Source: Actinotalea soli (GTDB lineage Bacteria; Actinomycetota; Actinomycetes; Actinomycetales; Cellulomonadaceae). Taken from it: 64,000 nt of DNA. Within the stretch, counting starts at the first letter, position 1; every line of letters begins with the position of its first letter. The DNA lies in NCBI RefSeq assembly GCF_017565425.1, contig NZ_JAGEMK010000001.1, positions 186,001 to 250,000 on the forward strand. The letters are read 5' to 3'. A program made the position numbers and the translations under genes. The notes below the pieces were generated by a model that was not told the origin of the DNA, did no database searches, and saw only the letters and a list, made by a program, of their open reading frames with translations. Of this stretch, positions 1 to 64,000 are shown one piece after another.

Positions 1-144
1 ACGGACGGCGAGCCCCTCGCGGGGCGGCAGGCGGTGGCTCGGGCACACGAGCGGGTCGGTGCAGCCCTGCGGACCCACGTGAGAGCGGCGAGCGAACGCG
101 CGGGAGTCCCCCTCCCCACGGATGGTCCCGCCGCGGAGATCTGA
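1..144 (+). CDS. 3' end of an unidentified gene (partial), possibly a PlsC-type acyltransferase
   Basis: An open frame enters from the left edge and ends at a TGA at 142-144, giving 47 residues that finish LPTDGPAAEI. The fragment is Arg/Ala-rich with no diagnostic motif. In actinobacteria der commonly follows cytidylate kinase or a lysophospholipid acyltransferase gene. The tail resembles the C-terminus of 1-acyl-glycerol-3-phosphate acyltransferases more than Cmk, but this is a weak inference from context. It lies 78 bp upstream of der in the same direction. Confidence 0.45.
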   Translation, partial: TDGEPLAGRQAVARAHERVGAALRTHVRAASERAGVPLPTDGPAAEI

Positions 145-222
145 GCCTCCGCGGGACGGTCGTCGGTCCACCGTGCAGGCGACAGTTCGTCGCGGGACCC
201 CTCGGCAGGGGAGGATGGGCCC

Positions 223-1737
223 ATGAGCGAGCAGAACCCCACCGGGCAGGACCCGGCAGGGCAGACCCCCACCGAGCACGACGTCGTCCAGGAGGCCGCC
301 GACGACGCGGCCCGCGAGCAGTCCCTGCGGGCGGGCCTTGCCGAGTACGAGCTGCAGGAGGAGGACCTCGCGCTGCTCGACGGCGGCGAGGGAACCGCCG
401 GCGATGCAGGGCCGACCGGCCCCCTCCCGGTCCTCGCCGTCGTCGGTCGCCCCAACGTCGGCAAGTCGACCCTCGTCAACCGCATCCTCGGGCGCCGCGA
501 GGCCGTGGTCGAGGACAAGCCCGGGGTCACGCGAGACCGGGTGAGCTATGAGGCCGAGTGGGCCGGACGCCGGTTCACCCTCGTGGACACCGGCGGCTGG
601 GAGGTCGACGTCGCCGGCATCCACGCCCGGGTGGCCGAGCAGGCCGAGATCGCCATCGAGCTCGCCGACGTCGTGCTCTTCGTGGTGGACGCGACCGTCG
701 GGGCGACCTCGACCGACGAGCAGGTGGTGCGCCTGCTGCGCAAGGCCAAGAAGCCCGTGGTGCTCGCCGCCAACAAGGTCGACGGTCCGCGGGCCGAGGC
801 CGACGCGGCAGCGCTGTGGAGCCTCGGTCTGGGCGAGCCCCGCCCGGTCTCGGCCCTGCACGGTCGGGGCACGGGTGACCTGCTGGACGCCGCGGTCACC
901 GAGCTGCCGGCGATCTCCGCAGCCGGCGGCGCGATCCGTGAGGGCGGGCCGCGGCGGGTCGCGCTGGTCGGCCGCCCGAACGTGGGCAAGTCGAGCCTGC
1001 TCAACAAGATCCTCGGTGAGGACCGCGTCGTCGTCGACGCCGAGGCCGGGACCACGCGGGACCCCGTCGACGAGCTGGTCGAGCTCGGCGGCAAGACCTG
1101 GTGGTTCGTCGACACCGCGGGCATCCGACGCCGGGTGCACCAGACCTCCGGAGCTGACTTCTACGCCTCGCTGCGCACCCAGGCGGCCATCGAGAAGGCC
1201 GAGGTCGGGGTGGTGCTCGTCGACGCGAGCGTCACGATGACCGAGCAGGACACCCGCGTCATCTCCCAGGTGGTCGAGGCCGGGCGTGCCCTGGTCATCG
1301 CGTACAACAAGTGGGACCTCATGGACGAGGACCGCCGCCCGTTCCTCGAGCGGGAGATCGAGAAGGACCTGGTCCAGGTGCAGTGGGCCCCCCGGGTCAA
1401 CCTCTCGGCGCAGACCGGGTGGCACACCAACCGGATGGTCCCGGCGATCGAGACGGCCCTGGAGTCCTGGGACACCCGGATCCCCACGGGACGGCTCAAC
1501 GCCTTCCTCGGTGAGCTCGTCGCGGCCCACCCGCACCCGCTGCGCGGTGGCAAGCAGCCCCGCATCCTCTTCGCGACCCAGGCTGACACGCGGCCCCCGC
1601 GGTTCGTCATCTTCGCCACGGGGTTCCTCGAGGCGGGCTACCGGCGGTTCATCGAGCGTCGTCTGCGCGAGACCTTCGGCTTCGAGGGCTCGCCGATCTC
1701 GATCTCGGTCCGCGTCCGGGAGAAGCGCCACCGGTGA
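223..1737 (+). CDS. der: Ribosome-associated GTPase Der (EngA)
   Basis: Essential double GTPase that assists 50S ribosomal subunit assembly in the cytoplasm. The 504 aa protein has an acidic N-terminal extension of about 65 residues, as in other actinobacteria. The first G domain carries P-loop GRPNVGKST near residue 76, DTGG and NKVD. The second carries GRPNVGKSS near residue 247, DTAGIRR and NKWD. A C-terminal KH-like domain ends in a basic tail (VRVREKRHR). The ATG at 223 follows a purine-rich GGGGAGGATG stretch. The stop overlaps the GTG start of the next gene (GTGA), so the two are translationally coupled. Confidence 0.97.
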
Positions 1738-2855
1738 CCCAGGACGGCGCGGCGGCGGGGCGACGCGCACCGGAGGACCGGCCGCGCAACCCGTTGCTGC
1801 GGTGGGGCCTGCCGCGAGACCCGGCCGCGACCTCGCACCTCGCGGGGTTCGTGGTCGCGTCGGTCGCGACCGTGCTGCTGACCCGCGGCTACCTCGCGGT
1901 CATGGACTACCCGCAGATCGGCGGTGGTGGGCTGCACGTCGCCCACGTGCTGTGGGGCGGGCTGCTGATGGCCCTGGCCTTCGTCCTGCTGCTGTCCTTC
2001 GCGGGTCCCGTGGTACGCCCGGCAGGGGCGCTCCTCGGCGGCGTCGGCTTCGGGCTCTTCGTCGACGAGGTCGGCAAGTTCGTCACCTCCGACAACGACT
2101 ACTTCTACGAGCCCACCGCTGCCTTGATCTACGTGGTCACGGTCGCGCTCGTCCTGCTCGGTGAGGCCCTGCACGGGCGGACCCCGCACCACCCGGTCGA
2201 GTACCTGGCCGGAGCGGCCGACCACGCGGTGGCCGGGCTCGCCGGGGGGTTCACCACCCGGACCAGGGCCGAGGCTCACGCACTGGTCGACCGCGCCGGG
2301 CCCGTCCCGGGCGAGGCAGAGGTCCGGGCCCTGCTCGACGTGGCGGAGACGGACTCCTCCGAGCTGCCGAACCCCATCGAGGCGGTCGGGCGTGCGGTGG
2401 TCGGCCTGATGCGCCGCGTGGTCTCGACCAGCTGGGCACCGTGGCTGACGGTCGGCGTGCTGCTGCTCTCGACGGTCGGGACCGTGGGCCGTGGGGTGCT
2501 GGCGTGGGTCCAGGGTGCGCAGGTGCCTGCGTGGATCATCGCGGGGCTCCTCGTGAGCGCAGCGATCGGCACGGGGTTCGCGGCGCTGGGGCTGTGGTGG
2601 GTACGAGGCGACCGAGCCCGCGGCTACCGCTGGTTCCGGCGCGCGGTGCTCGTCAACCTCCTGGTCACCCAGGTGTTCCTGTTCCGGGTCGAGCAGTGGA
2701 GCGCCACCACCGGGCTGGTCGTCGATCTGCTGCTGCTGGGGCTCGTCGCGGCCGAGCTGAACCAGATGAGCGAGGCGGGTCGGCTGCGGGAGCCTCTGCG
2801 TCGTCGGGGGAGCAGGCCGTCCACGGACGCGACAGATGCACAGGGCACCCCCTGA
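1734..2855 (+). CDS. Multi-pass membrane protein of unknown function
   Basis: 373 aa protein with about eight hydrophobic segments: four between residues about 35 and 150, then a soluble stretch of about 80 residues, then four more in the last third. The first half contains a conserved-looking [14 protein letters not shown] segment between helices, with buried acidic residues, but I do not recognise a named family or catalytic motif. It starts with GTG overlapping the der stop by four bases, which argues for co-expression with der. The N- and C-termini are basic and Arg-rich, predicting cytoplasmic ends. Function unknown. Confidence 0.85.
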
Positions 2856-2862
2856 GGTGGGG

Positions 2863-2868
2863 TAAAGT
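2863..2868 (+). promoter_or_regulatory. Candidate -10 box (TAAAGT) for tRNA-Pro
   Basis: TAAAGT lies 23 nt upstream of the mature tRNA 5' end, just after the stop of the preceding membrane-protein gene. It is a reasonable sigma-70-type -10. I see no convincing -35 at the right spacing (around 2840-2846), so the call rests on position and the hexamer only. Confidence 0.4.
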
Positions 2869-2891
2869 ACAGGCGGCCCGCAGGGGCCGTT

Positions 2892-2965
<74 letters not shown>

Positions 2966-2982
2966 CAGTGAAAGAGCAGGTC

Positions 2983-3017
2983 AGAGGCCCGCACCGCTTC
3001 GGCGGGGCGGGCCTCTT
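2983..3017 (+). terminator. Rho-independent-type terminator after tRNA-Pro
   Basis: AGAGGCCCGC (2983-2992) pairs perfectly with GCGGGCCTCT (3007-3016) around a short loop. The hairpin is GC-rich with only a short TT after it, as is usual in high-GC actinobacteria. It sits 17 nt after the tRNA 3' end. Confidence 0.75.
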
Positions 3018-3091
3018 CACGTGACGCATGAGCCGGCGTGCGGCTCGGGTGGAGCTGCTCGCCGCACGACGCAGCACCCTGGAGGTGGCTG

Positions 3092-3751
3092 GTGACCGGA
3101 CGCACGACGACACTGACGGTCGGCATCCTCGGAGCTGGCAAGGTGGGCACCGTGCTGGCCCGGCTCGCCCTCGCAGCCGGGTACCGGGTCCTCGTCGCCG
3201 GGTCGGGCGACCCCGGCAAGATCGCCCTCACCGTCGACGTCCTGACGCCCGGGGCCACCGCCGTCCGCGCCTCCGAGGCAGCCCGGGAGGCCGACGTCGT
3301 GATCCTCGCCCTCCCGCTCGGCAAGTACCGCGGGCTGCCGGTCGAGGAGCTGCGCGGCAAGCTCGTCATCGACGCCATGAACTACTGGTGGGAGGTCGAC
3401 GGCCCCCGCGAGAGGCTCCTCGAGCCCGGGGTCTCGTCCAGCGCGCTCGTGCAGGGTTTCCTTGACCGAGCCCGTGTCGTCAAGGCCTTCAACCACATGG
3501 GCTACCACGACCTCGAGGGTGGGGCCCGTCCCGGCGGGGACCCGGGGCGCAAGGCGATCGCGGTCGCCGGGGACGCCGAGGGCGACGTCGCGCAGGTCGC
3601 GGGGCTCGTCGACGACCTCGGGTTCGACCCGGTGCTCATCGGGTCCCTCGCCCAGGGTGTCGCGCTCGAGCCTGGAACGCCGTCCTTCGGCGCCAACGTC
3701 GATGCTGCCGAGCTCCGCCGCCTGGCCCAGGGTGTCGCCCTGGAGCCCTGA
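3092..3751 (+). CDS. NADPH-dependent F420 reductase-like oxidoreductase
   Basis: 219 aa protein with an N-terminal Rossmann dinucleotide motif [13 protein letters not shown] immediately after the start, followed by VLVAGSGDP and the ILALPLGKY and VIDAMNYWW segments typical of the F420 reductase/COG2085 family, which transfers hydride between NADP and F420 or related acceptors. I chose GTG 3092 because GGAGGTGG ends a few bases upstream; an ATG at 3038 would add 18 residues unlike the family. The last 34 residues contain LAQGVALEP twice, the second copy at the very C-terminus, which looks like a small internal duplication. It is a single gene between the tRNA terminator and the iron operon. 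Confidence 0.8.
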
Positions 3752-3822
3752 CCAGTGGCGTGTCCTGGCGGTGGCGGACGCGTGAGCACCACCGCTGCGT
3801 CCAGCCCTGGGACGAGCGAACC

Positions 3823-3841
3823 GAGGTAAGGCTTACCTGAG
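3823..3841. promoter_or_regulatory. DtxR/IdeR iron-box operator
   Basis: GAGGTAAGGCTTACCTGAG is a 19-bp near-palindrome closely matching the known actinobacterial DtxR/IdeR consensus TTAGGTTAGGCTAACCTAA. It lies about 40 bp upstream of the ferric-binding lipoprotein start, where a bound iron-loaded repressor would block transcription. It predicts derepression of the ABC operon during iron limitation. Confidence 0.85.
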
Positions 3842-3881
3842 TTACCGTGGGGCCCCTGCCCCGACCTCTGAGGAGTCTTCT

Positions 3882-4946
3882 GTGCACCGTCCCCGCCTGA
3901 TCGGTCCCGTTCTTGCCGTGAGCCTCGTGGCCTCGCTCGCCGCATGCAGCCCGTCGGAGGGCTCGACCGACAGCTCTGCTGACGGGGGCGCCGGTGCGAC
4001 GACGGCCGAGGACGGGACCCTGCTCATCTACTCCGGACGCAACGAGAACCTCGTCGAGCCTCTCCTCGAGCAGCTCGAGGACGCCGTGGGGGTGGCCGTC
4101 GAGGTGCGGTACGCCTCGACCAGCGAGCTCGCCGCCCAGCTCCTCGAAGAGGGCGACGCGAGCGACGCCGACATCTTCTTCGGCCAGGACGCCGGGGCTC
4201 TCGGGGCCCTCGCCAAGGCGGGGATGCTCGCCGAGCTCGACGGGTCGGTGACAGACCTGGTCCCCGAGGCCTACCGCGACTCCGACGGGCGCTGGGTCGC
4301 GACGTCCGGCCGCGCCCGCGTGCTGGCGTACGACCCCGAGCAGGTCCCGGAGATCGAGGAGATCACCGTGATCGACCAGATCCTCGACCCCGAGTACGCG
4401 GGCACCGTCGGCTACGCGCCCTCCAACGCGAGCTTCCACGCGTTCGTCACCGCCCTGCGCGTCGAGCGCGGCGAGGACGGCGCCCGGCAGTGGCTCGAGG
4501 ACTTCGCGGCCCAGGACCCGCAGGCGTACGAGAACAACAACGCGGTGCTCGACGCGGTCGACGGTGGGCAGGTCGCCCTGGGGCTGATCAACCACTACTA
4601 CTGGTTCCAGAAGGTCGCCGAGCTGGGCGAGGACGAGGTCTCCGCCGAGATCCACTTCCTCGACAACGACGACCCGGGCGCCCTGGTCAACGTGGCGGGC
4701 GCTGGCGTCCTGGCCTCGACGGACATGCCCGAGGCGGCCGCCGCCGCGATCGCCTTCCTCCTGTCCGACGACGCCCAGCGGTTCTTCGCGGACGAGACCG
4801 CCGAGTACCCCGTGGTCGAGGGCATCACGAGCTCGACCTTCGACCTCGAGCCGCTCGCCGAGCTGGACGCGCACCAGATCGACCTCAACGACCTCGACTC
4901 CCTCGACGAGACCCTGGCGCTGCTCGACGAGGTGGGCCTCACCTGA
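3882..4946 (+). CDS. Ferric iron ABC transporter substrate-binding lipoprotein (FbpA/FutA type)
   Basis: 354 aa extracytoplasmic lipoprotein. A short signal peptide ends in the lipobox SLAAC, placing the lipidated Cys near residue 22. The mature part begins with LLIYSGRNENL, typical of ferric-binding proteins, and has the tandem tyrosines in LINHYYWFQ that correspond to the Fe3+-coordinating Tyr-Tyr pair of the family. The GTG start follows GAGGAG at suitable spacing. It is the first gene of a three-gene operon with the permease and ATPase. The DtxR box upstream independently supports an iron substrate, although a related metal or substrate cannot be excluded from sequence alone. Confidence 0.92.
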   Translation: MHRPRLIGPVLAVSLVASLAACSPSEGSTDSSADGGAGATTAEDGTLLIYSGRNENLVEPLLEQLEDAVGVAVEVRYASTSELAAQLLEEGDASDADIFFGQDAGALGALAKAGMLAELDGSVTDLVPEAYRDSDGRWVATSGRARVLAYDPEQVPEIEEITVIDQILDPEYAGTVGYAPSNASFHAFVTALRVERGEDGARQWLEDFAAQDPQAYENNNAVLDAVDGGQVALGLINHYYWFQKVAELGEDEVSAEIHFLDNDDPGALVNVAGAGVLASTDMPEAAAAAIAFLLSDDAQRFFADETAEYPVVEGITSSTFDLEPLAELDAHQIDLNDLDSLDETLALLDEVGLT

Positions 4947-6556
4947 GCGCCCCGTCCGTCCCGACGAGGAGGCCCGGCCGCTCGACCGCCGAGCGGCCGC
5001 CGGCCCTCCTCGTCGTGCCCGCGCTCCTGGCCGCCGCCGTCGCCGTGCTGCCCCTGGGGTACCTGGCGGTCCGTGCCGGGGAAGGGGGCCTGAGCACGGC
5101 GGTCGAGGTGCTCCTGCGTGAGCGGACTCTCTGGCTCGTCCTGCGCAGCCTCGGGCTGACGGCAGCCGTGACCTCGGCCTGCCTCGTGGTCGGCGTGGGG
5201 CTCGCGTGGCTCACCACCCGGACGGACCTGCCGGCGCGACGGACCTTCGGGGTCCTGGCGGCACTGCCGCTCGCCGTGCCGAGCTACGTGGCCGCGTACG
5301 CATGGATCTCGGCCTTCCCGGGGCTCGCCGGGTTCTGGGGCACGTTCCTCGTGCTGACCGCCTGCACCTACCCGTACGTGTACCTCCCGGTGGTCGCGGC
5401 GCTGCGACGCTCCGACCCGAGCCTCGAGGAGGTCTCGCGGTCGCTGGGCCGCTCGGCCCGGGCGACGTTCCTGGCGGTGACCGTCCCGCAGCTGCGCCCG
5501 GCCGCGGCGGCCGGGGCCCTCCTCGTGGCGCTGTACACGCTGTCTGACTTCGGGGCGCCGTCGTTGTTGCGCTACGACGTCTTCACCCGCGTCATCCACA
5601 GCTCGTACCGGGCGAGCTTCGACCGCACCCCCGCAGCGATCCTCGCGATCCTGCTGGTGGTGATCACGGTCGCCATCACCGTCGCCGAGTCCCGGTCCCG
5701 GAACCGCGGCGGCACGGCCCGGCTCGGGGGCGGTGTCGTGCGACCGGCGGTGACGGTCACGCTCGGTCGCCTCCGCGCGGTGGCCATGGGCCTCTGCCTC
5801 GCGGTGGCAGCGGTGGCCCTCGCGTTCCCTGCCGGGTCGCTCGGCTACTGGTTGGTCCGTGGCGCGTCCGCCTCCTTCGACGTCGACCGGCTGGTCAGTG
5901 CTGCCACGTCGACAGTCGGCGTCTCGTTCCTCGGCGCCGTGGTCACCACCGCCCTCGCCATCCCGGTGGGGGTCCTCGCCGCGCGGTACGGGACGCGGAC
6001 GGTCCGGCTCGTCGAGCACGCCGCATACGCCGGCCACGCCCTGCCGGGCATCGTCGTGGCCCTGGCACTGGTGTTCTTCGGCATCCGCTTCGCCCGACCG
6101 GTCTACCAGGAGACGCCCCTGCTGGTCCTCGCCTACGCGGTGCTCTTCCTGCCGGTCGCGGTCGGGGCCGTGCGGGCCTCGGTGGCGCAGAGCCCTCGCC
6201 GGCTCGAGGAGGTCTCCCGCTCCCTGGGGACCGGGGTCTGGACCACCCTGCGGCGCGTGACGCTGCCGCTCGCCGGGCCGGGCGTCGCGGCGGGGGCAGC
6301 CCTCGTGCTGCTCACGTGCATGAAGGAGCTGCCGGCCACCCTCCTGCTGCGACCCACCGGCACGGACACCCTCGCGACCCGCCTGTGGACCGAGACCGGG
6401 TCCGGCGCCTACGCCGCCGCTGCGCCGTACGCTGCGATGCTGGTGCTGCTGGCTGCTGTCCCCACCTTTCTGCTGACCCACGCCCAGACCCACCGCGCAG
6501 CGCGATCCACCGACGGCGTCGACCCCCGCGACGTCATGGAAGGAGGTTCCCGATGA
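4943..6556 (+). CDS. Ferric iron ABC transporter permease (FbpB type)
   Basis: Fused two-domain permease, 537 aa from the chosen start, with about 12 membrane segments. Each half ends in an EAA-type loop contacting the ATPase (SLEEVSRSLGRSARATFL and RLEEVSRSLGTGVWTTL). No ATG, GTG or TTG is available in frame near the natural N-terminus. The best start is CTG 4943, in a CTGA overlap with the upstream lipoprotein stop and preceded by GAGGTGG at about 8 nt; it gives MSAPSVPTRRPG before the first helix. The gene overlaps the ATPase start by four bases. It moves iron released by the lipoprotein across the cytoplasmic membrane. Confidence 0.9.
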   Translation: MSAPSVPTRRPGRSTAERPPALLVVPALLAAAVAVLPLGYLAVRAGEGGLSTAVEVLLRERTLWLVLRSLGLTAAVTSACLVVGVGLAWLTTRTDLPARRTFGVLAALPLAVPSYVAAYAWISAFPGLAGFWGTFLVLTACTYPYVYLPVVAALRRSDPSLEEVSRSLGRSARATFLAVTVPQLRPAAAAGALLVALYTLSDFGAPSLLRYDVFTRVIHSSYRASFDRTPAAILAILLVVITVAITVAESRSRNRGGTARLGGGVVRPAVTVTLGRLRAVAMGLCLAVAAVALAFPAGSLGYWLVRGASASFDVDRLVSAATSTVGVSFLGAVVTTALAIPVGVLAARYGTRTVRLVEHAAYAGHALPGIVVALALVFFGIRFARPVYQETPLLVLAYAVLFLPVAVGAVRASVAQSPRRLEEVSRSLGTGVWTTLRRVTLPLAGPGVAAGAALVLLTCMKELPATLLLRPTGTDTLATRLWTETGSGAYAAAAPYAAMLVLLAAVPTFLLTHAQTHRAARSTDGVDPRDVMEGGSR

Positions 6557-7632
6557 GCCTGCTCGAGGTCCGCGGAGTGACCAAGGCCTTCGACCGGACC
6601 CCCGTGCTCCAGGGCGTGGACCTGGACGTCCCCTCGGGGGCCCTCGCCGCGGTCCTCGGCCCGTCCGGCTGCGGCAAGACGACCCTGCTGCGCGTGATCG
6701 CGGGTTTCGAGCGTGCGTCGGGTGGGACGGTCACGGTGGGCGACCGGCTGCTGGCCGGACCGGGCCGGCACGTCGCCCCGGAGAGGCGCCGGGTCGCGGT
6801 GGTGCCGCAGGAGGGTGCGCTCTTCCCGCACCTGTCCGTCGCGGGCAACGTCGCCTACGGCCTGCCGCGCTCGGCCCCGCGGCGGGATCGTCGCGTCGCC
6901 GAGCTCCTCGAGCTCGTGGGCCTGCAGGGCTACGAGCAGCGCATGCCCGCTGAGCTCTCGGGCGGTCAGCAGCAGCGCGTCGCGCTCGCCCGAGCGCTCG
7001 CCCCCGACCCGGTCGTGATCCTGCTGGACGAGCCGTTCTCAGCCCTGGACGCCGGCCTGCGCGCGAGCGTTCGCGCCGACGTCCGCAGCGCCCTCCACGC
7101 CTCGGGCGCCACGGCGGTGCTCGTCACGCACGACCAGGAGGAGGCGCTGTCCACCGCCGACGTCGTGGCCGTGATGCGCGACGGACGGGTGGTCCAGGCC
7201 GGCACGCCGCAGGAGATCTACCGCACACCTCACGACATCGACGTCGCGCGCTTCGTCGGGGAGGCCGTCATCATCCCCGCGACGGTGCGCGACGGCGTGG
7301 TGTGGACCACGCTCGGAGCCCTGCCCCTGGCCGGCGCGGCGGCTGACGGGGTGGGGATGGCGGTGCTCCGGCCCGAGCAGGTGATCCTCGTCCCGGAGGC
7401 TGACGGCCTGCCCGCCCGCGTGCTCGACACGGTGTTCTACGGGCACGACGCCAACGTGATGCTCGAGGTCCGGTGCCCGGGCGACGTGCTCATGCCCGTG
7501 ATGTGCCGTACGCAAGGGGATCTGCCGCGCAGCGAGTCGGTCGGCGTGAGGATCGTCGGACCTGTCACGTGGTTCCCCAAGCGCCCGTACGACGTGATGC
7601 CGGCGGGTGCGCAGGACGCGGCCTCGGCGTGA
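6553..7632 (+). CDS. Ferric iron ABC transporter ATP-binding protein (FbpC type)
   Basis: 359 aa ATPase. Walker A is GPSGCGKTT near residue 36, the Q-loop is VPQEGALFPHL, the signature is LSGGQQQR, Walker B is VILLDEPFSALD and the switch is TH. A C-terminal TOBE-like regulatory domain (residues about 240-350) is typical of the FbpC/PotA branch. AGGAGG lies immediately upstream of ATG 6553, and the start overlaps the permease stop (ATGA). It energises the upstream permease, and the operon ends here. Confidence 0.93.
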   Translation: MSLLEVRGVTKAFDRTPVLQGVDLDVPSGALAAVLGPSGCGKTTLLRVIAGFERASGGTVTVGDRLLAGPGRHVAPERRRVAVVPQEGALFPHLSVAGNVAYGLPRSAPRRDRRVAELLELVGLQGYEQRMPAELSGGQQQRVALARALAPDPVVILLDEPFSALDAGLRASVRADVRSALHASGATAVLVTHDQEEALSTADVVAVMRDGRVVQAGTPQEIYRTPHDIDVARFVGEAVIIPATVRDGVVWTTLGALPLAGAAADGVGMAVLRPEQVILVPEADGLPARVLDTVFYGHDANVMLEVRCPGDVLMPVMCRTQGDLPRSESVGVRIVGPVTWFPKRPYDVMPAGAQDAASA

Positions 7633-7660
7633 GGGCATGGCCTCTCTCCTCGACGTGACG

Positions 7661-8503
7661 CTAGCGCTGACCGCGCGTGGGCGCCCGGCTCGGGATCGCG
7701 GGCGAGGGGGACTGGGCCACCCGGAAGACGGGCCAGCCGATCTCGGTGCGCCAGGACGCCGGGTCGGGGGAGTCGCGGGGACCGACGAGGTAGGTCTCCC
7801 GCACCGGTCCTGCGACGGTCAGCATCGTGGCCACGACCCAGGCGCCCAGCTGCCCGTACGTGACGTCGATGTCGTGGTGCTCGCCGACGTGCGTCGTGAC
7901 AGCCAGCTCGACGGCCGGGAGGGTCGCGGGGTGCACGCGGCCGGTGTGGGGCGGTCGGGCTGTCGGTCTGTACAGAAGGGCATGACCGCGACCATCCTCG
8001 AACAGGGCGTTGTCGAACAGCCCGCCGGGGACCCCGGTCGGCGTGTCGACCACCGCGTCCAGCTCAGCGATGGCGCCCGCGTACCAGGCCATCACGTCGT
8101 GGTGGGCCACGTCACCCTCGACCGCGGCCACCGTGGTCGCCGGGACAGCCCGGAGCTCGACATCCAGCGGTGCGGGCGCGGGCTGCAGCAACCGGCGCAA
8201 CGAGCTGACCGCGGTGCGGGTCCGATCGAGCTCAGCCTCGAGCCGCTGCAGGTGCTCGGCGACCAGGCCGGCGCGGGTCGCGGGATCGGGGGACCGCAGG
8301 ATCTGCTGCACGTCGGAGAGCGGGACGTCGAGCTCGCGCAGACGGTGGACGACCTGCGCGGTCGGGATCTGGTCGGGCCCGTAGTAGCGGTATCCGGTCA
8401 CGTGGTCGACGGTCGCCGGTTCGAGCAGCCCGGCCTCGTGGTAGCGACGCAGCGTGCGCACGCTCAGGTGGGTCACCCGGGAGAACTCGCCGATGGTCAG
8501 CAC
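7661..8503 (-). CDS. MerR family transcriptional regulator with effector-binding domain
   Basis: 280 aa. The N-terminal winged helix-turn-helix (LTIGEFSRVTHLSVRTLRRY, then GYRYYG) is followed by a dimerisation coiled coil with heptad leucines and arginines, then a C-terminal GyrI-like ligand-binding domain (residues about 125-265). GTG 8503 starts the protein directly at the conserved LTIGEF. It is transcribed divergently from the NTF2-like gene at 8582, and the 78-bp gap contains a MerR-type promoter, so it probably controls that gene and perhaps itself in response to a small molecule. It converges on the iron operon with 28 bp between stops. Confidence 0.9.
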   Translation of the reverse strand: MLTIGEFSRVTHLSVRTLRRYHEAGLLEPATVDHVTGYRYYGPDQIPTAQVVHRLRELDVPLSDVQQILRSPDPATRAGLVAEHLQRLEAELDRTRTAVSSLRRLLQPAPAPLDVELRAVPATTVAAVEGDVAHHDVMAWYAGAIAELDAVVDTPTGVPGGLFDNALFEDGRGHALLYRPTARPPHTGRVHPATLPAVELAVTTHVGEHHDIDVTYGQLGAWVVATMLTVAGPVRETYLVGPRDSPDPASWRTEIGWPVFRVAQSPSPAIPSRAPTRGQR

Positions 8504-8517
8504 GTCGCCATGATGCT

Positions 8518-8575
8518 CCCTCCCCCTGGGGGAGGGTCTAGTGCTTGACCCTCCCGCGCCGCGAGGGCGCACGCT
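8518..8575 (+). promoter_or_regulatory. MerR-type promoter/operator with 19-bp spacer
   Basis: TTGACC (8545-8550) and CACGCT (8570-8575) are separated by exactly 19 bp, the over-long spacer that MerR-family activators untwist. Within the spacer region CCCTC (8549-8553) and GAGGG (8563-8567) form the dyad. Just upstream, CCCTCCCCC (8518-8526) and GGGGGAGGG (8528-8536) form another perfect inverted repeat, and GGGAGGGTC (8530-8538) pairs with GACCCTCCC (8547-8555). The overlapping repeats suggest two stacked binding sites serving both divergent genes. Confidence 0.75.
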
Positions 8576-8581
8576 CGACGC

Positions 8582-8938
8582 ATGACGACGACGCCGAACG
8601 ACTCCCGCACCAGTGAGCTCCCGCCGACGATCCGTGGCTACCTCGTCGCGCACGCCGCCCGGGACACCGACGCAGCGCTGCGCGCCTTCACCCCGACCGC
8701 CGTGGTGGTCGACGACGGCACGACCTACCAGGGGCAGCAGGAGATCCGACGTTTCCTCTCCCGGGCCGGCGCCGAGTTCAGCTACACGACTGAGCTCATC
8801 GCCGTCCAGCGGCTCGATGACGCGCACTGGGTCGCGACCCACCGCCTGGAGGGCGACTTCCCCGGCGGGGTCGTCCACCTCGACTACCGGTTCGCGATGG
8901 CCGGCGACCTCGTCACCGAGCTCGTGATCGGGACCTGA
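8582..8938 (+). CDS. NTF2-like/SnoaL-type small protein
   Basis: 118 aa protein with the cone-shaped NTF2-like fold pattern: an N-terminal helix with YLVAHAARDTDAALRAF, the VVVDDGTTYQG strand, and TTELIAVQRLDDAHWVATHRLEG followed by HLDYRFAMAGDLV. Such proteins are small-molecule isomerases, hydrolases or binders, and the substrate cannot be read from sequence. The -10 box ends 6 nt before the ATG, so the mRNA is probably leaderless. The divergent MerR gene and its operator suggest ligand-induced expression, with the product possibly acting on the inducer (inference). Confidence 0.85.
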   Translation: MTTTPNDSRTSELPPTIRGYLVAHAARDTDAALRAFTPTAVVVDDGTTYQGQQEIRRFLSRAGAEFSYTTELIAVQRLDDAHWVATHRLEGDFPGGVVHLDYRFAMAGDLVTELVIGT

Positions 8939-9014
8939 CGCGGCCGGCAGCCGTCGCGCCCACGGCCGTCGTCCAGCAGCGCGTTCTCGCCGAGGTCCGC
9001 CGTCCAGCAGCCTC

Positions 9015-9030
9015 AGGCCCGCTCGGGCCT
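9015..9030. terminator. Terminator-like hairpin after the NTF2-like gene
   Basis: AGGCCC (9015-9020) and GGGCCT (9025-9030) form a perfect six-pair stem with a GCTC loop. It lies in the 171-bp gap between the NTF2-like gene and the SpoIIE-phosphatase gene. No U-tract follows, so termination efficiency is uncertain. Confidence 0.5.
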
Positions 9031-9109
9031 TGGTCTCCACGGGGTCCGCGTCCCACGTCGCTCACACTTTCCGACGTGTGGAGTCCGGGTGCCATGACAT
9101 CCTCGGGAC

Positions 9110-10378
9110 GTGACGACACCCGATGTGAACGTGGCCAAGCTGCTGGTCGCGGCCGAGGACGCATCCCCGGCCGCGGCGGTGCTCACCGCCACGCAGGAGC
9201 TCCGACGGGTGCTCGGCACGGGGGCCGTGTCGTTCCTCATCGCCGATGCAGGTGGCAACGCCCTGATCGACCATCTCGACAACGCCGCGCGGGAGGACCT
9301 CAACTCCACCATCCCCGGTAGGGCGTGGCGCACCCAACGGATCGAGACCGACGCGGAGCACCGGTGCGCCTATGTGCCGGTCACCGTCCGCGGCGACGCC
9401 CTGGGCGTCCTCGTCGTGGACCTGCCGGAGGACAGCAGCTGGGCGAGTGCCGCGGCGCCGTCCGAGGCTGCGGTCCTGGACGAGGAGGTCGCCGTCCAGC
9501 TGCGCGCGATGGCTCACGCCCTCGGGTACGTCGTGATCGCGAACCAGCGGCACACGGACGTCTACCAGACCGCCATGCGGTCGACCCCCTTCGCGCTGAC
9601 GATGGAGATCCAGCGCCGTCTGCTGCCGGCGGCCTTCGTGTGCGAGGGCGGGGCGTTCACCCTGGCTGGCTGGCTCGAGCCCTCGGCGAGCGCCGGTGGG
9701 GACACCTTCGACTACGTCGCCTCGAGCGACCGGCTCACGGCGAGCCTGACCGACGCCGTCGGGCACGACGTCACCGCAGCACTCCTGGCCACCCTGACGG
9801 TCAACGCCCTGCGCAACGCCCGACGCAGCGGCGCGACGCTCGCGGAGCAGGCCCAGGCAGCTCACCAGGCCATGGTCGACCACGCCGAGGCCGGGCAGTT
9901 CGTCACGGGGATCCTGCTCGAGGTCGACCTGACCACGGTCCACGCGTCCCTCGACCACGCCGTGACGACGGAGGACCCCTCCGAGGAGGGCACCACCGTC
10001 CGGCTGATCAACGCCGGTCATCCCGGGGGGCTGCTGCTCCGCGGTGACGAGGTGACCAAGGTCGTACCAGCCCGCAGCCCGGCCCTCGGCATCGGCCCCG
10101 GCGCCTTCGAGCACCAGGACCTGCGCCTGCTGCCGGGGGACCGTCTCCTGCTGATGACCGACGGCATGTTCGAGCGCAGCGCCGCGGCCTTCGACCTTGC
10201 CGGCTTCTTGCGGGATTCCGCCGACAGGCATCCACGCAACGTCGCGCAGGACCTCTCCCGCGCCTTCCTCGAGGCGACCGGCGGGACCATCAAGGACGAC
10301 GCAGCGCTCATGCTCCTCGAGTGGCACGGGGGCACCACGAGCCGGACGACGGTCAGCGGGGCCGACGCGACCCGGTAG
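9110..10378 (+). CDS. GAF-like domain and SpoIIE/PP2C-type serine phosphatase
   Basis: 422 aa. Residues about 10-155 form a GAF-like sensory region. A linker containing MEIQRRLLP, the usual junction before this domain, leads into the SpoIIE phosphatase domain (about 180-410). Metal-binding motifs are visible: [23 protein letters not shown] and [12 protein letters not shown]. Such enzymes dephosphorylate anti-anti-sigma factors or similar partners. No anti-sigma or STAS gene is adjacent, so the target is not evident. GTG 9110 is the first plausible start, with no strong ribosome-binding site; CATCCT six bases upstream may be a weak -10 of a leaderless transcript. Confidence 0.88.
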
Positions 10379-10452
10379 GCGTCGTACGTCCCCTCGTCTC
10401 GTACCGGGCCGGACCGGGTCCGGGGCCCAGCGCCACGGATCCTCCCTCCACC

Positions 10453-10737
10453 GCCCACGTGAGGGACCTCGTCTACGATGGCGCAACCCGGACCCCGTCG
10501 TCCGTCGATGCGCCAGGAGAACCCGTTGCACGCACCACCTGACAGACCCGGGCTCGATGACAGACCCCCGTGGACGAGGCGCTCGCGCGGATGCGCGCGA
10601 CCAACGCGCACCTCGCGGTGATCCGCGCCGACGGGGACGTCCTCGGCGTCGTGACGCTGGCCGATGTGCTCGCGCGCGTGCTGCCCACGGACGACGGCAC
10701 CCTGCGACGGGGCACTTCCCGTCCGACCCTGCCCTGA
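10453..10737 (+). pseudogene. Decayed C-terminal part of a CBS-domain (HlyC/CorC-like) protein
   Basis: One frame encodes HVRDLVYDGATR, then TGA, five residues, a second TGA, and then TPVDEALARMRATNAHLAV and GVVTLADVLARVLP. These are characteristic pieces of the second CBS domain of DUF21/CBS membrane proteins, in the right order. The two in-frame stops (10540 and 10558) each begin the repeated decamer TGACAGACCC 18 bp apart, suggesting a small tandem duplication. The N-terminal membrane domain is absent. A short GTG-started ORF (10570-10737) remains but is unlikely to be functional. Confidence 0.7.
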
Positions 10738-10752
10738 CCAGCGGCACCGTCG

Positions 10753-11028
10753 ATGAGTCACAAGGACCAGCACGGAGCACCTCAGGGCAGGGCAGGGGAG
10801 TGGGCCCTCTCCTCGGGCATCGTGGGCCTCGTCGGGTCGGTGGTGCCCGTCGTCGGAGAGGTCGTCGCCGCGCCGGCGTCCTTGCTCGCCGTCGGCCTCG
10901 GTCTGCTCGGGCTGCGGCAGTACGAGACGCGACGGGCCGACCACGTGGTGCCAGCCGTGGTCGGCACGATCCTCGGCGGGCTCGGACTGGCGCTCACGAT
11001 CATCGTCGTCGTCGCCATGCACGTGTAG
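10753..11028 (+). CDS. Small DUF4190-like membrane protein
   Basis: 91 aa with a hydrophilic N-terminus and two or three hydrophobic helices (residues about 17-52 and 67-90). The pattern, Gly-rich helices with GLGLLGLRQYETRR between them, resembles DUF4190-type small membrane proteins of actinobacteria. No enzymatic motif. It lies between the CBS remnant and the UDP-glucose pyrophosphorylase gene. Function unknown. Confidence 0.75.
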   Translation: MSHKDQHGAPQGRAGEWALSSGIVGLVGSVVPVVGEVVAAPASLLAVGLGLLGLRQYETRRADHVVPAVVGTILGGLGLALTIIVVVAMHV

Positions 11029-11076
11029 CGGCTCCTGCCCTGGCGACATCCCATGACTCACCTTTACGCTCCAACC

Positions 11077-12465
11077 ATGACTGCTGACGGACTGACCCAG
11101 GCCCGGACCAAGATGACCGAGGCGGGGGTCGCCCCGACGGCGATCGACGTCTTCTCCCGCTTCTACGGGCTCCTCGAGTCCGGGGAGACGGGCGTGGTCC
11201 CCGAGACCGACGTCGCCCCGCTGCGCGACGTCCCGCACCTGGCCGACCTCGAGGTGGACGAGCAGGCCGCGCGCGAGGCCCTCGCCGTCACCGCCGTCAT
11301 CAAGCTCAACGGCGGCCTCGGCACCTCGATGGGCATGGACCGGGCGAAGTCGCTGCTGCGGGTGCGGGGGGACCAGACCTTCCTCGACGTCATCGCGCAG
11401 CAGGTGCTCGCCGCCCGTGCCGAGACCGGCGCGCGCCTGCCGCTCGTCCTCATGAACAGCTTCCGCACGCAGGAGGACACCCTCGAAGCGCTGTCCCGCT
11501 ACCCGGACCTCGCGGTCGACGACCTGCCGCTGGACTTCCTGCAGAACCGCGAGCCCAAGCTCCGCACCGCAGACCTCACCCCTGTCGAGTGGCCCGCCGA
11601 CCCGAGCCTCGAGTGGTGCCCGCCCGGCCACGGGGACCTGTACGCGGCCCTCTACGCCTCGGGCACCCTGGGCAGGCTGCTCGACGCGGGCTTCCGCTAC
11701 GCCTCGGTCTCGAACTCGGACAACCTCGGTGCGGCTCCGGACGCCCGCATCGCCGGCTGGTTCGCCGCCTCGGGGGCGCCCTTCGCGTCGGAGGTCGCGC
11801 GCCGTACCCCCGCCGACCGCAAGGGCGGTCACCTGGTCGTCCGCCGCTCCGACGGGCGGATCATCCTGCGCGAGACGGCGCAGACCCTTCCCGAGGACGC
11901 CAGTGCGGCGGCAGACATCGAGACCCACCCGTACTTCAACACCAACAACCTGTGGCTCGACCTGCGTGCCCTGGCCGAGGAGCTCGAGCGCACCGGGGGG
12001 GTCCTCGACCTGCCGCTGATCCGCAACGACAAGACGGTCGACCCCACCGACCCTTCGTCGACCCCCGTGGTGCAGATCGAGTCCGCGATGGGAGCCGCGA
12101 TCGAGGTCTTCGACGGCGCGGCGGTCCTCGAGGTCGACCGGTCCAGGTTCCTGCCGGTCAAGACGACCAACGACCTTCTCGTCCTGCGCTCGGACGTCTA
12201 CCGCAGCACCGAGGAGCACCGCCTCGTCGCCACCGTGGACGCCCCCCTGGTCGACCTGGACCCGAAGCACTACAAGACGATCGCGGCCTTCGACGCTCGC
12301 CTGCCGAGCACCCCGTCCCTCGCCCGGGCCTCGGCGCTGACCGTGCGCGGGGACTGGACCTTCGGCCGGGACGTCGTCGTGGTCGGGCAGGCCGAACTCA
12401 CCGACGCGGGATCGTCGGCCCAGGTGCCCGACGGTGCGACCGTCACGGCCGACGGCGTCGCCTGA
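11077..12465 (+). CDS. UTP--glucose-1-phosphate uridylyltransferase (UDPGP family)
   Basis: Makes UDP-glucose from UTP and glucose-1-phosphate in the cytoplasm for polysaccharide and glycolipid synthesis. The 462 aa protein belongs to the eukaryote-like UDPGP family rather than GalU, shown by VIKLNGGLGTSMGMDRAKSLL (nucleotide loop) near residue 75, NSDNLG, and HPYFNTNNLW. ATG 11077 is preferred over ATG 11053 because TACGCT (11065-11070) sits exactly 6 nt before it, the leaderless arrangement recurring in this window, and no ribosome-binding site is present for either start. Confidence 0.93.
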   Translation: MTADGLTQARTKMTEAGVAPTAIDVFSRFYGLLESGETGVVPETDVAPLRDVPHLADLEVDEQAAREALAVTAVIKLNGGLGTSMGMDRAKSLLRVRGDQTFLDVIAQQVLAARAETGARLPLVLMNSFRTQEDTLEALSRYPDLAVDDLPLDFLQNREPKLRTADLTPVEWPADPSLEWCPPGHGDLYAALYASGTLGRLLDAGFRYASVSNSDNLGAAPDARIAGWFAASGAPFASEVARRTPADRKGGHLVVRRSDGRIILRETAQTLPEDASAAADIETHPYFNTNNLWLDLRALAEELERTGGVLDLPLIRNDKTVDPTDPSSTPVVQIESAMGAAIEVFDGAAVLEVDRSRFLPVKTTNDLLVLRSDVYRSTEEHRLVATVDAPLVDLDPKHYKTIAAFDARLPSTPSLARASALTVRGDWTFGRDVVVVGQAELTDAGSSAQVPDGATVTADGVA

Positions 12466-12533
12466 CGTGGCCGACGCGCGCCCCCGGGTGCCCTCTGGTT
12501 GACTGCTGAGGACATCGGGCGAGGGGGCCTGCG

Positions 12534-13883
12534 ATGACGGGACACGGACCGGCGAGCACGTCGGAGGACGACGGGGGTACGACCGAGCCCGAGACCGGCG
12601 GGCGTCGGCCCTTCCTGCACCCCGGGATGCGGTTGCCGTTCATCTCGGTGGTGGCGTGCTTCGCCGCGTGGGGCACCGCCGCCAACATGACCGATCCGCT
12701 GGTCAGCGTGTTCCGCACCGTGTTCTCGATGGACACCCTGCAGTCGACCCTGGTCCAGTCGGCGTACTACGGCGCGTACTTCTTGCTCGCCATCCCGGCG
12801 GCCTTCATCAACCACCGCTTCACCTACAAGTTCGGGGTGCTGCTCGGTCTGGGGCTCGCCGCCGTGGGCGGGCTCCTGTTCATCCCGGCCGCGAACGTCA
12901 TGGTCTACGGGGTCTTCCTCGCGGCCCTGTTCACGCTCGCCGCGGGGCTGTCCATCCTCGAGACCTCGGCCAACCCGTACGTGATGTCGATGGGCCCGGT
13001 CGAGAACGCGACGCGGCGCCTGAACTTCGCGCAGGCCTTCAACCCGGTCGGGACCAACCTCGGCGTCCTCCTCGCGGCGACGCTCATCCTTCCTCAGCTC
13101 AGCAGCGCAACTGCCGAGGAGCGGGCGGCGCTCTCCGCGGCAGAGCTGCGGGCGGTCCGCAGCGACGAGCTGACGGCCGTCATGACCCCCTACGTAGGCC
13201 TGGCCGTGGTGCTCGTCCTGATCTGGGTGGCCATCGCCGTCGTGAGGGTCCCGGACCAGCCCGTCGGTCAGACCTACGTGGTCGACCCGCGCGGCTCAGG
13301 CTCACGCATCTCGCGCTTGATCAAGAACAGGCACTACAGCTTCGGCGTCGTCGCCCAGTACTTCAACGTCGCCGCCCAGACGTGCATCTGGACCTTCACC
13401 CTGCCGTACGTCGCGCAGGCGGTGGACGCCACGCCGAGCGAGCAAGGAGCCTGGCTCCAGGCGAGCCTCCTCGTCTTCCTCGTCTTCCGCTTCGTGATGG
13501 TCGGGCTGATGGGTCGGATCGACAGTCGCGTGCTCATGCTGGTGATGTGCTGCCTCGGTGTCGTCCTGTGCCTGGTGGCCGTCACGGCGCCGACCCTGGT
13601 CGGCGCGGTCGCCGTCGTGTCGCTGTCCGCCTGCCTGTCGCTGCTCTTCCCGACCATCTACGGCATCGCCCTCCAGGGCCTGGGGGAGGACACCAAGTTC
13701 GGCGCCGCCGGTCTCGTGATGGCCATCGTCGGGGGAGCGACCGTACCTTTGCTCCAGGGGGCGTTGATCGACGCGACGAGCGCCGCGTTCTCCTACGTGG
13801 TGCCGGCCGTGTGCTTCGGCGTCGTCATCGGCTACGCCGTGTACGCGCTGCGCAGCTCGCGCGGTGCCGACCAGCCGGCCTGA
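12534..13883 (+). CDS. Sugar MFS transporter, FucP-like
   Basis: 449 aa with 12 predicted membrane helices. After a hydrophilic N-terminus, LPFISVVACFAAWGTAANMTDPLVSVFR, ETSANPYVMSMG and LNFAQAFNPVGT match the L-fucose/glucose-galactose proton symporter family (FucP/GluP). The start ATG follows GAGGGGG. The sugar is not deducible from sequence. UDP-glucose pyrophosphorylase upstream and the unknown gene downstream (54 bp gap) may be linked to the same sugar use, but no catabolic enzyme is adjacent. Confidence 0.9.
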   Translation: MTGHGPASTSEDDGGTTEPETGGRRPFLHPGMRLPFISVVACFAAWGTAANMTDPLVSVFRTVFSMDTLQSTLVQSAYYGAYFLLAIPAAFINHRFTYKFGVLLGLGLAAVGGLLFIPAANVMVYGVFLAALFTLAAGLSILETSANPYVMSMGPVENATRRLNFAQAFNPVGTNLGVLLAATLILPQLSSATAEERAALSAAELRAVRSDELTAVMTPYVGLAVVLVLIWVAIAVVRVPDQPVGQTYVVDPRGSGSRISRLIKNRHYSFGVVAQYFNVAAQTCIWTFTLPYVAQAVDATPSEQGAWLQASLLVFLVFRFVMVGLMGRIDSRVLMLVMCCLGVVLCLVAVTAPTLVGAVAVVSLSACLSLLFPTIYGIALQGLGEDTKFGAAGLVMAIVGGATVPLLQGALIDATSAAFSYVVPAVCFGVVIGYAVYALRSSRGADQPA

Positions 13884-13937
13884 CGAGCACGGCCCGCAGG
13901 ACGCCGGACGACGCCCATCGAGGAAGGAGCACGGCGC

Positions 13938-14789
13938 ATGGTGTACACGCTCTCGAGCCCCACCGTCCTGGCGAGCGACGCCGCCTGCCAGCCGCGCGCG
14001 GTCGAGCTGCTCGACACCCTGAGCGGCGTCTTCCGCCTGACCGATCGCGGGGTCACCCACCTCGGTCTGCACGCTCTCGACCTCGACGCGCCGACTGTCG
14101 CCACCGCGTGGGAGAGCGTGGTGGCGGCCGACGCCGCTGGGCTTTCGACCGTCGACGAGCTGACCCGGGTCGCGAGCGACGGGCCCGAGCACGGCGTGAC
14201 CCTGGCCCTGAGCCGGCTCGGCACCGTCGCGGACGTGGTGCGTCTCGTGGTGACCGAGGCGCACCCCTGGCCGGACCCGGCGACCGTCGACGTGCCGGGG
14301 TGCGGGAGATTGCCTGCCTCGGCTGCTGCGGCGGCCGGTGCGGTCGCGCAGGAGTGGGTCGGCCCTGCGGCGCCGGCACGGGCTGCTCAGACCCTGGCCG
14401 GACCGTGGCGGCACATGCACGGGCATGCGGGGGTGGTCGTGGAGACGACCGGGGCGCACGGACCGCGGGGGGCGGGCGTCCAGCAGCTCTGCGAGTCGAT
14501 CCGGCGCCGAGCACTGACGCTCGACGACCTGGCATCCGTCGAGTGGGAGACCGGTGAGTGGTCGGGGGCCATGCACGTGGCCGCGTGGGCCGCGCACACC
14601 GCGGACCTGCTCCGGGAGCAGATGGTGGCGGTCCTCGACGTCACCGCCGAGGTGGTCCGGAGCGCCCCCGGTGCTGCGCCCCACCAGCTGCGCCACGGCC
14701 TCCTCGCGGCCCAGGCGCTCGCCGTCGCCGCCGTGGTCGACGACCTGGTCGACCCACTCGCCGCGGGGGTCCTGCGCCGCGCGGCCTGA
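13938..14789 (+). CDS. Hypothetical protein, 283 aa, downstream of the sugar transporter
   Basis: Soluble-looking protein with no signal peptide or membrane segment. It is Ala/Val-rich and predicted mostly helical in its second half. A His-rich segment (GPWRHMHGHAGVVVETTGAHGPRG begins at about residue 154) could bind metal, but no known motif fits. A strong ribosome-binding site, GAGGAAGGAG, precedes the ATG. It lies 54 bp after the FucP-like transporter in the same direction and so is probably co-transcribed. I do not recognise the family. Confidence 0.75.
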   Translation: MVYTLSSPTVLASDAACQPRAVELLDTLSGVFRLTDRGVTHLGLHALDLDAPTVATAWESVVAADAAGLSTVDELTRVASDGPEHGVTLALSRLGTVADVVRLVVTEAHPWPDPATVDVPGCGRLPASAAAAAGAVAQEWVGPAAPARAAQTLAGPWRHMHGHAGVVVETTGAHGPRGAGVQQLCESIRRRALTLDDLASVEWETGEWSGAMHVAAWAAHTADLLREQMVAVLDVTAEVVRSAPGAAPHQLRHGLLAAQALAVAAVVDDLVDPLAAGVLRRAA

Positions 14790-14803
14790 CCGCCGCACGG
14801 GTC

Positions 14804-16105
14804 TCAGGGGCGGGCTGCTCGTCGGCCGACGCCGCGCAGCAGCGCGCCGACGACCAGGACCACGGCTCCGGCCACGACCGAGCCCAGCGGGAGGGTCAGG
14901 GTGAGGGTCGCGCACCCCAGGGCCCCGACCACCTGCAGCACCCTGGGGGACCGGCGGAAGGAGGTGCCTTGGCGCGCGGCCGCGAGGTTGGCCACGAGGT
15001 AGTACACCAGCACCCCGAACGAGGAGAAGCCGATGGCGCCACGGAGGTCCACGGTGAGCACCAGGGCGCAGACGAGCCCGGCCAGGACCAGCTCGGCCCG
15101 GTGCGGTACGCGGTAGCGCGGGTGCACCGCGGCCAGCCATCGAGGCAGGTCCGCCTCGCGGGCCATCGCCAGGGTGGTGCGTCCGATGCCCGTCATGAGT
15201 GCGAGCAGAGCCCCCAGGGCAGCCGCCGCGCCTCCCACGCGCACCACGGGCGACGCCCAGGCGTAGGTGCCCTGCTCGACGGCGGCGGCCACCGGGTCGG
15301 CCTGCTGGGCGAGCCCGTCGCTGCCGAGGACGACCAGGAGGGTCACCGCGACCACGGCGTAGACCGCCACCGCGACACCTAGGGCCAGCCGGATGGCACG
15401 GGGGATGGTGCGGCCCGGGTCGCGGACCTCCTCGCCCAGCGTCGCGATGCGGGCGTACCCCGCGAAGGCGAAGAAGAGCAGCCCAGCCGCCTGGAGCACC
15501 CCGTACGTCCCCGGTGCCTCGTCGCCGAGTGCCAGGTTCGACCACGCGGGGGTGGTGCCGGCGAGGCTCGTGACCACGGCGACGGTGAGCGCCAGGAGCA
15601 CGACGGCCACGATGATCCTGGTGAGTCGTGCGGTTCGGGTCACCCCTCGGTAGCTCGTCGCCGCGAGGACGAGCACCGCGAGGACGGCCACGGCTCGTTC
15701 CCAGCCGGGTGGCGCGACGTACGCGCCGAACGCGAGCGCCATCGCGGCGCAGCTCGCCGTCTTGCCGATCACGAAGCCCCAGCCGGCGACGAACCCCCAC
15801 CACGGGCCCAGCTGCTCGCGCCCGTAGACGTACGTGCCTCCGGACGTGGGGTACTGGGCCGCGAGCTGCGCGGAGGCGGTCGCGTTGGCGTAGGCGACCA
15901 GTGCGGCGACGGCGAGCCCGAGGAGCAGCCAGGAGCCAGCAGCCTGCGCCGCCGGGGCGAAGGCCACGAAGACCCCTGCGCCGATCATCGAGCCCAGCCC
16001 GATCACGACGGCGTCGAGGGTGCCGAGCCTGCGCACCAGTCCGGGCCCGTCGTCCTGCGGGACAGGTGGCGGTCCGGTCGGGGATCCGGTGGACGATGAC
16101 GTCAC
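14804..16105 (-). CDS. APC-family amino acid permease
   Basis: 433 aa with about 12 membrane helices. The first helix carries AVVIGLGSMIGAGVFVAFAPA, the APC-superfamily signature, followed by YPTSGGTYVYGREQLG and GFVIGKTASCAAMALAFG. It probably takes up an amino acid or polyamine by proton coupling; the substrate is unknown. GTG 16105 is used, but an internal GTG near 16038 (VRRLGTLDAV) is also plausible because the divergent SEC-C gene would otherwise start only about 20 bp away, leaving the promoters inside the neighbouring genes. Confidence 0.88.
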   Translation of the reverse strand: MTSSSTGSPTGPPPVPQDDGPGLVRRLGTLDAVVIGLGSMIGAGVFVAFAPAAQAAGSWLLLGLAVAALVAYANATASAQLAAQYPTSGGTYVYGREQLGPWWGFVAGWGFVIGKTASCAAMALAFGAYVAPPGWERAVAVLAVLVLAATSYRGVTRTARLTRIIVAVVLLALTVAVVTSLAGTTPAWSNLALGDEAPGTYGVLQAAGLLFFAFAGYARIATLGEEVRDPGRTIPRAIRLALGVAVAVYAVVAVTLLVVLGSDGLAQQADPVAAAVEQGTYAWASPVVRVGGAAAALGALLALMTGIGRTTLAMAREADLPRWLAAVHPRYRVPHRAELVLAGLVCALVLTVDLRGAIGFSSFGVLVYYLVANLAAARQGTSFRRSPRVLQVVGALGCATLTLTLPLGSVVAGAVVLVVGALLRGVGRRAARP

Positions 16106-16124
16106 GGCGTCGATACTGGTGGAT

Positions 16125-16505
16125 GTGGAGACCGCGCGCTGCCCCTGCCTGAGTGGTGAGACCTACGGGGAGTGCTGCGGTCCGCTGCACCGTCAGGCCG
16201 TGACGGCGCCGACCGCGGTGCAGCTCATGCGGTCCCGCTACTCCGCCTTCGCCCTCGGCGACGCCGAGCACCTGGCACGCACGTGGCACTCCTCGACACG
16301 ACCGCCCGTGGTCGATGTCGACCCCGAGGTGCGGTGGACGAGGCTCGACGTGCTGCACACCGAGGGGGGTGGTCCCTTCGACCAGACCGGCACGGTCGAG
16401 TTCCGCGCCCACCACCGCGGTGCTGCGGGGGCCGGCAGCCAGCACGAGGTGAGTCGGTTCGTCCGTGAGGACGGGTGCTGGGTCTACCTCGACGCGGACG
16501 GCTGA
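16125..16505 (+). CDS. YchJ-like (UPF0225) SEC-C zinc-motif protein
   Basis: 126 aa. The N-terminal SEC-C-type zinc motif CPCLSGETYGECCGPLH is followed by AVQLMRSRYSAFALGDAEHLARTWH and the NTF2-like core of the UPF0225 (YchJ) family, ending VREDGCWVYLDADG. The biochemical role is unknown. GTG 16119 and GTG 16125 are both in frame; I took 16125, nearest the zinc motif. It is divergent from the permease with almost no intergenic space. Confidence 0.87.
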   Translation: METARCPCLSGETYGECCGPLHRQAVTAPTAVQLMRSRYSAFALGDAEHLARTWHSSTRPPVVDVDPEVRWTRLDVLHTEGGGPFDQTGTVEFRAHHRGAAGAGSQHEVSRFVREDGCWVYLDADG

Positions 16506-16588
16506 CGCCGCGCGGGCGTCGACCGGGCCTGACATGCTCCGAGGACGGGCGCGCCGACGACGCGCCGCTCAGGAGAGGTGGGACGTCG

Positions 16589-17107
16589 ATGTGGTGGGAC
16601 TCGTGGTCGGACCTCGCGCGGGTGGTCCTCGTGGGGACCTCGGCCTACGCGGCGCTCGTGCTGCTCCTGCGGGTCTCGGGCAAACGCACCCTTGCCAAGC
16701 TCAGCGCCTTCGACCTGGTCGTGACCGTGGCCCTCGGCTCGACCCTCGCGACGATCCTGCTCAGCGCGGACGTCTCCTGGGCCGAGGGCGTGGTGGCTCT
16801 CGCGCTGCTCGCAGGGCTCCAGCTCGCGGTCTCGTGGGCCACGACGTGGCTGCCCGGAGGTCGGTCGGTGGTGACGGCCCGACCGAGTCTCGTGCTGCGC
16901 GACGGCGTCCCCGACACGACCGCGATGAGACGCCAGCGCCTGACCCTCGACGAGGTGCGCCAGGCGGTGCGCGCCACCGGGGCGGGTGGGTTCGACCAGG
17001 TCGCGGCTGTGGTGCTCGAGAGCGACGGGACGTTGAGCGTGGTCACCCGTGACCAGGTCGGCGACGGCTACGCCCTGAGCGGGGTGCCCGGCTGGGACGC
17101 TCGCTGA
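16589..17107 (+). CDS. DUF421 (YetF-like) membrane protein
   Basis: 172 aa. Three N-terminal hydrophobic helices (residues about 10-80) contain the family hallmark RVSGKRTLAKLSAFDLVVTVALGS. A small cytoplasmic DUF421 domain (about 85-165) follows with RPSLVLRDGVPD and LTLDEVRQAVR. The AGGAG at 16571 is 13 nt upstream of the ATG. Members are inner-membrane proteins of unknown biochemical role, some linked to spore or stress physiology in Firmicutes. Confidence 0.87.
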   Translation: MWWDSWSDLARVVLVGTSAYAALVLLLRVSGKRTLAKLSAFDLVVTVALGSTLATILLSADVSWAEGVVALALLAGLQLAVSWATTWLPGGRSVVTARPSLVLRDGVPDTTAMRRQRLTLDEVRQAVRATGAGGFDQVAAVVLESDGTLSVVTRDQVGDGYALSGVPGWDAR

Positions 17108-17189
17108 CGGACCGGTGGCACCGGGGCGTGGAGCTGTCCTGCCCGTCGATCCGCGCCGCGTGTCGGTGCTCGGGTGCAGACTGCTCTGC

Positions 17190-18155
17190 ATGGCGACGAT
17201 CGCGGCCCACGGGCTCGTCAAGAAGTACGGAGAGCTGCACGCCCTGGACGGTCTCGACCTCGAGGTCGAGGCGGGCACCGTGCTCGGGCTGCTCGGCCCG
17301 AACGGTGCAGGCAAGACGACGGCCGTCCGTGTGCTGACGACCCTCCTGGTGCCTGATGAGGGCGAGGCGACGGTGCTGGGCCTCGACGTGGTGCGGGAGG
17401 CCAAGCAGCTGCGCCGCCGGATCGGTGTCTCGGGCCAGTACGCCGCGGTGGACGAGAACCTGACGGGCCTGGAGAACCTCGACATGGTCGGTCGGCTCTA
17501 CCACCTCGGGGCGAGGCGGGCCAAGGAACGTGCCTGGGAGCTGCTCGAGCGCTTCGACCTGACCGAGGCGGCTCGGCGCCCCGTGAGCGGATACTCGGGC
17601 GGCATGCGTCGGCGGCTCGACCTCGCCGGCGCCCTGGTCGCCGAGCCGGAGGTGCTCTTCCTCGACGAGCCGACGACGGGTCTGGACCCGCGCAGCCGGC
17701 TCGGCATGTGGGACGTGATCGGCGAGCTCGTCGCCTCGGGGACGACCCTGCTGCTCACCACCCAGTACCTCGAGGAGGCCGACCGTCTCGCGGACCGGAT
17801 CGCGGTCATCGACCGTGGCCGGGTGATCGCTGAGGGGACCTCCGACCAGCTGAAGGCCCAGGTCGGTGGCGAGCGCCTCGAGGTGACGGTCGGCACCTCG
17901 TCGGAGATCGGCGCGGCCCGGGAGGCTCTCAGACCGCTCTGCGAGGGGGAGGTCGCCGTGGACGAGCACACCCGGACACTGACCGGGCCGGTGCGTGGGG
18001 GCACAGGTGCCCTGGTCGAGGCGCTCCGGGTCCTCGGAGCCGCACAGGTCGAGGTGCTGGACGTCGGCCTGCGCCGTCCGACCCTCGACGACGTGTTCCT
18101 GCGCCTGACCGGGCACGAGGCGGAGGCGTCGACGACCGCTGAGGAGCAGTCATGA
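17190..18155 (+). CDS. ABC transporter ATP-binding protein, DrrA family
   Basis: 321 aa. Walker A is GPNGAGKTT near residue 37, followed by the Q-loop, signature YSGGMRRRLDLA, Walker B VLFLDEPTTGLDP and the H-switch region LTTQYLEEADRL. The C-terminal domain of about 90 residues is the DUF4162 type found in DrrA-like daunorubicin-resistance ATPases. ATG 17190 is preceded by CAGACT at 7 nt, so the transcript may be leaderless. It overlaps the permease gene by ATGA. Together they form an exporter for a drug or lipid; the substrate is unknown. Confidence 0.92.
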   Translation: MATIAAHGLVKKYGELHALDGLDLEVEAGTVLGLLGPNGAGKTTAVRVLTTLLVPDEGEATVLGLDVVREAKQLRRRIGVSGQYAAVDENLTGLENLDMVGRLYHLGARRAKERAWELLERFDLTEAARRPVSGYSGGMRRRLDLAGALVAEPEVLFLDEPTTGLDPRSRLGMWDVIGELVASGTTLLLTTQYLEEADRLADRIAVIDRGRVIAEGTSDQLKAQVGGERLEVTVGTSSEIGAAREALRPLCEGEVAVDEHTRTLTGPVRGGTGALVEALRVLGAAQVEVLDVGLRRPTLDDVFLRLTGHEAEASTTAEEQS

Positions 18156-18973
18156 CCGGGCCAGGGCAGGCGTTGGTGGACGGCTGGACCGTCACACGGC
18201 GGAACCTCATCAAGATCAAGCGTGTCCCTGATCTCCTCGTCGGCTCGATCGTCTCGCCGATCATGTTCGTCCTGCTCTTCGCCTTCGTCTTCGGCGGCTC
18301 GATCTCGTTGCCGGGGGCTGCCGAGGTCGACCCGGCGCTCTACCGCCAGTTCCTCATCGCGGGGATCTTCGCGCAGACCATGATCTTCGGGGCGACGATC
18401 ACCGGGTCCGGTATGGCCCAGGACCTCAAGACGGGCATCATCGACCGCTTCCGCTCGTTGCCGATGGCGCCCTCGGCGGTCCTCGTGGGTCGCACGACGG
18501 CCGACGTCGTCAACAACGTCCTGACCATCCTGATCATGACCTTGACCGGTCTGGCCGTGGGCTGGCGCATCACCAGCTCGGTGGGAGAGGCCCTGCTGGG
18601 TTACGCGCTGCTGCTGTTCTTCGCCTACTGCGTCAGCTGGATCATGGCCTACGTCGGTCTCCTGGTCCGGACCCCCGAGGTCTTCAACAACGCGTCCTTC
18701 GTGGTGATCTTCCCGTTGACCTTCATCGCGAACACCTTCGTCCCCTCCGAGAACCTGCCCGGACCGCTGCGGACCTTCGCCGAGTGGAACCCCGTCTCGA
18801 GCGTCACCCAGGCCGCGCGCGAGCTCTTCGGCAACGTCATCCCGGGCACACCCCCACCGACGGCCTGGCCGCTGCAGAACCCGGTGCTGTACACCGTGCT
18901 CTGGGGAGTCCTGCTGCTGCTCGTCTTCGTCCCGCTCACCGTGCGCCAGTACCAGCGCGCTGCGGCTCGGTGA
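18152..18973 (+). CDS. ABC-2 type permease, DrrB family
   Basis: 273 aa integral membrane protein with six predicted helices. An ABC-2 core is recognisable from FLIAGIFAQTMIFGATITGSGMAQDLKTGIIDRFRSLPM and the late EWNPVSSVTQAARELFGN motif. It is translationally coupled to the preceding ATPase by a four-base overlap. DrrB-type subunits homodimerise with two ATPases to export hydrophobic compounds; no biosynthetic genes nearby suggest a substrate. It converges on the regulator at 18984. Confidence 0.92.
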   Translation: MTGPGQALVDGWTVTRRNLIKIKRVPDLLVGSIVSPIMFVLLFAFVFGGSISLPGAAEVDPALYRQFLIAGIFAQTMIFGATITGSGMAQDLKTGIIDRFRSLPMAPSAVLVGRTTADVVNNVLTILIMTLTGLAVGWRITSSVGEALLGYALLLFFAYCVSWIMAYVGLLVRTPEVFNNASFVVIFPLTFIANTFVPSENLPGPLRTFAEWNPVSSVTQAARELFGNVIPGTPPPTAWPLQNPVLYTVLWGVLLLLVFVPLTVRQYQRAAAR

Positions 18974-18983
18974 CCCCGTCCGG

Positions 18984-20486
18984 TCAGCGGTGGGCGTGCC
19001 GGTCGAGGAAGGCGTAGACCTCCGTCTCGTCCACCCCGGGAAACGTCCCGCTCGGCAGCGGCGCGAGGATCTGGGCGTGGACCGCCGCGCTCGGCCAGGC
19101 GTGAGGTGACCAGCGATCGGCGAGCTCGGGGGCAGGGGTCCGGCAGCACGTCGGGTCCGGGCAGCGTGACGTCGTCCGCGTGGTCGTCTCCCGACCACGG
19201 AACCACTTGGCCGACCCGAAAGGCACGCCCACGCTGATCGCGAAGCCCCCGGCCGCGGCGACCCCCGTCTGGGTCGAGGACCAGTAGGTCCCTGCCGGGG
19301 TGTCGGTGTACTGGTGGTGCTCGGTGGTGCGGTCCCCGCGGGTGAAGGCCATCCTGGCGGGCCACGCCCGGCACACGAGCTGGCCCTCGATCGCCCCCGT
19401 GCCGTCCGTGGGAAGGGGCAGTCCGTCGTTCTCGTACCCCTTGTAGATCGCACCGTCGTCCCCGACCCGCAGGAAGTGCAGGCGCAGGTCGAGATGCGTG
19501 GTGAGCAGGTTCGTCATCCGCTGTGCCGCCGTCTCGTGGGTCACGCCGAAGGCGTCGCGGAAGTCCTCCACGGCCAGGTCCTTGGCCCGCTTGGCGTCCG
19601 TCAAGAAGGCGACCGCTGCCGCGCGCGGCAGCAGGCAGGCCGCCGCGAAGTAGTTGATCTCGACGCGCTGCCGCAGGAAGTCGGCATAGCCCTGGGGGGT
19701 CGAGTGCGCGAGGACCCGGTGCGCGATGGCCTGCAGGGCCAGGGAACGCAGGCCGTGCCCGCCGGGGATCGACGCGGGAGGCAGGTAGATCCGTCCGTTC
19801 GCCAGGTCGGTCACGGTCCGCGTCGAGTGCGGGAGGTCATCGACATGGATGAGGGTGAAGCCCAGGTGCTCAGCCATGCGTGCGACGGCACGGTGGGTCA
19901 GGGCCCCGGACACGTAGCCGGCGTGACCCAGGGCTTCCTCGGCGAGGTCCTCGATCTCGGGCAGCTCGTTGTTCCGCTCACGCATCCACCGCCGGAGCGC
20001 GGTGTTGGCCCGGCGCGCCTCCTCAGGGGTGGCGATCGCTGCGTTCGCCCGCCGGTCGAGCTCGGCGTGCAGACCCACGATCGCCTCCAGGGCCTCGGTG
20101 GGCGTGCCCTTCGTGGGACGGACCTGCGGCAGTCCCAGCCCCGCGTAGAGGGTGCTGCGCTGGGCACGCTCGAGAGCCACCTCGAGGGCTGCTCGTCGCG
20201 TCGGGGGCTCCGGGGCCAGCAGCTCCGCCACGGGGACCTCGAGGGCAGCGGCGATCGCCTGGAGCAACGAGACCCGAGGCTCACGGTGTCCGTTCTCGAC
20301 CAAGGAGAGCTGGCTGGCGCCGCTCCCGACCGCAGCCCCGAGCTGGTCCAGGGTCATGCCCCGCAGCGTGCGGACGTGCCGGATGCGCCGCCCCAGGGTC
20401 AGCCCTGCCGCCTCGGGCGGTGCGGCATCGCCGACGGCGGGTAGCGCGATGACGGGCCTCGACGGTGACGAATCGACCATCTTCAT
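18984..20486 (-). CDS. RamB/ScfR-like XRE regulator with ImmA-like and DUF2083 domains
   Basis: 500 aa. An HTH_3 domain lies at residues about 30-85 (LGRRIRHVRTLRGMTLDQLG then SQLSLVENGHREP). A middle ImmA/IrrE-like region follows (about 230-330, including QAIAHRVLAHSTPQG and FAAACLLPRAAAVAFL), then a DUF2083-like C-terminal part. This architecture is that of RamB/ScfR regulators of acetate and short-chain acyl metabolism. It is divergent from pckG across 115 bp, so pckG is a likely target. ATG 20486 and ATG 20480 are both possible. The last 100 residues are Cys/Arg/Thr-rich. Confidence 0.9.
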   Translation of the reverse strand: MKMVDSSPSRPVIALPAVGDAAPPEAAGLTLGRRIRHVRTLRGMTLDQLGAAVGSGASQLSLVENGHREPRVSLLQAIAAALEVPVAELLAPEPPTRRAALEVALERAQRSTLYAGLGLPQVRPTKGTPTEALEAIVGLHAELDRRANAAIATPEEARRANTALRRWMRERNNELPEIEDLAEEALGHAGYVSGALTHRAVARMAEHLGFTLIHVDDLPHSTRTVTDLANGRIYLPPASIPGGHGLRSLALQAIAHRVLAHSTPQGYADFLRQRVEINYFAAACLLPRAAAVAFLTDAKRAKDLAVEDFRDAFGVTHETAAQRMTNLLTTHLDLRLHFLRVGDDGAIYKGYENDGLPLPTDGTGAIEGQLVCRAWPARMAFTRGDRTTEHHQYTDTPAGTYWSSTQTGVAAAGGFAISVGVPFGSAKWFRGRETTTRTTSRCPDPTCCRTPAPELADRWSPHAWPSAAVHAQILAPLPSGTFPGVDETEVYAFLDRHAHR

Positions 20487-20601
20487 GACGATAGCGAAAG
20501 AACGACGACTCTTGTCGTACGGGACCCGTTGAAGGAGGCGCACACTCCGAGGATCGTCGAGCACACGGCCCGTCCCGGGCGCCGCCGACGAGAGGGACAC
20601 G

Positions 20602-22560
<1,959 letters not shown>

Positions 22561-22585
22561 GGTGCGTGGAGCGGCCTGCAGACCG

Positions 22586-23695
22586 TCAGCCGACGGTGCG
22601 CCGTGCAGCGAGGTCCGCGACCCCGGAGAGGTCGGTCTCGGTGAGCCAGCGCAGCTGCTGCTCGGCTCCGGTGCCGCCCGCGAGAAGGTGGGCGACCCGC
22701 TCGCGGACCCGACCGAGGTCGCCGCTGGCATCCAGGGCGTCGGCGACATGGTCCACGAGCTCCGCGACCGCCTGGTGGGCTGTGACGGGGCGCAGGCTCG
22801 ACGGGCTGACCAGCTCCCCGCCGAGGCCGGACCGCGCGGCGCGCCAGGTCGCCGCGCGGAGCTGCTCCACCCGCACCGCGGGAGCCGGCCGCCCGCGAGC
22901 AGCGTCCGCGGCCGCGGTGTCGACCAAGCCCCGGGCGAGCGCCGCGACGAGGACCGCATCCTCGGCGTCGAGGCACACGTCGGCCACCCGGATCTCGACG
23001 GTGGGGTAGTGGTCCGAGAGTCGTGCGTCGAAGTAGACCATCCCCGTGTCGAGGATCGTGCCCGTCGCGACCAGGTCCTCGACCGCCGCGTGGTAGGCCG
23101 CTGCCGAACCGAACTGCGCCGTCGGGCCCGCGCTCGGCCACCGGTTCCACACCTGCGAGCGGTAGCTGGCGTAGCCGCTGTCGGCGCCGTGCCAGAACGG
23201 CGAGTTGGAGCTCAGGGCCAGGAGGACCGGGAGCCAGGGGCCGATCCGGTCGAGGACCTGGACCCCCTCCTCGTCGGAGTCGATCCCGACGTGGATGTGG
23301 CACCCGCAGGTCAGCTGCTCCCGGGCGGTCAGCGCGAACCGGCGGATGAGCTCCTCGTACCGAGGGTCGGGCGAGGTGGTGGGCTCGACCGCCACGGGCG
23401 ACGTGCCCAGGGCCGCGATGCGGGCCCCGCCTCCCCGCGCCGCGCGCTCGGCCCGCGACCGGGCGTGCCGCACCTCGTCCAGCACATCGTCGAGCTCGGT
23501 GCGGGGCCGGGTCCCTGACTCGAGCTGCTCCTGGGTGAGCTCGACCTCGACACCGGGGCCGTCGGTCGAGGGTGCGGGGGTGCCCGGCGGGCGGGGGCTG
23601 GGGGTGATGGCCTTGATCGCAGCCCCGCTCGACGCGACGGGGGTTCCCTCGGCATTCAGCAGGAGGTACTCCTCCTCGATTCCTACGGTGCGCAT
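22586..23695 (-). CDS. YbdK-type carboxylate-amine (glutamate-cysteine) ligase
   Basis: 369 aa. It begins MRTVGIEEEYLLLN, the conserved start of the GCS2/YbdK family, and contains CGCHIHVGI with the metal/ATP-site residues and NSPFWHGADSGYASYRSQVWNRWP. Relatives ligate glutamate and cysteine weakly or make other amides; the physiological product is uncertain. ATG 23695 is chosen because the protein begins exactly at the conserved block and CACACT lies 7 nt upstream. Its stop is 26 bp from the pckG stop. Confidence 0.9.
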   Translation of the reverse strand: MRTVGIEEEYLLLNAEGTPVASSGAAIKAITPSPRPPGTPAPSTDGPGVEVELTQEQLESGTRPRTELDDVLDEVRHARSRAERAARGGGARIAALGTSPVAVEPTTSPDPRYEELIRRFALTAREQLTCGCHIHVGIDSDEEGVQVLDRIGPWLPVLLALSSNSPFWHGADSGYASYRSQVWNRWPSAGPTAQFGSAAAYHAAVEDLVATGTILDTGMVYFDARLSDHYPTVEIRVADVCLDAEDAVLVAALARGLVDTAAADAARGRPAPAVRVEQLRAATWRAARSGLGGELVSPSSLRPVTAHQAVAELVDHVADALDASGDLGRVRERVAHLLAGGTGAEQQLRWLTETDLSGVADLAARRTVG

Positions 23696-23826
23696 GCCCA
23701 GCAGTGTGGGGGCTGGTGCGCGCGCTGTCCTCTCGGGCCGACCGGTGCACCGGCTCACCCAGGTCCCACGTCGTGCCGCCCTGCTCAGCCCACGCTCGTC
23801 GTGCCGGCACGAGTGAGGAAGGTCTC

Positions 23827-23998
23827 ATGCGCGGAGCGCGCCTGGACGGGGTCGGCGACCTCCGCGTGACCGAGGAACCACCCCCGCTCCCAGGCCTGGG
23901 GAGAGCCCGGTCGAGCTGGTCCTCGACGACGTGTCCCAGGCTCTCGAGACGCGCGGCTGCGCTCGGGGATCGAGGTCGTCGTGGACCCCGCTCGGTAG
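23827..23998 (+). pseudogene. Collapsed zinc-type alcohol/butanediol dehydrogenase relic
   Basis: ATG 23827 with a good GAGGAAGG upstream begins MRGARLDGVGDLRVTEEPPPLPG, the usual N-terminus of zinc-containing (2,3-butanediol-type) dehydrogenases. The frame then shifts, and the next recognisable pieces are VELVLDDVSQALE and, after a further shift, ARLRSGIEVVVDPAR before TAG 23996. These are the family's C-terminal residues. About 300 codons including the zinc and NAD sites are missing, so a large internal deletion plus frameshifts left only the two ends. Confidence 0.72.
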
Positions 23999-24005
23999 CC
24001 CTCGC

Positions 24006-24440
24006 TCAGGCCCGGTGCAGCACCCGCCTGCCGAGCACGTACATCTCACAGCCGAGGCAGAACCCGAAGGCCGCGTTGAGGAACGCGGCGACGAGGGCGA
24101 CGCCGGCCGCGACGGGGACCGCTGCGTCGAGCCCGAGGACCGCGAGCACCACGCCGCTCCCGGTGATCACGAGCCCGACCACCTGGGCGAAGCGCGGCGG
24201 ACGCGGGTCCTCGCGCTCGGCGGTCGGACGGAGCCGGGGGCGGATCCAGCGGGAGAAGACGACGCCCTGCACGGTGCCCTGGGCTCCGCGGACGGCACCG
24301 ACGGCGAAGAGCAGTGCGGCGACCGCGAGGGCAGCGGTCGCCGCTGGTCCCGCACCGAGCAGCAGGGTGACGACCAGGAGGCCCGCCATGACGCCGGCGC
24401 CGAAGCGTGGTCCCCGAGGGTCGATCCCGGTCTCAGTCAA
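24006..24440 (-). CDS. DUF4395 membrane protein
   Basis: 144 aa with four hydrophobic helices (about 15-30, 34-52, 84-102, 108-128). It has the DUF4395 features GPRFGAGVM, FSRWIRPRL and a CLGCEMY CxxC motif near the C-terminus. It overlaps the stop of the upstream thioredoxin-like gene by 8 bp. DUF4395 proteins are commonly encoded with membrane-anchored thioredoxins, suggesting a disulfide or sulfur-relay role at the membrane (inference). Confidence 0.88.
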   Translation of the reverse strand: MTETGIDPRGPRFGAGVMAGLLVVTLLLGAGPAATAALAVAALLFAVGAVRGAQGTVQGVVFSRWIRPRLRPTAEREDPRPPRFAQVVGLVITGSGVVLAVLGLDAAVPVAAGVALVAAFLNAAFGFCLGCEMYVLGRRVLHRA

Positions 24441-24939
24441 GGCGCTCTCCTGCGGTCGGTGCGGTGCTGTCGGTCGGGGCCGCGCCCGTCACGGCGTGGA
24501 TCGCGGCGCGGGCCGTCTCCCGGTCCAACGGGCCCGACATCCGCGAGGCCAGGCCGCCGTCCGCATCGAGCAGCAGGACGGTGGGGGTCCGCAGCACACC
24601 GTAGCGCTCGACCAGGTCCATGCGGTCCTCGACCCGAAGCTCGACGTGCGCGACCCCCGGCAGACCAGCGGCGGTCGAGCGCAGGACTGCGGCCACCCGT
24701 GGGCAGATGCTGCAGGTGGCTGCCGAGAGCTGGACGAGGGTCGCCCGCGCACCGAGGGGACTCCCGAGCTGCTGCGCCGTCAGGAGATCGCCCCCGTCGT
24801 GGCGAGCCGGACGGAAGCGGGAGGTGCGCGTCGTCAGCGCCCACCACGCCAGGGCGCTGACCGCGAGGAGGGCGGCGACGAGGGCCGCGCGGGTCATGAG
24901 GTCCACGGTGGAGGAGAACGGCGTGCGCAGCGTCGCCAT
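24433..24939 (-). CDS. Membrane-anchored thioredoxin-like protein
   Basis: 168 aa. One N-terminal hydrophobic helix (residues about 15-35) is followed by an extracytoplasmic thioredoxin fold with LVQLSAATCSICPRVAAVL (CSIC redox site), VEDRMDLVERYGVLRTPTVLLLDADG (cis-Pro TPT) and a terminal helix. ATG 24939 has GGAGGGA only 2-3 nt upstream; an internal ATG at 24897, directly before the helix, is a reasonable alternative. Translationally coupled to DUF4395. Likely a thiol-disulfide oxidoreductase or resupply partner. Confidence 0.87.
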   Translation of the reverse strand: MATLRTPFSSTVDLMTRAALVAALLAVSALAWWALTTRTSRFRPARHDGGDLLTAQQLGSPLGARATLVQLSAATCSICPRVAAVLRSTAAGLPGVAHVELRVEDRMDLVERYGVLRTPTVLLLDADGGLASRMSGPLDRETARAAIHAVTGAAPTDSTAPTAGERLD

Positions 24940-25028
24940 TCCCTCCGCCCGTCCGCGCCGCGTGGAGAGGGTCGAGGAGCCCGGGCAGACCGCCCCCGGG
25001 CGGCACCCGGCGGCGCTAGCGTGAGCCC

Positions 25029-25727
25029 ATGTCCCAGCCCTCTCCTCAGTCCGCCCGATCGCAGGCGGGGCGTCCGCTGCCGCAGGTCTTCCTCGGCGCG
25101 CTCCTGGTCGCGGCGGGGGTCCTGGCACTCCTCGGGCAGGCCGGCGTCGTCGACGTCAGCCTCGGCCAGCTGGTCCGGACCTGGTGGCCCCTGGCTGTGA
25201 TCGCGGTCGGGCTCGCTGCGCTGCTGACCGTTCCCCGGGCCTGGGCGGGGCCGAGCGTCGTCGTGGGTCTCGGAGTCCTGCTCCAGCTGATCACCCTCGA
25301 CCTCCTCGACCTCGATCTCTGGGAGGTGCTGTGGCCGGTGGTCATCATCCTCGTGGGTCTGTCGCTCCTGACCCGGGTCGGTTCGCGCGGCGCGGACGAC
25401 CAGACGGTCAACGCCGCGGTCATGTGGTGGGGGACCCAGCGACGGAGCACCTCGCAGGACTTCCGGGGCGGCAGCCTGAGCGCAGTGATGGGAGGGGTCG
25501 ACCTCGACCTGAGGCACGCAGGGATCGTCGAGACGGCTGAGCTGTCGATCTTCACGCTCTGGGGCGGCGTCGAGGTCAAGGTCCCGCCGACCTGGCGGGT
25601 CGTCATCGGCGGCCTGCCCGTGCTGGCCGGGTGGGAGGACAAGACCGCGCCCCCGGCAGACCCCGACGCCCCCGTCCTGACGATCCACGTCACGGCGATC
25701 ATGGGCGGGCTCGAGGTCAGGAACTGA
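25029..25727 (+). CDS. LiaF-like transmembrane envelope-stress protein
   Basis: 232 aa. Residues about 15-120 contain four short hydrophobic segments of the LiaI/LiaF-like transmembrane domain. The C-terminal half is a beta-rich LiaF-type domain with repeats around GGSLSAVMGGVDLDLR and LSIFTLWGGVEVKVPP. In Firmicutes LiaF restrains an envelope-stress two-component system, but no LiaRS genes are adjacent. TAGCGT ends 6 nt before ATG 25029, predicting a leaderless mRNA. Confidence 0.87.
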   Translation: MSQPSPQSARSQAGRPLPQVFLGALLVAAGVLALLGQAGVVDVSLGQLVRTWWPLAVIAVGLAALLTVPRAWAGPSVVVGLGVLLQLITLDLLDLDLWEVLWPVVIILVGLSLLTRVGSRGADDQTVNAAVMWWGTQRRSTSQDFRGGSLSAVMGGVDLDLRHAGIVETAELSIFTLWGGVEVKVPPTWRVVIGGLPVLAGWEDKTAPPADPDAPVLTIHVTAIMGGLEVRN

Positions 25728-25750
25728 GGCTGGGGCAGGCGTGACCGCGG

Positions 25751-27361
25751 TCAGTAGCCGTCGGTGCCGTACTCCCAGTGCCACGGCTCGAGCGGGCCGC
25801 TGCCACCGGGCTGCATGACTCGCGGGTGGTACCAGCCGTACTCGGCGCCGTTCTCGACCATCCAGCGGTAGTTGCGCGAGCTGAAGTCCCCGAGCCCTCC
25901 GAAGCCACCGAAGTCGACGGCGATGCCGGCGCCGTGGTTCGAGCTGCCCGCCGGTGCGGCCAGCGACGGGCGGGACTCCCGCAGAGCGGCCTGCTCGGCG
26001 AAGGTGCGGTACGTGCTCACCACGTCAAGATCGCGCCCGACGTCGGCACGGTAGGCCTCGTTGAGCCGGTCGAGGGCCTCGGCGGCGTCGCACCGCAGGA
26101 GCTCCCCGGGCGCGGACTCCGGCTCGCAGAGGAGGGAGGTCGGGATCGCCCCGTTGGGTGCTGCCTCGACGGCAGCCACCTTCCGGGCGAGCTCGGCCGC
26201 CGCAGCTGCCTCGGCGGCCTCGCGGGCCTGCGCCTCGGTGATGGCCGCGTCGGCGCTCGCCCGGACATCGGCCGACAGGGACGAGACGAGCTCGGCCGCA
26301 GCCTCCATCCGCTCGCTCACCTCGAGATCCAGCAGCTCGACCGCGGTCTCTGCATCGACGGGCTGCTCGTCCGGGGTCGGGCCCTGCGCCGTGGTGGTCT
26401 CCGGGGTCGGCGTGCGCGTGGCCGAGGACCGGGAGGTCGCGGGGGCCCGCCGGGCTGCCTCGAGGGCCTCCGCCGCGGCCGTCTCCGGGGCGGGCTCGGC
26501 GCCGGCAGCCTCGGCGACCGAGGTGGTGCCTGCGCCGGTGGAGGCACCGGAGGCCGTCCCCGGCGTGGGGAGGGTCGAGGAGGCCGTGGCCGAGAGTCCG
26601 GCCGGGTCGGGGCTCTGGTCGATCAGCTCGGTGAGGTCCGCCACGGCCTGGTCGAGGGTCGCGAGGGCTTCGTCGCTCAGGACGGGGGTCGCGGTCGCGA
26701 CGACCGAGTCGGCGTCCTGGACCGCTGCCAGAGCGGCGTCGAGGGCCTCGGTCCGTCGGTCGGCGGCGTGGGCGGCCGCCTGGCCGGTCAGCCGGGAGGC
26801 CGCCGTGAGGTCGACCCGGGCCCGACGTTCGCCCTCCTCGATCCGCATCGCCTCGGCGGACTCCACGGCCTCGGCCTGGGCCCGCGCGGTGTGGTCGGCG
26901 CTCGCCTGGACGAGGCCGGAGGTCAGCAGGGCACCAGCGGCGACCGCCGCGGCGACGGGGGAGAGCATCGCTGCGCGGGACCGCGGCGGACGGGCGGCGC
27001 GACGACGGCCGTCGCCCCGGGGACGCCCGACCGACGGCCGGGTCGGGGTCGGATGCGCCGCACCCGCGACAGGCCCGGGCAGGGGAAGGGCGGGCAGGAC
27101 GGCGAAGGGCGCACGGCAGGCGGCGCGCTCGGCCTCCCTCAGGGCCCGGCGGGTGAGCGGGGGCGTCGGCGCGACCGGGGGAGCAGCCCGCACCACGGCC
27201 GGCTCGGCAGGCGTGGTGGGCGCGGGAGGCGCGGCGGGGGCCGAGGCAGGCGTCGCAGCCGCGCTGGGGCGCGCGGTGCGGTCGGTCGCCGCTGCCGAGG
27301 CGGCCTCGCGGGCCAGGCGAAGCTCGCGCCGGGTCATCGGCGCGGGGGCCTGCTCCGTCAT
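25751..27361 (-). CDS. M15-family D-alanyl-D-alanine carboxypeptidase with long linker
   Basis: 536 aa. A basic, Pro/Ala-rich cytoplasmic N-terminus of about 155 residues precedes one membrane helix (SPVAAAVAAGALLTSGLV). A long Ala/Thr/Glu-rich coiled or disordered region (about 185-400) leads to the C-terminal VanY/M15 domain. Zinc-ligand motifs are intact: SSNHGAGIAVDFG and EPWHWEYG. The enzyme should trim D-Ala from peptidoglycan stem peptides outside the cell, with the linker placing it in the wall. AAGGAA precedes ATG 27361. Confidence 0.9.
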   Translation of the reverse strand: MTEQAPAPMTRRELRLAREAASAAATDRTARPSAAATPASAPAAPPAPTTPAEPAVVRAAPPVAPTPPLTRRALREAERAACRAPFAVLPALPLPGPVAGAAHPTPTRPSVGRPRGDGRRRAARPPRSRAAMLSPVAAAVAAGALLTSGLVQASADHTARAQAEAVESAEAMRIEEGERRARVDLTAASRLTGQAAAHAADRRTEALDAALAAVQDADSVVATATPVLSDEALATLDQAVADLTELIDQSPDPAGLSATASSTLPTPGTASGASTGAGTTSVAEAAGAEPAPETAAAEALEAARRAPATSRSSATRTPTPETTTAQGPTPDEQPVDAETAVELLDLEVSERMEAAAELVSSLSADVRASADAAITEAQAREAAEAAAAAELARKVAAVEAAPNGAIPTSLLCEPESAPGELLRCDAAEALDRLNEAYRADVGRDLDVVSTYRTFAEQAALRESRPSLAAPAGSSNHGAGIAVDFGGFGGLGDFSSRNYRWMVENGAEYGWYHPRVMQPGGSGPLEPWHWEYGTDGY

Positions 27362-27656
27362 GCGGGGGTTCCTTGCTGTCGTCGAGTCACGGTCGAGTCG
27401 GGTGGGGGGATCCACTGCGAGCCGTAACGAGGAGGTCGGCGCGTCTGATCCCGAACTCAAGGGTCTGTACGGGTGAATCACAGGACCTCCACATCGATCC
27501 GGTCAGCTGCCGGTCAGGACCGGGGCGCGATGCCCCTCGACCGCGTCAGCCCGCCGCACCACCGCAGGACGTCGGTCCAGCCGACCGGTCGGCATCCCCG
27601 GCGGGCCACGCCGACCGCCTCGGGCCCGAGCGCCGGAGCGCAGATAGGCTCGCGCC
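27362..27656. promoter_or_regulatory. Divergent intergenic region with -10 box for the ThrE-like gene
   Basis: This 295-bp gap separates the divergent M15 and ThrE-like genes. TAGGCT at 27645-27650 lies 6 nt before ATG 27657 and is a good -10 box for a leaderless transcript. A relatively AT-richer patch around 27465-27490 may carry the promoter of the M15 gene. I see no ORF with credible signals or repeats here. Confidence 0.55.
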
Positions 27657-29063
27657 ATGCGTCGACGGTGGGAGGTCCGGCAGCTCGCCCGTCGGGCGAT
27701 GGGCGGGTCTCAGGGCATCCAGGTGGGGGCCAGGGCCTACGACGCGGGGATCGACGACATCGTGGCTCGCGGAGCCCTCGAGCTGGGACTGCGGATCGGT
27801 GAGGCCATGCTGTCCCTCGGGGCCGCGGCGGCCGACGTGACCGCGGCCATCCAGCGGGTGGTGCGCACCTTCGGCCTCGACGGGTGCCAGGTCGAGCTCA
27901 CGTTCACCGCGATCACCGTGTCCTACGACCGGGGGGTCCTCGTCGCGCCGGTCACGGTGATGCGCCTCGTGCGGGACCGGGTCGTCGACTACGGCAGGCT
28001 CGCGGGGGTGATCGCCGTGGCCGACGAGGTGGCCGGGGACGACCTCAGCGGCGAGGACGCCGTCGACCGGCTCGAGTGGGCGCACGGCGAGCTCGACAGC
28101 GTCATCGCGGCCCCGCGCTCCTACCGGCGCTGGGTCGTGACCTTGGCCCTCGCCGCCCTGGCCGGAAGCGTCGCGCTGCTGCTCGGCGGTGGGGCGAGCG
28201 TGGCCCTCGTGGCGGGTGCGACGACAGCGGCGATCGACCGGGTCACGTGGGCCTTGTCCCGCTGGGGCCTGCCCCCGTTCTACGTGCAGATCGTCGGTGC
28301 AGGGCTCGTGACGACCGTCGCGGTCGCGCTGCTGGTGGTGGTCCCGCACCTGCCTGTCGAGCTCGAGGTGCTGCCCCCGGCCCTGGTGGTCGCCTCCGGC
28401 ATCGTCGTCCTCCTGGCAGGGCTGTCGCTCGTGGGGGCCGCGGAGGACGCGCTGAGCGGCTTCCCGCTGACGGCCGCCGCGCGGTCCTTCGAGGTGGTCG
28501 TGCTGACCCTCGGCATCGTCGTGGGCATCGGTGGCGTGCTCGACATCGCACGGCGGGCCGGGGTGCAGCTCGAGGTCATCCAGGTACCCCCGACGACGAC
28601 GCCCCTGCTCCTCCAGGGGTTCGCGGCGGCGGTCGTCGCGCTGTCCTGGGCGATCGCCTCGTACGCGCGCCCGAGGGCGGTCCTCGTCGCCGGGGCGGCC
28701 GGGGCGATCGCGTGGATCGTCAGCACCCTCCTGCTCGGCTCGGGCATCGGGCCCGCAGTGGCCGGCGCGGTCGCGGCCCTGGTCGTCGGCTTCCTCAGCG
28801 AGACCTTCGCCCCGCGGTTCGGCGTCCCGGCGATCGTGGCCTCCGTCTGCGGCATCGTGCCGCTGCTCCCGGGGCTCGCCGTCTACCGAGGGATGTTCCA
28901 GATCGTCAACGACCCCCAGGCCGGCCTGATCGTGGGGGCCACCGTCCTTCTCGGTGCGGCGATGATCGGTCTGGGGCTCGCCGCAGGTGTCACCCTCGGC
29001 GAGTTCCTCGCGTCCCCGCTGCGCCTCGGCACCCGGAACCGTCGTGCGCCGAACGAGCAGTAG
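27657..29063 (+). CDS. ThrE-like threonine/serine exporter
   Basis: 468 aa. A cytoplasmic N-terminal DUF1212 domain (residues about 20-155, with MLSLGAAAADVTAAIQRV) precedes about ten membrane helices in two DUF1212/DUF3815-like blocks, ending in a short basic tail. The fused architecture matches Corynebacterium glutamicum ThrE, which exports threonine and serine by proton motive force. GTR-type substrate residues cannot be assigned by eye. It ends 3 bp from the stop of the convergent EAL-domain gene. Confidence 0.9.
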   Translation: MRRRWEVRQLARRAMGGSQGIQVGARAYDAGIDDIVARGALELGLRIGEAMLSLGAAAADVTAAIQRVVRTFGLDGCQVELTFTAITVSYDRGVLVAPVTVMRLVRDRVVDYGRLAGVIAVADEVAGDDLSGEDAVDRLEWAHGELDSVIAAPRSYRRWVVTLALAALAGSVALLLGGGASVALVAGATTAAIDRVTWALSRWGLPPFYVQIVGAGLVTTVAVALLVVVPHLPVELEVLPPALVVASGIVVLLAGLSLVGAAEDALSGFPLTAAARSFEVVVLTLGIVVGIGGVLDIARRAGVQLEVIQVPPTTTPLLLQGFAAAVVALSWAIASYARPRAVLVAGAAGAIAWIVSTLLLGSGIGPAVAGAVAALVVGFLSETFAPRFGVPAIVASVCGIVPLLPGLAVYRGMFQIVNDPQAGLIVGATVLLGAAMIGLGLAAGVTLGEFLASPLRLGTRNRRAPNEQ

Positions 29064-29066
29064 GGG

Positions 29067-30350
29067 TCACGCCGGCGGGATGCGACCGATGATCGCCTGG
29101 GCTGCGGCCGTGACGCGGGCCCTGTCGTAGGTGACCTGGAAGTCGAACTCACGGTCGCGGTCAGCGCCACCGTCCCCGCGGTCCCGGGCCACCAGCGCGA
29201 CGGCGTCGTGGGCGCCGAGCATCACGACGGTCCACTCGTCGGCCAGAGGATCCGAGGCGGCGAGCCCCACCCCCCGCACGCCGGGGACAGGAGTCGGCGG
29301 CATGTCGCGACCGAGGGCGCTGACCAGGGGGAGCTCGGCAGCGAGCTGGGCGTAGCGTCGTGCCGTCGCGGGGGTGAAGTGGCGCGCGTCCTGGAAGCAC
29401 GCGAGGAGCAGCGGGGGGACCCGGGCCTGCCGTGCCGTCTGCTCGACCGTCATGGACAGCGGGAGGAGCAGGTGCTTCGGCGCCCGCCGCAGCGCGCCGG
29501 TCGCGCGCAGCTCGAACGGGGTAGCGCGCAGTCGCTGCGCCACGGGGTTGGGCTCGAACCTCGAGGCCTCGTGGTGGGTCTCGTGCAACGCCGCACCCGG
29601 TCGGCCCCAGTACCAGCCCTGACCGAGGGTCGCGCCCAGCACCAGCGCGCGGGTCAGGTCCGCGGTCGTCTCGATCCCCTCCGCGACGACCTCGGCCCCG
29701 GTGGACTCGGCGTAGGCACGGACGGCGCCCGCGACCGCGATGGTCCGCATGTCCTCGACGCTGCGCAGCAGGCCGAGATCGAGCTTGACGACCTCGGGCT
29801 GGAGCACCGGGATGAAGGCCAGCGACTCGGGAACCGCGCCGACGTCGTCGAGGGCGATCGCGCACCCTGCGGCACGCAGCCGCTCGGCCAGGGCGAGCAT
29901 GCCGGCCGGGTCAGCCGCCAGGGCACGCTCGGTGATCTCGACGACCACCTGCACCCCAGGTCCCCGCCGGGCGAGGGCGTCGAGCACGGTCTCAGGGCTC
30001 TGGCTCAGAGTGGAGGGCTCGACGTTGACGAAGAGCGTGGTGGGGGAGTGCCACGCGCTCGCGGCGGCCAGCGAGTGCCGCAGCGACAGGCGCTCGAGCT
30101 CGGCCAGCTGCCCGCCGGCGCGGGCGCCGTCCAGCAGGGCGACGGGGGACTCGTAGGCGCTGCCCCGAGGGCCGCGGAGCAGCGCCTCGTGCCCGACCTT
30201 GGCCCCCGAGTCGAGGTCGACCAGCGGTTGGTACACGCAGCGCAGCGCCTCCGGGCTGAGGACGTCCGCCGGCAGCGCGGGAGGAGGATCGATCAGGTCG
30301 AGGTCAGCCACATCGCTCCCATCGGCCGTCGGGGCCCAGGCATGACCCAT
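29067..30350 (-). CDS. EAL domain c-di-GMP phosphodiesterase with C-terminal DICT domain
   Basis: 427 aa. The EAL domain (residues about 30-265) has YQPLVDL, EALLRG as the signature variant, FVNVEPS, VVEITER, ALDDVG, VVKLDL and VVAEGIETTADL. Most metal-binding and catalytic residues are therefore kept, although loop 6 is altered (AVPESL replaces TGYSSL). The C-terminal region (about 290-427) resembles the DICT sensory domain. It probably hydrolyses c-di-GMP in the cytoplasm in response to a signal. The start is uncertain: ATG 30350 is used, and GTG near 30312 is possible. Divergent from a PilZ gene. Confidence 0.85.
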   Translation of the reverse strand: MGHAWAPTADGSDVADLDLIDPPPALPADVLSPEALRCVYQPLVDLDSGAKVGHEALLRGPRGSAYESPVALLDGARAGGQLAELERLSLRHSLAAASAWHSPTTLFVNVEPSTLSQSPETVLDALARRGPGVQVVVEITERALAADPAGMLALAERLRAAGCAIALDDVGAVPESLAFIPVLQPEVVKLDLGLLRSVEDMRTIAVAGAVRAYAESTGAEVVAEGIETTADLTRALVLGATLGQGWYWGRPGAALHETHHEASRFEPNPVAQRLRATPFELRATGALRRAPKHLLLPLSMTVEQTARQARVPPLLLACFQDARHFTPATARRYAQLAAELPLVSALGRDMPPTPVPGVRGVGLAASDPLADEWTVVMLGAHDAVALVARDRGDGGADRDREFDFQVTYDRARVTAAAQAIIGRIPPA

Positions 30351-30467
30351 TCTCGCGCGCCGACCGTCGGCCGTCCTGCTGGGGCCAGCCCCCTCCGGGC
30401 TCGGCCGGACCGGGTGAATCCTCGGCTGGCCGGTCCTGGCACGACGAGGCAGGCTTGCCGGGACGTC

Positions 30468-30473
30468 TATAGT
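30468..30473 (+). promoter_or_regulatory. Candidate -10 (TATAGT) for the PilZ gene
   Basis: TATAGT is an unusually canonical -10 in this GC-rich sequence and lies 67 bp before the PilZ start, in the divergent gap. No clear -35 at 16-18 bp upstream is visible, so confidence is moderate. Confidence 0.5.
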
Positions 30474-30540
30474 CGCGGCTGCAGGGCGACGCCGGGCCGC
30501 CCCCGGAGCCGAAGGCACCGCAGCCGTAGGAAGGGGAGCC

Positions 30541-31170
30541 GTGTCGTTCGACCTCGACCCGTGTCGTGTCTTCGCCGAGTCCGGCGAGCTCCTCGCCGAG
30601 GGGTTCGTGCGGGAGCAGGAGGACGACGGGCTGCTCGTCGAGGCCGACCACTTCACCGGGTCCTGGCTCGAGGAGGGGGATGCCGCCGTGGTGCAGGTGA
30701 TGAGCGCCGTACGGGGCGAGGTCACCTACGACGCCGTGGTGACCCTGAGCGTGGCGCGGCGTATCGGCCTCGGAGGGCTGCGGCTGCGGGAGGCCGTGCA
30801 GAAGCGCTCGGCGGTCCGGGTGCCCACCTCGCTGCCCCACCGGGTGACCCATCGCTACGAGGGCCGCGAGCGGATCGAGCTCGACGAGCCGCTCGACGTG
30901 GTGGTGATCGATGTGAGCGCCCACGGGCTGCGGCTGCAGTGCGGCCAGCAGATCGAGGCCGGCACCGACCTCGAGCTCGAGCTGACTGCGACGGGGACTC
31001 CGATGACCGTCATCGTGCACGTGCTGCGCAGCATGGACAACCGTCAGGGGTATGCCCACGGCTGCACCTTCGTCCGGATGAGCGAGAAGGACGAGGACGA
31101 TCTCTTCACCTTCGTCCTCGCCGAGCAGAGGCGCCAACGGGCGCAGCGGATGGACGCCCTCGAGGGGTAG
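30541..31170 (+). CDS. PilZ domain c-di-GMP-binding protein
   Basis: 209 aa. An N-terminal YcgR-like beta domain (about 1-85) is followed by a PilZ domain with both ligand motifs: RSAVR at 89-93 (RxxxR) and DVSAHG at 124-129 ([D/N]xSxxG). This predicts c-di-GMP binding. GTG 30541 follows GGAAGGGGAG. Divergent from the EAL-DICT gene, so effector and phosphodiesterase form a local module. No motility or cellulose genes are adjacent to name the output. Confidence 0.9.
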   Translation: MSFDLDPCRVFAESGELLAEGFVREQEDDGLLVEADHFTGSWLEEGDAAVVQVMSAVRGEVTYDAVVTLSVARRIGLGGLRLREAVQKRSAVRVPTSLPHRVTHRYEGRERIELDEPLDVVVIDVSAHGLRLQCGQQIEAGTDLELELTATGTPMTVIVHVLRSMDNRQGYAHGCTFVRMSEKDEDDLFTFVLAEQRRQRAQRMDALEG

Positions 31171-31242
31171 TTGATCGCTCACGTATCCTGCGAGGCGCGG
31201 CAGCCGTGCGGCTGGATGCGGAACCGTCCCAGGAGGAGACCG

Positions 31243-31884
31243 ATGAACGGCCCGAAGCGACCGAGCGCAAAGGATGAGCGGCGTGCCCGGCTCGCCGAGA
31301 TCCAGGCCGATCAGCGTCGCGCCGAACGACGACGGACCCGGATCATCGTGGGGGTCTCGGCGGGCGTCGCCCTGGCACTGATCATCCCGGCCGCGTTCGT
31401 GATCGTCGACGCGCAGCAGCGTCAGAACGAGCTCCAGGCCCGGGCCGAGCAGCCGATCGAGGGTGTTGCCGAGTTCGAGGACCTCACGGCGAACCACGTC
31501 ACTGGGCCGGTCGACTACGACCAGACGCCGCCCGTGGGCGGGGACCACGACGCGACATGGCAGAACTGCGGCTTCTACGAAGAACCCGTCACCGACGTGC
31601 ACGCCGTGCACTCCCTCGAGCACGGGGCGGTCTGGATCACCTACTCGGCGGACCTGCCCGAGGACCAGATCGACACCCTGCGCAGCCTCAGCGACCAGCA
31701 CCCGTACCTGCTGGTGAGCCCCTACGAGGGTCTGGCCACGCCAGTCGTGGCAAGTGCCTGGGGCCTGCAGCTCGAGCTCGACACCGTCGACGACGAGCGC
31801 CTCGAGCCCTTCCTGCTGCGGTACCTGCAGGGCCCGCAGACCCTCGAGCCCGGAGCCGCGTGCCAGGGTGGCGTCGGCGCGTGA
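31243..31884 (+). CDS. DUF3105 membrane-anchored protein
   Basis: 213 aa. The basic N-terminus carries one membrane helix (residues about 36-58), followed by an extracytoplasmic DUF3105 domain. The family features are VDYDQTPPVGGDHDATWQNCGFYEEPV and AVHSLEHGAVWITY, with clustered His, Cys and acidic residues that could bind metal. AGGAGGAG precedes ATG 31243. It overlaps the DUF305 gene by GTGA, a pairing seen in other actinobacteria. Role unknown; metal handling in the envelope is a guess from the residues. Confidence 0.87.
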   Translation: MNGPKRPSAKDERRARLAEIQADQRRAERRRTRIIVGVSAGVALALIIPAAFVIVDAQQRQNELQARAEQPIEGVAEFEDLTANHVTGPVDYDQTPPVGGDHDATWQNCGFYEEPVTDVHAVHSLEHGAVWITYSADLPEDQIDTLRSLSDQHPYLLVSPYEGLATPVVASAWGLQLELDTVDDERLEPFLLRYLQGPQTLEPGAACQGGVGA

Positions 31885-32552
31885 CGGAGTCGGCCGCCCT
31901 GGACGAGGCCGTCCCGACGCCGGGGCCGCGGTCGGTCGCGGTGGTCGCGGTGGCCGTGGTCGCCCTCGCCGCGGGCGTCGCGCTGGGACTGCTCGCCGCG
32001 GGCGGTCTGCTGCGTCCCGCGGTACCCGCCGAAGGGTCTGCCGACGTGGGCTTCGCCCGGGACATGCAGACCCACCACGACCAGGCCGTGCAGATGGCCG
32101 TCCTCGTGCGCGAGGGCTCCGAGGACGAGGTGGTCCGCACCCTCGCCCTCGACATGCTGCTCACCCAGCGCCAGCAGCAGGGTCAGATGTTCGGATGGAT
32201 ATCGACCTGGGGCCTGCCCCAGGCCTCGACGTCGACCATGGCCTGGATGGGGGAGGAGCACCACGCCGCGGGGTCGACGGCGCAGGACATGCCCGGCATG
32301 GCCACGCAGGCGCAGCTCGACGCCCTGGGCTCAGCCGAGGGCGTCGAGGCGGAGCGCATCTTCCTGAGCCTGATGATCCCGCACCACCGGGGCGGCGTCG
32401 AGATGGCCGAGGTCGCGCTCGAGCGGGCGCAGCAGCCCGAGGTGGTGCGCCTCGCCGAGTCCATCGTCGTGGCGCAGGAGGCCGAGATCGCCGTGCTCGA
32501 GCGCATGCTGGACGAGCGGGGCGGTCCTGCCGAGGTGCCCTCGGCCCCCTGA
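31881..32552 (+). CDS. DUF305 family exported protein
   Basis: 223 aa with an N-terminal membrane helix or signal anchor (residues about 18-43) and a helical DUF305 ferritin-like domain. Both characteristic histidine motifs are present: FARDMQTHHDQAVQMA and LMIPHHRGGVEMA, along with a Met/His-rich middle. Members are suspected to bind copper or other metals in the periplasm or wall. The GTG start overlaps the DUF3105 stop, indicating coupling. Converges on deaD. Confidence 0.9.
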   Translation: MTESAALDEAVPTPGPRSVAVVAVAVVALAAGVALGLLAAGGLLRPAVPAEGSADVGFARDMQTHHDQAVQMAVLVREGSEDEVVRTLALDMLLTQRQQQGQMFGWISTWGLPQASTSTMAWMGEEHHAAGSTAQDMPGMATQAQLDALGSAEGVEAERIFLSLMIPHHRGGVEMAEVALERAQQPEVVRLAESIVVAQEAEIAVLERMLDERGGPAEVPSAP

Positions 32553-32563
32553 GCGGCTGACCG

Positions 32564-34408
32564 TCAGGCCTGCTGGCGCGGGCGACGGGCCCGCTCGTCC
32601 TCGGGCCGACCACGATCCCGACGAGGTCCGGCACCGGCCGGGCGGTGCTGGGTGCCCGGGTGCGCGGTGGTCCGGGCCGCGGTGCGCTGCCGGGGCCCCT
32701 GGTCGACCGCGATGCGCAGCGGGCGACCGGCGACCCGGGCGCCGCCGATGCGGCGGAGGACCTCGGGGGTCATCTCGGCGCTGATGTCGACGAGGCTGAA
32801 CGTGGCGAAGATGTCGATCTTGCCCAGGTCCTTGCCCGTGAGACCGCCCTCGCCCGTGATCGCGCCGACGATCGCCTCGGGACGTGCGCCGTGGGTGTGG
32901 CCGACGGCGATGCGGTACCGGGTGCCGGTCGCTGCCTTGCGCACGGCGGTGCGGGCCCGCTCCTCGCTCGTGAACGAGATGCGTCCGTCGTCTGACTGGG
33001 CGGAGCCCCGTCCGGCCTGGAGCGGCGAGGGCTCGATCTCCTCGCGCGACCCCGGGCCCTCGTCACCGACGGCGAGGGCCGCGAGGACGGCCGCCAGGTC
33101 GATCGGGTCCATGCCGGTCTCGGCGAGGTGCGCGGTGACCTGCTCGCGGTACATCTCGAGCCGGCCCGCGGTGCGGCGGTCGCTCGACCGGCCGAGGAGC
33201 TTGGCGACCCGGTGCGCGGACACCTCGGCGGGGGAGGGGACGGTGATCTCCTCGAGCCGCTGACGCGTCGTGCGCTCGATCGCCCGCAGGCGGCCCTGCT
33301 CGTTGGGGGTGACGAAGGTCAGCGCCTCACCGGTGCGCCCTGCGCGGCCGGTACGGCCGATGCGGTGCACGTAGGCCTCGGGCTCGCCCGGCACGTCGAA
33401 GTTCACGACGAGCCCGATCCGCTCGACGTCCAGGCCACGGGCGGCCACGTCCGTGGCGACGAGCACGTCCAGGGCTCCGGCGCGGAGCCGCTCGACGATC
33501 TTCTCGCGGTCCTTCTGGGCGACGTCTCCCGAGATGGTCGCGGCTGAGATGCCCTTGGCGACCAGCGCGGTGCCCACCTCCTCGGCCGCACCCCGTGTCC
33601 GGGTGAAGACGATGGCCGCGTCAGCGTCCGAGGTCGACAGCACTCGGGTGAGGGCGCCGATCTTGTGCCGGAAGGGGACGACGGCGTAGCGCTGCCGCAC
33701 GTTCGTCACGGTCGAGGACTGGCGTGAGGTGGCGATCTGCACGGGGTCGTTCAGGTGCTGAGCGGCGACGCGGACGATCGGCGGCGGCATCGTGGCCGAG
33801 AAGAGCGCGACCTGGCGGCCCTCGCGCGGCGCGGCACCGAAGATCTTCTCGACGTCCTCGGCGAAGCCCATGCGCAGCATCTCGTCGGCCTCGTCCAGCA
33901 CGAGGAATCGGATCGCGTCGAGGCGGAGGGTGCGGCGCTCGAGGTGGTCGATCACCCGGCCGGGGGTGCCGACCACGACCTGGGCGCCGCGGGCCAGGGC
34001 GCGCTGCTGGGGCAGGAAGGGCGAGCCGCCGTACACCGGGACCACGGTCAGGCCGGGCAGGTGCTTGGCGAAGGTCTCGAGGGCCTCGGCGACCTGCATG
34101 GCCAGCTCCCGGGTCGGCGTCAGCACGAGGGCCTGGACCTGGCCGAGCGTCGGGTCCACGGCGGCGAGGAGCGGCAGCCCGAAGGCCGCGGTCTTGCCGG
34201 TCCCTGTCTGGGCGACGCCGGTGATGTCCCGACCGGCCAGGAGGGCGGGGACGGCCGCGGCCTGGATCGGGGTGGGGCGGGTGAAGCCGAGGTCGAGCAC
34301 CGCGCGCAGCACGGGCTCGGGGAGCCCGAGGTCGACGAGGTCGAGCTCGCGCTCGGCCTCGGGGGCGTGGGTCGCGGTCGCGGGCGTGCTGGGCGCAGCA
34401 GAGGGCAT
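32564..34408 (-). CDS. deaD: DEAD-box RNA helicase, DeaD/CsdA type
   Basis: 614 aa. The helicase core has the Q-motif region GFTRPTPIQ, AQTGTGKTAAF (motif I), PTRELAMQ, LVLDEADEML (motif II), SATMPPP (motif III) and HRIGRTGRAG (motif VI). A C-terminal DbpA-type RNA-binding domain (about 490-575, GARPEAIVGAITGEGGLTG) and an Arg-rich tail follow, matching DeaD/CsdA helicases that act in ribosome assembly and RNA decay, especially in the cold. ATG 34408 has no ribosome-binding site, and a leader of up to 248 bp lies upstream. Confidence 0.95.
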   Translation of the reverse strand: MPSAAPSTPATATHAPEAERELDLVDLGLPEPVLRAVLDLGFTRPTPIQAAAVPALLAGRDITGVAQTGTGKTAAFGLPLLAAVDPTLGQVQALVLTPTRELAMQVAEALETFAKHLPGLTVVPVYGGSPFLPQQRALARGAQVVVGTPGRVIDHLERRTLRLDAIRFLVLDEADEMLRMGFAEDVEKIFGAAPREGRQVALFSATMPPPIVRVAAQHLNDPVQIATSRQSSTVTNVRQRYAVVPFRHKIGALTRVLSTSDADAAIVFTRTRGAAEEVGTALVAKGISAATISGDVAQKDREKIVERLRAGALDVLVATDVAARGLDVERIGLVVNFDVPGEPEAYVHRIGRTGRAGRTGEALTFVTPNEQGRLRAIERTTRQRLEEITVPSPAEVSAHRVAKLLGRSSDRRTAGRLEMYREQVTAHLAETGMDPIDLAAVLAALAVGDEGPGSREEIEPSPLQAGRGSAQSDDGRISFTSEERARTAVRKAATGTRYRIAVGHTHGARPEAIVGAITGEGGLTGKDLGKIDIFATFSLVDISAEMTPEVLRRIGGARVAGRPLRIAVDQGPRQRTAARTTAHPGTQHRPAGAGPRRDRGRPEDERARRPRQQA

Positions 34409-34656
34409 GAGGTGTCCAGTCGATCGTCGGAGGGAGCGGCCGGGCCACGAGGGCCCACGGGTCGCCGTCCCGAACCTTCGAGATCGGCCGGTGCCAGGCA
34501 CCGGCTGCACACAGCCGTCGACGTCGAGACGCGGACGATTACACACAGGGGAAGCGACAAACTCCACAGGGAACGACCCAGTCTAGGGGGCCTCGAGCCT
34601 CGTGGTCCGGCGCGGGACGGTGAGGAGGGCCACAACGTCAGGCCTTGTGCCGCGTA
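34409..34656. other. Intergenic leader upstream of deaD with perfect hairpin
   Basis: The 248-bp gap between the SDR stop and deaD start contains GCCGGTGCC (34487-34495) and GGCACCGGC (34497-34505), a perfect 9-bp inverted repeat with one base between. An AT-richer stretch around 34535-34570 is a candidate promoter for leftward transcription. Long structured leaders are known for DeaD-type genes; here that is inference. No ORF is supported. Confidence 0.45.
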
Positions 34657-36204
34657 CTACCAGCCCGACGGCTTGTAGTCCTTCAGGAAGACGCCGTAGA
34701 GGTCCTCCCCGGCCTCGCCTCGCACGATCGGGTCGTACACACGGGCGGCACCGTCCACGAGGTCCAGGGGGGCGTGGAAGCCCTCCTCGGCGAGCCGCAC
34801 CTTGGTGGGGTGCGGACGTTCGTCGGTGATCCACCCGGTGTCGACGCTCGTCATGAGGATGCCGTCCTCGGCGAGCTCGGCGGCGCTCGTCCGGGTCAGC
34901 ATGTTGACCGCTGCCTTGGCCATGTTGGTGTGCGGGTGCCCCGGGCCCTTGTAGCCCCGGGAGAACACCCCTTCCATGGCCGAGACGTTGACCACGTAGG
35001 TCCGCCGCGCGGGCGAGGCCGCCATCGCGCGCCGGAGCCGGCTGACGAGGATGAAGGGGGCCGTCGCGTTGCAGAGCTGGACCTCGAGCATCTCGAGGGC
35101 GTCCACCTGGTCGACGGTCGCGACCCAGCTGTTGGTCCGGGCCGTGTCCGGCACCAGGCCCCCGGCGTCGATGGCGTCCCCCTGGGCCAGCCTGGTGAGC
35201 GAGGAGGACCCCGCCTGGAGCGCCTCCGCGGTGAGTCGCTCCGCTCGGCCGACGAGCTGGCCCGACTCGTCGTGGCCGACGGCTCCGCTCCCGACCGAGC
35301 CCACGAGGGCCGCAGGGTGGGCGTCGCTGGCGTGCTCGAAGGTGATCAGGTGCGGCAGGGGGCCCTCAGGGAGGTCGGCCTCCTCGGCCGCGACAAGAGG
35401 AGCGTAGGAGCCTGCGGAGCGCCGGACGGTCTGGGCCGCGTTGTTGATCAGCACGTCCAACGGGCCCGCCGAGGCGACCTCGTCCGCCAGGGCCACCACC
35501 TGCGCCGGGTCGCGCAGGTCCAGACCGACGACCGTGAGCCTCTCGATCCACTCGTCGGCGTCGGGCATCGCACGGAATCTCCGCACCGCGTCCCGCGGGA
35601 AGCGGGTGGTGATCGTCGTGTGCGCCCCGTCTCGCAGCAGGCGCAGGGCGATGTACATCCCGATCTTGGCGCGCCCTCCGGTCAGCAGCGCCCTGCGGCC
35701 CGTGAGGTCGGTCCGGGCCTCACGCTTCTCGTGGTGCATCGCGGCGCAGTCCGGGCACAGCTGGTGGTAGAAGGCGTCCACCTGGCTGTAGGGCTCCTTG
35801 CAGACGTAGCACGGGCGTGCGCGCTGCAGGCTGCCGGCGCTCGCCCCCCGCGCGGTCGAGACGAGGGGCAGCCCTGCCGTCTCGTCGTCGATCCGGCGGG
35901 GGGATCCCGTCGCGGTGGCCGCGACGACGGCCTCGTCAGCCGCCTGGATCGCCGCCCGGCGGTCCAGGCGGCGCTGCTTCTTGACGGCCTTGAAGAGCCG
36001 GGCGGTGGCGCGCCGCAGCTGCAGGGCGTCGGGGTGGTCGGGGTCGAGGGCCTCGGCGTGGCGCAGGACCTCCAGGGCTCGGGCGAGCTCGGCGGGGTCG
36101 ATCCCGGAGGCGCCGGAGCCGGCCGGGGCGACCCCAGCAGGCTCGATCTCGTCGGGAGGCAGCACGGCGGGGGCGGGCTGCGGGCCGCGGTCGTCTGATC
36201 TCAT
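34657..36204 (-). CDS. Atypical SDR-family protein with N-terminal zinc ribbon
   Basis: 515 aa, twice the usual SDR length. An acidic and then basic helical N-terminus (1-125) precedes a four-cysteine zinc ribbon, CYVC at 132-135 and CPDC at 150-153. The Rossmann domain begins at about 170 with TGGRAKIG (175-182) instead of TGxxxGIG, and NNAAQ follows. The catalytic Ser is likely S408, but the YxxxK position reads TNMAK (426-430), so the usual catalytic Tyr is missing. It may bind nucleotide without standard dehydrogenase chemistry. TACAGT lies just upstream of ATG 36204. Confidence 0.85.
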   Translation of the reverse strand: MRSDDRGPQPAPAVLPPDEIEPAGVAPAGSGASGIDPAELARALEVLRHAEALDPDHPDALQLRRATARLFKAVKKQRRLDRRAAIQAADEAVVAATATGSPRRIDDETAGLPLVSTARGASAGSLQRARPCYVCKEPYSQVDAFYHQLCPDCAAMHHEKREARTDLTGRRALLTGGRAKIGMYIALRLLRDGAHTTITTRFPRDAVRRFRAMPDADEWIERLTVVGLDLRDPAQVVALADEVASAGPLDVLINNAAQTVRRSAGSYAPLVAAEEADLPEGPLPHLITFEHASDAHPAALVGSVGSGAVGHDESGQLVGRAERLTAEALQAGSSSLTRLAQGDAIDAGGLVPDTARTNSWVATVDQVDALEMLEVQLCNATAPFILVSRLRRAMAASPARRTYVVNVSAMEGVFSRGYKGPGHPHTNMAKAAVNMLTRTSAAELAEDGILMTSVDTGWITDERPHPTKVRLAEEGFHAPLDLVDGAARVYDPIVRGEAGEDLYGVFLKDYKPSGW

Positions 36205-36339
36205 GTCGGGAGAACTGTACGCACGCCGCCGCCGTCGGGCGGCCGTGCTGGTCAGGGCGGGTCGAGCAGGGCACGGTGAGCAGGGTGGGCTGAGCAGGGC
36301 GGGCCGGGCCGACCGCCGGCTGGTGAGAGGATGACCCGC

Positions 36340-37404
36340 GTGACCGAGAGCGCCGTCCCCCTCCTGCACGACCCGGACCGCCGCGGCTTCGCCTCGGACA
36401 ACTACGCCGGTGCGCACCCCGAGGTGCTCGCAGCCATGAGCACCGCGAACGGCGGCCACGAGTCCGCCTACGGCGCCGACCGGTACACCGCGAGGCTGCA
36501 CGAGGTCATGGCCCGCCACCTCGGTCGTGAGGTCCAGGTCTTCCCTGTGTTCAACGGCACGGGCGCCAACGTCCTCGCCCTGCAGTCGATGCTGCCGCGA
36601 TGGGGGGCGGTGGTCTGCAGCGAGACCGCCCACATCAACACCGACGAGAACGCCGCCCCCGAGCGGGTCGGTGGCATCAAGCTCCTGACCGTCCCGACCC
36701 CAGACGGCCGGCTGACCCCCGAGCTCGTCGACCGTCAGGCACGCGGCCGCGGGGACGAGCACCGTGCCCAGCCGCTGGTCGTCTCCCTCACCCAGAGCAC
36801 CGAGCTCGGCACCTGCTACAGCCCTGAGGAGATCCGCGCGCTGTGCGAGCACGCCCACGGGCTGGGCATGCGGGTGCACATGGATGGCGCTCGGCTGGCC
36901 AACGCTGCCGCGAGCCTCGACCTGCCGCTCCGTGCTCTGACGAGCGACGTCGGTGTGGACCTGCTCTCCTTCGGGGGCACCAAGAACGGACTGCTCGGCG
37001 CAGAGGCTGTGGTGGTCATCGACCCTGCTGCCTCGGTCGGGCTCACGTACCTGCGCAAGATGAACATGCAGCTCGGCTCGAAGATGCGCTTCGTCTCGGC
37101 CCAGCTCCTCGCCCTGCTCGAGGGCGACCTGTGGCTGCGCTCAGCCCGGCACGCCAACGCGATGGCGCGTCGCCTGCGGGACGCGGTCGCGGGGGTCGAG
37201 GGCGTGGAGGTGGTCCGGCCCGTCGAGGCCAACGCCGTCTTCGCCGTCCTGCCGGCCGGGGTCGCCGACCGGCTGCGCGAGCGATTCCGCTTCTACGACT
37301 GGGACCCCTTCACGGGGGAGGTGCGGTGGATGTGCTCGTTCGACACCACCACCCAGGACGTCGACGCCTTCGCCGCAGCCATCATCGCCGAGGTGGCCCG
37401 CTGA
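36340..37404 (+). CDS. Low-specificity L-threonine aldolase
   Basis: 354 aa PLP enzyme of the beta-eliminating lyase superfamily, cleaving L-threonine or allo-threonine to glycine and acetaldehyde. Features are GFASDNYAGAHPEVLAAM at the N-terminus, NGTGANVLAL, HMDGARLANAA and the PLP-lysine motif SFGGTKNGLLG. GTG 36340 is preferred over ATG 36331 because GAGGAT (36327-36332) would be a -10 overlapping the ATG and 7 nt before the GTG. Divergent from the SDR gene. Confidence 0.93.
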   Translation: MTESAVPLLHDPDRRGFASDNYAGAHPEVLAAMSTANGGHESAYGADRYTARLHEVMARHLGREVQVFPVFNGTGANVLALQSMLPRWGAVVCSETAHINTDENAAPERVGGIKLLTVPTPDGRLTPELVDRQARGRGDEHRAQPLVVSLTQSTELGTCYSPEEIRALCEHAHGLGMRVHMDGARLANAAASLDLPLRALTSDVGVDLLSFGGTKNGLLGAEAVVVIDPAASVGLTYLRKMNMQLGSKMRFVSAQLLALLEGDLWLRSARHANAMARRLRDAVAGVEGVEVVRPVEANAVFAVLPAGVADRLRERFRFYDWDPFTGEVRWMCSFDTTTQDVDAFAAAIIAEVAR

Positions 37405-37440
37405 GCAGACCCGTCGGCGGGTGTCCCGGTGCGGGGTGCT

Positions 37441-38598
37441 TCACCCGCGGTCGGTGCGCTGCTGCACCGTGAGCAGGTCGGCGTCGATGAGGCGCAGCGC
37501 GAGGGCGTTGCCGTCTCCGCCCTGGACGACCATCGCGCCGCCCGGGGTCGATCGCGGCTCGGTGTGGTCTGTGGGCACGGGTGTTCCGTGGGCGAGCACC
37601 TGCTCGGCAGGGGTGAGCTGACGGAGCGCGATGACGTCCACCCTGCCCGGGTGCTCCTCGGCGATCTGCCGGTACACCACCGGGTCGCGCTGCCCGTCGT
37701 CCCCGACCAGGACCCAGCGCACCTGCGGGAGCTCGTCCATCAGACGGCGCAGGGCCTGGAGCTTGTGCTCCGAGCCTGACCGGAACCAGCCCGAGTTGGT
37801 GGGGCCCCAGTCCGTGAGGAGGAGCGGGCCCGAGGGGTACCCCGAACGCTCGAGGAAGCGGCGCAGGGCGGGAGCGACGTTCCACGCGCCCGTCGAGAGG
37901 TAGAAGGTCGGCGCTCCGGGGTTGGCAGCGTGCCAGCGGCTGTACAGCTGAGCCATCCCCGGCACCACCCGGCGCGCGCTCTCGTGCAGGACGAGGCTGT
38001 TCCAGGCCGCGAGGAGAGGACGGGGGAGCGCGGTGACCATGACGGTGTCGTCGATGTCGCTGAGCAGCGCCGTGCGCTGGTCAGCAGCGATGACCAGGAC
38101 GGGCGCCTCGACCTCTGCGCCGCCCGCCGAGAGCGTGACGTGGTGCCAGCCCGGGTCCAGGTCGGCCTCGAGGACGGAGTCCACGTACCCGCCGCGGTCG
38201 CTCGTCACGGTGTGGCGCCGCCCTCCGACCGTCACGGTGACCCGCGCCGAGGGGATCTGGGCGGTCACGAAGCTGCGCCAGCCCCGGACCGCGTGGCTGG
38301 CGGCGACCTCGCCGGTCTCCGCAGCCTCGTCGGCCTCGGTGGTCGGCGGGGCGAGGAGGGCGCGCCCCATGACCCGCACCCAGCCCGCCGACCCGTACCC
38401 GGTGTAGGGCTCGACCCGGGGCACCCACCCTCGGTCGCGCAGCCGACGGGCGACGAAGCCCGTGACGCGGTCCTCGAGGCGCGCCGCCCGGTGCGGGCGA
38501 CTCGTGCGCTGCGCATCGTGCTCCGCGGCCGGGTCGAGCCGGGGGGCGCGGTCCGCTCGGACGACAGGAGTCTCGGGCTGCTCAGGCTGAGAGGTCAC
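37441..38598 (-). CDS. App1-like (DUF2183) HAD-type phosphatase
   Basis: 385 aa. An N-terminal region (about 1-170) with a beta-sandwich-like stretch precedes the DUF2183 domain with HAD motif LLSDIDDTVMVT, then FYLSTGAWNVAP and VLVGDDGQRDPVVY. Yeast App1 of this family is a phosphatidate phosphatase; bacterial substrates are unknown. GTG 38598 begins MTSQPEQPETPVV with no upstream in-frame alternative of quality. Divergent from the LLM oxidoreductase gene. Confidence 0.9.
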   Translation of the reverse strand: MTSQPEQPETPVVRADRAPRLDPAAEHDAQRTSRPHRAARLEDRVTGFVARRLRDRGWVPRVEPYTGYGSAGWVRVMGRALLAPPTTEADEAAETGEVAASHAVRGWRSFVTAQIPSARVTVTVGGRRHTVTSDRGGYVDSVLEADLDPGWHHVTLSAGGAEVEAPVLVIAADQRTALLSDIDDTVMVTALPRPLLAAWNSLVLHESARRVVPGMAQLYSRWHAANPGAPTFYLSTGAWNVAPALRRFLERSGYPSGPLLLTDWGPTNSGWFRSGSEHKLQALRRLMDELPQVRWVLVGDDGQRDPVVYRQIAEEHPGRVDVIALRQLTPAEQVLAHGTPVPTDHTEPRSTPGGAMVVQGGDGNALALRLIDADLLTVQQRTDRG

Positions 38599-38691
38599 AC
38601 GACCAGCCTCGCACCCGTGGTGTCGGTCCGCGCGTCGGCCAGGAGGCGGTTGGACGCGCGCCGTGACCGGCTCGGCGGTAGGAAAGGGGTC

Positions 38692-39702
38692 GTGACGACC
38701 TACGGATTCCATGCCTCCCACGAGCAGGTCCATCCCGCTGAGCTCCTCACCGCGGTGCAGCTGGCCGAGCAGGCCGGCTTCGAGGCGGCGATGTGCTCGG
38801 ACCACTTCGCCCCGTGGAGCGAACGCCAGGGGCACTCGGGCTTCGCCTGGTCCTGGCTCGGCGCCGCCCTGGCCACGACCTCCCTGCGCTTCGGCGTCGT
38901 CAACGCCCCGGGGCAGCGGTACCACCCGGCGATCGTCGCGCAGGCCATGGCCACCCTCGGGGCGATGTTCCCCGGCAGGTTCTGGGCGGCTCTCGGGTCC
39001 GGGGAGAACATGAACGAGCACATCACGGGGGACCCGTGGCCGAGCAAGGCCGTGCGTGACCTCCGCCTCGAGGAGTCGGTCGACGTCATCCGCCGGCTCC
39101 TCGCCGGGGAGGAGGTCTCCCACGAGGGGACCTTCACCGTCGACCGGGCTCGTCTGTGGACGCGGCCGGAGGCCCCGCCCGCGATCGTCGGGCCCGCCGT
39201 CACGGTGGCGACCGCCCGACGCGTGGCCACCTGGGCCGACGGCCTGATCACCATCAACCAGCCCCTCGACGTGCTGCGCGAGATCGTCCCTGCCTACCGC
39301 GAGGCCGGCGGGCGTGGCCCGGTGGCCCTGCAGGTCCACCTGTCGTGGGACCCCGACCCCGCCGTCGCGGAACAGCTCGCCTTCGAGCAGTGGCGGACCA
39401 ACCTCTTCCCGCCGCCGGTCTGCTGGGACCTCGAGAGCCCCGAGCACTTCGACATCGCGAGCGCTCACGTACGCCCGGAGGACGTGCACTCGGCGGTCGT
39501 CGTGTCGAGCTCCTTCGTCGAGCTCGTCGACCGGATCGGGGAGCTCGCCTCGATCGGGTTCGACGAGGTGTACCTGCACCACGTGGGCCGTGAGCAGCGT
39601 CCGTTCGTCGAGGCCTTCGGCGAGCACGTCCTGCCCCAGCTCACCGCGACCCGGCGGACCGAGGACGGTGGAGTGGCAGCACCCGTGGAGGCGCTCCGGT
39701 GA
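38692..39702 (+). CDS. LLM-class flavin/F420 oxidoreductase (TIGR03885-like)
   Basis: 336 aa luciferase-like monooxygenase fold. MTTYGFHASHEQVHPAELL, MCSDHFAPWSERQGHSGFAWSWLGAAL and ALGSGENMNEHITGDPWP match the subgroup annotated as probable non-F420 or F420 flavinoid oxidoreductase. The cofactor is not certain from sequence. AGGAAAGGGG precedes GTG 38692. It overlaps the GH13 gene by GTGA, implying coupled translation and a shared, unknown carbohydrate-linked role. Confidence 0.9.
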   Translation: MTTYGFHASHEQVHPAELLTAVQLAEQAGFEAAMCSDHFAPWSERQGHSGFAWSWLGAALATTSLRFGVVNAPGQRYHPAIVAQAMATLGAMFPGRFWAALGSGENMNEHITGDPWPSKAVRDLRLEESVDVIRRLLAGEEVSHEGTFTVDRARLWTRPEAPPAIVGPAVTVATARRVATWADGLITINQPLDVLREIVPAYREAGGRGPVALQVHLSWDPDPAVAEQLAFEQWRTNLFPPPVCWDLESPEHFDIASAHVRPEDVHSAVVVSSSFVELVDRIGELASIGFDEVYLHHVGREQRPFVEAFGEHVLPQLTATRRTEDGGVAAPVEALR

Positions 39703-41375
39703 AGACCACCGACACGGGTGACCTCTGGTGGAAGAACGCCGTCATCTACTGCCTCGACGTCGAGACCTACCAGGACTCCGACGGCGACGGCACGGGGGAC
39801 TTCGCCGGACTGGCCGAACGCATCGACCACCTGGCCGACCTCGGGGTGACCTGCCTGTGGCTGATGCCGTTCTACCCGACCGCCGACCGTGACGACGGCT
39901 ACGACGTCACCGACCACTACGGGGTCGACCCGCGGCTCGGCACCCACGGGGACCTCGTCGAGCTGATCCGCACGGCCAAGGACCGCGGCATCCGGGTGAT
40001 CGCCGACCTGGTGGTCAACCACACCTCCGACAAGCACCCCTGGTTCACGGCGGCCCGCAGGAGCAAGGACAGCCCGTTCCGCGACTACTACGTCTGGCGC
40101 TCGGACCCGCCGCCGGACACCTCCGGCGAGGTGATCTTCCCCGACCAGGAGAGCAGCATCTGGGAGCTCGACGAGCGGACCGGCGAGTACTACCTGCACC
40201 GCTTCTACCGGCACCAGCCCGACCTCAACGTCGCGAACCCGAAGGTCCGTGACGAGATCGTCAAGGCGATCGGGTTCTGGCTCGAGCTGGGCCTGTCCGG
40301 GTTCCGGGTCGACGCCGTGCCGTTCTTCATGGAGACCCTGGGCACCGCGGAGTCCGAGGCCGAGCGGTTCGGCGACCCGCACGACCACCTCCGCGCCATC
40401 CGCTCGTTCATCTCGCGTCGCGCAGGGAGCGCGGTCCTGCTCGGGGAGGTGAACCTGCCGTACGAGGAGCAGCTGCGCTACTTCGGCGACGGCCAGGGTG
40501 ACGAGCTCACGATGATGTTCGACTTCATCGGCAATCAGGCCATGTACCTGGCCCTCGCCCGCCGCGACGCCGGCCCGCTCGTCGACGCCCTGCGGGCACG
40601 CCCCGAGATCCCGCCCGACGCGCAGTGGGCCACCTTCGTGCGGAACCACGACGAGCTCACCCTCGACAAGCTGTCCGCCGAGGAGCGCGACGAGGTCTTC
40701 GCGGCCTTCGGTCCCCAGGAGGAGCACCAGCTCTACGGGCGTGGCCTGCGACGCCGCCTGCCACCGATGCTCGACGGGGACCCCCGCCGCACGAGGATGG
40801 TGTACTCGCTGCTCTTCGCCCTGCCCGGGACCCCCACGCTGTTCTACGGCGAGGAGATCGGGATGGGGGAGAACCTCGAGGTACCCGGCAGGCTCGCGGT
40901 GCGCACCCCGATGCAGTGGTCGGGTGACCGCCACGCCGGCTTCTCACCGGCTGCCCCGTCCCGCCTGCCGAGCCAGGTGACGACGGGGGGCTTCGGCCCT
41001 GAGCACGTCAACGTGGCAGACCAGCGCAGGGACCCGGACTCGCTGCTGACCTTCATCCGGACACTGGTGGCCCGTTACCGCGAGTCACCCGAGCTCGGAT
41101 GGGCCCCGGTGGAGGTGCTCGACCAGCCCCACGGATGCGTCCTGGCCCTCTGGAGCGAGGTCGACGGCGAGGCCGTCGTCACCCTGCACAACCTCGGGCC
41201 GGACGCCGTGGTCGTCCCGGTGGACCTCACGCGTGCCCCGGGGTGCGAGCGCCTGGTGGATCTTCTCAGCGAGGGTCAGGTCGAGGTCGATGGTGACGGG
41301 GTCGAGATCGCTCTCGAGGGCTACGGGTACCGGTGGCTGCGGGTCGTCTCGGACGGCAGCCGACGACTGCCCTGA
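39699..41375 (+). CDS. GH13 alpha-amylase-family glycosidase
   Basis: 558 aa cytoplasmic protein (no signal peptide). The (beta/alpha)8 domain has VVNHTSDKHPWF, GFRVDAVPF (nucleophile D205), LLGEVN (acid/base E250) and VRNHDELT (D318), so the catalytic triad is intact. It resembles trehalose synthase/glucosidase-type GH13 members; the C-terminal beta domain is about 100 residues. The exact reaction (trehalose synthase, glucosylglycerate or maltose-type hydrolase) cannot be fixed. GTG 39699 overlaps the LLM oxidoreductase stop. Confidence 0.9.
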   Translation: MKTTDTGDLWWKNAVIYCLDVETYQDSDGDGTGDFAGLAERIDHLADLGVTCLWLMPFYPTADRDDGYDVTDHYGVDPRLGTHGDLVELIRTAKDRGIRVIADLVVNHTSDKHPWFTAARRSKDSPFRDYYVWRSDPPPDTSGEVIFPDQESSIWELDERTGEYYLHRFYRHQPDLNVANPKVRDEIVKAIGFWLELGLSGFRVDAVPFFMETLGTAESEAERFGDPHDHLRAIRSFISRRAGSAVLLGEVNLPYEEQLRYFGDGQGDELTMMFDFIGNQAMYLALARRDAGPLVDALRARPEIPPDAQWATFVRNHDELTLDKLSAEERDEVFAAFGPQEEHQLYGRGLRRRLPPMLDGDPRRTRMVYSLLFALPGTPTLFYGEEIGMGENLEVPGRLAVRTPMQWSGDRHAGFSPAAPSRLPSQVTTGGFGPEHVNVADQRRDPDSLLTFIRTLVARYRESPELGWAPVEVLDQPHGCVLALWSEVDGEAVVTLHNLGPDAVVVPVDLTRAPGCERLVDLLSEGQVEVDGDGVEIALEGYGYRWLRVVSDGSRRLP

Positions 41376-41449
41376 CGGCACGGTCCGGCCGCGGGCGCTC
41401 TCGCCCCACCGCGACGAGCCACGACCCCGAGCTCAGCCGAGCCCCGAGA

Positions 41450-42478
41450 TCAGCCGAGGAGGTCGGCGACGGCGCGCAAGGCGCTGGCGTCCCCCTGCAC
41501 CAGCACCGAGGTCACGACGCTCTCCTCCCACTGCGCGAGCCGGTCCCGCACCGCCTCGACCGGACCGACGAGGGCGATGTCCTGGACCAGGGCGGTCGGC
41601 ACCGCCGCCGCAGCCTCGGCCCGTCGGCCCTCGGCGAACAGCTCGGCCACGCGGGCGCACTCCTCGACGTAGCCCAGTCGCTCGACCATCTCGCGGTGGA
41701 AGTTGGCCCGGGTAGCCCCCATCCCGCCCACGTAGAGGGCGACGAAGGGCCGGACCTGGTCCGCGGCGCGCTCGACGTCCTGGTCGATGACGACCGGGAC
41801 GGTCGCGCTGACCTCGAAGTCCTCGGGGCGGCTCAGGTCGGGCGAGCGGCGCCCGAACCCCTCGGCGAGGGCGGCACGGTAGAAGTCGTCGACCGAGGGC
41901 GCGAAGAACAGGGGGAGCCAGCCATCGGCGATCTCGGCGGCCAGCGCGACGTTGCGCGGCCCCTCGGCGGCCAGGTGGATGGGCAGGTCCCGACGCAGCG
42001 GGTGCACGGTCGATCGCAGCGGTCGGCCCAGGCCCGTGCCCCCGGGATGGGGCAGCGCGTAGAACTCGCCCTCCGCGGTCACAGGGTGGTCCCTGCGGAG
42101 CACCTGCCGCACGACGTCGACGTACTCCCGGGTGCGTGCCAGCGGACGGGGGTAGGGCGAGCCGTACCAGCCCTCGACGACCTGGGGACCCGAGGCACCG
42201 AGCCCGAGCACGAAGCGTCCCCCGGAGAGGTGGTCGAGGGTCATGGCGGCCATCGCCGCCGCCGTCGGGGTGCGCGCCGAGATCTGCGCGATCGCGGTCC
42301 CCAGACGGATCCGTTCGGTGCTGGCGCCCCACCAGGCCAGCGGGGTGAGGCAGTCCGAGCCGTAGGCCTCGGCGGTCCAGATCGAGTCGAAGCCGAGCCG
42401 GTCCGCGGTCCGGACGGCGTCCAGGGCGCCGTCGGGCGGACCTGCCGCCCAGTACCCGAGGTGGTAGCCGAAGCGCAT
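41450..42478 (-). CDS. LLM-class F420-dependent oxidoreductase (Rv3520c-like)
   Basis: 342 aa TIM-barrel oxidoreductase. MRFGYHLGYWAAGPP, DSIWTAEAYGSDCLTPLAWWG, LDHLSGGRFVLGLGASGPQVVEGWYG and IPIHLAAEGP-like PIHLAAEGPRNVALAAEIADGWLP match the F420-dependent Rv3520c family. It probably uses reduced F420 to reduce an unknown substrate. The start ATG directly begins the first strand. Separate transcription unit, divergent from the CDP-alcohol phosphatidyltransferase gene. Confidence 0.92.
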   Translation of the reverse strand: MRFGYHLGYWAAGPPDGALDAVRTADRLGFDSIWTAEAYGSDCLTPLAWWGASTERIRLGTAIAQISARTPTAAAMAAMTLDHLSGGRFVLGLGASGPQVVEGWYGSPYPRPLARTREYVDVVRQVLRRDHPVTAEGEFYALPHPGGTGLGRPLRSTVHPLRRDLPIHLAAEGPRNVALAAEIADGWLPLFFAPSVDDFYRAALAEGFGRRSPDLSRPEDFEVSATVPVVIDQDVERAADQVRPFVALYVGGMGATRANFHREMVERLGYVEECARVAELFAEGRRAEAAAAVPTALVQDIALVGPVEAVRDRLAQWEESVVTSVLVQGDASALRAVADLLG

Positions 42479-42633
42479 GGATCCTCCGTGATCGGTGCGG
42501 GCGGGACGTCACGACCGTCGGGACGTCGACGGTCAGCATCTCACCTGGTGACCATCCGGGCGGGTGCTTCGGTCCCGGCTGGGCGGCAGCGGCCCTAGGA
42601 TCATGGTCGGACGAGTGCAGGAGCGGGGGAGTG

Positions 42634-43248
42634 GTGACGGAGCAGGGGACACCCGAGCACGCTGGGGGTGAGACCACGAGCCTGAGGGCCGAGGTCCTGA
42701 CGATCCCCAACGTGATCAGCGGCCTGCGCCTGCTGCTGGTCCCGATCTTCGCCGCGCTGCTGCTCGCCGACCAGGACCTGTGGGCCCTCGGGGTGCTCGC
42801 GGTGGCCGGGGCCTCGGACTGGCTCGACGGCGTGCTCGCGCGCCGACTGGGCCAGTGGTCTCGCCTGGGCGAGCTGCTCGACCCTGCGGCCGACCGTCTG
42901 TTCATCCTGGTGACCCTCGTCGTGCTGACCCTGCGTGACGTCGTCCCGTTGTGGCTCCTCGTGGCGATCGTCGGGCGCGACGTCCTCCTGAGCCTGGTGC
43001 TGTCCATCCTCACCTCGCGTCATCTTGGTCCCCTACCGGTCCACTTCGCCGGCAAGGCGGGCACCTTCGCGCTGCTGTATGCCTTCCCGCTCCTGCTCCT
43101 CGCCCAGTGGGAGGGTGGTGTGGGCACCGTGGCCGGGGTCGTGGGCTGGGCCTTCGCCTGGTGGGGGGTCGGGTTGTACTGGCTCGCAGCCGGCATCTAC
43201 CTCCGCCAGGCGATCCAGGAGCTGAGACGGCACAGGCAGGTCTCGTGA
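42634..43248 (+). CDS. CDP-alcohol phosphatidyltransferase family protein (PgsA2-like)
   Basis: 204 aa with about five membrane helices. The active-site motif is complete: DWLDGVLARRLGQWSRLGELLDPAADR (D-x2-DG-x2-AR-x8-G-x3-D-x3-D). It transfers a phosphatidyl group from CDP-diacylglycerol to an alcohol; the acceptor is unknown. GTG 42631 and 42634 are adjacent alternatives behind GCGGGGGA. It heads a conserved actinobacterial cluster corresponding in order to Rv1822 onward, overlapping the DUF881 gene by GTGA. Confidence 0.92.
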   Translation: MTEQGTPEHAGGETTSLRAEVLTIPNVISGLRLLLVPIFAALLLADQDLWALGVLAVAGASDWLDGVLARRLGQWSRLGELLDPAADRLFILVTLVVLTLRDVVPLWLLVAIVGRDVLLSLVLSILTSRHLGPLPVHFAGKAGTFALLYAFPLLLLAQWEGGVGTVAGVVGWAFAWWGVGLYWLAAGIYLRQAIQELRRHRQVS

Positions 43249-44141
43249 CGTCTTCCCAGCGGCACCAGCACGCGCGTCCAGCCGTCGACGCCTCGATGAG
43301 CCTGCTCAACGAGGTGATGTACCGACCGGTGGACCCCTCCTACGAGGAGGCGGCCCGACGGCCGCGCGAGGAACCGGGCGGCGCCGCGGCGCGCGGTCTG
43401 CGCACCGGCTGGTACCTCGGGCTCGCGGTGGTCCTGGGCCTGGCGACGACGACCGCGATCGTGACGCTCCGGGTCCCGCAGCCCGCGGCGACCGAGGGGC
43501 GGAGCCTGCTCCAGGAGCAGATCGCCGAGCGGTCCGCTCACGTGGAGGAGCTCCGCGCGGAGAACGCCGCCCTCGGCGACGAGGTCGCGGCGCTGCAGGA
43601 CGCAGCCCTCGCCGGCGCGGACCCCGCACTGATCGAGCAGCTCGAGCGACTCGAGCTCGCCTCAGGCGCAGCCGCGGTCCAGGGCCCCGGGCTGGCCGTG
43701 GAGCTCGACGACCCCGACGCCGACCCGCAGGACGCGCGGACCCGGGTGCAAGACGTGGACCTGCAGATCGTGACGAACGCCCTCTGGGCGGCAGGGGCCG
43801 AGGCGATCGCCATCAACGGTCAGCGCCTGACCGGCCTGAGCGCGATCCGCGGGGCCAGCGAGGCGATCCTGGTGGACCTGCAACCCCTGGTCGCGCCCTA
43901 CCGCGTCGAGGCGATCGGTGACCCGCGCGGGCTGCAGACCGACCTCGCCCGCTCCTCGGCGGCCAACCACCTCACCATGCTGTCCGGCTCGTACGGCATC
44001 GACGTGACGATCGAGGCGTCGACGGACCTCGCGCTGCCTGGTGCGAGCGGCACCGAGCTGCGCCACGCCTCGGTCCCCGATTCCGCTGTGACCGACGAGG
44101 TGGCATCGTCACCCCCACCTGACGACGGAGGAGAGTCATGA
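43245..44141 (+). CDS. DUF881 protein (first copy, Rv1823-like)
   Basis: 298 aa. One membrane helix (about 55-75) is followed by a coiled coil (LLQEQIAERSAHVEELRAEN) and an extracytoplasmic DUF881 domain with VQDVDLQIVTNALWAAGAEAIAINGQRL. It starts GTG 43245 in overlap with the phosphatidyltransferase stop and overlaps the DUF1290 gene by ATGA. The family is linked to cell-envelope or division functions by context only. Confidence 0.9.
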   Translation: MTSSQRHQHARPAVDASMSLLNEVMYRPVDPSYEEAARRPREEPGGAAARGLRTGWYLGLAVVLGLATTTAIVTLRVPQPAATEGRSLLQEQIAERSAHVEELRAENAALGDEVAALQDAALAGADPALIEQLERLELASGAAAVQGPGLAVELDDPDADPQDARTRVQDVDLQIVTNALWAAGAEAIAINGQRLTGLSAIRGASEAILVDLQPLVAPYRVEAIGDPRGLQTDLARSSAANHLTMLSGSYGIDVTIEASTDLALPGASGTELRHASVPDSAVTDEVASSPPPDDGGES

Positions 44142-44470
44142 TCGCCGTGATCGGCCTGCTCGTGGGCGCCCTGGTCGGGGTGTTCCTCGAGCCCACCGTG
44201 CCCTCGGCGCTGCAGCCCTACCTCCCCATCGCCGTGGTGGCAGCGCTGGACGCTCTCTTCGGTGGCCTGCGCGCCCTCCTCGACGGCATGTTCGACGACC
44301 GCGTCTTCCTCGTCTCGTTCCTGTCGAACGTCGTCGTCGCTGCGCTGATCGTCTTCCTCGGGGACCAGCTCGGCGTCGGCACCCAGCTCTCGACCGCCGT
44401 GGTCGTCGTCCTCGGCATCCGCATCTTCTCCAACGCCGCAGCGATCCGCCGTCACCTCTTCCGGGCATGA
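44138..44470 (+). CDS. DUF1290 small basic membrane protein (Sbp-like)
   Basis: 110 aa with three hydrophobic helices and the conserved ALDALFGGLRALLDGMFDDRVFLVSFLSNVV segment of the Sbp/DUF1290 family. Found between two DUF881 genes in actinobacteria and next to division genes in Firmicutes. Tight overlap on the left and a 1-bp gap on the right show it belongs to the operon. Molecular function unknown. Confidence 0.93.
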   Translation: MIAVIGLLVGALVGVFLEPTVPSALQPYLPIAVVAALDALFGGLRALLDGMFDDRVFLVSFLSNVVVAALIVFLGDQLGVGTQLSTAVVVVLGIRIFSNAAAIRRHLFRA

Positions 44471-44471
44471 C

Positions 44472-45254
44472 ATGACCCCCGATCACCGCAGAGGCCCTGA
44501 GGCCGCGCCCCGGCGCCCGCAGCCGGCGCCGGTCTCCCGGTCCTGGCGGACGCTGTGGCGAGCCCTGGCCCCTCGCGCCACCCGAGCGCAGATGCTCTCC
44601 GCGCTGCTCTGCGCCCTGCTCGGCTTCGCCCTGGTGGTCCAGGTCCAGCAGAACCGCGACGGTGGTCTCAGCACCCTCCGTCAGGACGAGCTCGTGCGGA
44701 TCCTCGACGAGACCACGCAGCGCTCCGACGAGCTCGAGCAGCAGGCGGCCTCGCTGCGCGCCCAACGGGCGGAGCTCGCCTCGGGCAACGACACGGAGCG
44801 CGCCGCGCGCGAGGCGGCCGAGGAGCGGGCGATCGTGCAGGGCATCCTCGCCGGGCAGCTCCCGGCCGAGGGGCCCGGGGTCGAGCTGGTCATCCGCGAG
44901 ACCAACGACCAGATCCCGGCCCTCGTCCTCTACAACCTGCTCGAGGAGCTGCGCAACGCCGGTGCCGAGGCCGTCCAGCTCGGGGAGCTCCGGCTGACCA
45001 CCTCGAGCTACTTCATCGACACGGTCGACGGCATCGTGGTCGACGGAACCCTGGTCGAGCCGCCGTACCGGTGGCGGGCCATCGGCAACCCGGACACGAT
45101 CTCGCCCGCCCTGAACATGCCGGGCGGCGCCCTCGCGTCGGTGCGCAACGCCGGGGGGACCACCGACCTGCGGTCGGTCGACCTCGTCCAGGTGGATGCC
45201 ACGGCGAGCCTGGTGCCCCCCGAGCACGCCTCCCCGGCACCCGATCCGGGGTGA
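44472..45254 (+). CDS. DUF881 protein (second copy, Rv1825-like)
   Basis: 260 aa. An Arg/Pro-rich cytoplasmic N-terminus and one membrane helix (about 42-57) precede a coiled coil (about 70-115) and the DUF881 domain with PGVELVIRETNDQIPALVLYNLLEELRNAGAEAVQL. It is a paralogue of the gene at 43245 in the same operon, and the two may heterodimerise (inference). Only 82 bp separate it from garA, the place where gcvH lies in mycobacteria. Confidence 0.9.
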   Translation: MTPDHRRGPEAAPRRPQPAPVSRSWRTLWRALAPRATRAQMLSALLCALLGFALVVQVQQNRDGGLSTLRQDELVRILDETTQRSDELEQQAASLRAQRAELASGNDTERAAREAAEERAIVQGILAGQLPAEGPGVELVIRETNDQIPALVLYNLLEELRNAGAEAVQLGELRLTTSSYFIDTVDGIVVDGTLVEPPYRWRAIGNPDTISPALNMPGGALASVRNAGGTTDLRSVDLVQVDATASLVPPEHASPAPDPG

Positions 45255-45336
45255 GGACCTGCCGTCCGGGGCGCGCTCCGCATAGGCTGTGCGCCACGAG
45301 CGTGTGGGAGCTGCCCAACGACGCGAAGGAGGAACG

Positions 45337-45825
45337 ATGACTGACGAACGAGCGTCCGAGCAGCGTTGGGCCGCGGCCGACACCACGATGACCTTCGGCG
45401 AGGGAGTGATCGGTGCGGTCGAGCACGACGCGCCGTCCCCCGTGGGCCTCAGTGCCGAGGAGCAGGCCGCGGTCGACGCCCTGCCCGCCACCTCGGCCCT
45501 GCTGATCATGCAGCGCGGGCCGAGCGTGGGCGCTCGATTCCTGCTGGACGCCGAGCGCACCGTCGCGGGCCGAAGCCCCTCTGCCGACATCTTCCTCGAT
45601 GACGTCACCGTCTCGCGCAAGCACGTCGAGTTCGTCCGGGAGGACGGCGGGTTCGTGGTGCGCGACGTCGGCTCGCTCAACGGGACGTACGTGAACCGGA
45701 GCCGGATCGACCAGGCCCTGCTGCGGACCGGCGACGAGGTGCAGGTGGGCAAGTTCCGGATGACCTTCCACCCGAGCCCGGCCCGCGAGGCCACGGCCGA
45801 GGGTGCCCCGGGCCTGCCGTCGTGA
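45337..45825 (+). CDS. garA: FHA-domain regulator GarA (OdhI-type)
   Basis: 162 aa cytoplasmic FHA protein. An N-terminal phosphorylation motif, DTTMTF with threonines at 16-17, corresponds to the PknB/PknG target of GarA/OdhI. The FHA domain (about 75-150) has VAGRSPSADIFLDDVTVSRKHVEF and VGSLNGTYVN. Unphosphorylated GarA inhibits 2-oxoglutarate dehydrogenase and controls glutamate metabolism; phosphorylation makes it self-bind. AAGGAGG precedes ATG 45337, and TAGGCT at 45284-45289 is a separate -10. Overlaps ftsR by GTGA. Confidence 0.95.
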   Translation: MTDERASEQRWAAADTTMTFGEGVIGAVEHDAPSPVGLSAEEQAAVDALPATSALLIMQRGPSVGARFLLDAERTVAGRSPSADIFLDDVTVSRKHVEFVREDGGFVVRDVGSLNGTYVNRSRIDQALLRTGDEVQVGKFRMTFHPSPAREATAEGAPGLPS

Positions 45826-46646
45826 GCCCGGTCGGCGGCCCGGCCCGGGCCGCGCGACCGGTCCGGAGCGACCCGAGGAACGGTGGGCCGGAACGGGCCG
45901 AGCCGAGGGACGACGCCCCGCGCGGGACGGACGTCCCCTCCGAGCCATGGCCCCAGGGGGTCTCTCGCGAGCCGTCCATGCGCATCTCGGACGTGCTGTC
46001 CTCCCTGTGCGACGACTTCCCCGCGGTGACACCGTCCAAGCTCCGCTTCCTCGAGGAGCAGGGACTCGTCGAGCCCCGGCGCACCCCGGGGGGCTACCGG
46101 CAGTACAGCCCCGCAGACGTCGAGCGCCTGCGGTTCGTGCTGCGCCAGCAGCGCGACCGGTACCTGCCGCTGCGGGTGATCGGTGAGCAGCTGGCCGCCC
46201 TCGACGCGGGGGTCGAGGAGGAGCCCGTGCTGCCCCGGCTCGCGGCGGCCGACGGCGAGCGCACGGGGTCGGCGGTGCCGGCCGGGTACTCGGTGGCGAG
46301 CCTCACGGCGGAGACAGGTGTCGAGCCCGAGGTGATCGCCCAGCTCCTCGAGGCTGGCCTGCTGCGCGAGTCGCGTCCCGGCCACCTCGACGCCTGGGCC
46401 CGGGACGTGATCGTGGCCGCTGCGGCCCTGACCGAGCACGGGGTCGACCTGCGCCACCTCCGGTCCTTCCGTGCGGCTGCTGATCGGCAGGTCTCGGTCG
46501 TCGAGCAGATCGTCGCGCCGTTGCGCAGTCAGCGCGCGGTCGCGGCCGAGGCGCATGCCAGCGCCCTCGCCGGAGAGGTCGGCGAGCTGTGCGGGCGTCT
46601 GCACACCGCGCTGGTGCGTTCGGGTGTGGCCGGCCTGACGCCGTGA
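45822..46646 (+). CDS. ftsR: MerR-family cell-division regulator FtsR
   Basis: 274 aa. A Pro/Arg-rich N-terminus of about 50 residues precedes the winged HTH (MRISDVLSSLCDDFPAVTPSKLRFLEEQGLV then RTPGGYRQYS) and a C-terminal helical domain. It corresponds to Rv1828 and C. glutamicum FtsR, an activator of ftsZ transcription, always next to garA/odhI. GTG 45822 overlaps the garA stop; the internal ATG 45978 at MRISDV is an alternative start lacking the extension. Confidence 0.9.
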   Translation: MSPVGGPARAARPVRSDPRNGGPERAEPRDDAPRGTDVPSEPWPQGVSREPSMRISDVLSSLCDDFPAVTPSKLRFLEEQGLVEPRRTPGGYRQYSPADVERLRFVLRQQRDRYLPLRVIGEQLAALDAGVEEEPVLPRLAAADGERTGSAVPAGYSVASLTAETGVEPEVIAQLLEAGLLRESRPGHLDAWARDVIVAAAALTEHGVDLRHLRSFRAAADRQVSVVEQIVAPLRSQRAVAAEAHASALAGEVGELCGRLHTALVRSGVAGLTP

Positions 46647-46748
46647 GCACGGCCGGCGGTCGTTGCCGCCCGCGGCCCTCGACCGGCGACGCGCCGCGCC
46701 GTCCGCCCTCAGCCTGCCGGGGCTGCAGGCCCGTCGTAGCGTGGGTCC

Positions 46749-47264
46749 ATGGGTGACGAGGAACTCGTGCAGCTCGACGTCCTGGGGGTCCGGCGGCAGG
46801 CGCCGAGCGACCAGGTCGTGGTGCTGCTCCTCGACCTGGACGGTCATCGGCTGCTGCCGATCGTGGTCGGCGTCGCCGAGGGCTCGTCGATCGCTGCAGC
46901 CCAGTCGGGGATCACGGCGCCGCGACCCATGACCCATGACCTCCTGGTCTCCGTCGTCGAGGCCTCCGGACGGTCGGTGGCCCGGGCCGAGGTCGTGTCC
47001 TTGGTCGACGGCGTCTTCCACGCCGCGCTGGTGCTCGACAACGGCGTCCGCGTCGACTCCAGGGCCTCGGACGCGATCGCGGTCGCGGTGCGCACCGGCA
47101 GCCCCGTGGTGTGCGCTCCCGCCGTCCTCGAGGAGGCAGGCCTCGAGGTGGAGCACCGGGAGCCGGAGTCCGAGGTGCAGGAGTTCCGAGCCTTCCTGGA
47201 CACGGTCAACGCCGACGACTTCGGCTCGGAGGAGGACGATCCGGGGTCCCGTCCGCCGTCGTGA
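46749..47264 (+). CDS. Bifunctional nuclease family protein (DUF151)
   Basis: 171 aa with the BFN/DUF151 core: VVVLLLDLDGHRLLPIVVGVAEGSSIAAAQ, RPMTHDLL and DSRASDAIAVAVRTGSPV. Plant relatives have weak RNase/DNase activity; the bacterial role is unclear. TAGCGT at 46737-46742 ends 6 nt before ATG 46749, so the mRNA is probably leaderless and independent of the garA operon. Position corresponds to Rv1829. Confidence 0.93.
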   Translation: MGDEELVQLDVLGVRRQAPSDQVVVLLLDLDGHRLLPIVVGVAEGSSIAAAQSGITAPRPMTHDLLVSVVEASGRSVARAEVVSLVDGVFHAALVLDNGVRVDSRASDAIAVAVRTGSPVVCAPAVLEEAGLEVEHREPESEVQEFRAFLDTVNADDFGSEEDDPGSRPPS

Positions 47265-47287
47265 GGACCTGGGCGGGCGGGCTCCAC

Positions 47288-47383
47288 CTTGAGGTTCAGG
47301 TCAAGATTGAGACACGCCTAGACGACACGCCGGTCGTTCGTCAGCGTGGCGTCGTTGACGGCCCCCATCGGCAGGCCTAGCGT
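47288..47383 (+). promoter_or_regulatory. Promoter and HAIR-like inverted repeat before the second merR
   Basis: TTGACG (47355-47360), a 17-bp spacer and TAGCGT (47378-47383) form a near-consensus sigma-70 promoter with start near 47390. Upstream, CTTGA (47288-47292) and TCAAG (47301-47305) are inverted with 8 bp between, resembling the CTTGAGT/ACTCAAG half-sites bound by the MerR-family repressor HspR. It may be an autoregulatory site of the downstream MerR protein. Confidence 0.65.
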
Positions 47384-47455
47384 GACTGTTGAGCATCCAG
47401 AGGCCCCCGGAACGACGGTGTGGATCCCATCGAGGATGGACCGAGGGGAGTGGCC

Positions 47456-48043
47456 GTGAGCGGCACCGGAGAGACGATCGAGGAGTCGGTCGGCGTCCCG
47501 CAGCGCGCGCAGGGCCTCCTGTTCGGCGACGAGCTGCCTGACCTGGACACGACGACGGGCTACCGCGGCCCGACGGCGTGCGGAGCGGCAGGCATCACCT
47601 ATCGTCAGCTCGACTACTGGGCACGGACGGGACTCGTCGAGCCGACCATCCGGCCTGCCTCGGGCTCGGGCACCCACCGTCTGTACAGCTTTCGCGACAT
47701 CCTCGTGCTCAAGGTGGTCAAGCGACTCCTCGACACCGGGGTGTCGTTGCAGCAGATCCGCACCGCGGTCGGCCACCTGCGCGAGAGGGGCGTCGACGAC
47801 CTCGCGCAGATCACGCTGATGAGTGATGGTGCGAGCGTCTACGAGTGCACCTCGGCCGACGAGGTCATCGACCTGGTCCAGGGCGGGCAAGGTGTCTTCG
47901 GCATCGCCGTCGGTCGCGTCTGGCGCGAGGTGGAGGGCACCCTCGCCGCGCTGCCGACCGAGCGGGCCGACGAGGACCAGGACGGTCCCGCCTCCGTCTC
48001 CGACGAGCTCGCCCGACGCCGGCGGTCACGCACCGCAGGTTGA
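47456..48043 (+). CDS. MerR-family regulator (Rv1830/McdR-like)
   Basis: 195 aa. The HTH region GPTACGAAGITYRQLDYWARTGLVEPTIRPASGSGTHRLYSFRDILVLKVVKRLLDTG begins about residue 39 and matches the Rv1830 type; only the HTH and a short C-terminal helical part are present. Mycobacterial relatives influence cell division. GTG 47456 follows GAGGGGAG. It closes the Rv1822-Rv1830-like cluster; pyc follows 101 bp downstream in the same direction. Confidence 0.9.
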   Translation: MSGTGETIEESVGVPQRAQGLLFGDELPDLDTTTGYRGPTACGAAGITYRQLDYWARTGLVEPTIRPASGSGTHRLYSFRDILVLKVVKRLLDTGVSLQQIRTAVGHLRERGVDDLAQITLMSDGASVYECTSADEVIDLVQGGQGVFGIAVGRVWREVEGTLAALPTERADEDQDGPASVSDELARRRRSRTAG

Positions 48044-48144
48044 TCGCCCCGCCCGTGTCCCGCCGGTCCGGAGCGCGGGACGGGCAGGCCGCACGACACC
48101 GTTGCCGCTACGGTGCTGGTGCCCCCTACCCGATGAGGTGAGAC

Positions 48145-51100
48145 GTGTTCTCGAAGGTCCTGGTCGCCAACCGCGCTGAGATCGCCGTGCGAGGTTTCCG
48201 CGCTGCGTACGAGCTGGGAGCTCGCACCGTCGCGGTCTTCCCCCACGAGGACCGGAACTCGGAGCATCGCCTCAAGGCCGACGAGGCCTACCCGATCGGC
48301 CAGCCCGGGCACCCGGTACGCGCCTACCTCGACATCCAGGAGATCCTGCGTGTCGCCCGGGAGGCCGACGCCGACGCGATCTATCCCGGGTACGGCTTCC
48401 TCTCCGAGAACCCCGCCCTTGCCCGTGCGTGCGAGGAGGCGGGACTGACTTTCGTGGGCCCCCCCGCCGACGTCCTCGAGCTCGCCGGGAACAAGGTCCG
48501 GGCCCTCAAGGCCGCCCGTGAGGCCGGCATCCCGGTGCTGGCCTCGACCGAGCCGTCCTCCGACGTCGACACCCTTGTCGCAGCTGCCGAGGAGGTCGGC
48601 TTCCCGATCTTCGTCAAGGCCGTCGCCGGCGGCGGCGGCCGCGGGATGCGTCGGGTCGACACCCGCGAGGAGCTCCCCGACGCCCTCGCGGCCGCGATGC
48701 GCGAGGCGGACAGCGCCTTCGGGGACCCGACCGTGTTCCTCGAGCAGGCCGTGCTGCGCCCGCGCCACATCGAGGTCCAGATCCTCGCGGACAGCACCGG
48801 CGAGGTCGTGCACCTCTTCGAGCGCGACTGCTCGGTCCAGCGGCGTCACCAGAAGGTCATCGAGATCGCCCCGGCGCCGAACCTCGACCCCGCGATCCGA
48901 GAGGCCCTGTGCCGCGACGCCGTGGCCTTCGCGCGCAGCATCGGCTACGTCAATGCGGGCACCGTCGAGTTCCTGGTCGACACCGTGGGCGAGCGGGCCG
49001 GCAAGCACGTCTTCATCGAGATGAACCCGCGCATCCAGGTCGAGCACACGGTCACCGAGGAGGTGACGGACATCGACCTGGTCTCCTCGCAGCTGCGGAT
49101 CGCCGCGGGGGAGTCCCTCGCGGACCTCGGCATCACGCAGGACGCCGTACGGGTCAACGGTGCGGCCATGCAGACCCGCATCACCACCGAGGACCCGGGC
49201 AACGGCTTCCGCCCGGACACCGGCCGCATCGTCGCCTACCGTTCGCCGGGTGGCGCGGGGGTGCGTCTGGACGGCGCCACGGCGAGTGCCGGGGCGGAGA
49301 TCAGCGGCCACTTCGACTCGATGCTGGTCAAGCTCACCTGCCGGGGGCGTGACTTCCCGACAGCGGCCCGGCGAGCCCGTCGAGCCCTCGCCGAGTTCCG
49401 CATCCGTGGGATCAGGACCAACATCCCGTTCCTCCAGGCCGTCCTCGACGACCCGGCCTTCGTGGCCGGGGATCTCTCGACCTCGTTCATCGACGAGCGG
49501 CCCGAGCTGCTCGCAGCCAAGGAGAGCGCGGACCGCGGGACCAAGCTCCTGGCCTACCTGGGCGACGTGACCGTCAACCGCCCGCACGGCGCCCCTCAAG
49601 GCATCCTGCTGCCGCAGGCGAAGCTCCCGGACGTCGACCTCGCCGCGGAGCCCGCACCCGGGAGCCGCCAGCGCCTGCTCGAGCTGGGCCCGGACGGGTT
49701 CGCCAGGGCGCTGCGCGAGCAGACAGCCGTGGCGGTCACCGACACGACGTTCCGCGACGCCCACCAGTCGTTGCTCGCGACCCGCGTCCGCACCTACGAC
49801 CTCGCCGCGGTGGCGCCGCACGTCGCGCGCACCACCGGCGGTCTGCTGTCGGTCGAGGCCTGGGGCGGTGCTACGTACGACGTCGCGCTGCGCTTCCTGG
49901 GGGAGGACCCGTGGGACCGCCTCGCCACCTTGCGCGAGTCCCTCCCGAACGTCGCCATCCAGATGCTCCTGCGCGGTCGCAACACGGTCGGCTACACGCC
50001 GTACCCGACCGAGGTCACCCAGGCGTTCGTCCGCGAGGCCACGGCCACCGGGATCGACATCTTCCGCATCTTCGACGCCCTGAACGACGTCGAGCAGATG
50101 CGCCCGGCGATCCAGGCGGTCCGGGAGGGCGGCACGGCGGTGGCGGAGGTCGCGCTCTGCTACACGGGCAATCTGACCGACCCGGGGGAGAACCTCTACA
50201 CCCTCGACTACTACCTCGGGCTCGCCGAGCGGATCGTCGAGGCGGGTGCGCACGTGCTCGCGATCAAGGACATGGCGGGGCTGCTCCGCCCGGCCGCCGC
50301 CCACACCCTCGTGACGGCGCTGCGCGAGCGGTTCGACCTGCCGGTCCACCTGCACACCCACGACACCGCCGGGGGCCAGCTCGCGACCCTGCTCGCCGCG
50401 GTGGACGCCGGGGTGGACGCGGTGGACACCGCAAGCGCCGCGATGGCGGGCACCACGAGCCAACCGTCGATGTCAGCCCTCGTCGCAGCCCTCGAGCACA
50501 CCGAGCGGGACACCGGCCTGAGCCTGCGGGCGGTGTGCGACCTCGAGCCGTACTGGGAGGCCGTCCGCCGGATCTACAAGCCCTTCGAGTCCGGGCTGCC
50601 CGGTCCCACGGGGCGCGTCTACGACCACGAGATCCCCGGCGGTCAGCTCTCGAACCTGCGCCAGCAGGCCATCGCACTGGGCCTGGGCGACCGTTTCGAG
50701 GACATCGAGGCCATGTACGCCGCTGCCGACCGGCTGCTGGGCCGACTGGTGAAGGTCACGCCCTCGAGCAAGGTCGTGGGGGACCTCGCCCTGCACCTCG
50801 TGGCCCGTGGGGCGGACCCTGACCACTTCGCCCGGGAGCCTCAGGAGTTCGACATCCCTGACTCGGTCATCGGGTTCCTCGGTGGCGAGCTCGGTGACCC
50901 GCCCGGAGGGTGGCCCGAGCCGTTCCGCAGCCGTGCGCTCGAGGGTCGCCCCCCGCACCGCGAGGTCGCGACGCTCACCAACGAGGACCACCAGGACCTG
51001 GGCGCGGACTCGGCGACGCGACGCGACCGGCTCAACCACCTCCTGTTCCCCGCACCGACCAAGGAGCTCGAGCAGGTCCGGGCCAGCTTCGGGGACGTCA

Positions 51101-51543
51101 GCGTCCTCGACACGGCGCGCTACCTGTACGGCATGTTCCCGGACACCGAGGTCGAGGTCGAGCTCGAGCGCGGGGTGCGCCTGCTCGTGGGGCTCGAGGC
51201 CGTCGGCGAGCCTGACGAGCGTGGGATGCGCTCGGTGATGTTCACCCTCAACGGTCAGATCCGCCCGCTGCAGGTTCGCGACCGAGCCGTCGAGGTCGAT
51301 CAGGCGACCGCCGAGAAGGCCGATCCCGGTACCCCGGGACAGATCGCGGCGCCCTTCGCCGGGGCCGTGACCCCCGTCGTCCAGGAGGGGCAGAAGGTCG
51401 AGGCGGGGCAGGCGGTGGCGACGATCGAGGCCATGAAGATGGAGGCGTCGATCACCACCCCGGTCGCCGGCACGGTCCAGCGCCTGGCCATCGGTGCGGT
51501 CCAGCAGCTCGAGGGCGGGGACCTCGTCGTCGTCATCGCGTGA
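48145..51543 (+). CDS. pyc: Pyruvate carboxylase
   Basis: 1132 aa biotin enzyme making oxaloacetate from pyruvate, bicarbonate and ATP. The biotin carboxylase/ATP-grasp domain (about 1-450) has YPGYGFLSEN, KAVAGGGGRGMR and EMNPRIQVEHTVTE. The carboxyltransferase TIM barrel (about 530-800) has DTTFRDAHQSLLATRVRTYD and the metal-binding HLHTHDTAG. The C-terminal biotinyl domain has EAMKMEASI with the biotinylated Lys. Start GTG 48145 follows GATGAGGTGAG. It feeds the TCA cycle and, with pckG, gluconeogenesis. A strong terminator follows directly. Confidence 0.97.
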   Translation: MFSKVLVANRAEIAVRGFRAAYELGARTVAVFPHEDRNSEHRLKADEAYPIGQPGHPVRAYLDIQEILRVAREADADAIYPGYGFLSENPALARACEEAGLTFVGPPADVLELAGNKVRALKAAREAGIPVLASTEPSSDVDTLVAAAEEVGFPIFVKAVAGGGGRGMRRVDTREELPDALAAAMREADSAFGDPTVFLEQAVLRPRHIEVQILADSTGEVVHLFERDCSVQRRHQKVIEIAPAPNLDPAIREALCRDAVAFARSIGYVNAGTVEFLVDTVGERAGKHVFIEMNPRIQVEHTVTEEVTDIDLVSSQLRIAAGESLADLGITQDAVRVNGAAMQTRITTEDPGNGFRPDTGRIVAYRSPGGAGVRLDGATASAGAEISGHFDSMLVKLTCRGRDFPTAARRARRALAEFRIRGIRTNIPFLQAVLDDPAFVAGDLSTSFIDERPELLAAKESADRGTKLLAYLGDVTVNRPHGAPQGILLPQAKLPDVDLAAEPAPGSRQRLLELGPDGFARALREQTAVAVTDTTFRDAHQSLLATRVRTYDLAAVAPHVARTTGGLLSVEAWGGATYDVALRFLGEDPWDRLATLRESLPNVAIQMLLRGRNTVGYTPYPTEVTQAFVREATATGIDIFRIFDALNDVEQMRPAIQAVREGGTAVAEVALCYTGNLTDPGENLYTLDYYLGLAERIVEAGAHVLAIKDMAGLLRPAAAHTLVTALRERFDLPVHLHTHDTAGGQLATLLAAVDAGVDAVDTASAAMAGTTSQPSMSALVAALEHTERDTGLSLRAVCDLEPYWEAVRRIYKPFESGLPGPTGRVYDHEIPGGQLSNLRQQAIALGLGDRFEDIEAMYAAADRLLGRLVKVTPSSKVVGDLALHLVARGADPDHFAREPQEFDIPDSVIGFLGGELGDPPGGWPEPFRSRALEGRPPHREVATLTNEDHQDLGADSATRRDRLNHLLFPAPTKELEQVRASFGDVSVLDTARYLYGMFPDTEVEVELERGVRLLVGLEAVGEPDERGMRSVMFTLNGQIRPLQVRDRAVEVDQATAEKADPGTPGQIAAPFAGAVTPVVQEGQKVEAGQAVATIEAMKMEASITTPVAGTVQRLAIGAVQQLEGGDLVVVIA

Positions 51544-51547
51544 GGTC

Positions 51548-51594
51548 GACGACGCGCCCGTCGTCTCTCGGCCGAGGGTGACGGGCGTGTCGTC
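51548..51594 (+). terminator. Strong terminator after pyc
   Basis: GACGACGCGCCCGTC (51548-51562) pairs with GACGGGCGTGTCGTC (51580-51594): 15 pairs with one G-T wobble, and the loop itself can form CTCGG/CCGAG. It begins 4 bp after the pyc stop. Confidence 0.8.
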
Positions 51595-51690
51595 GCTCGA
51601 GAAGCATCGACCGCGAGCCGCGCGTACGGTCGTGTCAGGACGGGTCGAGACCCCTCGCCCGACCGTTCACGCCGCACCCTGGGAGGCCTG

Positions 51691-51861
51691 ATGACCCACG
51701 AGAGCACCGACCCCGCACCGCGCGAGGGGACCGAACCGACGCCCCCCGATCACGACCAGATCCTGCGCCTCGAGGTCGACGAGACGGTGCCGCCGCGACC
51801 CGAGGAGGAGGTCGCCGACGTGACACGCAGCGAGCCGGGGGAGTGGACCGCGTCGCCCTGA
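51691..51861 (+). CDS. Small acidic hypothetical protein, 56 aa
   Basis: ATG 51691 follows GGGAGG at good spacing and encodes MTHESTDPAPREGTEPTPP and on to EWTASP. The product is very acidic and Pro/Glu-rich, likely disordered, without Cys or hydrophobic segments. TACGGT near 51628 is a possible -10. The gene is bounded by two strong hairpin terminators (after pyc and at 51882-51926), which supports it as its own transcription unit. Function unknown. Confidence 0.6.
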   Translation: MTHESTDPAPREGTEPTPPDHDQILRLEVDETVPPRPEEEVADVTRSEPGEWTASP

Positions 51862-51881
51862 GGGCAGGATGACGTAGCCGT

Positions 51882-51926
51882 CCTCGGCGGTGGCCCCCAG
51901 GTGCGACCTGCGGGCCACCGCCGAGG
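51882..51926. terminator. Bidirectional terminator, perfect 15-bp stem
   Basis: CCTCGGCGGTGGCCC (51882-51896) and GGGCCACCGCCGAGG (51912-51926) form a perfect 15-bp inverted repeat. It lies between the stops of the rightward small ORF and the leftward gene ending at 51928 and so can serve both. Confidence 0.85.
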
Positions 51927-51927
51927 C

Positions 51928-52275
51928 TCATCCGCGCATCGGCGGCTTCGCCTCGTCGGACTCGGTGGGCGGGATGTCCGGACCGGGGGCGGTCGCCGGA
52001 GAGACCGACGAACCGGCAGAGGGCGCCGGGGAGAGCTCAGGGGCGAGAGCGGACGGATCGCCCCCGCTCGGCTCTGCGCCTGCTTCGAGCTCGCTCGCCC
52101 GGGTCTGCAGCACCTGAAGTGCCGGCACCCGGCGCGCGTGCGCTTCCTCGTACTCGATCACGACCCGAAGCTGCGCCAGGTCCAGGGACCGGATGCGGTG
52201 AGCGAGCCCGGTGATGGGCAGATGGTCGTAGTCGGGGAACGGGAGCTCCTCACGGGTAGGACCGTGATCCGTCAT
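51928..52275 (-). CDS. Conserved actinobacterial protein (DUF8129-like)
   Basis: 115 aa. The N-terminal half, ELPFPDYDHLPITGLAHRIRSLDLAQLRVVIEYEEAHARRVPALQVL, is a compact helical module common in actinobacteria, followed by a Pro/Ser/Ala-rich tail of about 55 residues. No enzymatic motif. It is followed by a bidirectional terminator. Function unknown; possibly a lipid-droplet or partner-binding module, but the sequence does not show this. Confidence 0.8.
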   Translation of the reverse strand: MTDHGPTREELPFPDYDHLPITGLAHRIRSLDLAQLRVVIEYEEAHARRVPALQVLQTRASELEAGAEPSGGDPSALAPELSPAPSAGSSVSPATAPGPDIPPTESDEAKPPMRG

Positions 52276-52353
52276 GGTGCCTCCAGGTCTCGACGTCGTC
52301 GGACCCTTCGACCGTAGGTCGAGGCGGGCGGGCTCGCACGGCGGACCGAAGGA

Positions 52354-52620
52354 TCAGCTGGTCGGCTGCTCGTCCTGGCCCGCGGCACGGTGGGCCGCGT
52401 AGTCCTTCCGCAGGCCCGCCAGGCCCCAGAGAGCCACCGCGCCGCCCAGGGCGATCATCGCGCCGTTGGCCCAGGTGCCGACACCGTCGGTGAAGGCGCT
52501 GACCTGGTATCCGATCACCACCAGGCCGACGATCACCGGCAACGAGGACGACCACCACCAGCGCGCATCAAGAGATCGTGAGGCGGGGGTGGGGGAGTCC
52601 GAGGAGTGCGGCTCAGGCAT
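52354..52620 (-). CDS. Small two-helix membrane protein
   Basis: 88 aa. Hydrophobic helices lie at about 25-43 and 50-68 with a short loop (SAFTDGVGTWANG), and both ends are hydrophilic. GATGCT lies 6 nt before ATG 52620, a possible leaderless promoter. It lies upstream of the DUF8129-like gene on the same strand. I do not recognise a family. Confidence 0.75.
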   Translation of the reverse strand: MPEPHSSDSPTPASRSLDARWWWSSSLPVIVGLVVIGYQVSAFTDGVGTWANGAMIALGGAVALWGLAGLRKDYAAHRAAGQDEQPTS

Positions 52621-52663
52621 GAGGTCAGCATCTCACGCCCGCACCATCGGGCAGGATGAGGCC

Positions 52664-53179
52664 GTGGCGACCATCGACGAGCTCAGCGAGGACGACTGGG
52701 CCAGGCTGGCGGCGATCCGCCTCCGTGCTCTCGAGCAGGATCAGGCGGCTTTCGGGTCGTCCCTCGAGCGCGAGCGGGGCTTCGGCGAGAGGCACTGGCG
52801 CATGAGACTGCGGTCCAGCGTCTGGCTGGTCCTCGGGGAGCCCGGCCGGGATGTCGGCGTGGTCTGTCTGATCGAGGAGCCGGGGGCGCCCAGGGACGAG
52901 CGGCACGTCGTGAGCCTGTGGGTCGACCCCGAGCGGCGCGGACGGGGGTACGGCCACGCCCTCCTCGACGCGGCGACGGCACGAGCCGCTGAGCTCGGCG
53001 GGGTGCGGCTCACCCTCTGGGCGATCGACGCGAACCACGCCGCGACCGCCCTCTACCGTCGTGCGGGCTTCGTGGCGACAGGAGTCACCATGCCGTTGCC
53101 CCGCGACCCACGGCTCACCGAGCACCGCTGGGAGAAGCCCGTCGGGTCGGAGACCCTGGGCGCGCCGCCGCCACCCTGA
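52664..53179 (+). CDS. GNAT-family N-acetyltransferase
   Basis: 171 aa with the GNAT fold. Motif A is VSLWVDPERRGRGYGHALLDAATARA (acetyl-CoA pyrophosphate loop RRGRGYG), and motif B is LTLWAIDANHAATALYRRAGFVATG. The substrate is unknown. GTG 52664 is chosen because CAGGAT (52652-52657) ends 6 nt upstream, giving MATIDELSEDDWARLAAIRLRAL, the normal GNAT beginning. It is the last gene before the dif-like site. Confidence 0.9.
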   Translation: MATIDELSEDDWARLAAIRLRALEQDQAAFGSSLERERGFGERHWRMRLRSSVWLVLGEPGRDVGVVCLIEEPGAPRDERHVVSLWVDPERRGRGYGHALLDAATARAAELGGVRLTLWAIDANHAATALYRRAGFVATGVTMPLPRDPRLTEHRWEKPVGSETLGAPPPP

Positions 53180-53261
53180 GGCCCGACCTACGCTGGTCGG
53201 GGAGACCGCATGTCACGGTCGACGAGGTCGATGAGCCACAGATGCGGCGCAGGGGCCCCCG

Positions 53262-53289
53262 TAATGACATAATGTCCCTTATCGGCGAT
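53262..53289. other. dif: dif-like XerCD chromosome dimer resolution site
   Basis: A 28-bp AT-rich site in a GC-rich gap. On the plus strand the left arm is TAATGACATAA (53262-53272), the centre TGTCCC (53273-53278) and the right arm TTATCGGCGAT (53279-53289). Read on the minus strand it gives CGCCGATAA, a 6-bp centre ending ACA, then TTATGTCA. This matches the actinobacterial dif consensus as I remember it (CCGATAA then ACATTATGTCA), with mismatches mainly at the outer ends. The 11-6-11 layout is right for XerC/XerD. It probably marks the replication terminus. Confidence 0.82.
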
Positions 53290-53380
53290 AGGTGGTCGGT
53301 CCGGGAGTGCCTGGACCTCGGGGCCTCACGTCGGCGGCGTGCCCTAGCGTGGGAGCGCCCAGCGTCGACCAGGAGGTCCC

Positions 53381-53884
53381 ATGTCCAGCCACGCACCGTC
53401 CAGCGACCTCGAGCGGCTCATCGCGGAGGTCGCCGAGCAGCAGCGAGAGCTGGTGCTCGACCACATGGACTACGACGACGCTTGGCGCCTCGGAACGCTG
53501 CTCATCGAGCTGGCTCGGGAACGCGACCTGCCCGTGGTGGTCGACGTGCGCCGTCACGGCCAGCAGCTGTTCCACTCGGCCCTGCCGGGCACGACGCCTG
53601 ACAACGACACCTGGGTCGAGCGCAAGGTCCGGGCGGTGGACCGCTTCGGTGCGCCGTCCTTCCTGCTGGGCCTGCAGGCCAAGGCCAAGGGCCACTCCTT
53701 CGCCGACGCGACAGGCCTGTCGATCCAGGAGTACGCCGGCCACGGCGGCTGCTTCCCGCTCACGGTGGCCGGGGTCGGCCCCGTCGGCACGGTGACCGTC
53801 TCGGGCCTCCCCCAGGCCGAGGACCACGCCCTGGTGGTCGAAGGGCTGCGCATCCTGGTCGCGGAGCAGCGGGCCACCAGGTAG
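53381..53884 (+). CDS. UPF0303 (heme-degrading-domain/DUF336-like) protein
   Basis: 167 aa. ELVLDHMDYDDAWRLGTLLIELARERDLPVVVDVRRHGQQLFHSALPGTTPDND and the HGGCFPLTV segment are characteristic of UPF0303, a DUF336/HbpS-like fold. Some relatives bind heme or cobalamin, but activity here is unknown. AGGAGG precedes ATG 53381, and TAGCGT (53345-53350) is the -10. It lies immediately right of the dif-like site. Confidence 0.88.
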   Translation: MSSHAPSSDLERLIAEVAEQQRELVLDHMDYDDAWRLGTLLIELARERDLPVVVDVRRHGQQLFHSALPGTTPDNDTWVERKVRAVDRFGAPSFLLGLQAKAKGHSFADATGLSIQEYAGHGGCFPLTVAGVGPVGTVTVSGLPQAEDHALVVEGLRILVAEQRATR

Positions 53885-53915
53885 GGCAGGCTTGCTCCGA
53901 TCCCGAGGAGGTCCT

Positions 53916-55988
53916 GTGCCCGACACGCGTCGGCCGTCGGCGGACGGCGCCCTGCTCCGCCGCATCTGGGCGCTGCTGTCCCCGTACCGCGCCACGCTCG
54001 TGCTCGTGGCGGTGACGATCGTCGTCGGCGCCGGGCTCGGCATCGTCACTCCCTTCCTCACGCAGGCAGTCTTCGACGAGGCGCTCTTCCCGGCGGACGG
54101 CACCGGGGTCGACCTCGAGCTCCTCGGCTGGCTCGTCGCCGCGATGATCGCCGTGCCGCTGCTCACCGCGGCGATCGGCATCGGGCAGACGTACCTGACC
54201 ACCCGGGTCGGCAACGAGGCCATGGCCGACCTCCGTGGCCGGCTCTTCGAGCACCTCGAGCGGATGGAGCTCGCCTTCTTCACCGCGACGCGGACAGGGT
54301 CCATCCAGTCCCGGCTCGCGAACGACGTCGGCGGTGTCCGCTCGGTCCTGACCACGACGGCCTCGAGCATCCTCTCCAACGCGGTCACCGTGATCGCGTC
54401 GTTGATCGCGATGCTCCTGCTCTCCTGGCAGCTGACCCTCATCGCGATCGCCCTCATGCCCGTCTTCCTGGTGCTCCAGCGCCGGGTCGGCGCGCGTCGA
54501 CAGGTGCTGGCGCGCAAGACCCAGGAGTCCCTCTCGGACATGACGGCCATCACCGAGGAGGCGCTGAGCGTCTCGGGGGTGCTGCTGTCGAAGGTCTTCA
54601 ACAGGGCGGACGCCGAGATCGCTCGCTACGACGAGGAGAACAAGCGCCAGGTCAGCCTCCAGGTGCGCCAGGCGATGGTGGGACAGGGGTTCTTCGGCAT
54701 GGTCACGGCCTTCATGGCCGTGACCCCGGCCCTCGTCTACCTCGCGTCGGGCTACATGATCGTCGGCGGTTCGGAGGTCTCGGCCGGGACGCTGGTGGCG
54801 TTCTCGACCCTCCAGGCGCGCCTGCTCATGCCCCTGGTCCAGCTGCTCCGGGTGGCCCTGGACGTGCAGACCTCCCTGGCCCTGTTCCGACGGATCTTCG
54901 AGTACCTCGACCTCGTCCCGGCGATCCAGGACCGCCCCGGCGCCGAGGACCTGCCCGAGGTGCGCGGCGAGGTCGAGCTCACGGACGTCTGGTTCGCGTA
55001 CCCGCCTCCCACGCGGCTCAGGACCCCCGACCCGTCCCCCGGCGACGGCATGGGTGGGCACGGTGGCGGGCGAGGCATGTGGGGCGCGATGGGGATGGTC
55101 GCGCAGCCCGGGACTCGTGGGGGTGGAGCCGCCGTCGTCCGGGACCGGCCTCCTGGCGCCGCTCCCCCGCCGGCCCGGCCCGGTTCCTCGGTCGACGACG
55201 GCGCGGGTGCCGCGCCCGAGCCCGTCTGGGCCGTGCGCGGGGTGTCCCTCCACGTCCCCGCGGGATCCCTCGCGGCCTTCGTCGGACCGTCGGGAGCCGG
55301 CAAGACGACCCTGACGTACCTGGTCCCCCGCCTCTACGAGGTCGACCGCGGCGCGGTGCTCCTCGACGGGCACGACGTGCGCGACCTGCGCCTGGGCTCC
55401 CTGGCGGACGCCGTCGGCATGGTCACCCAGGACCCGTACCTGTTCCACGCGAGCATCGCGGACAACCTGCGGTACGCCAGACCCGAGGCCACCGACGCGG
55501 AGCTCGTCGAGGCCGCACGGGCAGCCAACATCCACGACCGCATCGCGGCCTTCGCCGACGGCTACGACACCACGGTGGGTGAGCGGGGATACCGCCTGTC
55601 CGGCGGGGAGAAGCAGCGCCTGGCGATCGCCCGGGTTCTGCTCAAGGACCCCCGCGTGCTGATCCTCGACGAGGCGACCTCAGCCCTCGACTCGAGCTCG
55701 GAGAGGCTCGTGCAGCGCGCCCTGACGCGGGTGATGGCCGGCCGCACCACCATCGCGATCGCCCACCGGCTCTCGACCATCCAGCACGCCGACGTCATCT
55801 TCGTGGTCGACGCAGGTCAGGTCGTCGAGCAGGGCACCCATCCCGAGCTCCTCGAGATCGGTGGCCTGTACGCGCGTCTGCACGCCGAGCAGTTCGGCGG
55901 TGGTCGGGTCGAGGCACGCTTCGCCGACGGCGTGATGTTCACCGACGGGGTGGTCCTCAACCAGGCCGGACAGGGCGGGGCGTCCTGA
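53916..55988 (+). CDS. ABC exporter (fused TMD-NBD) with a 70-residue insertion
   Basis: 690 aa half-transporter. Six helices lie in residues about 25-340. The NBD (about 350-650) has GPSGAGKTTLTYLVPRLYEVD (Walker A near 458), LSGGEKQRLAIARVLL, VLILDEATSALD and IAHRLSTI. The NBD's first strand (VELTDVWFAYP) is separated from the next (VWAVRGVSLHVPAG) by about 70 Gly/Pro/Met-rich residues (364-433), normally a few residues. GTG 53916 follows GAGGAG. It likely homodimerises to export a lipid or drug; the substrate is unknown. Confidence 0.92.
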   Translation: MPDTRRPSADGALLRRIWALLSPYRATLVLVAVTIVVGAGLGIVTPFLTQAVFDEALFPADGTGVDLELLGWLVAAMIAVPLLTAAIGIGQTYLTTRVGNEAMADLRGRLFEHLERMELAFFTATRTGSIQSRLANDVGGVRSVLTTTASSILSNAVTVIASLIAMLLLSWQLTLIAIALMPVFLVLQRRVGARRQVLARKTQESLSDMTAITEEALSVSGVLLSKVFNRADAEIARYDEENKRQVSLQVRQAMVGQGFFGMVTAFMAVTPALVYLASGYMIVGGSEVSAGTLVAFSTLQARLLMPLVQLLRVALDVQTSLALFRRIFEYLDLVPAIQDRPGAEDLPEVRGEVELTDVWFAYPPPTRLRTPDPSPGDGMGGHGGGRGMWGAMGMVAQPGTRGGGAAVVRDRPPGAAPPPARPGSSVDDGAGAAPEPVWAVRGVSLHVPAGSLAAFVGPSGAGKTTLTYLVPRLYEVDRGAVLLDGHDVRDLRLGSLADAVGMVTQDPYLFHASIADNLRYARPEATDAELVEAARAANIHDRIAAFADGYDTTVGERGYRLSGGEKQRLAIARVLLKDPRVLILDEATSALDSSSERLVQRALTRVMAGRTTIAIAHRLSTIQHADVIFVVDAGQVVEQGTHPELLEIGGLYARLHAEQFGGGRVEARFADGVMFTDGVVLNQAGQGGAS

Positions 55989-56089
55989 GCAGTTGCGGCC
56001 CGACCCTGCTCACGGGACCGTAGTGGCGCACCGGCGGCACGTCGCCCGCCCGCTGCGGTCCATGTTCACGGTACCTTCACGGGTCGCCT

Positions 56090-56115
56090 GGAACACCGGC
56101 CCCCGGGAGCGCGTT
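56090..56115 (+). promoter_or_regulatory. SigR/SigH-type promoter upstream of rbpA
   Basis: GGAAC (56090-56094), an 18-bp spacer and GTT (56113-56115) match the SigR/SigH consensus (GGAAT/C, N18, GTT). The start would be near 56123, leaving a leader of about 96 nt. In Streptomyces rbpA is a known SigR-regulated gene, so disulfide stress control is expected here. Confidence 0.7.
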
Positions 56116-56218
56116 GTGCCAGGTGGAACGACAGATCGACTGACGTACCGCATGACAGAGACATTCGAGCCGAGCATCCCTCGTCGCTCGTCCCAGCGGC
56201 CAGAACGGAGGCCACACG

Positions 56219-56563
56219 ATGGCTGACCGATCCTTGCGCGGCATGCGCATCGGCGCGAACAGCATGGAGTCCGACCAGGGGGTCGAGTTCGCCCCGCGGT
56301 TCCAGGCGTACTACGACTGCCCCGACGGGCACACGATCATCCTCCCCTTCGCCGCCGAGGCGGACGTCCCCGTCGTCTGGGAGTGCCGGTGCGGCAAGGA
56401 GGCGCTGCTCCGTGACGCCAGCAAGCCTGAGCCCAAGGCCGGCAAGCCGCCGCGCACCCACTGGGACATGCTGCTCGAGCGCAGGACCGTGGGCGAGCTC
56501 GAGGACCTCCTCGCCGAGCGGCTCGAGCTGCTCCGGGCCGGGAAGCTCCGCCGCTCGGCCTGA
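56219..56563 (+). CDS. rbpA: RNA polymerase-binding protein RbpA
   Basis: 114 aa actinobacterial transcription factor that binds sigma and RNA polymerase and stabilises open complexes. The N-terminal tail MADRSLRGMRIGANSME, the zinc/beta core with YDCPDGH and CRCGKEALL, the PRTHWDMLLERRT basic linker and the C-terminal sigma-interaction helix (GELEDLLAERLELLRAG) are all present. ATG 56219 follows CGGAGG. It has its own SigR-type promoter and converges on the mannosyltransferase gene, as Rv2050 does on Rv2051c. Confidence 0.97.
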   Translation: MADRSLRGMRIGANSMESDQGVEFAPRFQAYYDCPDGHTIILPFAAEADVPVVWECRCGKEALLRDASKPEPKAGKPPRTHWDMLLERRTVGELEDLLAERLELLRAGKLRRSA

Positions 56564-56583
56564 GCCCGACCCATGCACGTGAG

Positions 56584-57393
56584 CTACGGCCGTCGCCCTC
56601 GGGCGGCGGTCGTCGTCGTGCGCCTGAGCTGCGCCCACCGGTGCTGGACGCCCCACACGCAGACCCGCCAGAACGCCTCGAGAACGATCTGGCGGCTCAT
56701 CTTGGACAGGCCCTGAGTCCGTTCGACGAAACGGATCGGCACCTCACGCACCTCTCCCCCGTGCCGGACCACGCGCCAGGCCATGTCGACCTGGAAGCAG
56801 TAGCCCTGCGAGGCGACCTCGTCGAGGGGCAGAGCCCGCAGCGCCGACGCCCGGTAGGCACGGAACCCAGCCGTCGCGTCGCGGAGCGGAAGGCCGAGGA
56901 CCAGTCGGGTGAAGGAGTTGCCGCCGCGGGAGAGCAGCACCCGCCGCCGGGGCCAGTTCTCGACCGACCCGCCGGGCGTCCACCGCGACCCCAGCACCAG
57001 GTCGGGCCCGTGCAGGTCGTCAGCAGCGAGGGCCGACAGCAGACGCGGGAGGTCCTCGGGCTGGTGCGAGCCGTCCGCGTCCATCTCGACGAGCACCTCG
57101 TACCCGCGGGTCAGCCCCCAGCCGAAGCCCTCGACGTACGCCGAGCCCAGGCCGTGCTTGCCGGTCCGGTGCAGCACCTGGACCTGAGGGTCCTCGGTCG
57201 CCAGGTCGTCCGCGATCCGGCCGGTGCCGTCCGGGCTGGCGTCGTCCACCACCAGGACGTCGGCGGCCGGCACAGCCAGGCGGAGCCGGCCGAGGGTGCC
57301 CGGCAGGGTCGTGGCCTCGTCGTAGGTGGGGATGACGACCAGGACGCGTGGAGCGACGGCGCGGCCCCCGGTAGCGGAAGGCTCAGCCCTCAC
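56584..57393 (-). CDS. Polyprenol-phosphate mannosyltransferase (Ppm1-type GT2 domain)
   Basis: 269 aa GT2 enzyme transferring mannose from GDP-mannose to polyprenyl phosphate on the cytoplasmic face, supplying mannose for lipoglycans and glycoproteins. Motifs are VVIPTYDEATTLPGTL, VVDDASPDGTG, VEMDADGSHQPEDLP (metal-binding DAD), GNSFTRLVLGLPLRDATAGFR and RFVERTQGLSKMS. GTG 57393 is preferred, with GGAGAGGG at 9 nt; GTG 57414 would add seven residues. It overlaps the lnt stop by 11 bp. In M. tuberculosis these two are fused as Ppm1; here they are separate. Confidence 0.95.
   Translation of the reverse strand: MRAEPSATGGRAVAPRVLVVIPTYDEATTLPGTLGRLRLAVPAADVLVVDDASPDGTGRIADDLATEDPQVQVLHRTGKHGLGSAYVEGFGWGLTRGYEVLVEMDADGSHQPEDLPRLLSALAADDLHGPDLVLGSRWTPGGSVENWPRRRVLLSRGGNSFTRLVLGLPLRDATAGFRAYRASALRALPLDEVASQGYCFQVDMAWRVVRHGGEVREVPIRFVERTQGLSKMSRQIVLEAFWRVCVWGVQHRWAQLRRTTTTAARGRRP
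56590..56609. terminator. Possible terminator hairpin for rbpA
   Basis: CCGTCGCCC (56590-56598) pairs with GGGCGGCGG (56601-56609) with one wobble and a 2-nt gap. It overlaps the last codons of the convergent mannosyltransferase gene, 27 bp past the rbpA stop. No U-tract. Confidence 0.4.
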
Positions 57394-58951
57394 CCGGAGC
57401 GACCCTCTCCGCACGTCGCACGCGCACTGCTCCGGCCATCCCCGCCACCGTGACGACCACGGCCAAGCCCCGCAGGGCCCAGCTCAGGTGGCTGCCGTAG
57501 CGCGTCGCCGGAGTGAGCTCGCTGCGCAGCGGGACCGAGGCGACCATCTGCTCGGCGGTGAACAACCCGGTCTCCTCGCGGACCAGCCCGGTCGGTGAGA
57601 TCACGGCGCTCACGCCCACGGTCGAGATCTGCACCGTCGCGCGACCGTGCTCGATCGCGCGCAGCCGGGACATCGCGAGCTGCTGGGTGGACTCGTCGGT
57701 GCGTCCGAAGGTCGCGTTGTTCGTCGGGATCACGAGGACCTCGCCCCCCTCCTGCACCGCCTCCCGGATGAGCACGTCGTAGGCGACCTCGAAGCAGATG
57801 CCCAGGGCGAGGGTGACGTCCCGCTCGAGGCGAGGCACGGCGACGGCCATGGCACCCACCTCCTCGCCGCCGATCATGTCCGTCCGCACCCTGTCGACGG
57901 CGTCGGAGAACTGGCGAGCGATCTCCCGCATCGGGATGTACTCGGCGAAGGGCGCCGGGCGCCGCTTGGCGTACGAGGCCCCAGCGCCGTCCTCGGGGTC
58001 CCAGAGGAGCGCCGTGTTGAGCCGTCCGCCCGTCTCGGGGAAGTTGTCGGTCCCCACCAGGATCGGGGCCTCGACCGCACGGGCAGCCTCGCTGATGGCC
58101 TCGGCCGCGTCCGCGTCGGCGCGGGGGTCGATGTCCGAGCCGTTCTCGGGCCAGAGCACCACGTCGAGCTCCCCCGGCTCGACCTGGTCGAGCAGGGCGT
58201 GGGTCCCTGACACGTGGTTGTCGAGCACCTCTCGGGCCTGCTGGAAGGAGTCCAGCCCGCGGTCGGGGACGTTGCCCTGCACGGCCCCGACGGCGAGGGT
58301 GCCCTCCTGCGCGCGGCTGTCCAGGGGGACCAGGAGCCCGCCGATCACGAGCACGACAGCCAGGACCAGGTAGCCGCTGGCACTGCCCACGTCGATGCGC
58401 CGCAACGAGATCAGGGCCAGGGCCACCACCGCCCCGACGACGGCGACCGCGGCGGAGACGAGGGTCGCCCCACCCAGCCAGGCGAGCGCCCCGAGCGGTG
58501 AGTCTGCCTGGGAGAAGGCCAGCCGTCCCCACGGGAAGCCGCCGAAGGGCCACACCGAGCGGGCCTCCTCGAACCCGACCCACAGGATCGCGAAGACCGG
58601 GACCTGCAGGCGGGCCCGCTGCCAGGTGACGGCCCCCCTCCGGGCCCACGTCCAGGCGGCACCGAAGGCCGCGACGAAGCCCGCCTCGACCACCGACAGG
58701 GCCAGCCAGGGCACAGCGCCCACGGCGCCCTCGGTCCAGGTGATGTGCGGCAGGAAGAAGGCGAGCCCGAACACCAGCCCGACCAGCGTGTTCCACCAGG
58801 CGCGGTCCCGGCCCAGGGCGACGAACAGCAGGGCCATGGCGAGGAAGGTCAGCGGCCACCAGCCGAGGCCGGGGAACCCTGCGTCGAGCACGAGCCCGCC
58901 GACGACGGCGAGGAGGAGGGTCGTCCTGCGGCGGGGTGGGGCGAACGGCAC
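57383..58951 (-). CDS. lnt: Apolipoprotein N-acyltransferase
   Basis: 522 aa. About six to eight N-terminal membrane helices (to residue about 200) precede an extracytoplasmic nitrilase domain with the catalytic Glu in LWPENGSD, Lys in YAKRRPAPFAEYIP and Cys in LGICFEVAYDVLI. A C-terminal helix closes the protein. It N-acylates lipoproteins such as the iron-binding lipoprotein of this window. GTG 58951 is chosen because TAGGCT (58963-58958, minus) ends 6 nt before it, while GTG 58957 would abut the -10 box. Coupled to the mannosyltransferase. Confidence 0.94.
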   Translation of the reverse strand: MPFAPPRRRTTLLLAVVGGLVLDAGFPGLGWWPLTFLAMALLFVALGRDRAWWNTLVGLVFGLAFFLPHITWTEGAVGAVPWLALSVVEAGFVAAFGAAWTWARRGAVTWQRARLQVPVFAILWVGFEEARSVWPFGGFPWGRLAFSQADSPLGALAWLGGATLVSAAVAVVGAVVALALISLRRIDVGSASGYLVLAVVLVIGGLLVPLDSRAQEGTLAVGAVQGNVPDRGLDSFQQAREVLDNHVSGTHALLDQVEPGELDVVLWPENGSDIDPRADADAAEAISEAARAVEAPILVGTDNFPETGGRLNTALLWDPEDGAGASYAKRRPAPFAEYIPMREIARQFSDAVDRVRTDMIGGEEVGAMAVAVPRLERDVTLALGICFEVAYDVLIREAVQEGGEVLVIPTNNATFGRTDESTQQLAMSRLRAIEHGRATVQISTVGVSAVISPTGLVREETGLFTAEQMVASVPLRSELTPATRYGSHLSWALRGLAVVVTVAGMAGAVRVRRAERVAPGEG

Positions 58952-58963
58952 CGGCACAGCCTA

Positions 58964-59297
58964 ACCGCGGTTCTCGGACCGACCGACTGGCCCGCGTGTC
59001 CTTCGGACCGGACGACGGCGTCCCCGCAGGGGCGTCGCCCGTTGTCTACTGAACACGCGGGCCAAGCCGGTGCCCTCCGCCTGGCGGTTGCCCGTCAGGG
59101 CCCGGTCGGGGTGCGGCCCAGCTGGCGCACAACCCGCATCGACCGCGGGGAGGAACAGGACGAACTTACCGAGTCCCCAGCGCGAGTCAAGGCGGTGTTC
59201 CTCCAGGTCAGCGCCATCGACGCAGGTCAGCGGCGACTGCTCCGATGGGGTGAGCCGGAGGGCGACGGCGTGTCGCGCGGCGTGTCGGGAACGTGCC
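58964..59297 (-). ncRNA. Structured intergenic region with own promoter (possible sRNA or lnt leader)
   Basis: This 334-bp gap has no credible ORF. On the minus strand TTGACT (59190-59185), a 16-bp spacer and TAAGTT (59168-59163) form a good sigma-70 promoter with start near 59156. Downstream, TGGCCCGCGTGT (58988-58999) and ACACGCGGGCCA (59053-59064) form a perfect 12-bp stem enclosing a second stem (GACGACGG 59011-59018 with CCGTTGTC 59039-59046, then CCCC with GGGG). I see no RNase P, tmRNA or SRP RNA signature. It may be an unassigned small RNA or the lnt leader. Confidence 0.4.
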
Positions 59298-60944
59298 TCA
59301 GGAGATGGCGTCGTGGAGCACGACACCCTCGCGCAAGGTTCGCACGCAGGTCGGGCGCGGCACGTCCGCACCCAGCACCGGCAGGAGCGGCGTACCAGCC
59401 CTCGCGTCGGTGCTCCAGGCCGAGACCCGCCCGTCCGGGACCTGCACCGCCAGGGACTCCACCTGCCACATCGCAAGGGTCGCAGGTGCTCCCAGACGGA
59501 TCTCCCCCGCTCCCGTGTGGTCCAGCCGGGCGGCACGCCAACCACCGCGGGTGTGGGCCCGGAAGGCGGCCCGTGCGGAGATCCGCTGGCTCGGCTCGTG
59601 ATGCTCGACGGCCCCGCGCACGGCCCCCCACGGGTCGAACGGGGTCACCGGGGCGTCCGAGCCGAAGGCGAGGGGCACCCCCGCGCCGGCGAGGTCCGCG
59701 AAAGGGTTGAGCGAGGCCGCCCGCGCCGGGCCCAGTCGCTGGGCGTACATCCCGGCGTCTCCGCCCCACGCGGTGTCGAAGGCGGGCTGTGCGCTGATCG
59801 TCAGCCCCAGCAGCACGAGGGTCCCGAGTGCCTGGGCGTCCACCATCTCGCCGTGCTCGATGCGGTGCCCCGCCGCCCGGACCCGGTCGAGGCCCTCGAC
59901 GTCGGCCGCCGCGCGGAAGCCCACCAGCACCTCGTCCATCGCCCGGTCGCCGATCACGTGGAAGGCCGCCTGCGAACCCGCGCGTGTGACGGCTGCCACG
60001 TGGTTGGCGACCTGCTCGGCGCTCAGCTGCAGGGTGCCCGCGGCCGTCGCCGGCCCCGTGTCGGCGTACGGAGCACGCAGCGCTGCGGTGCGCGAGCCGA
60101 TCGAGCCGTCGACGTTGAGGTCCCCGCCGATCCCGGTCAGCCCCGGGATCACCTCGAGGAGGGCACGGGCGTCGTCTGCGGTCTCGCAGAGCTCACCGCG
60201 GTAGCCGATGACCGCCGCGAGACCACTCGCCGGGTCAGCGGTCATCGCGAGCAGACCCGCGAGGCCCTCCCGCGTGTCGATGTAGGGGCCGCTGTGCTCG
60301 TGCAGCGCGGCGATCCCCTCACGGGCCGCGGCGACCAGTGTCGACCGGTAGAGCTCGGCACGGTCTCCGTCGGACACGTCACGGGCAGCGATCCTGGCCC
60401 GGTGGTGCGCGTCGGCGACGACGAGCCCGGTCGGGGACCAGCCCGGCAGGTCCGCGCAGCCCGAGATCTCCGCGAAGGAGCTGGAGACCACAGCCGAGTG
60501 GACGTCCACCCGGGCGAGGTAGACGGGGGCGCCGTCGGTGGCGTTGTCGATCTCCTCGCGCGAGGGCGGCCGCCCCTCGGGCCAGGCGGTCTCGTCCCAG
60601 CCGTGGCCCAGGAGCGGGGCCCGGCGCCCGGCGGCTCGGGCGGCCCGGGCCGCAGCGGCGATCCGGTCCAGCGCCTGGGCCAGGCTCATCACGCCCGCGG
60701 CGACCGAGAGGTCGACGCCGCTGAGCGCGAGTCCCGTCTCGAGCACGTGGGCGTGGGCGTCGACGAAGGCGGGGGTCACCAGCGCGCCGTCGAGGTCGAC
60801 CACCTCGTCGGCGCCGTCCATGACGGTGTGGATCGTCTCCTCGCTGCCGAGCCAGGCGACCTGGCCGTCGGCGACGAGCAGTGCCTGGGCGAAGGGGTCC
60901 GTGCGGGAGTGGATGACGCCGTTGCGGTACAGGGTGGAGCTCAC
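59298..60944 (-). CDS. Amidohydrolase family protein (YtcJ-like)
   Basis: 548 aa metal-dependent hydrolase. The composite small beta domain (residues 1-50 and the C-terminus) surrounds a TIM barrel with VTPAFVDAHAHVLETG (metal HxH), HVIGDRAMDEVL, HRIEHGEMVD and FGSDAPVTPFDPW. The substrate is probably an amide or N-substituted compound but is unknown. GTG 60944 has TACGTT (60956-60951) 6 nt upstream, predicting a leaderless mRNA and fixing the start. The gap of 37 bp to the helicase stop contains this promoter. Confidence 0.9.
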   Translation of the reverse strand: MSSTLYRNGVIHSRTDPFAQALLVADGQVAWLGSEETIHTVMDGADEVVDLDGALVTPAFVDAHAHVLETGLALSGVDLSVAAGVMSLAQALDRIAAAARAARAAGRRAPLLGHGWDETAWPEGRPPSREEIDNATDGAPVYLARVDVHSAVVSSSFAEISGCADLPGWSPTGLVVADAHHRARIAARDVSDGDRAELYRSTLVAAAREGIAALHEHSGPYIDTREGLAGLLAMTADPASGLAAVIGYRGELCETADDARALLEVIPGLTGIGGDLNVDGSIGSRTAALRAPYADTGPATAAGTLQLSAEQVANHVAAVTRAGSQAAFHVIGDRAMDEVLVGFRAAADVEGLDRVRAAGHRIEHGEMVDAQALGTLVLLGLTISAQPAFDTAWGGDAGMYAQRLGPARAASLNPFADLAGAGVPLAFGSDAPVTPFDPWGAVRGAVEHHEPSQRISARAAFRAHTRGGWRAARLDHTGAGEIRLGAPATLAMWQVESLAVQVPDGRVSAWSTDARAGTPLLPVLGADVPRPTCVRTLREGVVLHDAIS

Positions 60945-60981
60945 GGCCCGAACGTAGCGCAGCGAGGCGCCCGCAGCAGCG

Positions 60982-63828
60982 TCAGACCGAGCTGTAGGCG
61001 ACCACCCCGCGCCGCAGCAGGTCGACTGCCCGCCGCGCCGTTCCACGCGTGTCGGGACGCGGTGCCGACTGGGCGATCTGGTCGAGCAGGTCGATCACCT
61101 GCTTGCACCACCGCACGAAGTCCCCGGCCGCGAGGTCGGTGTCCTCCAGGACGCTCCCGAGGGACCGTCCCGAGGCCCAGCGGTGAACCGGCTGGACCAG
61201 GCCCAGGTCGACGGGCCGGGTCGCCTGCAGACCGCGCTCGGTCTCGAGGTCGTCGAGCCGGGACCACAGGCGCACCTGCTCGTCCAGGGCACGCGCCAGG
61301 CGGCCCTGCGGCCCACCCGGGACCTGCGGCGCGTGCTCGGGGTCCTCCCGGCGCGCCTCGTAGACCATCGTCGAGACCGCGGCGGCGAGGGCGGGGGCGT
61401 CCAGGTCGTCCCAGACCTGACGTCGCAGGCACTCGGCGACCAGCAGGTCGGACTCGGCGTAGAGCCGGCGCAGCCCTTGCCCGGCATCGGTCACCCGGGT
61501 GCGGTCACGGCCGTCAGCGGAGACCTGCTCGAGGTACCCGGTCACGGTGAGCACGTCGCAGATCTTGTCGAAGACCCGCGCGATGGACGAGGTCCGGCCC
61601 TCGATGCGGCGGGTCAGGCCGTCGTGCTCGCGGCGCAGCCGGTGGTACCTCTCGGCCCAGCGGGCGTGGTCCTCGCGCTCGGAGCACCCGTGGCAGGGGT
61701 GGCTGCGCAACCTGCGCCTCAGGTCGGCCGCGGTCTGGTCCTGGTCAGCGGTGCGCTCCTGGCGCGTGCCTCGTGCTGCGGAGGCTGGACGAGGACGGCC
61801 GTCCCGATCCCGGGGCGGGGCGGCCAGTGCGCTGCGCATCGCCGAGGCGAGGTCACGCTTGGCCCCGGCGTTGCGCGGCGAGAACTGCCGGGGCACCCGC
61901 ACGCTCGTGATCCGACGCACCCCCTGGGTGAGGTCGGCCGCGGTCAGCGTGCGCACCTGGCGCTCGGAGGTCAGCACCGTGGGTCGTGGCCCGTCCAGGC
62001 CCGCGTCCTTGCCCGTGTCGAGGACGACGGCGTGCCCAGCCCGTCGACCGGCGGTGATCTCCACCACGTCGCCGACGCGCAGCCCCTCGAGGCTCGCGAC
62101 GGCCTCACGCCGTCGCGCACGGGCCGCGTCGCGAGAGAGGTCCTTCTCACGGTCCGCGAGGCGCCGGCGCAGGGCGGCATACTCCTCGAAGTCCCCCAGG
62201 TGGCAGCGCATGGCCTCGGCGTACCCCTCGAGCGCCTCGGCATGGGACTGGGCCTGGCGGGCGAGCCCGACGACGGCGCGATCGGCCTGGAACTGGGCGA
62301 AGCTCGTCTCGAGCACCTCGCGGGCCCGGTCCCGGCCCACCTGGGCGACGAGGTTGACCGCCATGTTGTAGGTCGGTCGGAAGCTCGAGCGCAGCGGGTA
62401 CAGGCGACGCGAGGCAAGACCAGCCAGGGCCACGGGGTCCATCGCCCCGTGATCGACCACCACGGCGTGACCCTCGACGTCGATCCCCCGACGTCCGGCG
62501 CGCCCGGTGAGCTGGGTGTACTCCCCCGGGGTGAGGTCGACGTGGGCCGAACCGTCCCACTTGGTGAGCTTGTCCAGGACCACCGAGCGAGCTGGCATGT
62601 TGATCCCCAGAGCCAGCGTCTCGGTCGCGAACACCACCTTGACCAGTCCCCGCGAGAAGAGGTCCTCGACGGTCTCCTTGAACAGCGGCAGCAGCCCCGC
62701 GTGGTGAGCCGCGATGCCTCGCCCGAGGGCGTGCGCCCAGTCCCAGTAGCCCAGCACGGCAAGGTCCTGCGGAGGGATCGCCGCGCACCGCTGCTCGACG
62801 ACGGCGCGGATCTCGGCCTCCTGCTCGGCCGTGGTCAGGCGCAGCCCCGCGCGCAGGCACTGCTGCACCGCGGCGTCGCACCCTGCCCGCGAGAAGACGA
62901 AGAAGATCGCCGGGAGCAGGGCCGAGCGGTCCAGGACGTCGACCACCGCGAACCGTGGGGCCGGGCGGCGGGGCGGACCCGCCGCCCGGTGCCCCCCTCC
63001 CCCGCGCTGGCCGCGGCTCCCCCGGCTGCCCCGGCCGCGGTCGCCGCCCCGGGACGACGGGGCCCCGCCGCTCCGATCGGCACGGCGCAGGGCCTCGGCG
63101 AGCTCGGGGTTGATCGGGGGGTCGATCCCCGGGGCGGTCGGGTCCACATGACCCGCGTACAGGTCGAAGAGGTCGTCGCGGGTCATCACGTGCTGCCACA
63201 GCGGCACCGGACGGACCTCGCTGACCACGACCGCGGTGTCTCCCCGGACCATGGTCAGCCAGTCGCCGAACTCCTCGGCGTTGGAGACCGTCGCCGAGAG
63301 CGAGACCAGCTGGACGTCGGCAGGCAGGTGGATGATCACCTCTTCCCACACCGGGCCGCGGAACCGGTCGGCGAGGTAGTGGACCTCGTCCATCACCACG
63401 TACCCCAGGCCGTCGAGGGTCGAGGACCCCGCGTAGAGCATGTTGCGCAGCACCTCGGTGGTCATGACCACCACGGGGGCCTCACCGTTCACCGTCGTGT
63501 CACCGGTGAGCAGGCCCACCCGGTCGGCACCGTGACGGCGCACCAGGTCGGCGTACTTCTGGTTGCTCAGCGCCTTGATCGGCGTGGTGTAGAAGGCCTT
63601 CCGCCCCTGGGCGAGGGCCAGGTGCACCGCGAACTCGCCCACCACGGTCTTGCCCGCACCGGTCGGGGCGGCCACGAGCACCCCGCGGCCGCCCTCGAGG
63701 GCCGCGCAGGACTCCGCCTGGAACGGGTCGAGCTCGATCTCGAGGCCCGAGCGGAAGACCCCCAGCTCGGATCGGTTCTCGACGGCTCGACGGCGGGAGG
63801 CGGCATAGCGCTCGGCCGGGGATGACAT
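60982..63828 (-). CDS. helY: SKI2/HelY-type DEVH-box helicase
   Basis: 948 aa. N-terminal helicase core: DPFQAESCAALEGGRGVLVAAPTGAGKT (motif I near 54), TPIKALSNQKY, VVMDEVHYLADRFRG (DEVH), LSATVSNAEEFGDW and QLTGRAGRRGID (motif VI). A 40-residue Arg/Gly-rich insertion (about 258-298) interrupts the core. The C-terminal half has the DSHCT-like region, CHGCSER and coiled segments. It corresponds to mycobacterial HelY, an RNA-dependent ATPase/helicase of the Ski2/Mtr4 group. TAGGCT (63840-63835) lies 6 nt before ATG 63828. Confidence 0.94.
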   Translation of the reverse strand: MSSPAERYAASRRRAVENRSELGVFRSGLEIELDPFQAESCAALEGGRGVLVAAPTGAGKTVVGEFAVHLALAQGRKAFYTTPIKALSNQKYADLVRRHGADRVGLLTGDTTVNGEAPVVVMTTEVLRNMLYAGSSTLDGLGYVVMDEVHYLADRFRGPVWEEVIIHLPADVQLVSLSATVSNAEEFGDWLTMVRGDTAVVVSEVRPVPLWQHVMTRDDLFDLYAGHVDPTAPGIDPPINPELAEALRRADRSGGAPSSRGGDRGRGSRGSRGQRGGGGHRAAGPPRRPAPRFAVVDVLDRSALLPAIFFVFSRAGCDAAVQQCLRAGLRLTTAEQEAEIRAVVEQRCAAIPPQDLAVLGYWDWAHALGRGIAAHHAGLLPLFKETVEDLFSRGLVKVVFATETLALGINMPARSVVLDKLTKWDGSAHVDLTPGEYTQLTGRAGRRGIDVEGHAVVVDHGAMDPVALAGLASRRLYPLRSSFRPTYNMAVNLVAQVGRDRAREVLETSFAQFQADRAVVGLARQAQSHAEALEGYAEAMRCHLGDFEEYAALRRRLADREKDLSRDAARARRREAVASLEGLRVGDVVEITAGRRAGHAVVLDTGKDAGLDGPRPTVLTSERQVRTLTAADLTQGVRRITSVRVPRQFSPRNAGAKRDLASAMRSALAAPPRDRDGRPRPASAARGTRQERTADQDQTAADLRRRLRSHPCHGCSEREDHARWAERYHRLRREHDGLTRRIEGRTSSIARVFDKICDVLTVTGYLEQVSADGRDRTRVTDAGQGLRRLYAESDLLVAECLRRQVWDDLDAPALAAAVSTMVYEARREDPEHAPQVPGGPQGRLARALDEQVRLWSRLDDLETERGLQATRPVDLGLVQPVHRWASGRSLGSVLEDTDLAAGDFVRWCKQVIDLLDQIAQSAPRPDTRGTARRAVDLLRRGVVAYSSV

Positions 63829-63936
63829 GCCCTCAGCCTAGGCACACACCTGCGGCGCGACCCGACGGGGCCAGGCCTCGGCGAGCCCTCGGGCAGGCAC
63901 GGACCTCAGCCCTGCACGGGCCGCCCGGCTCGAGCC

Positions 63937-64000
63937 TCAGACCAGGACGCGGAGAGCGCGGGGCTGGAGCTCGACCAGGAGCGGCAGCGACCCGACCGGC
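63937..64000 (-). CDS. 3' end of a leftward gene (partial), possibly a glycosidase C-terminus
   Basis: A leftward frame enters from the right edge and stops at 63937-63939, giving PVGSLPLLVELQPRALRVLV. The alternating hydrophobic pattern ending in RVLV is typical of the last beta-strands of GH13-like enzymes, but 20 residues are too few to be sure. It lies about 100 bp upstream of helY. Confidence 0.35.
   Translation of the reverse strand, partial: PVGSLPLLVELQPRALRVLV

Follow-up and report, generated by a model that had tools for sequence, protein, structure and literature searches.

The window analysed here, a stretch of 64,000 nucleotides, is C11:186001-250000 of a draft genome of 32 contigs and 3,633,886 bases (3.63 Mb). 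Profile scanning of 15 window proteins identified Der (EngA KH domain), a CDP-alcohol phosphatidyltransferase-like protein, a GarA/OdhI-like protein, FtsR, a BFN-domain protein, a MerR protein, pyruvate carboxylase, a GNAT protein, an HbpS-like protein, an ABC exporter, RbpA, a GT2 glycosyltransferase, Lnt, an amidohydrolase and a DSHCT helicase, the CDP-alcohol phosphatidyltransferase-like and OdhI matches scoring below the curated cut-offs. The local order proposed in an earlier note on this DNA (der, a gene cluster, the site, rbpA, ppm/lnt, helY) is thereby borne out. The features around which the argument is built are as follows.

223..1737, plus strand: der (EngA) GTPase (Pfam KH_dom-like and MMR_HSR1)
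45289..48043, plus strand: garA/odhI-like gene, ftsR, BFN-domain gene and merR-type gene, from the profile scan
48145..51543, plus strand: pyruvate carboxylase, from the profile scan; left-flank marker in many relatives
52466..53179, plus strand: GNAT acetyltransferase, left neighbour of dif, from the profile scan; start codon uncertain
53262..53289, minus strand: predicted dif site of 28 bp, read on this strand as XerC arm, centre and XerD arm; called from sequence, genome uniqueness, conservation and polarity switch
53279..53289, minus strand: putative XerC-binding arm, ATCGCCGATAA, assigned by analogy with published dif sites
53273..53278, minus strand: central 6 bp, GGGACA; ACA on the XerD side is usual in chromosomal sites and the 3 XerC-side bases vary
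53262..53272, minus strand: putative XerD-binding arm, TTATGTCATTA, likewise assigned by analogy
53381..53884, plus strand: HbpS-like haem-degrading protein, right neighbour of dif, from the profile scan
56219..56563, plus strand: rbpA, from the profile scan; right-flank marker
56584..63828, minus strand: GT2 glycosyltransferase (ppm-like), lnt, amidohydrolase and DSHCT helicase (helY-like), from profiles, all leftward

On the plus strand, positions 53262-53289 read TAATGACATAATGTCCCTTATCGGCGAT; the minus strand reads ATCGCCGATAA-GGGACA-TTATGTCATTA, an 11-6-11 arrangement. The XerC/XerD layout described in the earlier note and the two cores it named (CCGATAA and ACATTATGTCA) are thus both present, on the minus strand. 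With up to 3 mismatches allowed, the 28-mer has one match in the 64-kb window and none in 100 shuffled versions; when the 16 arm bases were searched with a free 6-base centre at the same tolerance, there was again one match in the window, a count reached by 2 of 100 shuffles. An RNA element at this position was also considered and rejected: no Rfam match was found in 45000-60000 around the site, and RNA folding of 53175-53380 was only mildly better than that of shuffled sequences (z -2.17).

The site is also unique in its own genome, as had been anticipated. The 28-mer matches once at up to 3 mismatches across the draft (backwards control, 0), and the arms with a free centre give one perfect match plus three with 2-3 mismatches (backwards control, 1). 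A better dif match elsewhere would have spoken against the original call; 53262-53289 is the sole perfect-arm site of the draft genome. The second-best dif-like match, at G000:C32:138600-138621, has 2 arm mismatches and a centre without the chromosomal type, and is probably due to chance.

Of 59 genomes (this one and 58 relatives), 57 have a counterpart of the site. The 22-mer of the site matched in 43 of the 59 at up to 3 mismatches, vs none for the backwards control. The free-centre search then gave convincing sites, differing by 1-2 bases in the arms, in 14 of the other 16, the best row being chosen by eye; most of the 16 also had weaker matches, and two (G032 and G038) had a second match equal in mismatch number. 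No convincing site was found by this search in the remaining two, G045 and G050. Two rows were returned for G004, one of which was dropped before the 57 sites were counted; we rejected two dif copies in favour of one site at a contig break, because the two contig ends are near-identical around it. In the alignment of the 57 sites the five innermost bases of both arms are invariant (columns 53279-53283, together with 53285, in the XerC arm and 53268-53272 in the XerD arm), as is the G at 53274 in the centre, column 53276 being free; this conservation is inflated, because 43 of the 57 were picked by similarity to the site itself. A 27-base exact stretch covering the site and flank is also present in Actinotalea sp. 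C106 and Actinotalea ferrariae, the nearest named matches. In a class-wide search of 394 genomes, 172 contain the exact arms separated by 6 bases, and none contains the backwards control; 150 sites from 143 of the 172 were listed, and among these the centre ends in ACA, as it does here, in 119 of the 137 single-site genomes. PMC3025954 describes dif as predicted in 66 actinobacterial genomes and suggested for Frankia alni, and in PMC4789726 dif-flanked cassettes are in use in Mycobacterium smegmatis.

The neighbourhood is shared with many relatives. Thirty short loci, our own among them, were taken with at most 1.5 kb per side; in 16, counted by eye, homologues of pyruvate carboxylase, of the MerR gene, of the small genes at 51.7-52.3 kb or of rbpA lie next to the site. 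Eight longer loci of 19-20 kb were compared, one from the genus, one from the family and six from the order: in six of them the MerR/pyruvate carboxylase side and the rbpA side flank the site oppositely, so the interval between that block and rbpA is the usual dif location in these relatives. In the other two (G040 and G056) none of the MerR, pyruvate carboxylase or rbpA genes was found at the site. Two loci from the same family, L247 and L248 (G039 and G055), differ in which way dif faces with respect to the MerR and rbpA genes beside it, and in both rbpA is inverted compared with the window.

In relatives, the counterpart of the site lies about opposite dnaA on the chromosome. In all seven relatives of known length the dnaA-dif distance, as a fraction of the chromosome, is 0.492, 0.469, 0.500, 0.470, 0.486, 0.520 and 0.501, a second small contig not being counted in the length of one of them (G030); G008, G022 and G031 were excluded, having several contigs or lengths known only as rounded values. 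In our own draft, dnaA is on a separate contig, C22, and dif on C11. Relative to the dnaA gene, dif points in one direction in five genomes and in the opposite direction in five (G007, G018, G033, G030, G039, G037, G056, G022, G031 and G008), a split that agrees, as expected, with inversions across the terminus.

Gene orientation changes close to the site. The strand switch reported earlier (about 36 rightward and 14 leftward genes to the left, 3 and 5 to the right) is recovered by our own count of 34 and 9 to the left and 3 and 4 to the right, with strands called by a crude GC-position gene caller; all window genes beyond 56.6 kb are leftward. On the whole contig the gene-strand change point falls at 243.0 kb (235.8-251.3), 3.7 kb from dif at 239.3 kb. 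In the relative G007, where dif is at 1,746.2 kb, the best estimate is 1,761.8 kb and is poorly fixed (limits of 16 kb to 1,771.6 kb over the whole sample).

A much sharper signal comes from short polar motifs. According to PMC2830990 and PMC3022926, the octamers G(A/T/C)GGGGGA and (T/C)GGGGGAG are architecture-imparting sequences that were plotted to locate dif in Corynebacterium. Within the window they are distributed as follows.

1..53261: octamers left of dif, 32 on the plus strand and 4 on the minus strand
53290..64000: octamers right of dif, 0 on the plus strand and 12 on the minus strand

Over 800 kb of the contig the same octamers number 128 on the plus and 12 on the minus strand to the left of dif, and 35 and 322 to the right, so that 450 of 497 are oriented as expected. 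The nearest octamers lie at 238,590 to the left of dif and at 239,807 to its right; bootstrapping (2.5-97.5%) puts the switch within 238,291-239,957, a span of about 1.7 kb that includes dif at 239,262-239,289. In G007 the plus- and minus-strand counts are 164 and 25 on one side and 12 and 156 on the other (320 of 357 as expected), and the best split is dif itself, around which the sequence is octamer-free between 1,745,373 and 1,748,938; the bootstrap interval there, 1,746,391-1,747,559, is drawn from midpoints between octamers and begins about 130 bases beyond dif. When 8-mers occurring at least 40 times were scanned in 800 kb each of our contig and of G007, CGGGGGAG came first in polarity, with 189 leading-strand and 5 lagging-strand copies on our contig and 132 and 6 in G007. 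The switch in octamer polarity is the strongest line of support for dif. The E. coli KOPS, GGGNAGGG, was rejected as a polarity marker here: it is weakly polar, with a change point at 309.7 kb, and GGGGAGGG is its only clearly polar form on our contig.

GC skew gives a different position. The strict prediction of the earlier note, a skew turning point at 53 kb of the window, fails, because the raw skew turns about 98 kb, and the corrected skew about 58 kb, to the right of dif. On the contig the raw skew turns at 337.5 kb (bootstrap limits 292.5-337.5 kb), and third-position (GC3) skew corrected for gene orientation changes at 297 kb (285.6-350.9, limits that are too narrow in that codons were taken as independent); placing the corrected change at dif costs 6.3 log units of likelihood relative to the best point. 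The displacement is toward the helY side (G000:C11:285000-351000). Raw GC skew was accordingly rejected as a precise terminus marker, its change point lying about 98 kb from dif. The description of this site as the replication terminus therefore stands in the wide sense only, with the gene-strand and octamer switches at dif; skew turns 58-98 kb to the right, and the exact end of the forks may lie elsewhere.

One way to reconcile these signals is that dif is indeed here, but that replication ends some 60-100 kb to the right, the site marking the terminus of segregation and not the point at which forks meet. Besides the two skew estimates from our own contig, the best estimates from G007 fall on the same side of its dif (corrected, 1,821 kb with limits of 1,749.9-1,958.5; raw, 1,812.5 kb), and PMC3025954 suggests termination elsewhere than dif. 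However, the gene-strand and octamer change points sit at dif, the skew of our contig is weak (means of +0.008 and -0.012) and is influenced by gene orientation, and the raw bootstrap limits in G007 are so wide (452.5-1,957.5 kb) that dif lies inside them. Moreover, with an integrase-like gene at 342.8 kb of our contig, the local skew may be distorted by a recent insertion. We regard an offset end of replication as plausible, while leaning somewhat against it.

The enzymes that would act at such a site appear to be encoded in the genome. There are four PF00589 matches, one of which lies about 60 kb to the left of dif on C11 and passes the XerD cut-off (339.1 vs 329.6). A candidate XerC is on C26, with XerC as its best match at a score below the cut-off (281.5 vs 335.15). 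The FtsK gamma domain is found on C2 above its cut-off; the whole FtsK protein matched one FtsK model, below the curated cut-off (414.9 vs 1566). The expected mechanism follows established Xer systems such as that of E. coli, where dif, XerCD and FtsK act together with KOPS (GGGNAGGG). By that analogy, an odd number of crossovers would leave sister chromosomes joined as a dimer, and septal FtsK would pump the DNA along G-rich octamers that point to dif, guidance of FtsK by these octamers being presumed for this phylum. On meeting XerC and XerD, each bound to its arm, FtsK would halt and its gamma domain would turn XerD on; the two recombinases would then exchange strands across the 6-bp centre, yielding two monomers.

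Sites of the same type also occur in viral contigs. Arm-perfect sites were found there in 72 stretches (L162-L233) with the 6-base spacer, vs 17 with 7 bases, 17 with 5 bases and 20 for the backwards control; grouped by similarity of their surroundings, these become 52, 14, 11 and 12 groups, respectively. The enrichment at 6-bp spacing is thus about four-fold over 5 or 7, also after grouping. Among related viral contigs the arms are kept and the centre hexamer is often altered; of the 73 viral centres, few (12) have the ACA end that is usual on chromosomes. One site (L192:2634-2655, centre TGTACG) lies 27 bases ahead of an integrase-family gene on a virus-labelled contig of 187 kb, a possible case of an element at dif that carries its own integrase. 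PF00589 was matched in 6 of 50 site-bearing viral records (one per similarity group, for 50 of the 52 groups) vs 5 of 50 controls (from 54 control stretches), many of the records possibly being fragments. Missing integrases had been considered as a sign that the viral sites depend on XerCD; this is unsupported, because integrase content does not differ from that of the controls. L187 gave no BLAST match among phages and plasmids, and 7 kb of L199, compared with phages by distant BLAST, matched 397 records, the best 10 of which are DNA methylase genes. A limited search of the open-access literature found no report of Xer-exploiting elements in Actinobacteria in titles and abstract openings; the four actinobacterial terms sought are absent from the accessible text of the review PMC5357621, and "dif" as a word is absent from that of PMC5831693. 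We tentatively suggest that phages and other elements may exploit Xer recombination through sites with actinobacterial arms, either for integration, in the manner of IMEX elements, or for dimer resolution of plasmid-like phages.

More than one site is carried by 6 of the 394 class genomes, each of which has exactly one site ending in ACA, the 7 extra sites ending otherwise. In G416 two sites form direct repeats 7,010 bases apart (L308:5820-5841 and L308:12830-12851, at G416:C1:573820 and 580830) with different centres, TAGATC and TGCACA; the 7.0-kb spacing is as if an element lay beside dif. In G197, G079, G308, G430 and G280 the second or third arm-perfect site has a centre without the ACA end and is not on the contig of the ACA site, and these extra sites are possibly plasmid Xer sites.

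The question is then whether 53262-53289 might itself be an attachment site of an element that hijacks Xer recombination, of the IMEX type, or a plasmid-type Xer site, and not the chromosomal dif. Such sites seem to exist, to judge from the 72 viral stretches and the six class genomes with two or three sites. However, our own genome has one perfect-arm site, and the second that an IMEX element junction would be expected to supply is absent from the 32-contig draft. The centre here ends in ACA, like the great majority of the single-site genomes listed and like the one ACA site, not the 7 extra sites, of each multi-site genome. Moreover, conserved cellular genes flank the site, octamer polarity flips there, and no mobile-element protein was found among the 15 window proteins scanned by profile. 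An element-borne or plasmid-type site is therefore very improbable. That the sequence is a chance match without function is more improbable still, to a degree that we consider negligible, given that the backwards controls were empty in both the 59 and the 394 genomes, that sequence and position are conserved, and that polarity switches at the site.

We conclude that 53262-53289 is almost certainly the single chromosomal dif of this cell, a predicted recombination site. The original dif call is upheld by the uniqueness of the site, the counterparts in 57 of 59 genomes, the location opposite dnaA in relatives, the change in gene strand within 4 kb and in octamer polarity within about 1 kb, and the presence of genes for XerD, a XerC-like protein and FtsK gamma. 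It belongs to a known kind of site, of which it is an ordinary and well-preserved instance, and its biology is as expected. Its identification narrows the position of the segregation terminus to about 1 kb, and in this actinobacterium of about 73% GC octamer polarity locates that terminus far more sharply than GC skew does. In practice, such sites can be used for ordering draft contigs and for choosing natural Xer excision sites.

Among known systems, dif/XerCD/FtsK of E. coli resembles the present case in the expected mechanism and differs in its KOPS, GGGNAGGG, which is weakly polar here. In sequence the site resembles the dif of Frankia alni, which, as given in PMC3025954, shares the 11-6-11 layout and the arm cores GCCGATAA and TTATGTCA; 21 of 28 bases are identical, in keeping with the match to an actinobacterial dif consensus claimed in the earlier note. 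That source also places one dif per chromosome, near the shift in skew, which here lies 58-98 kb off. The two sites differ in the outer arm bases and in the first bases of the centre (GGGACA here, TGCACA in Frankia). With Corynebacterium aurimucosum, as described in PMC2830990, the likeness lies in the octamers: the same families are biased to the leading strand and were used there for finding dif, with 856 leading-strand and 61 lagging-strand copies over the whole chromosome, compared with 450 and 47 here in 800 kb of one contig.
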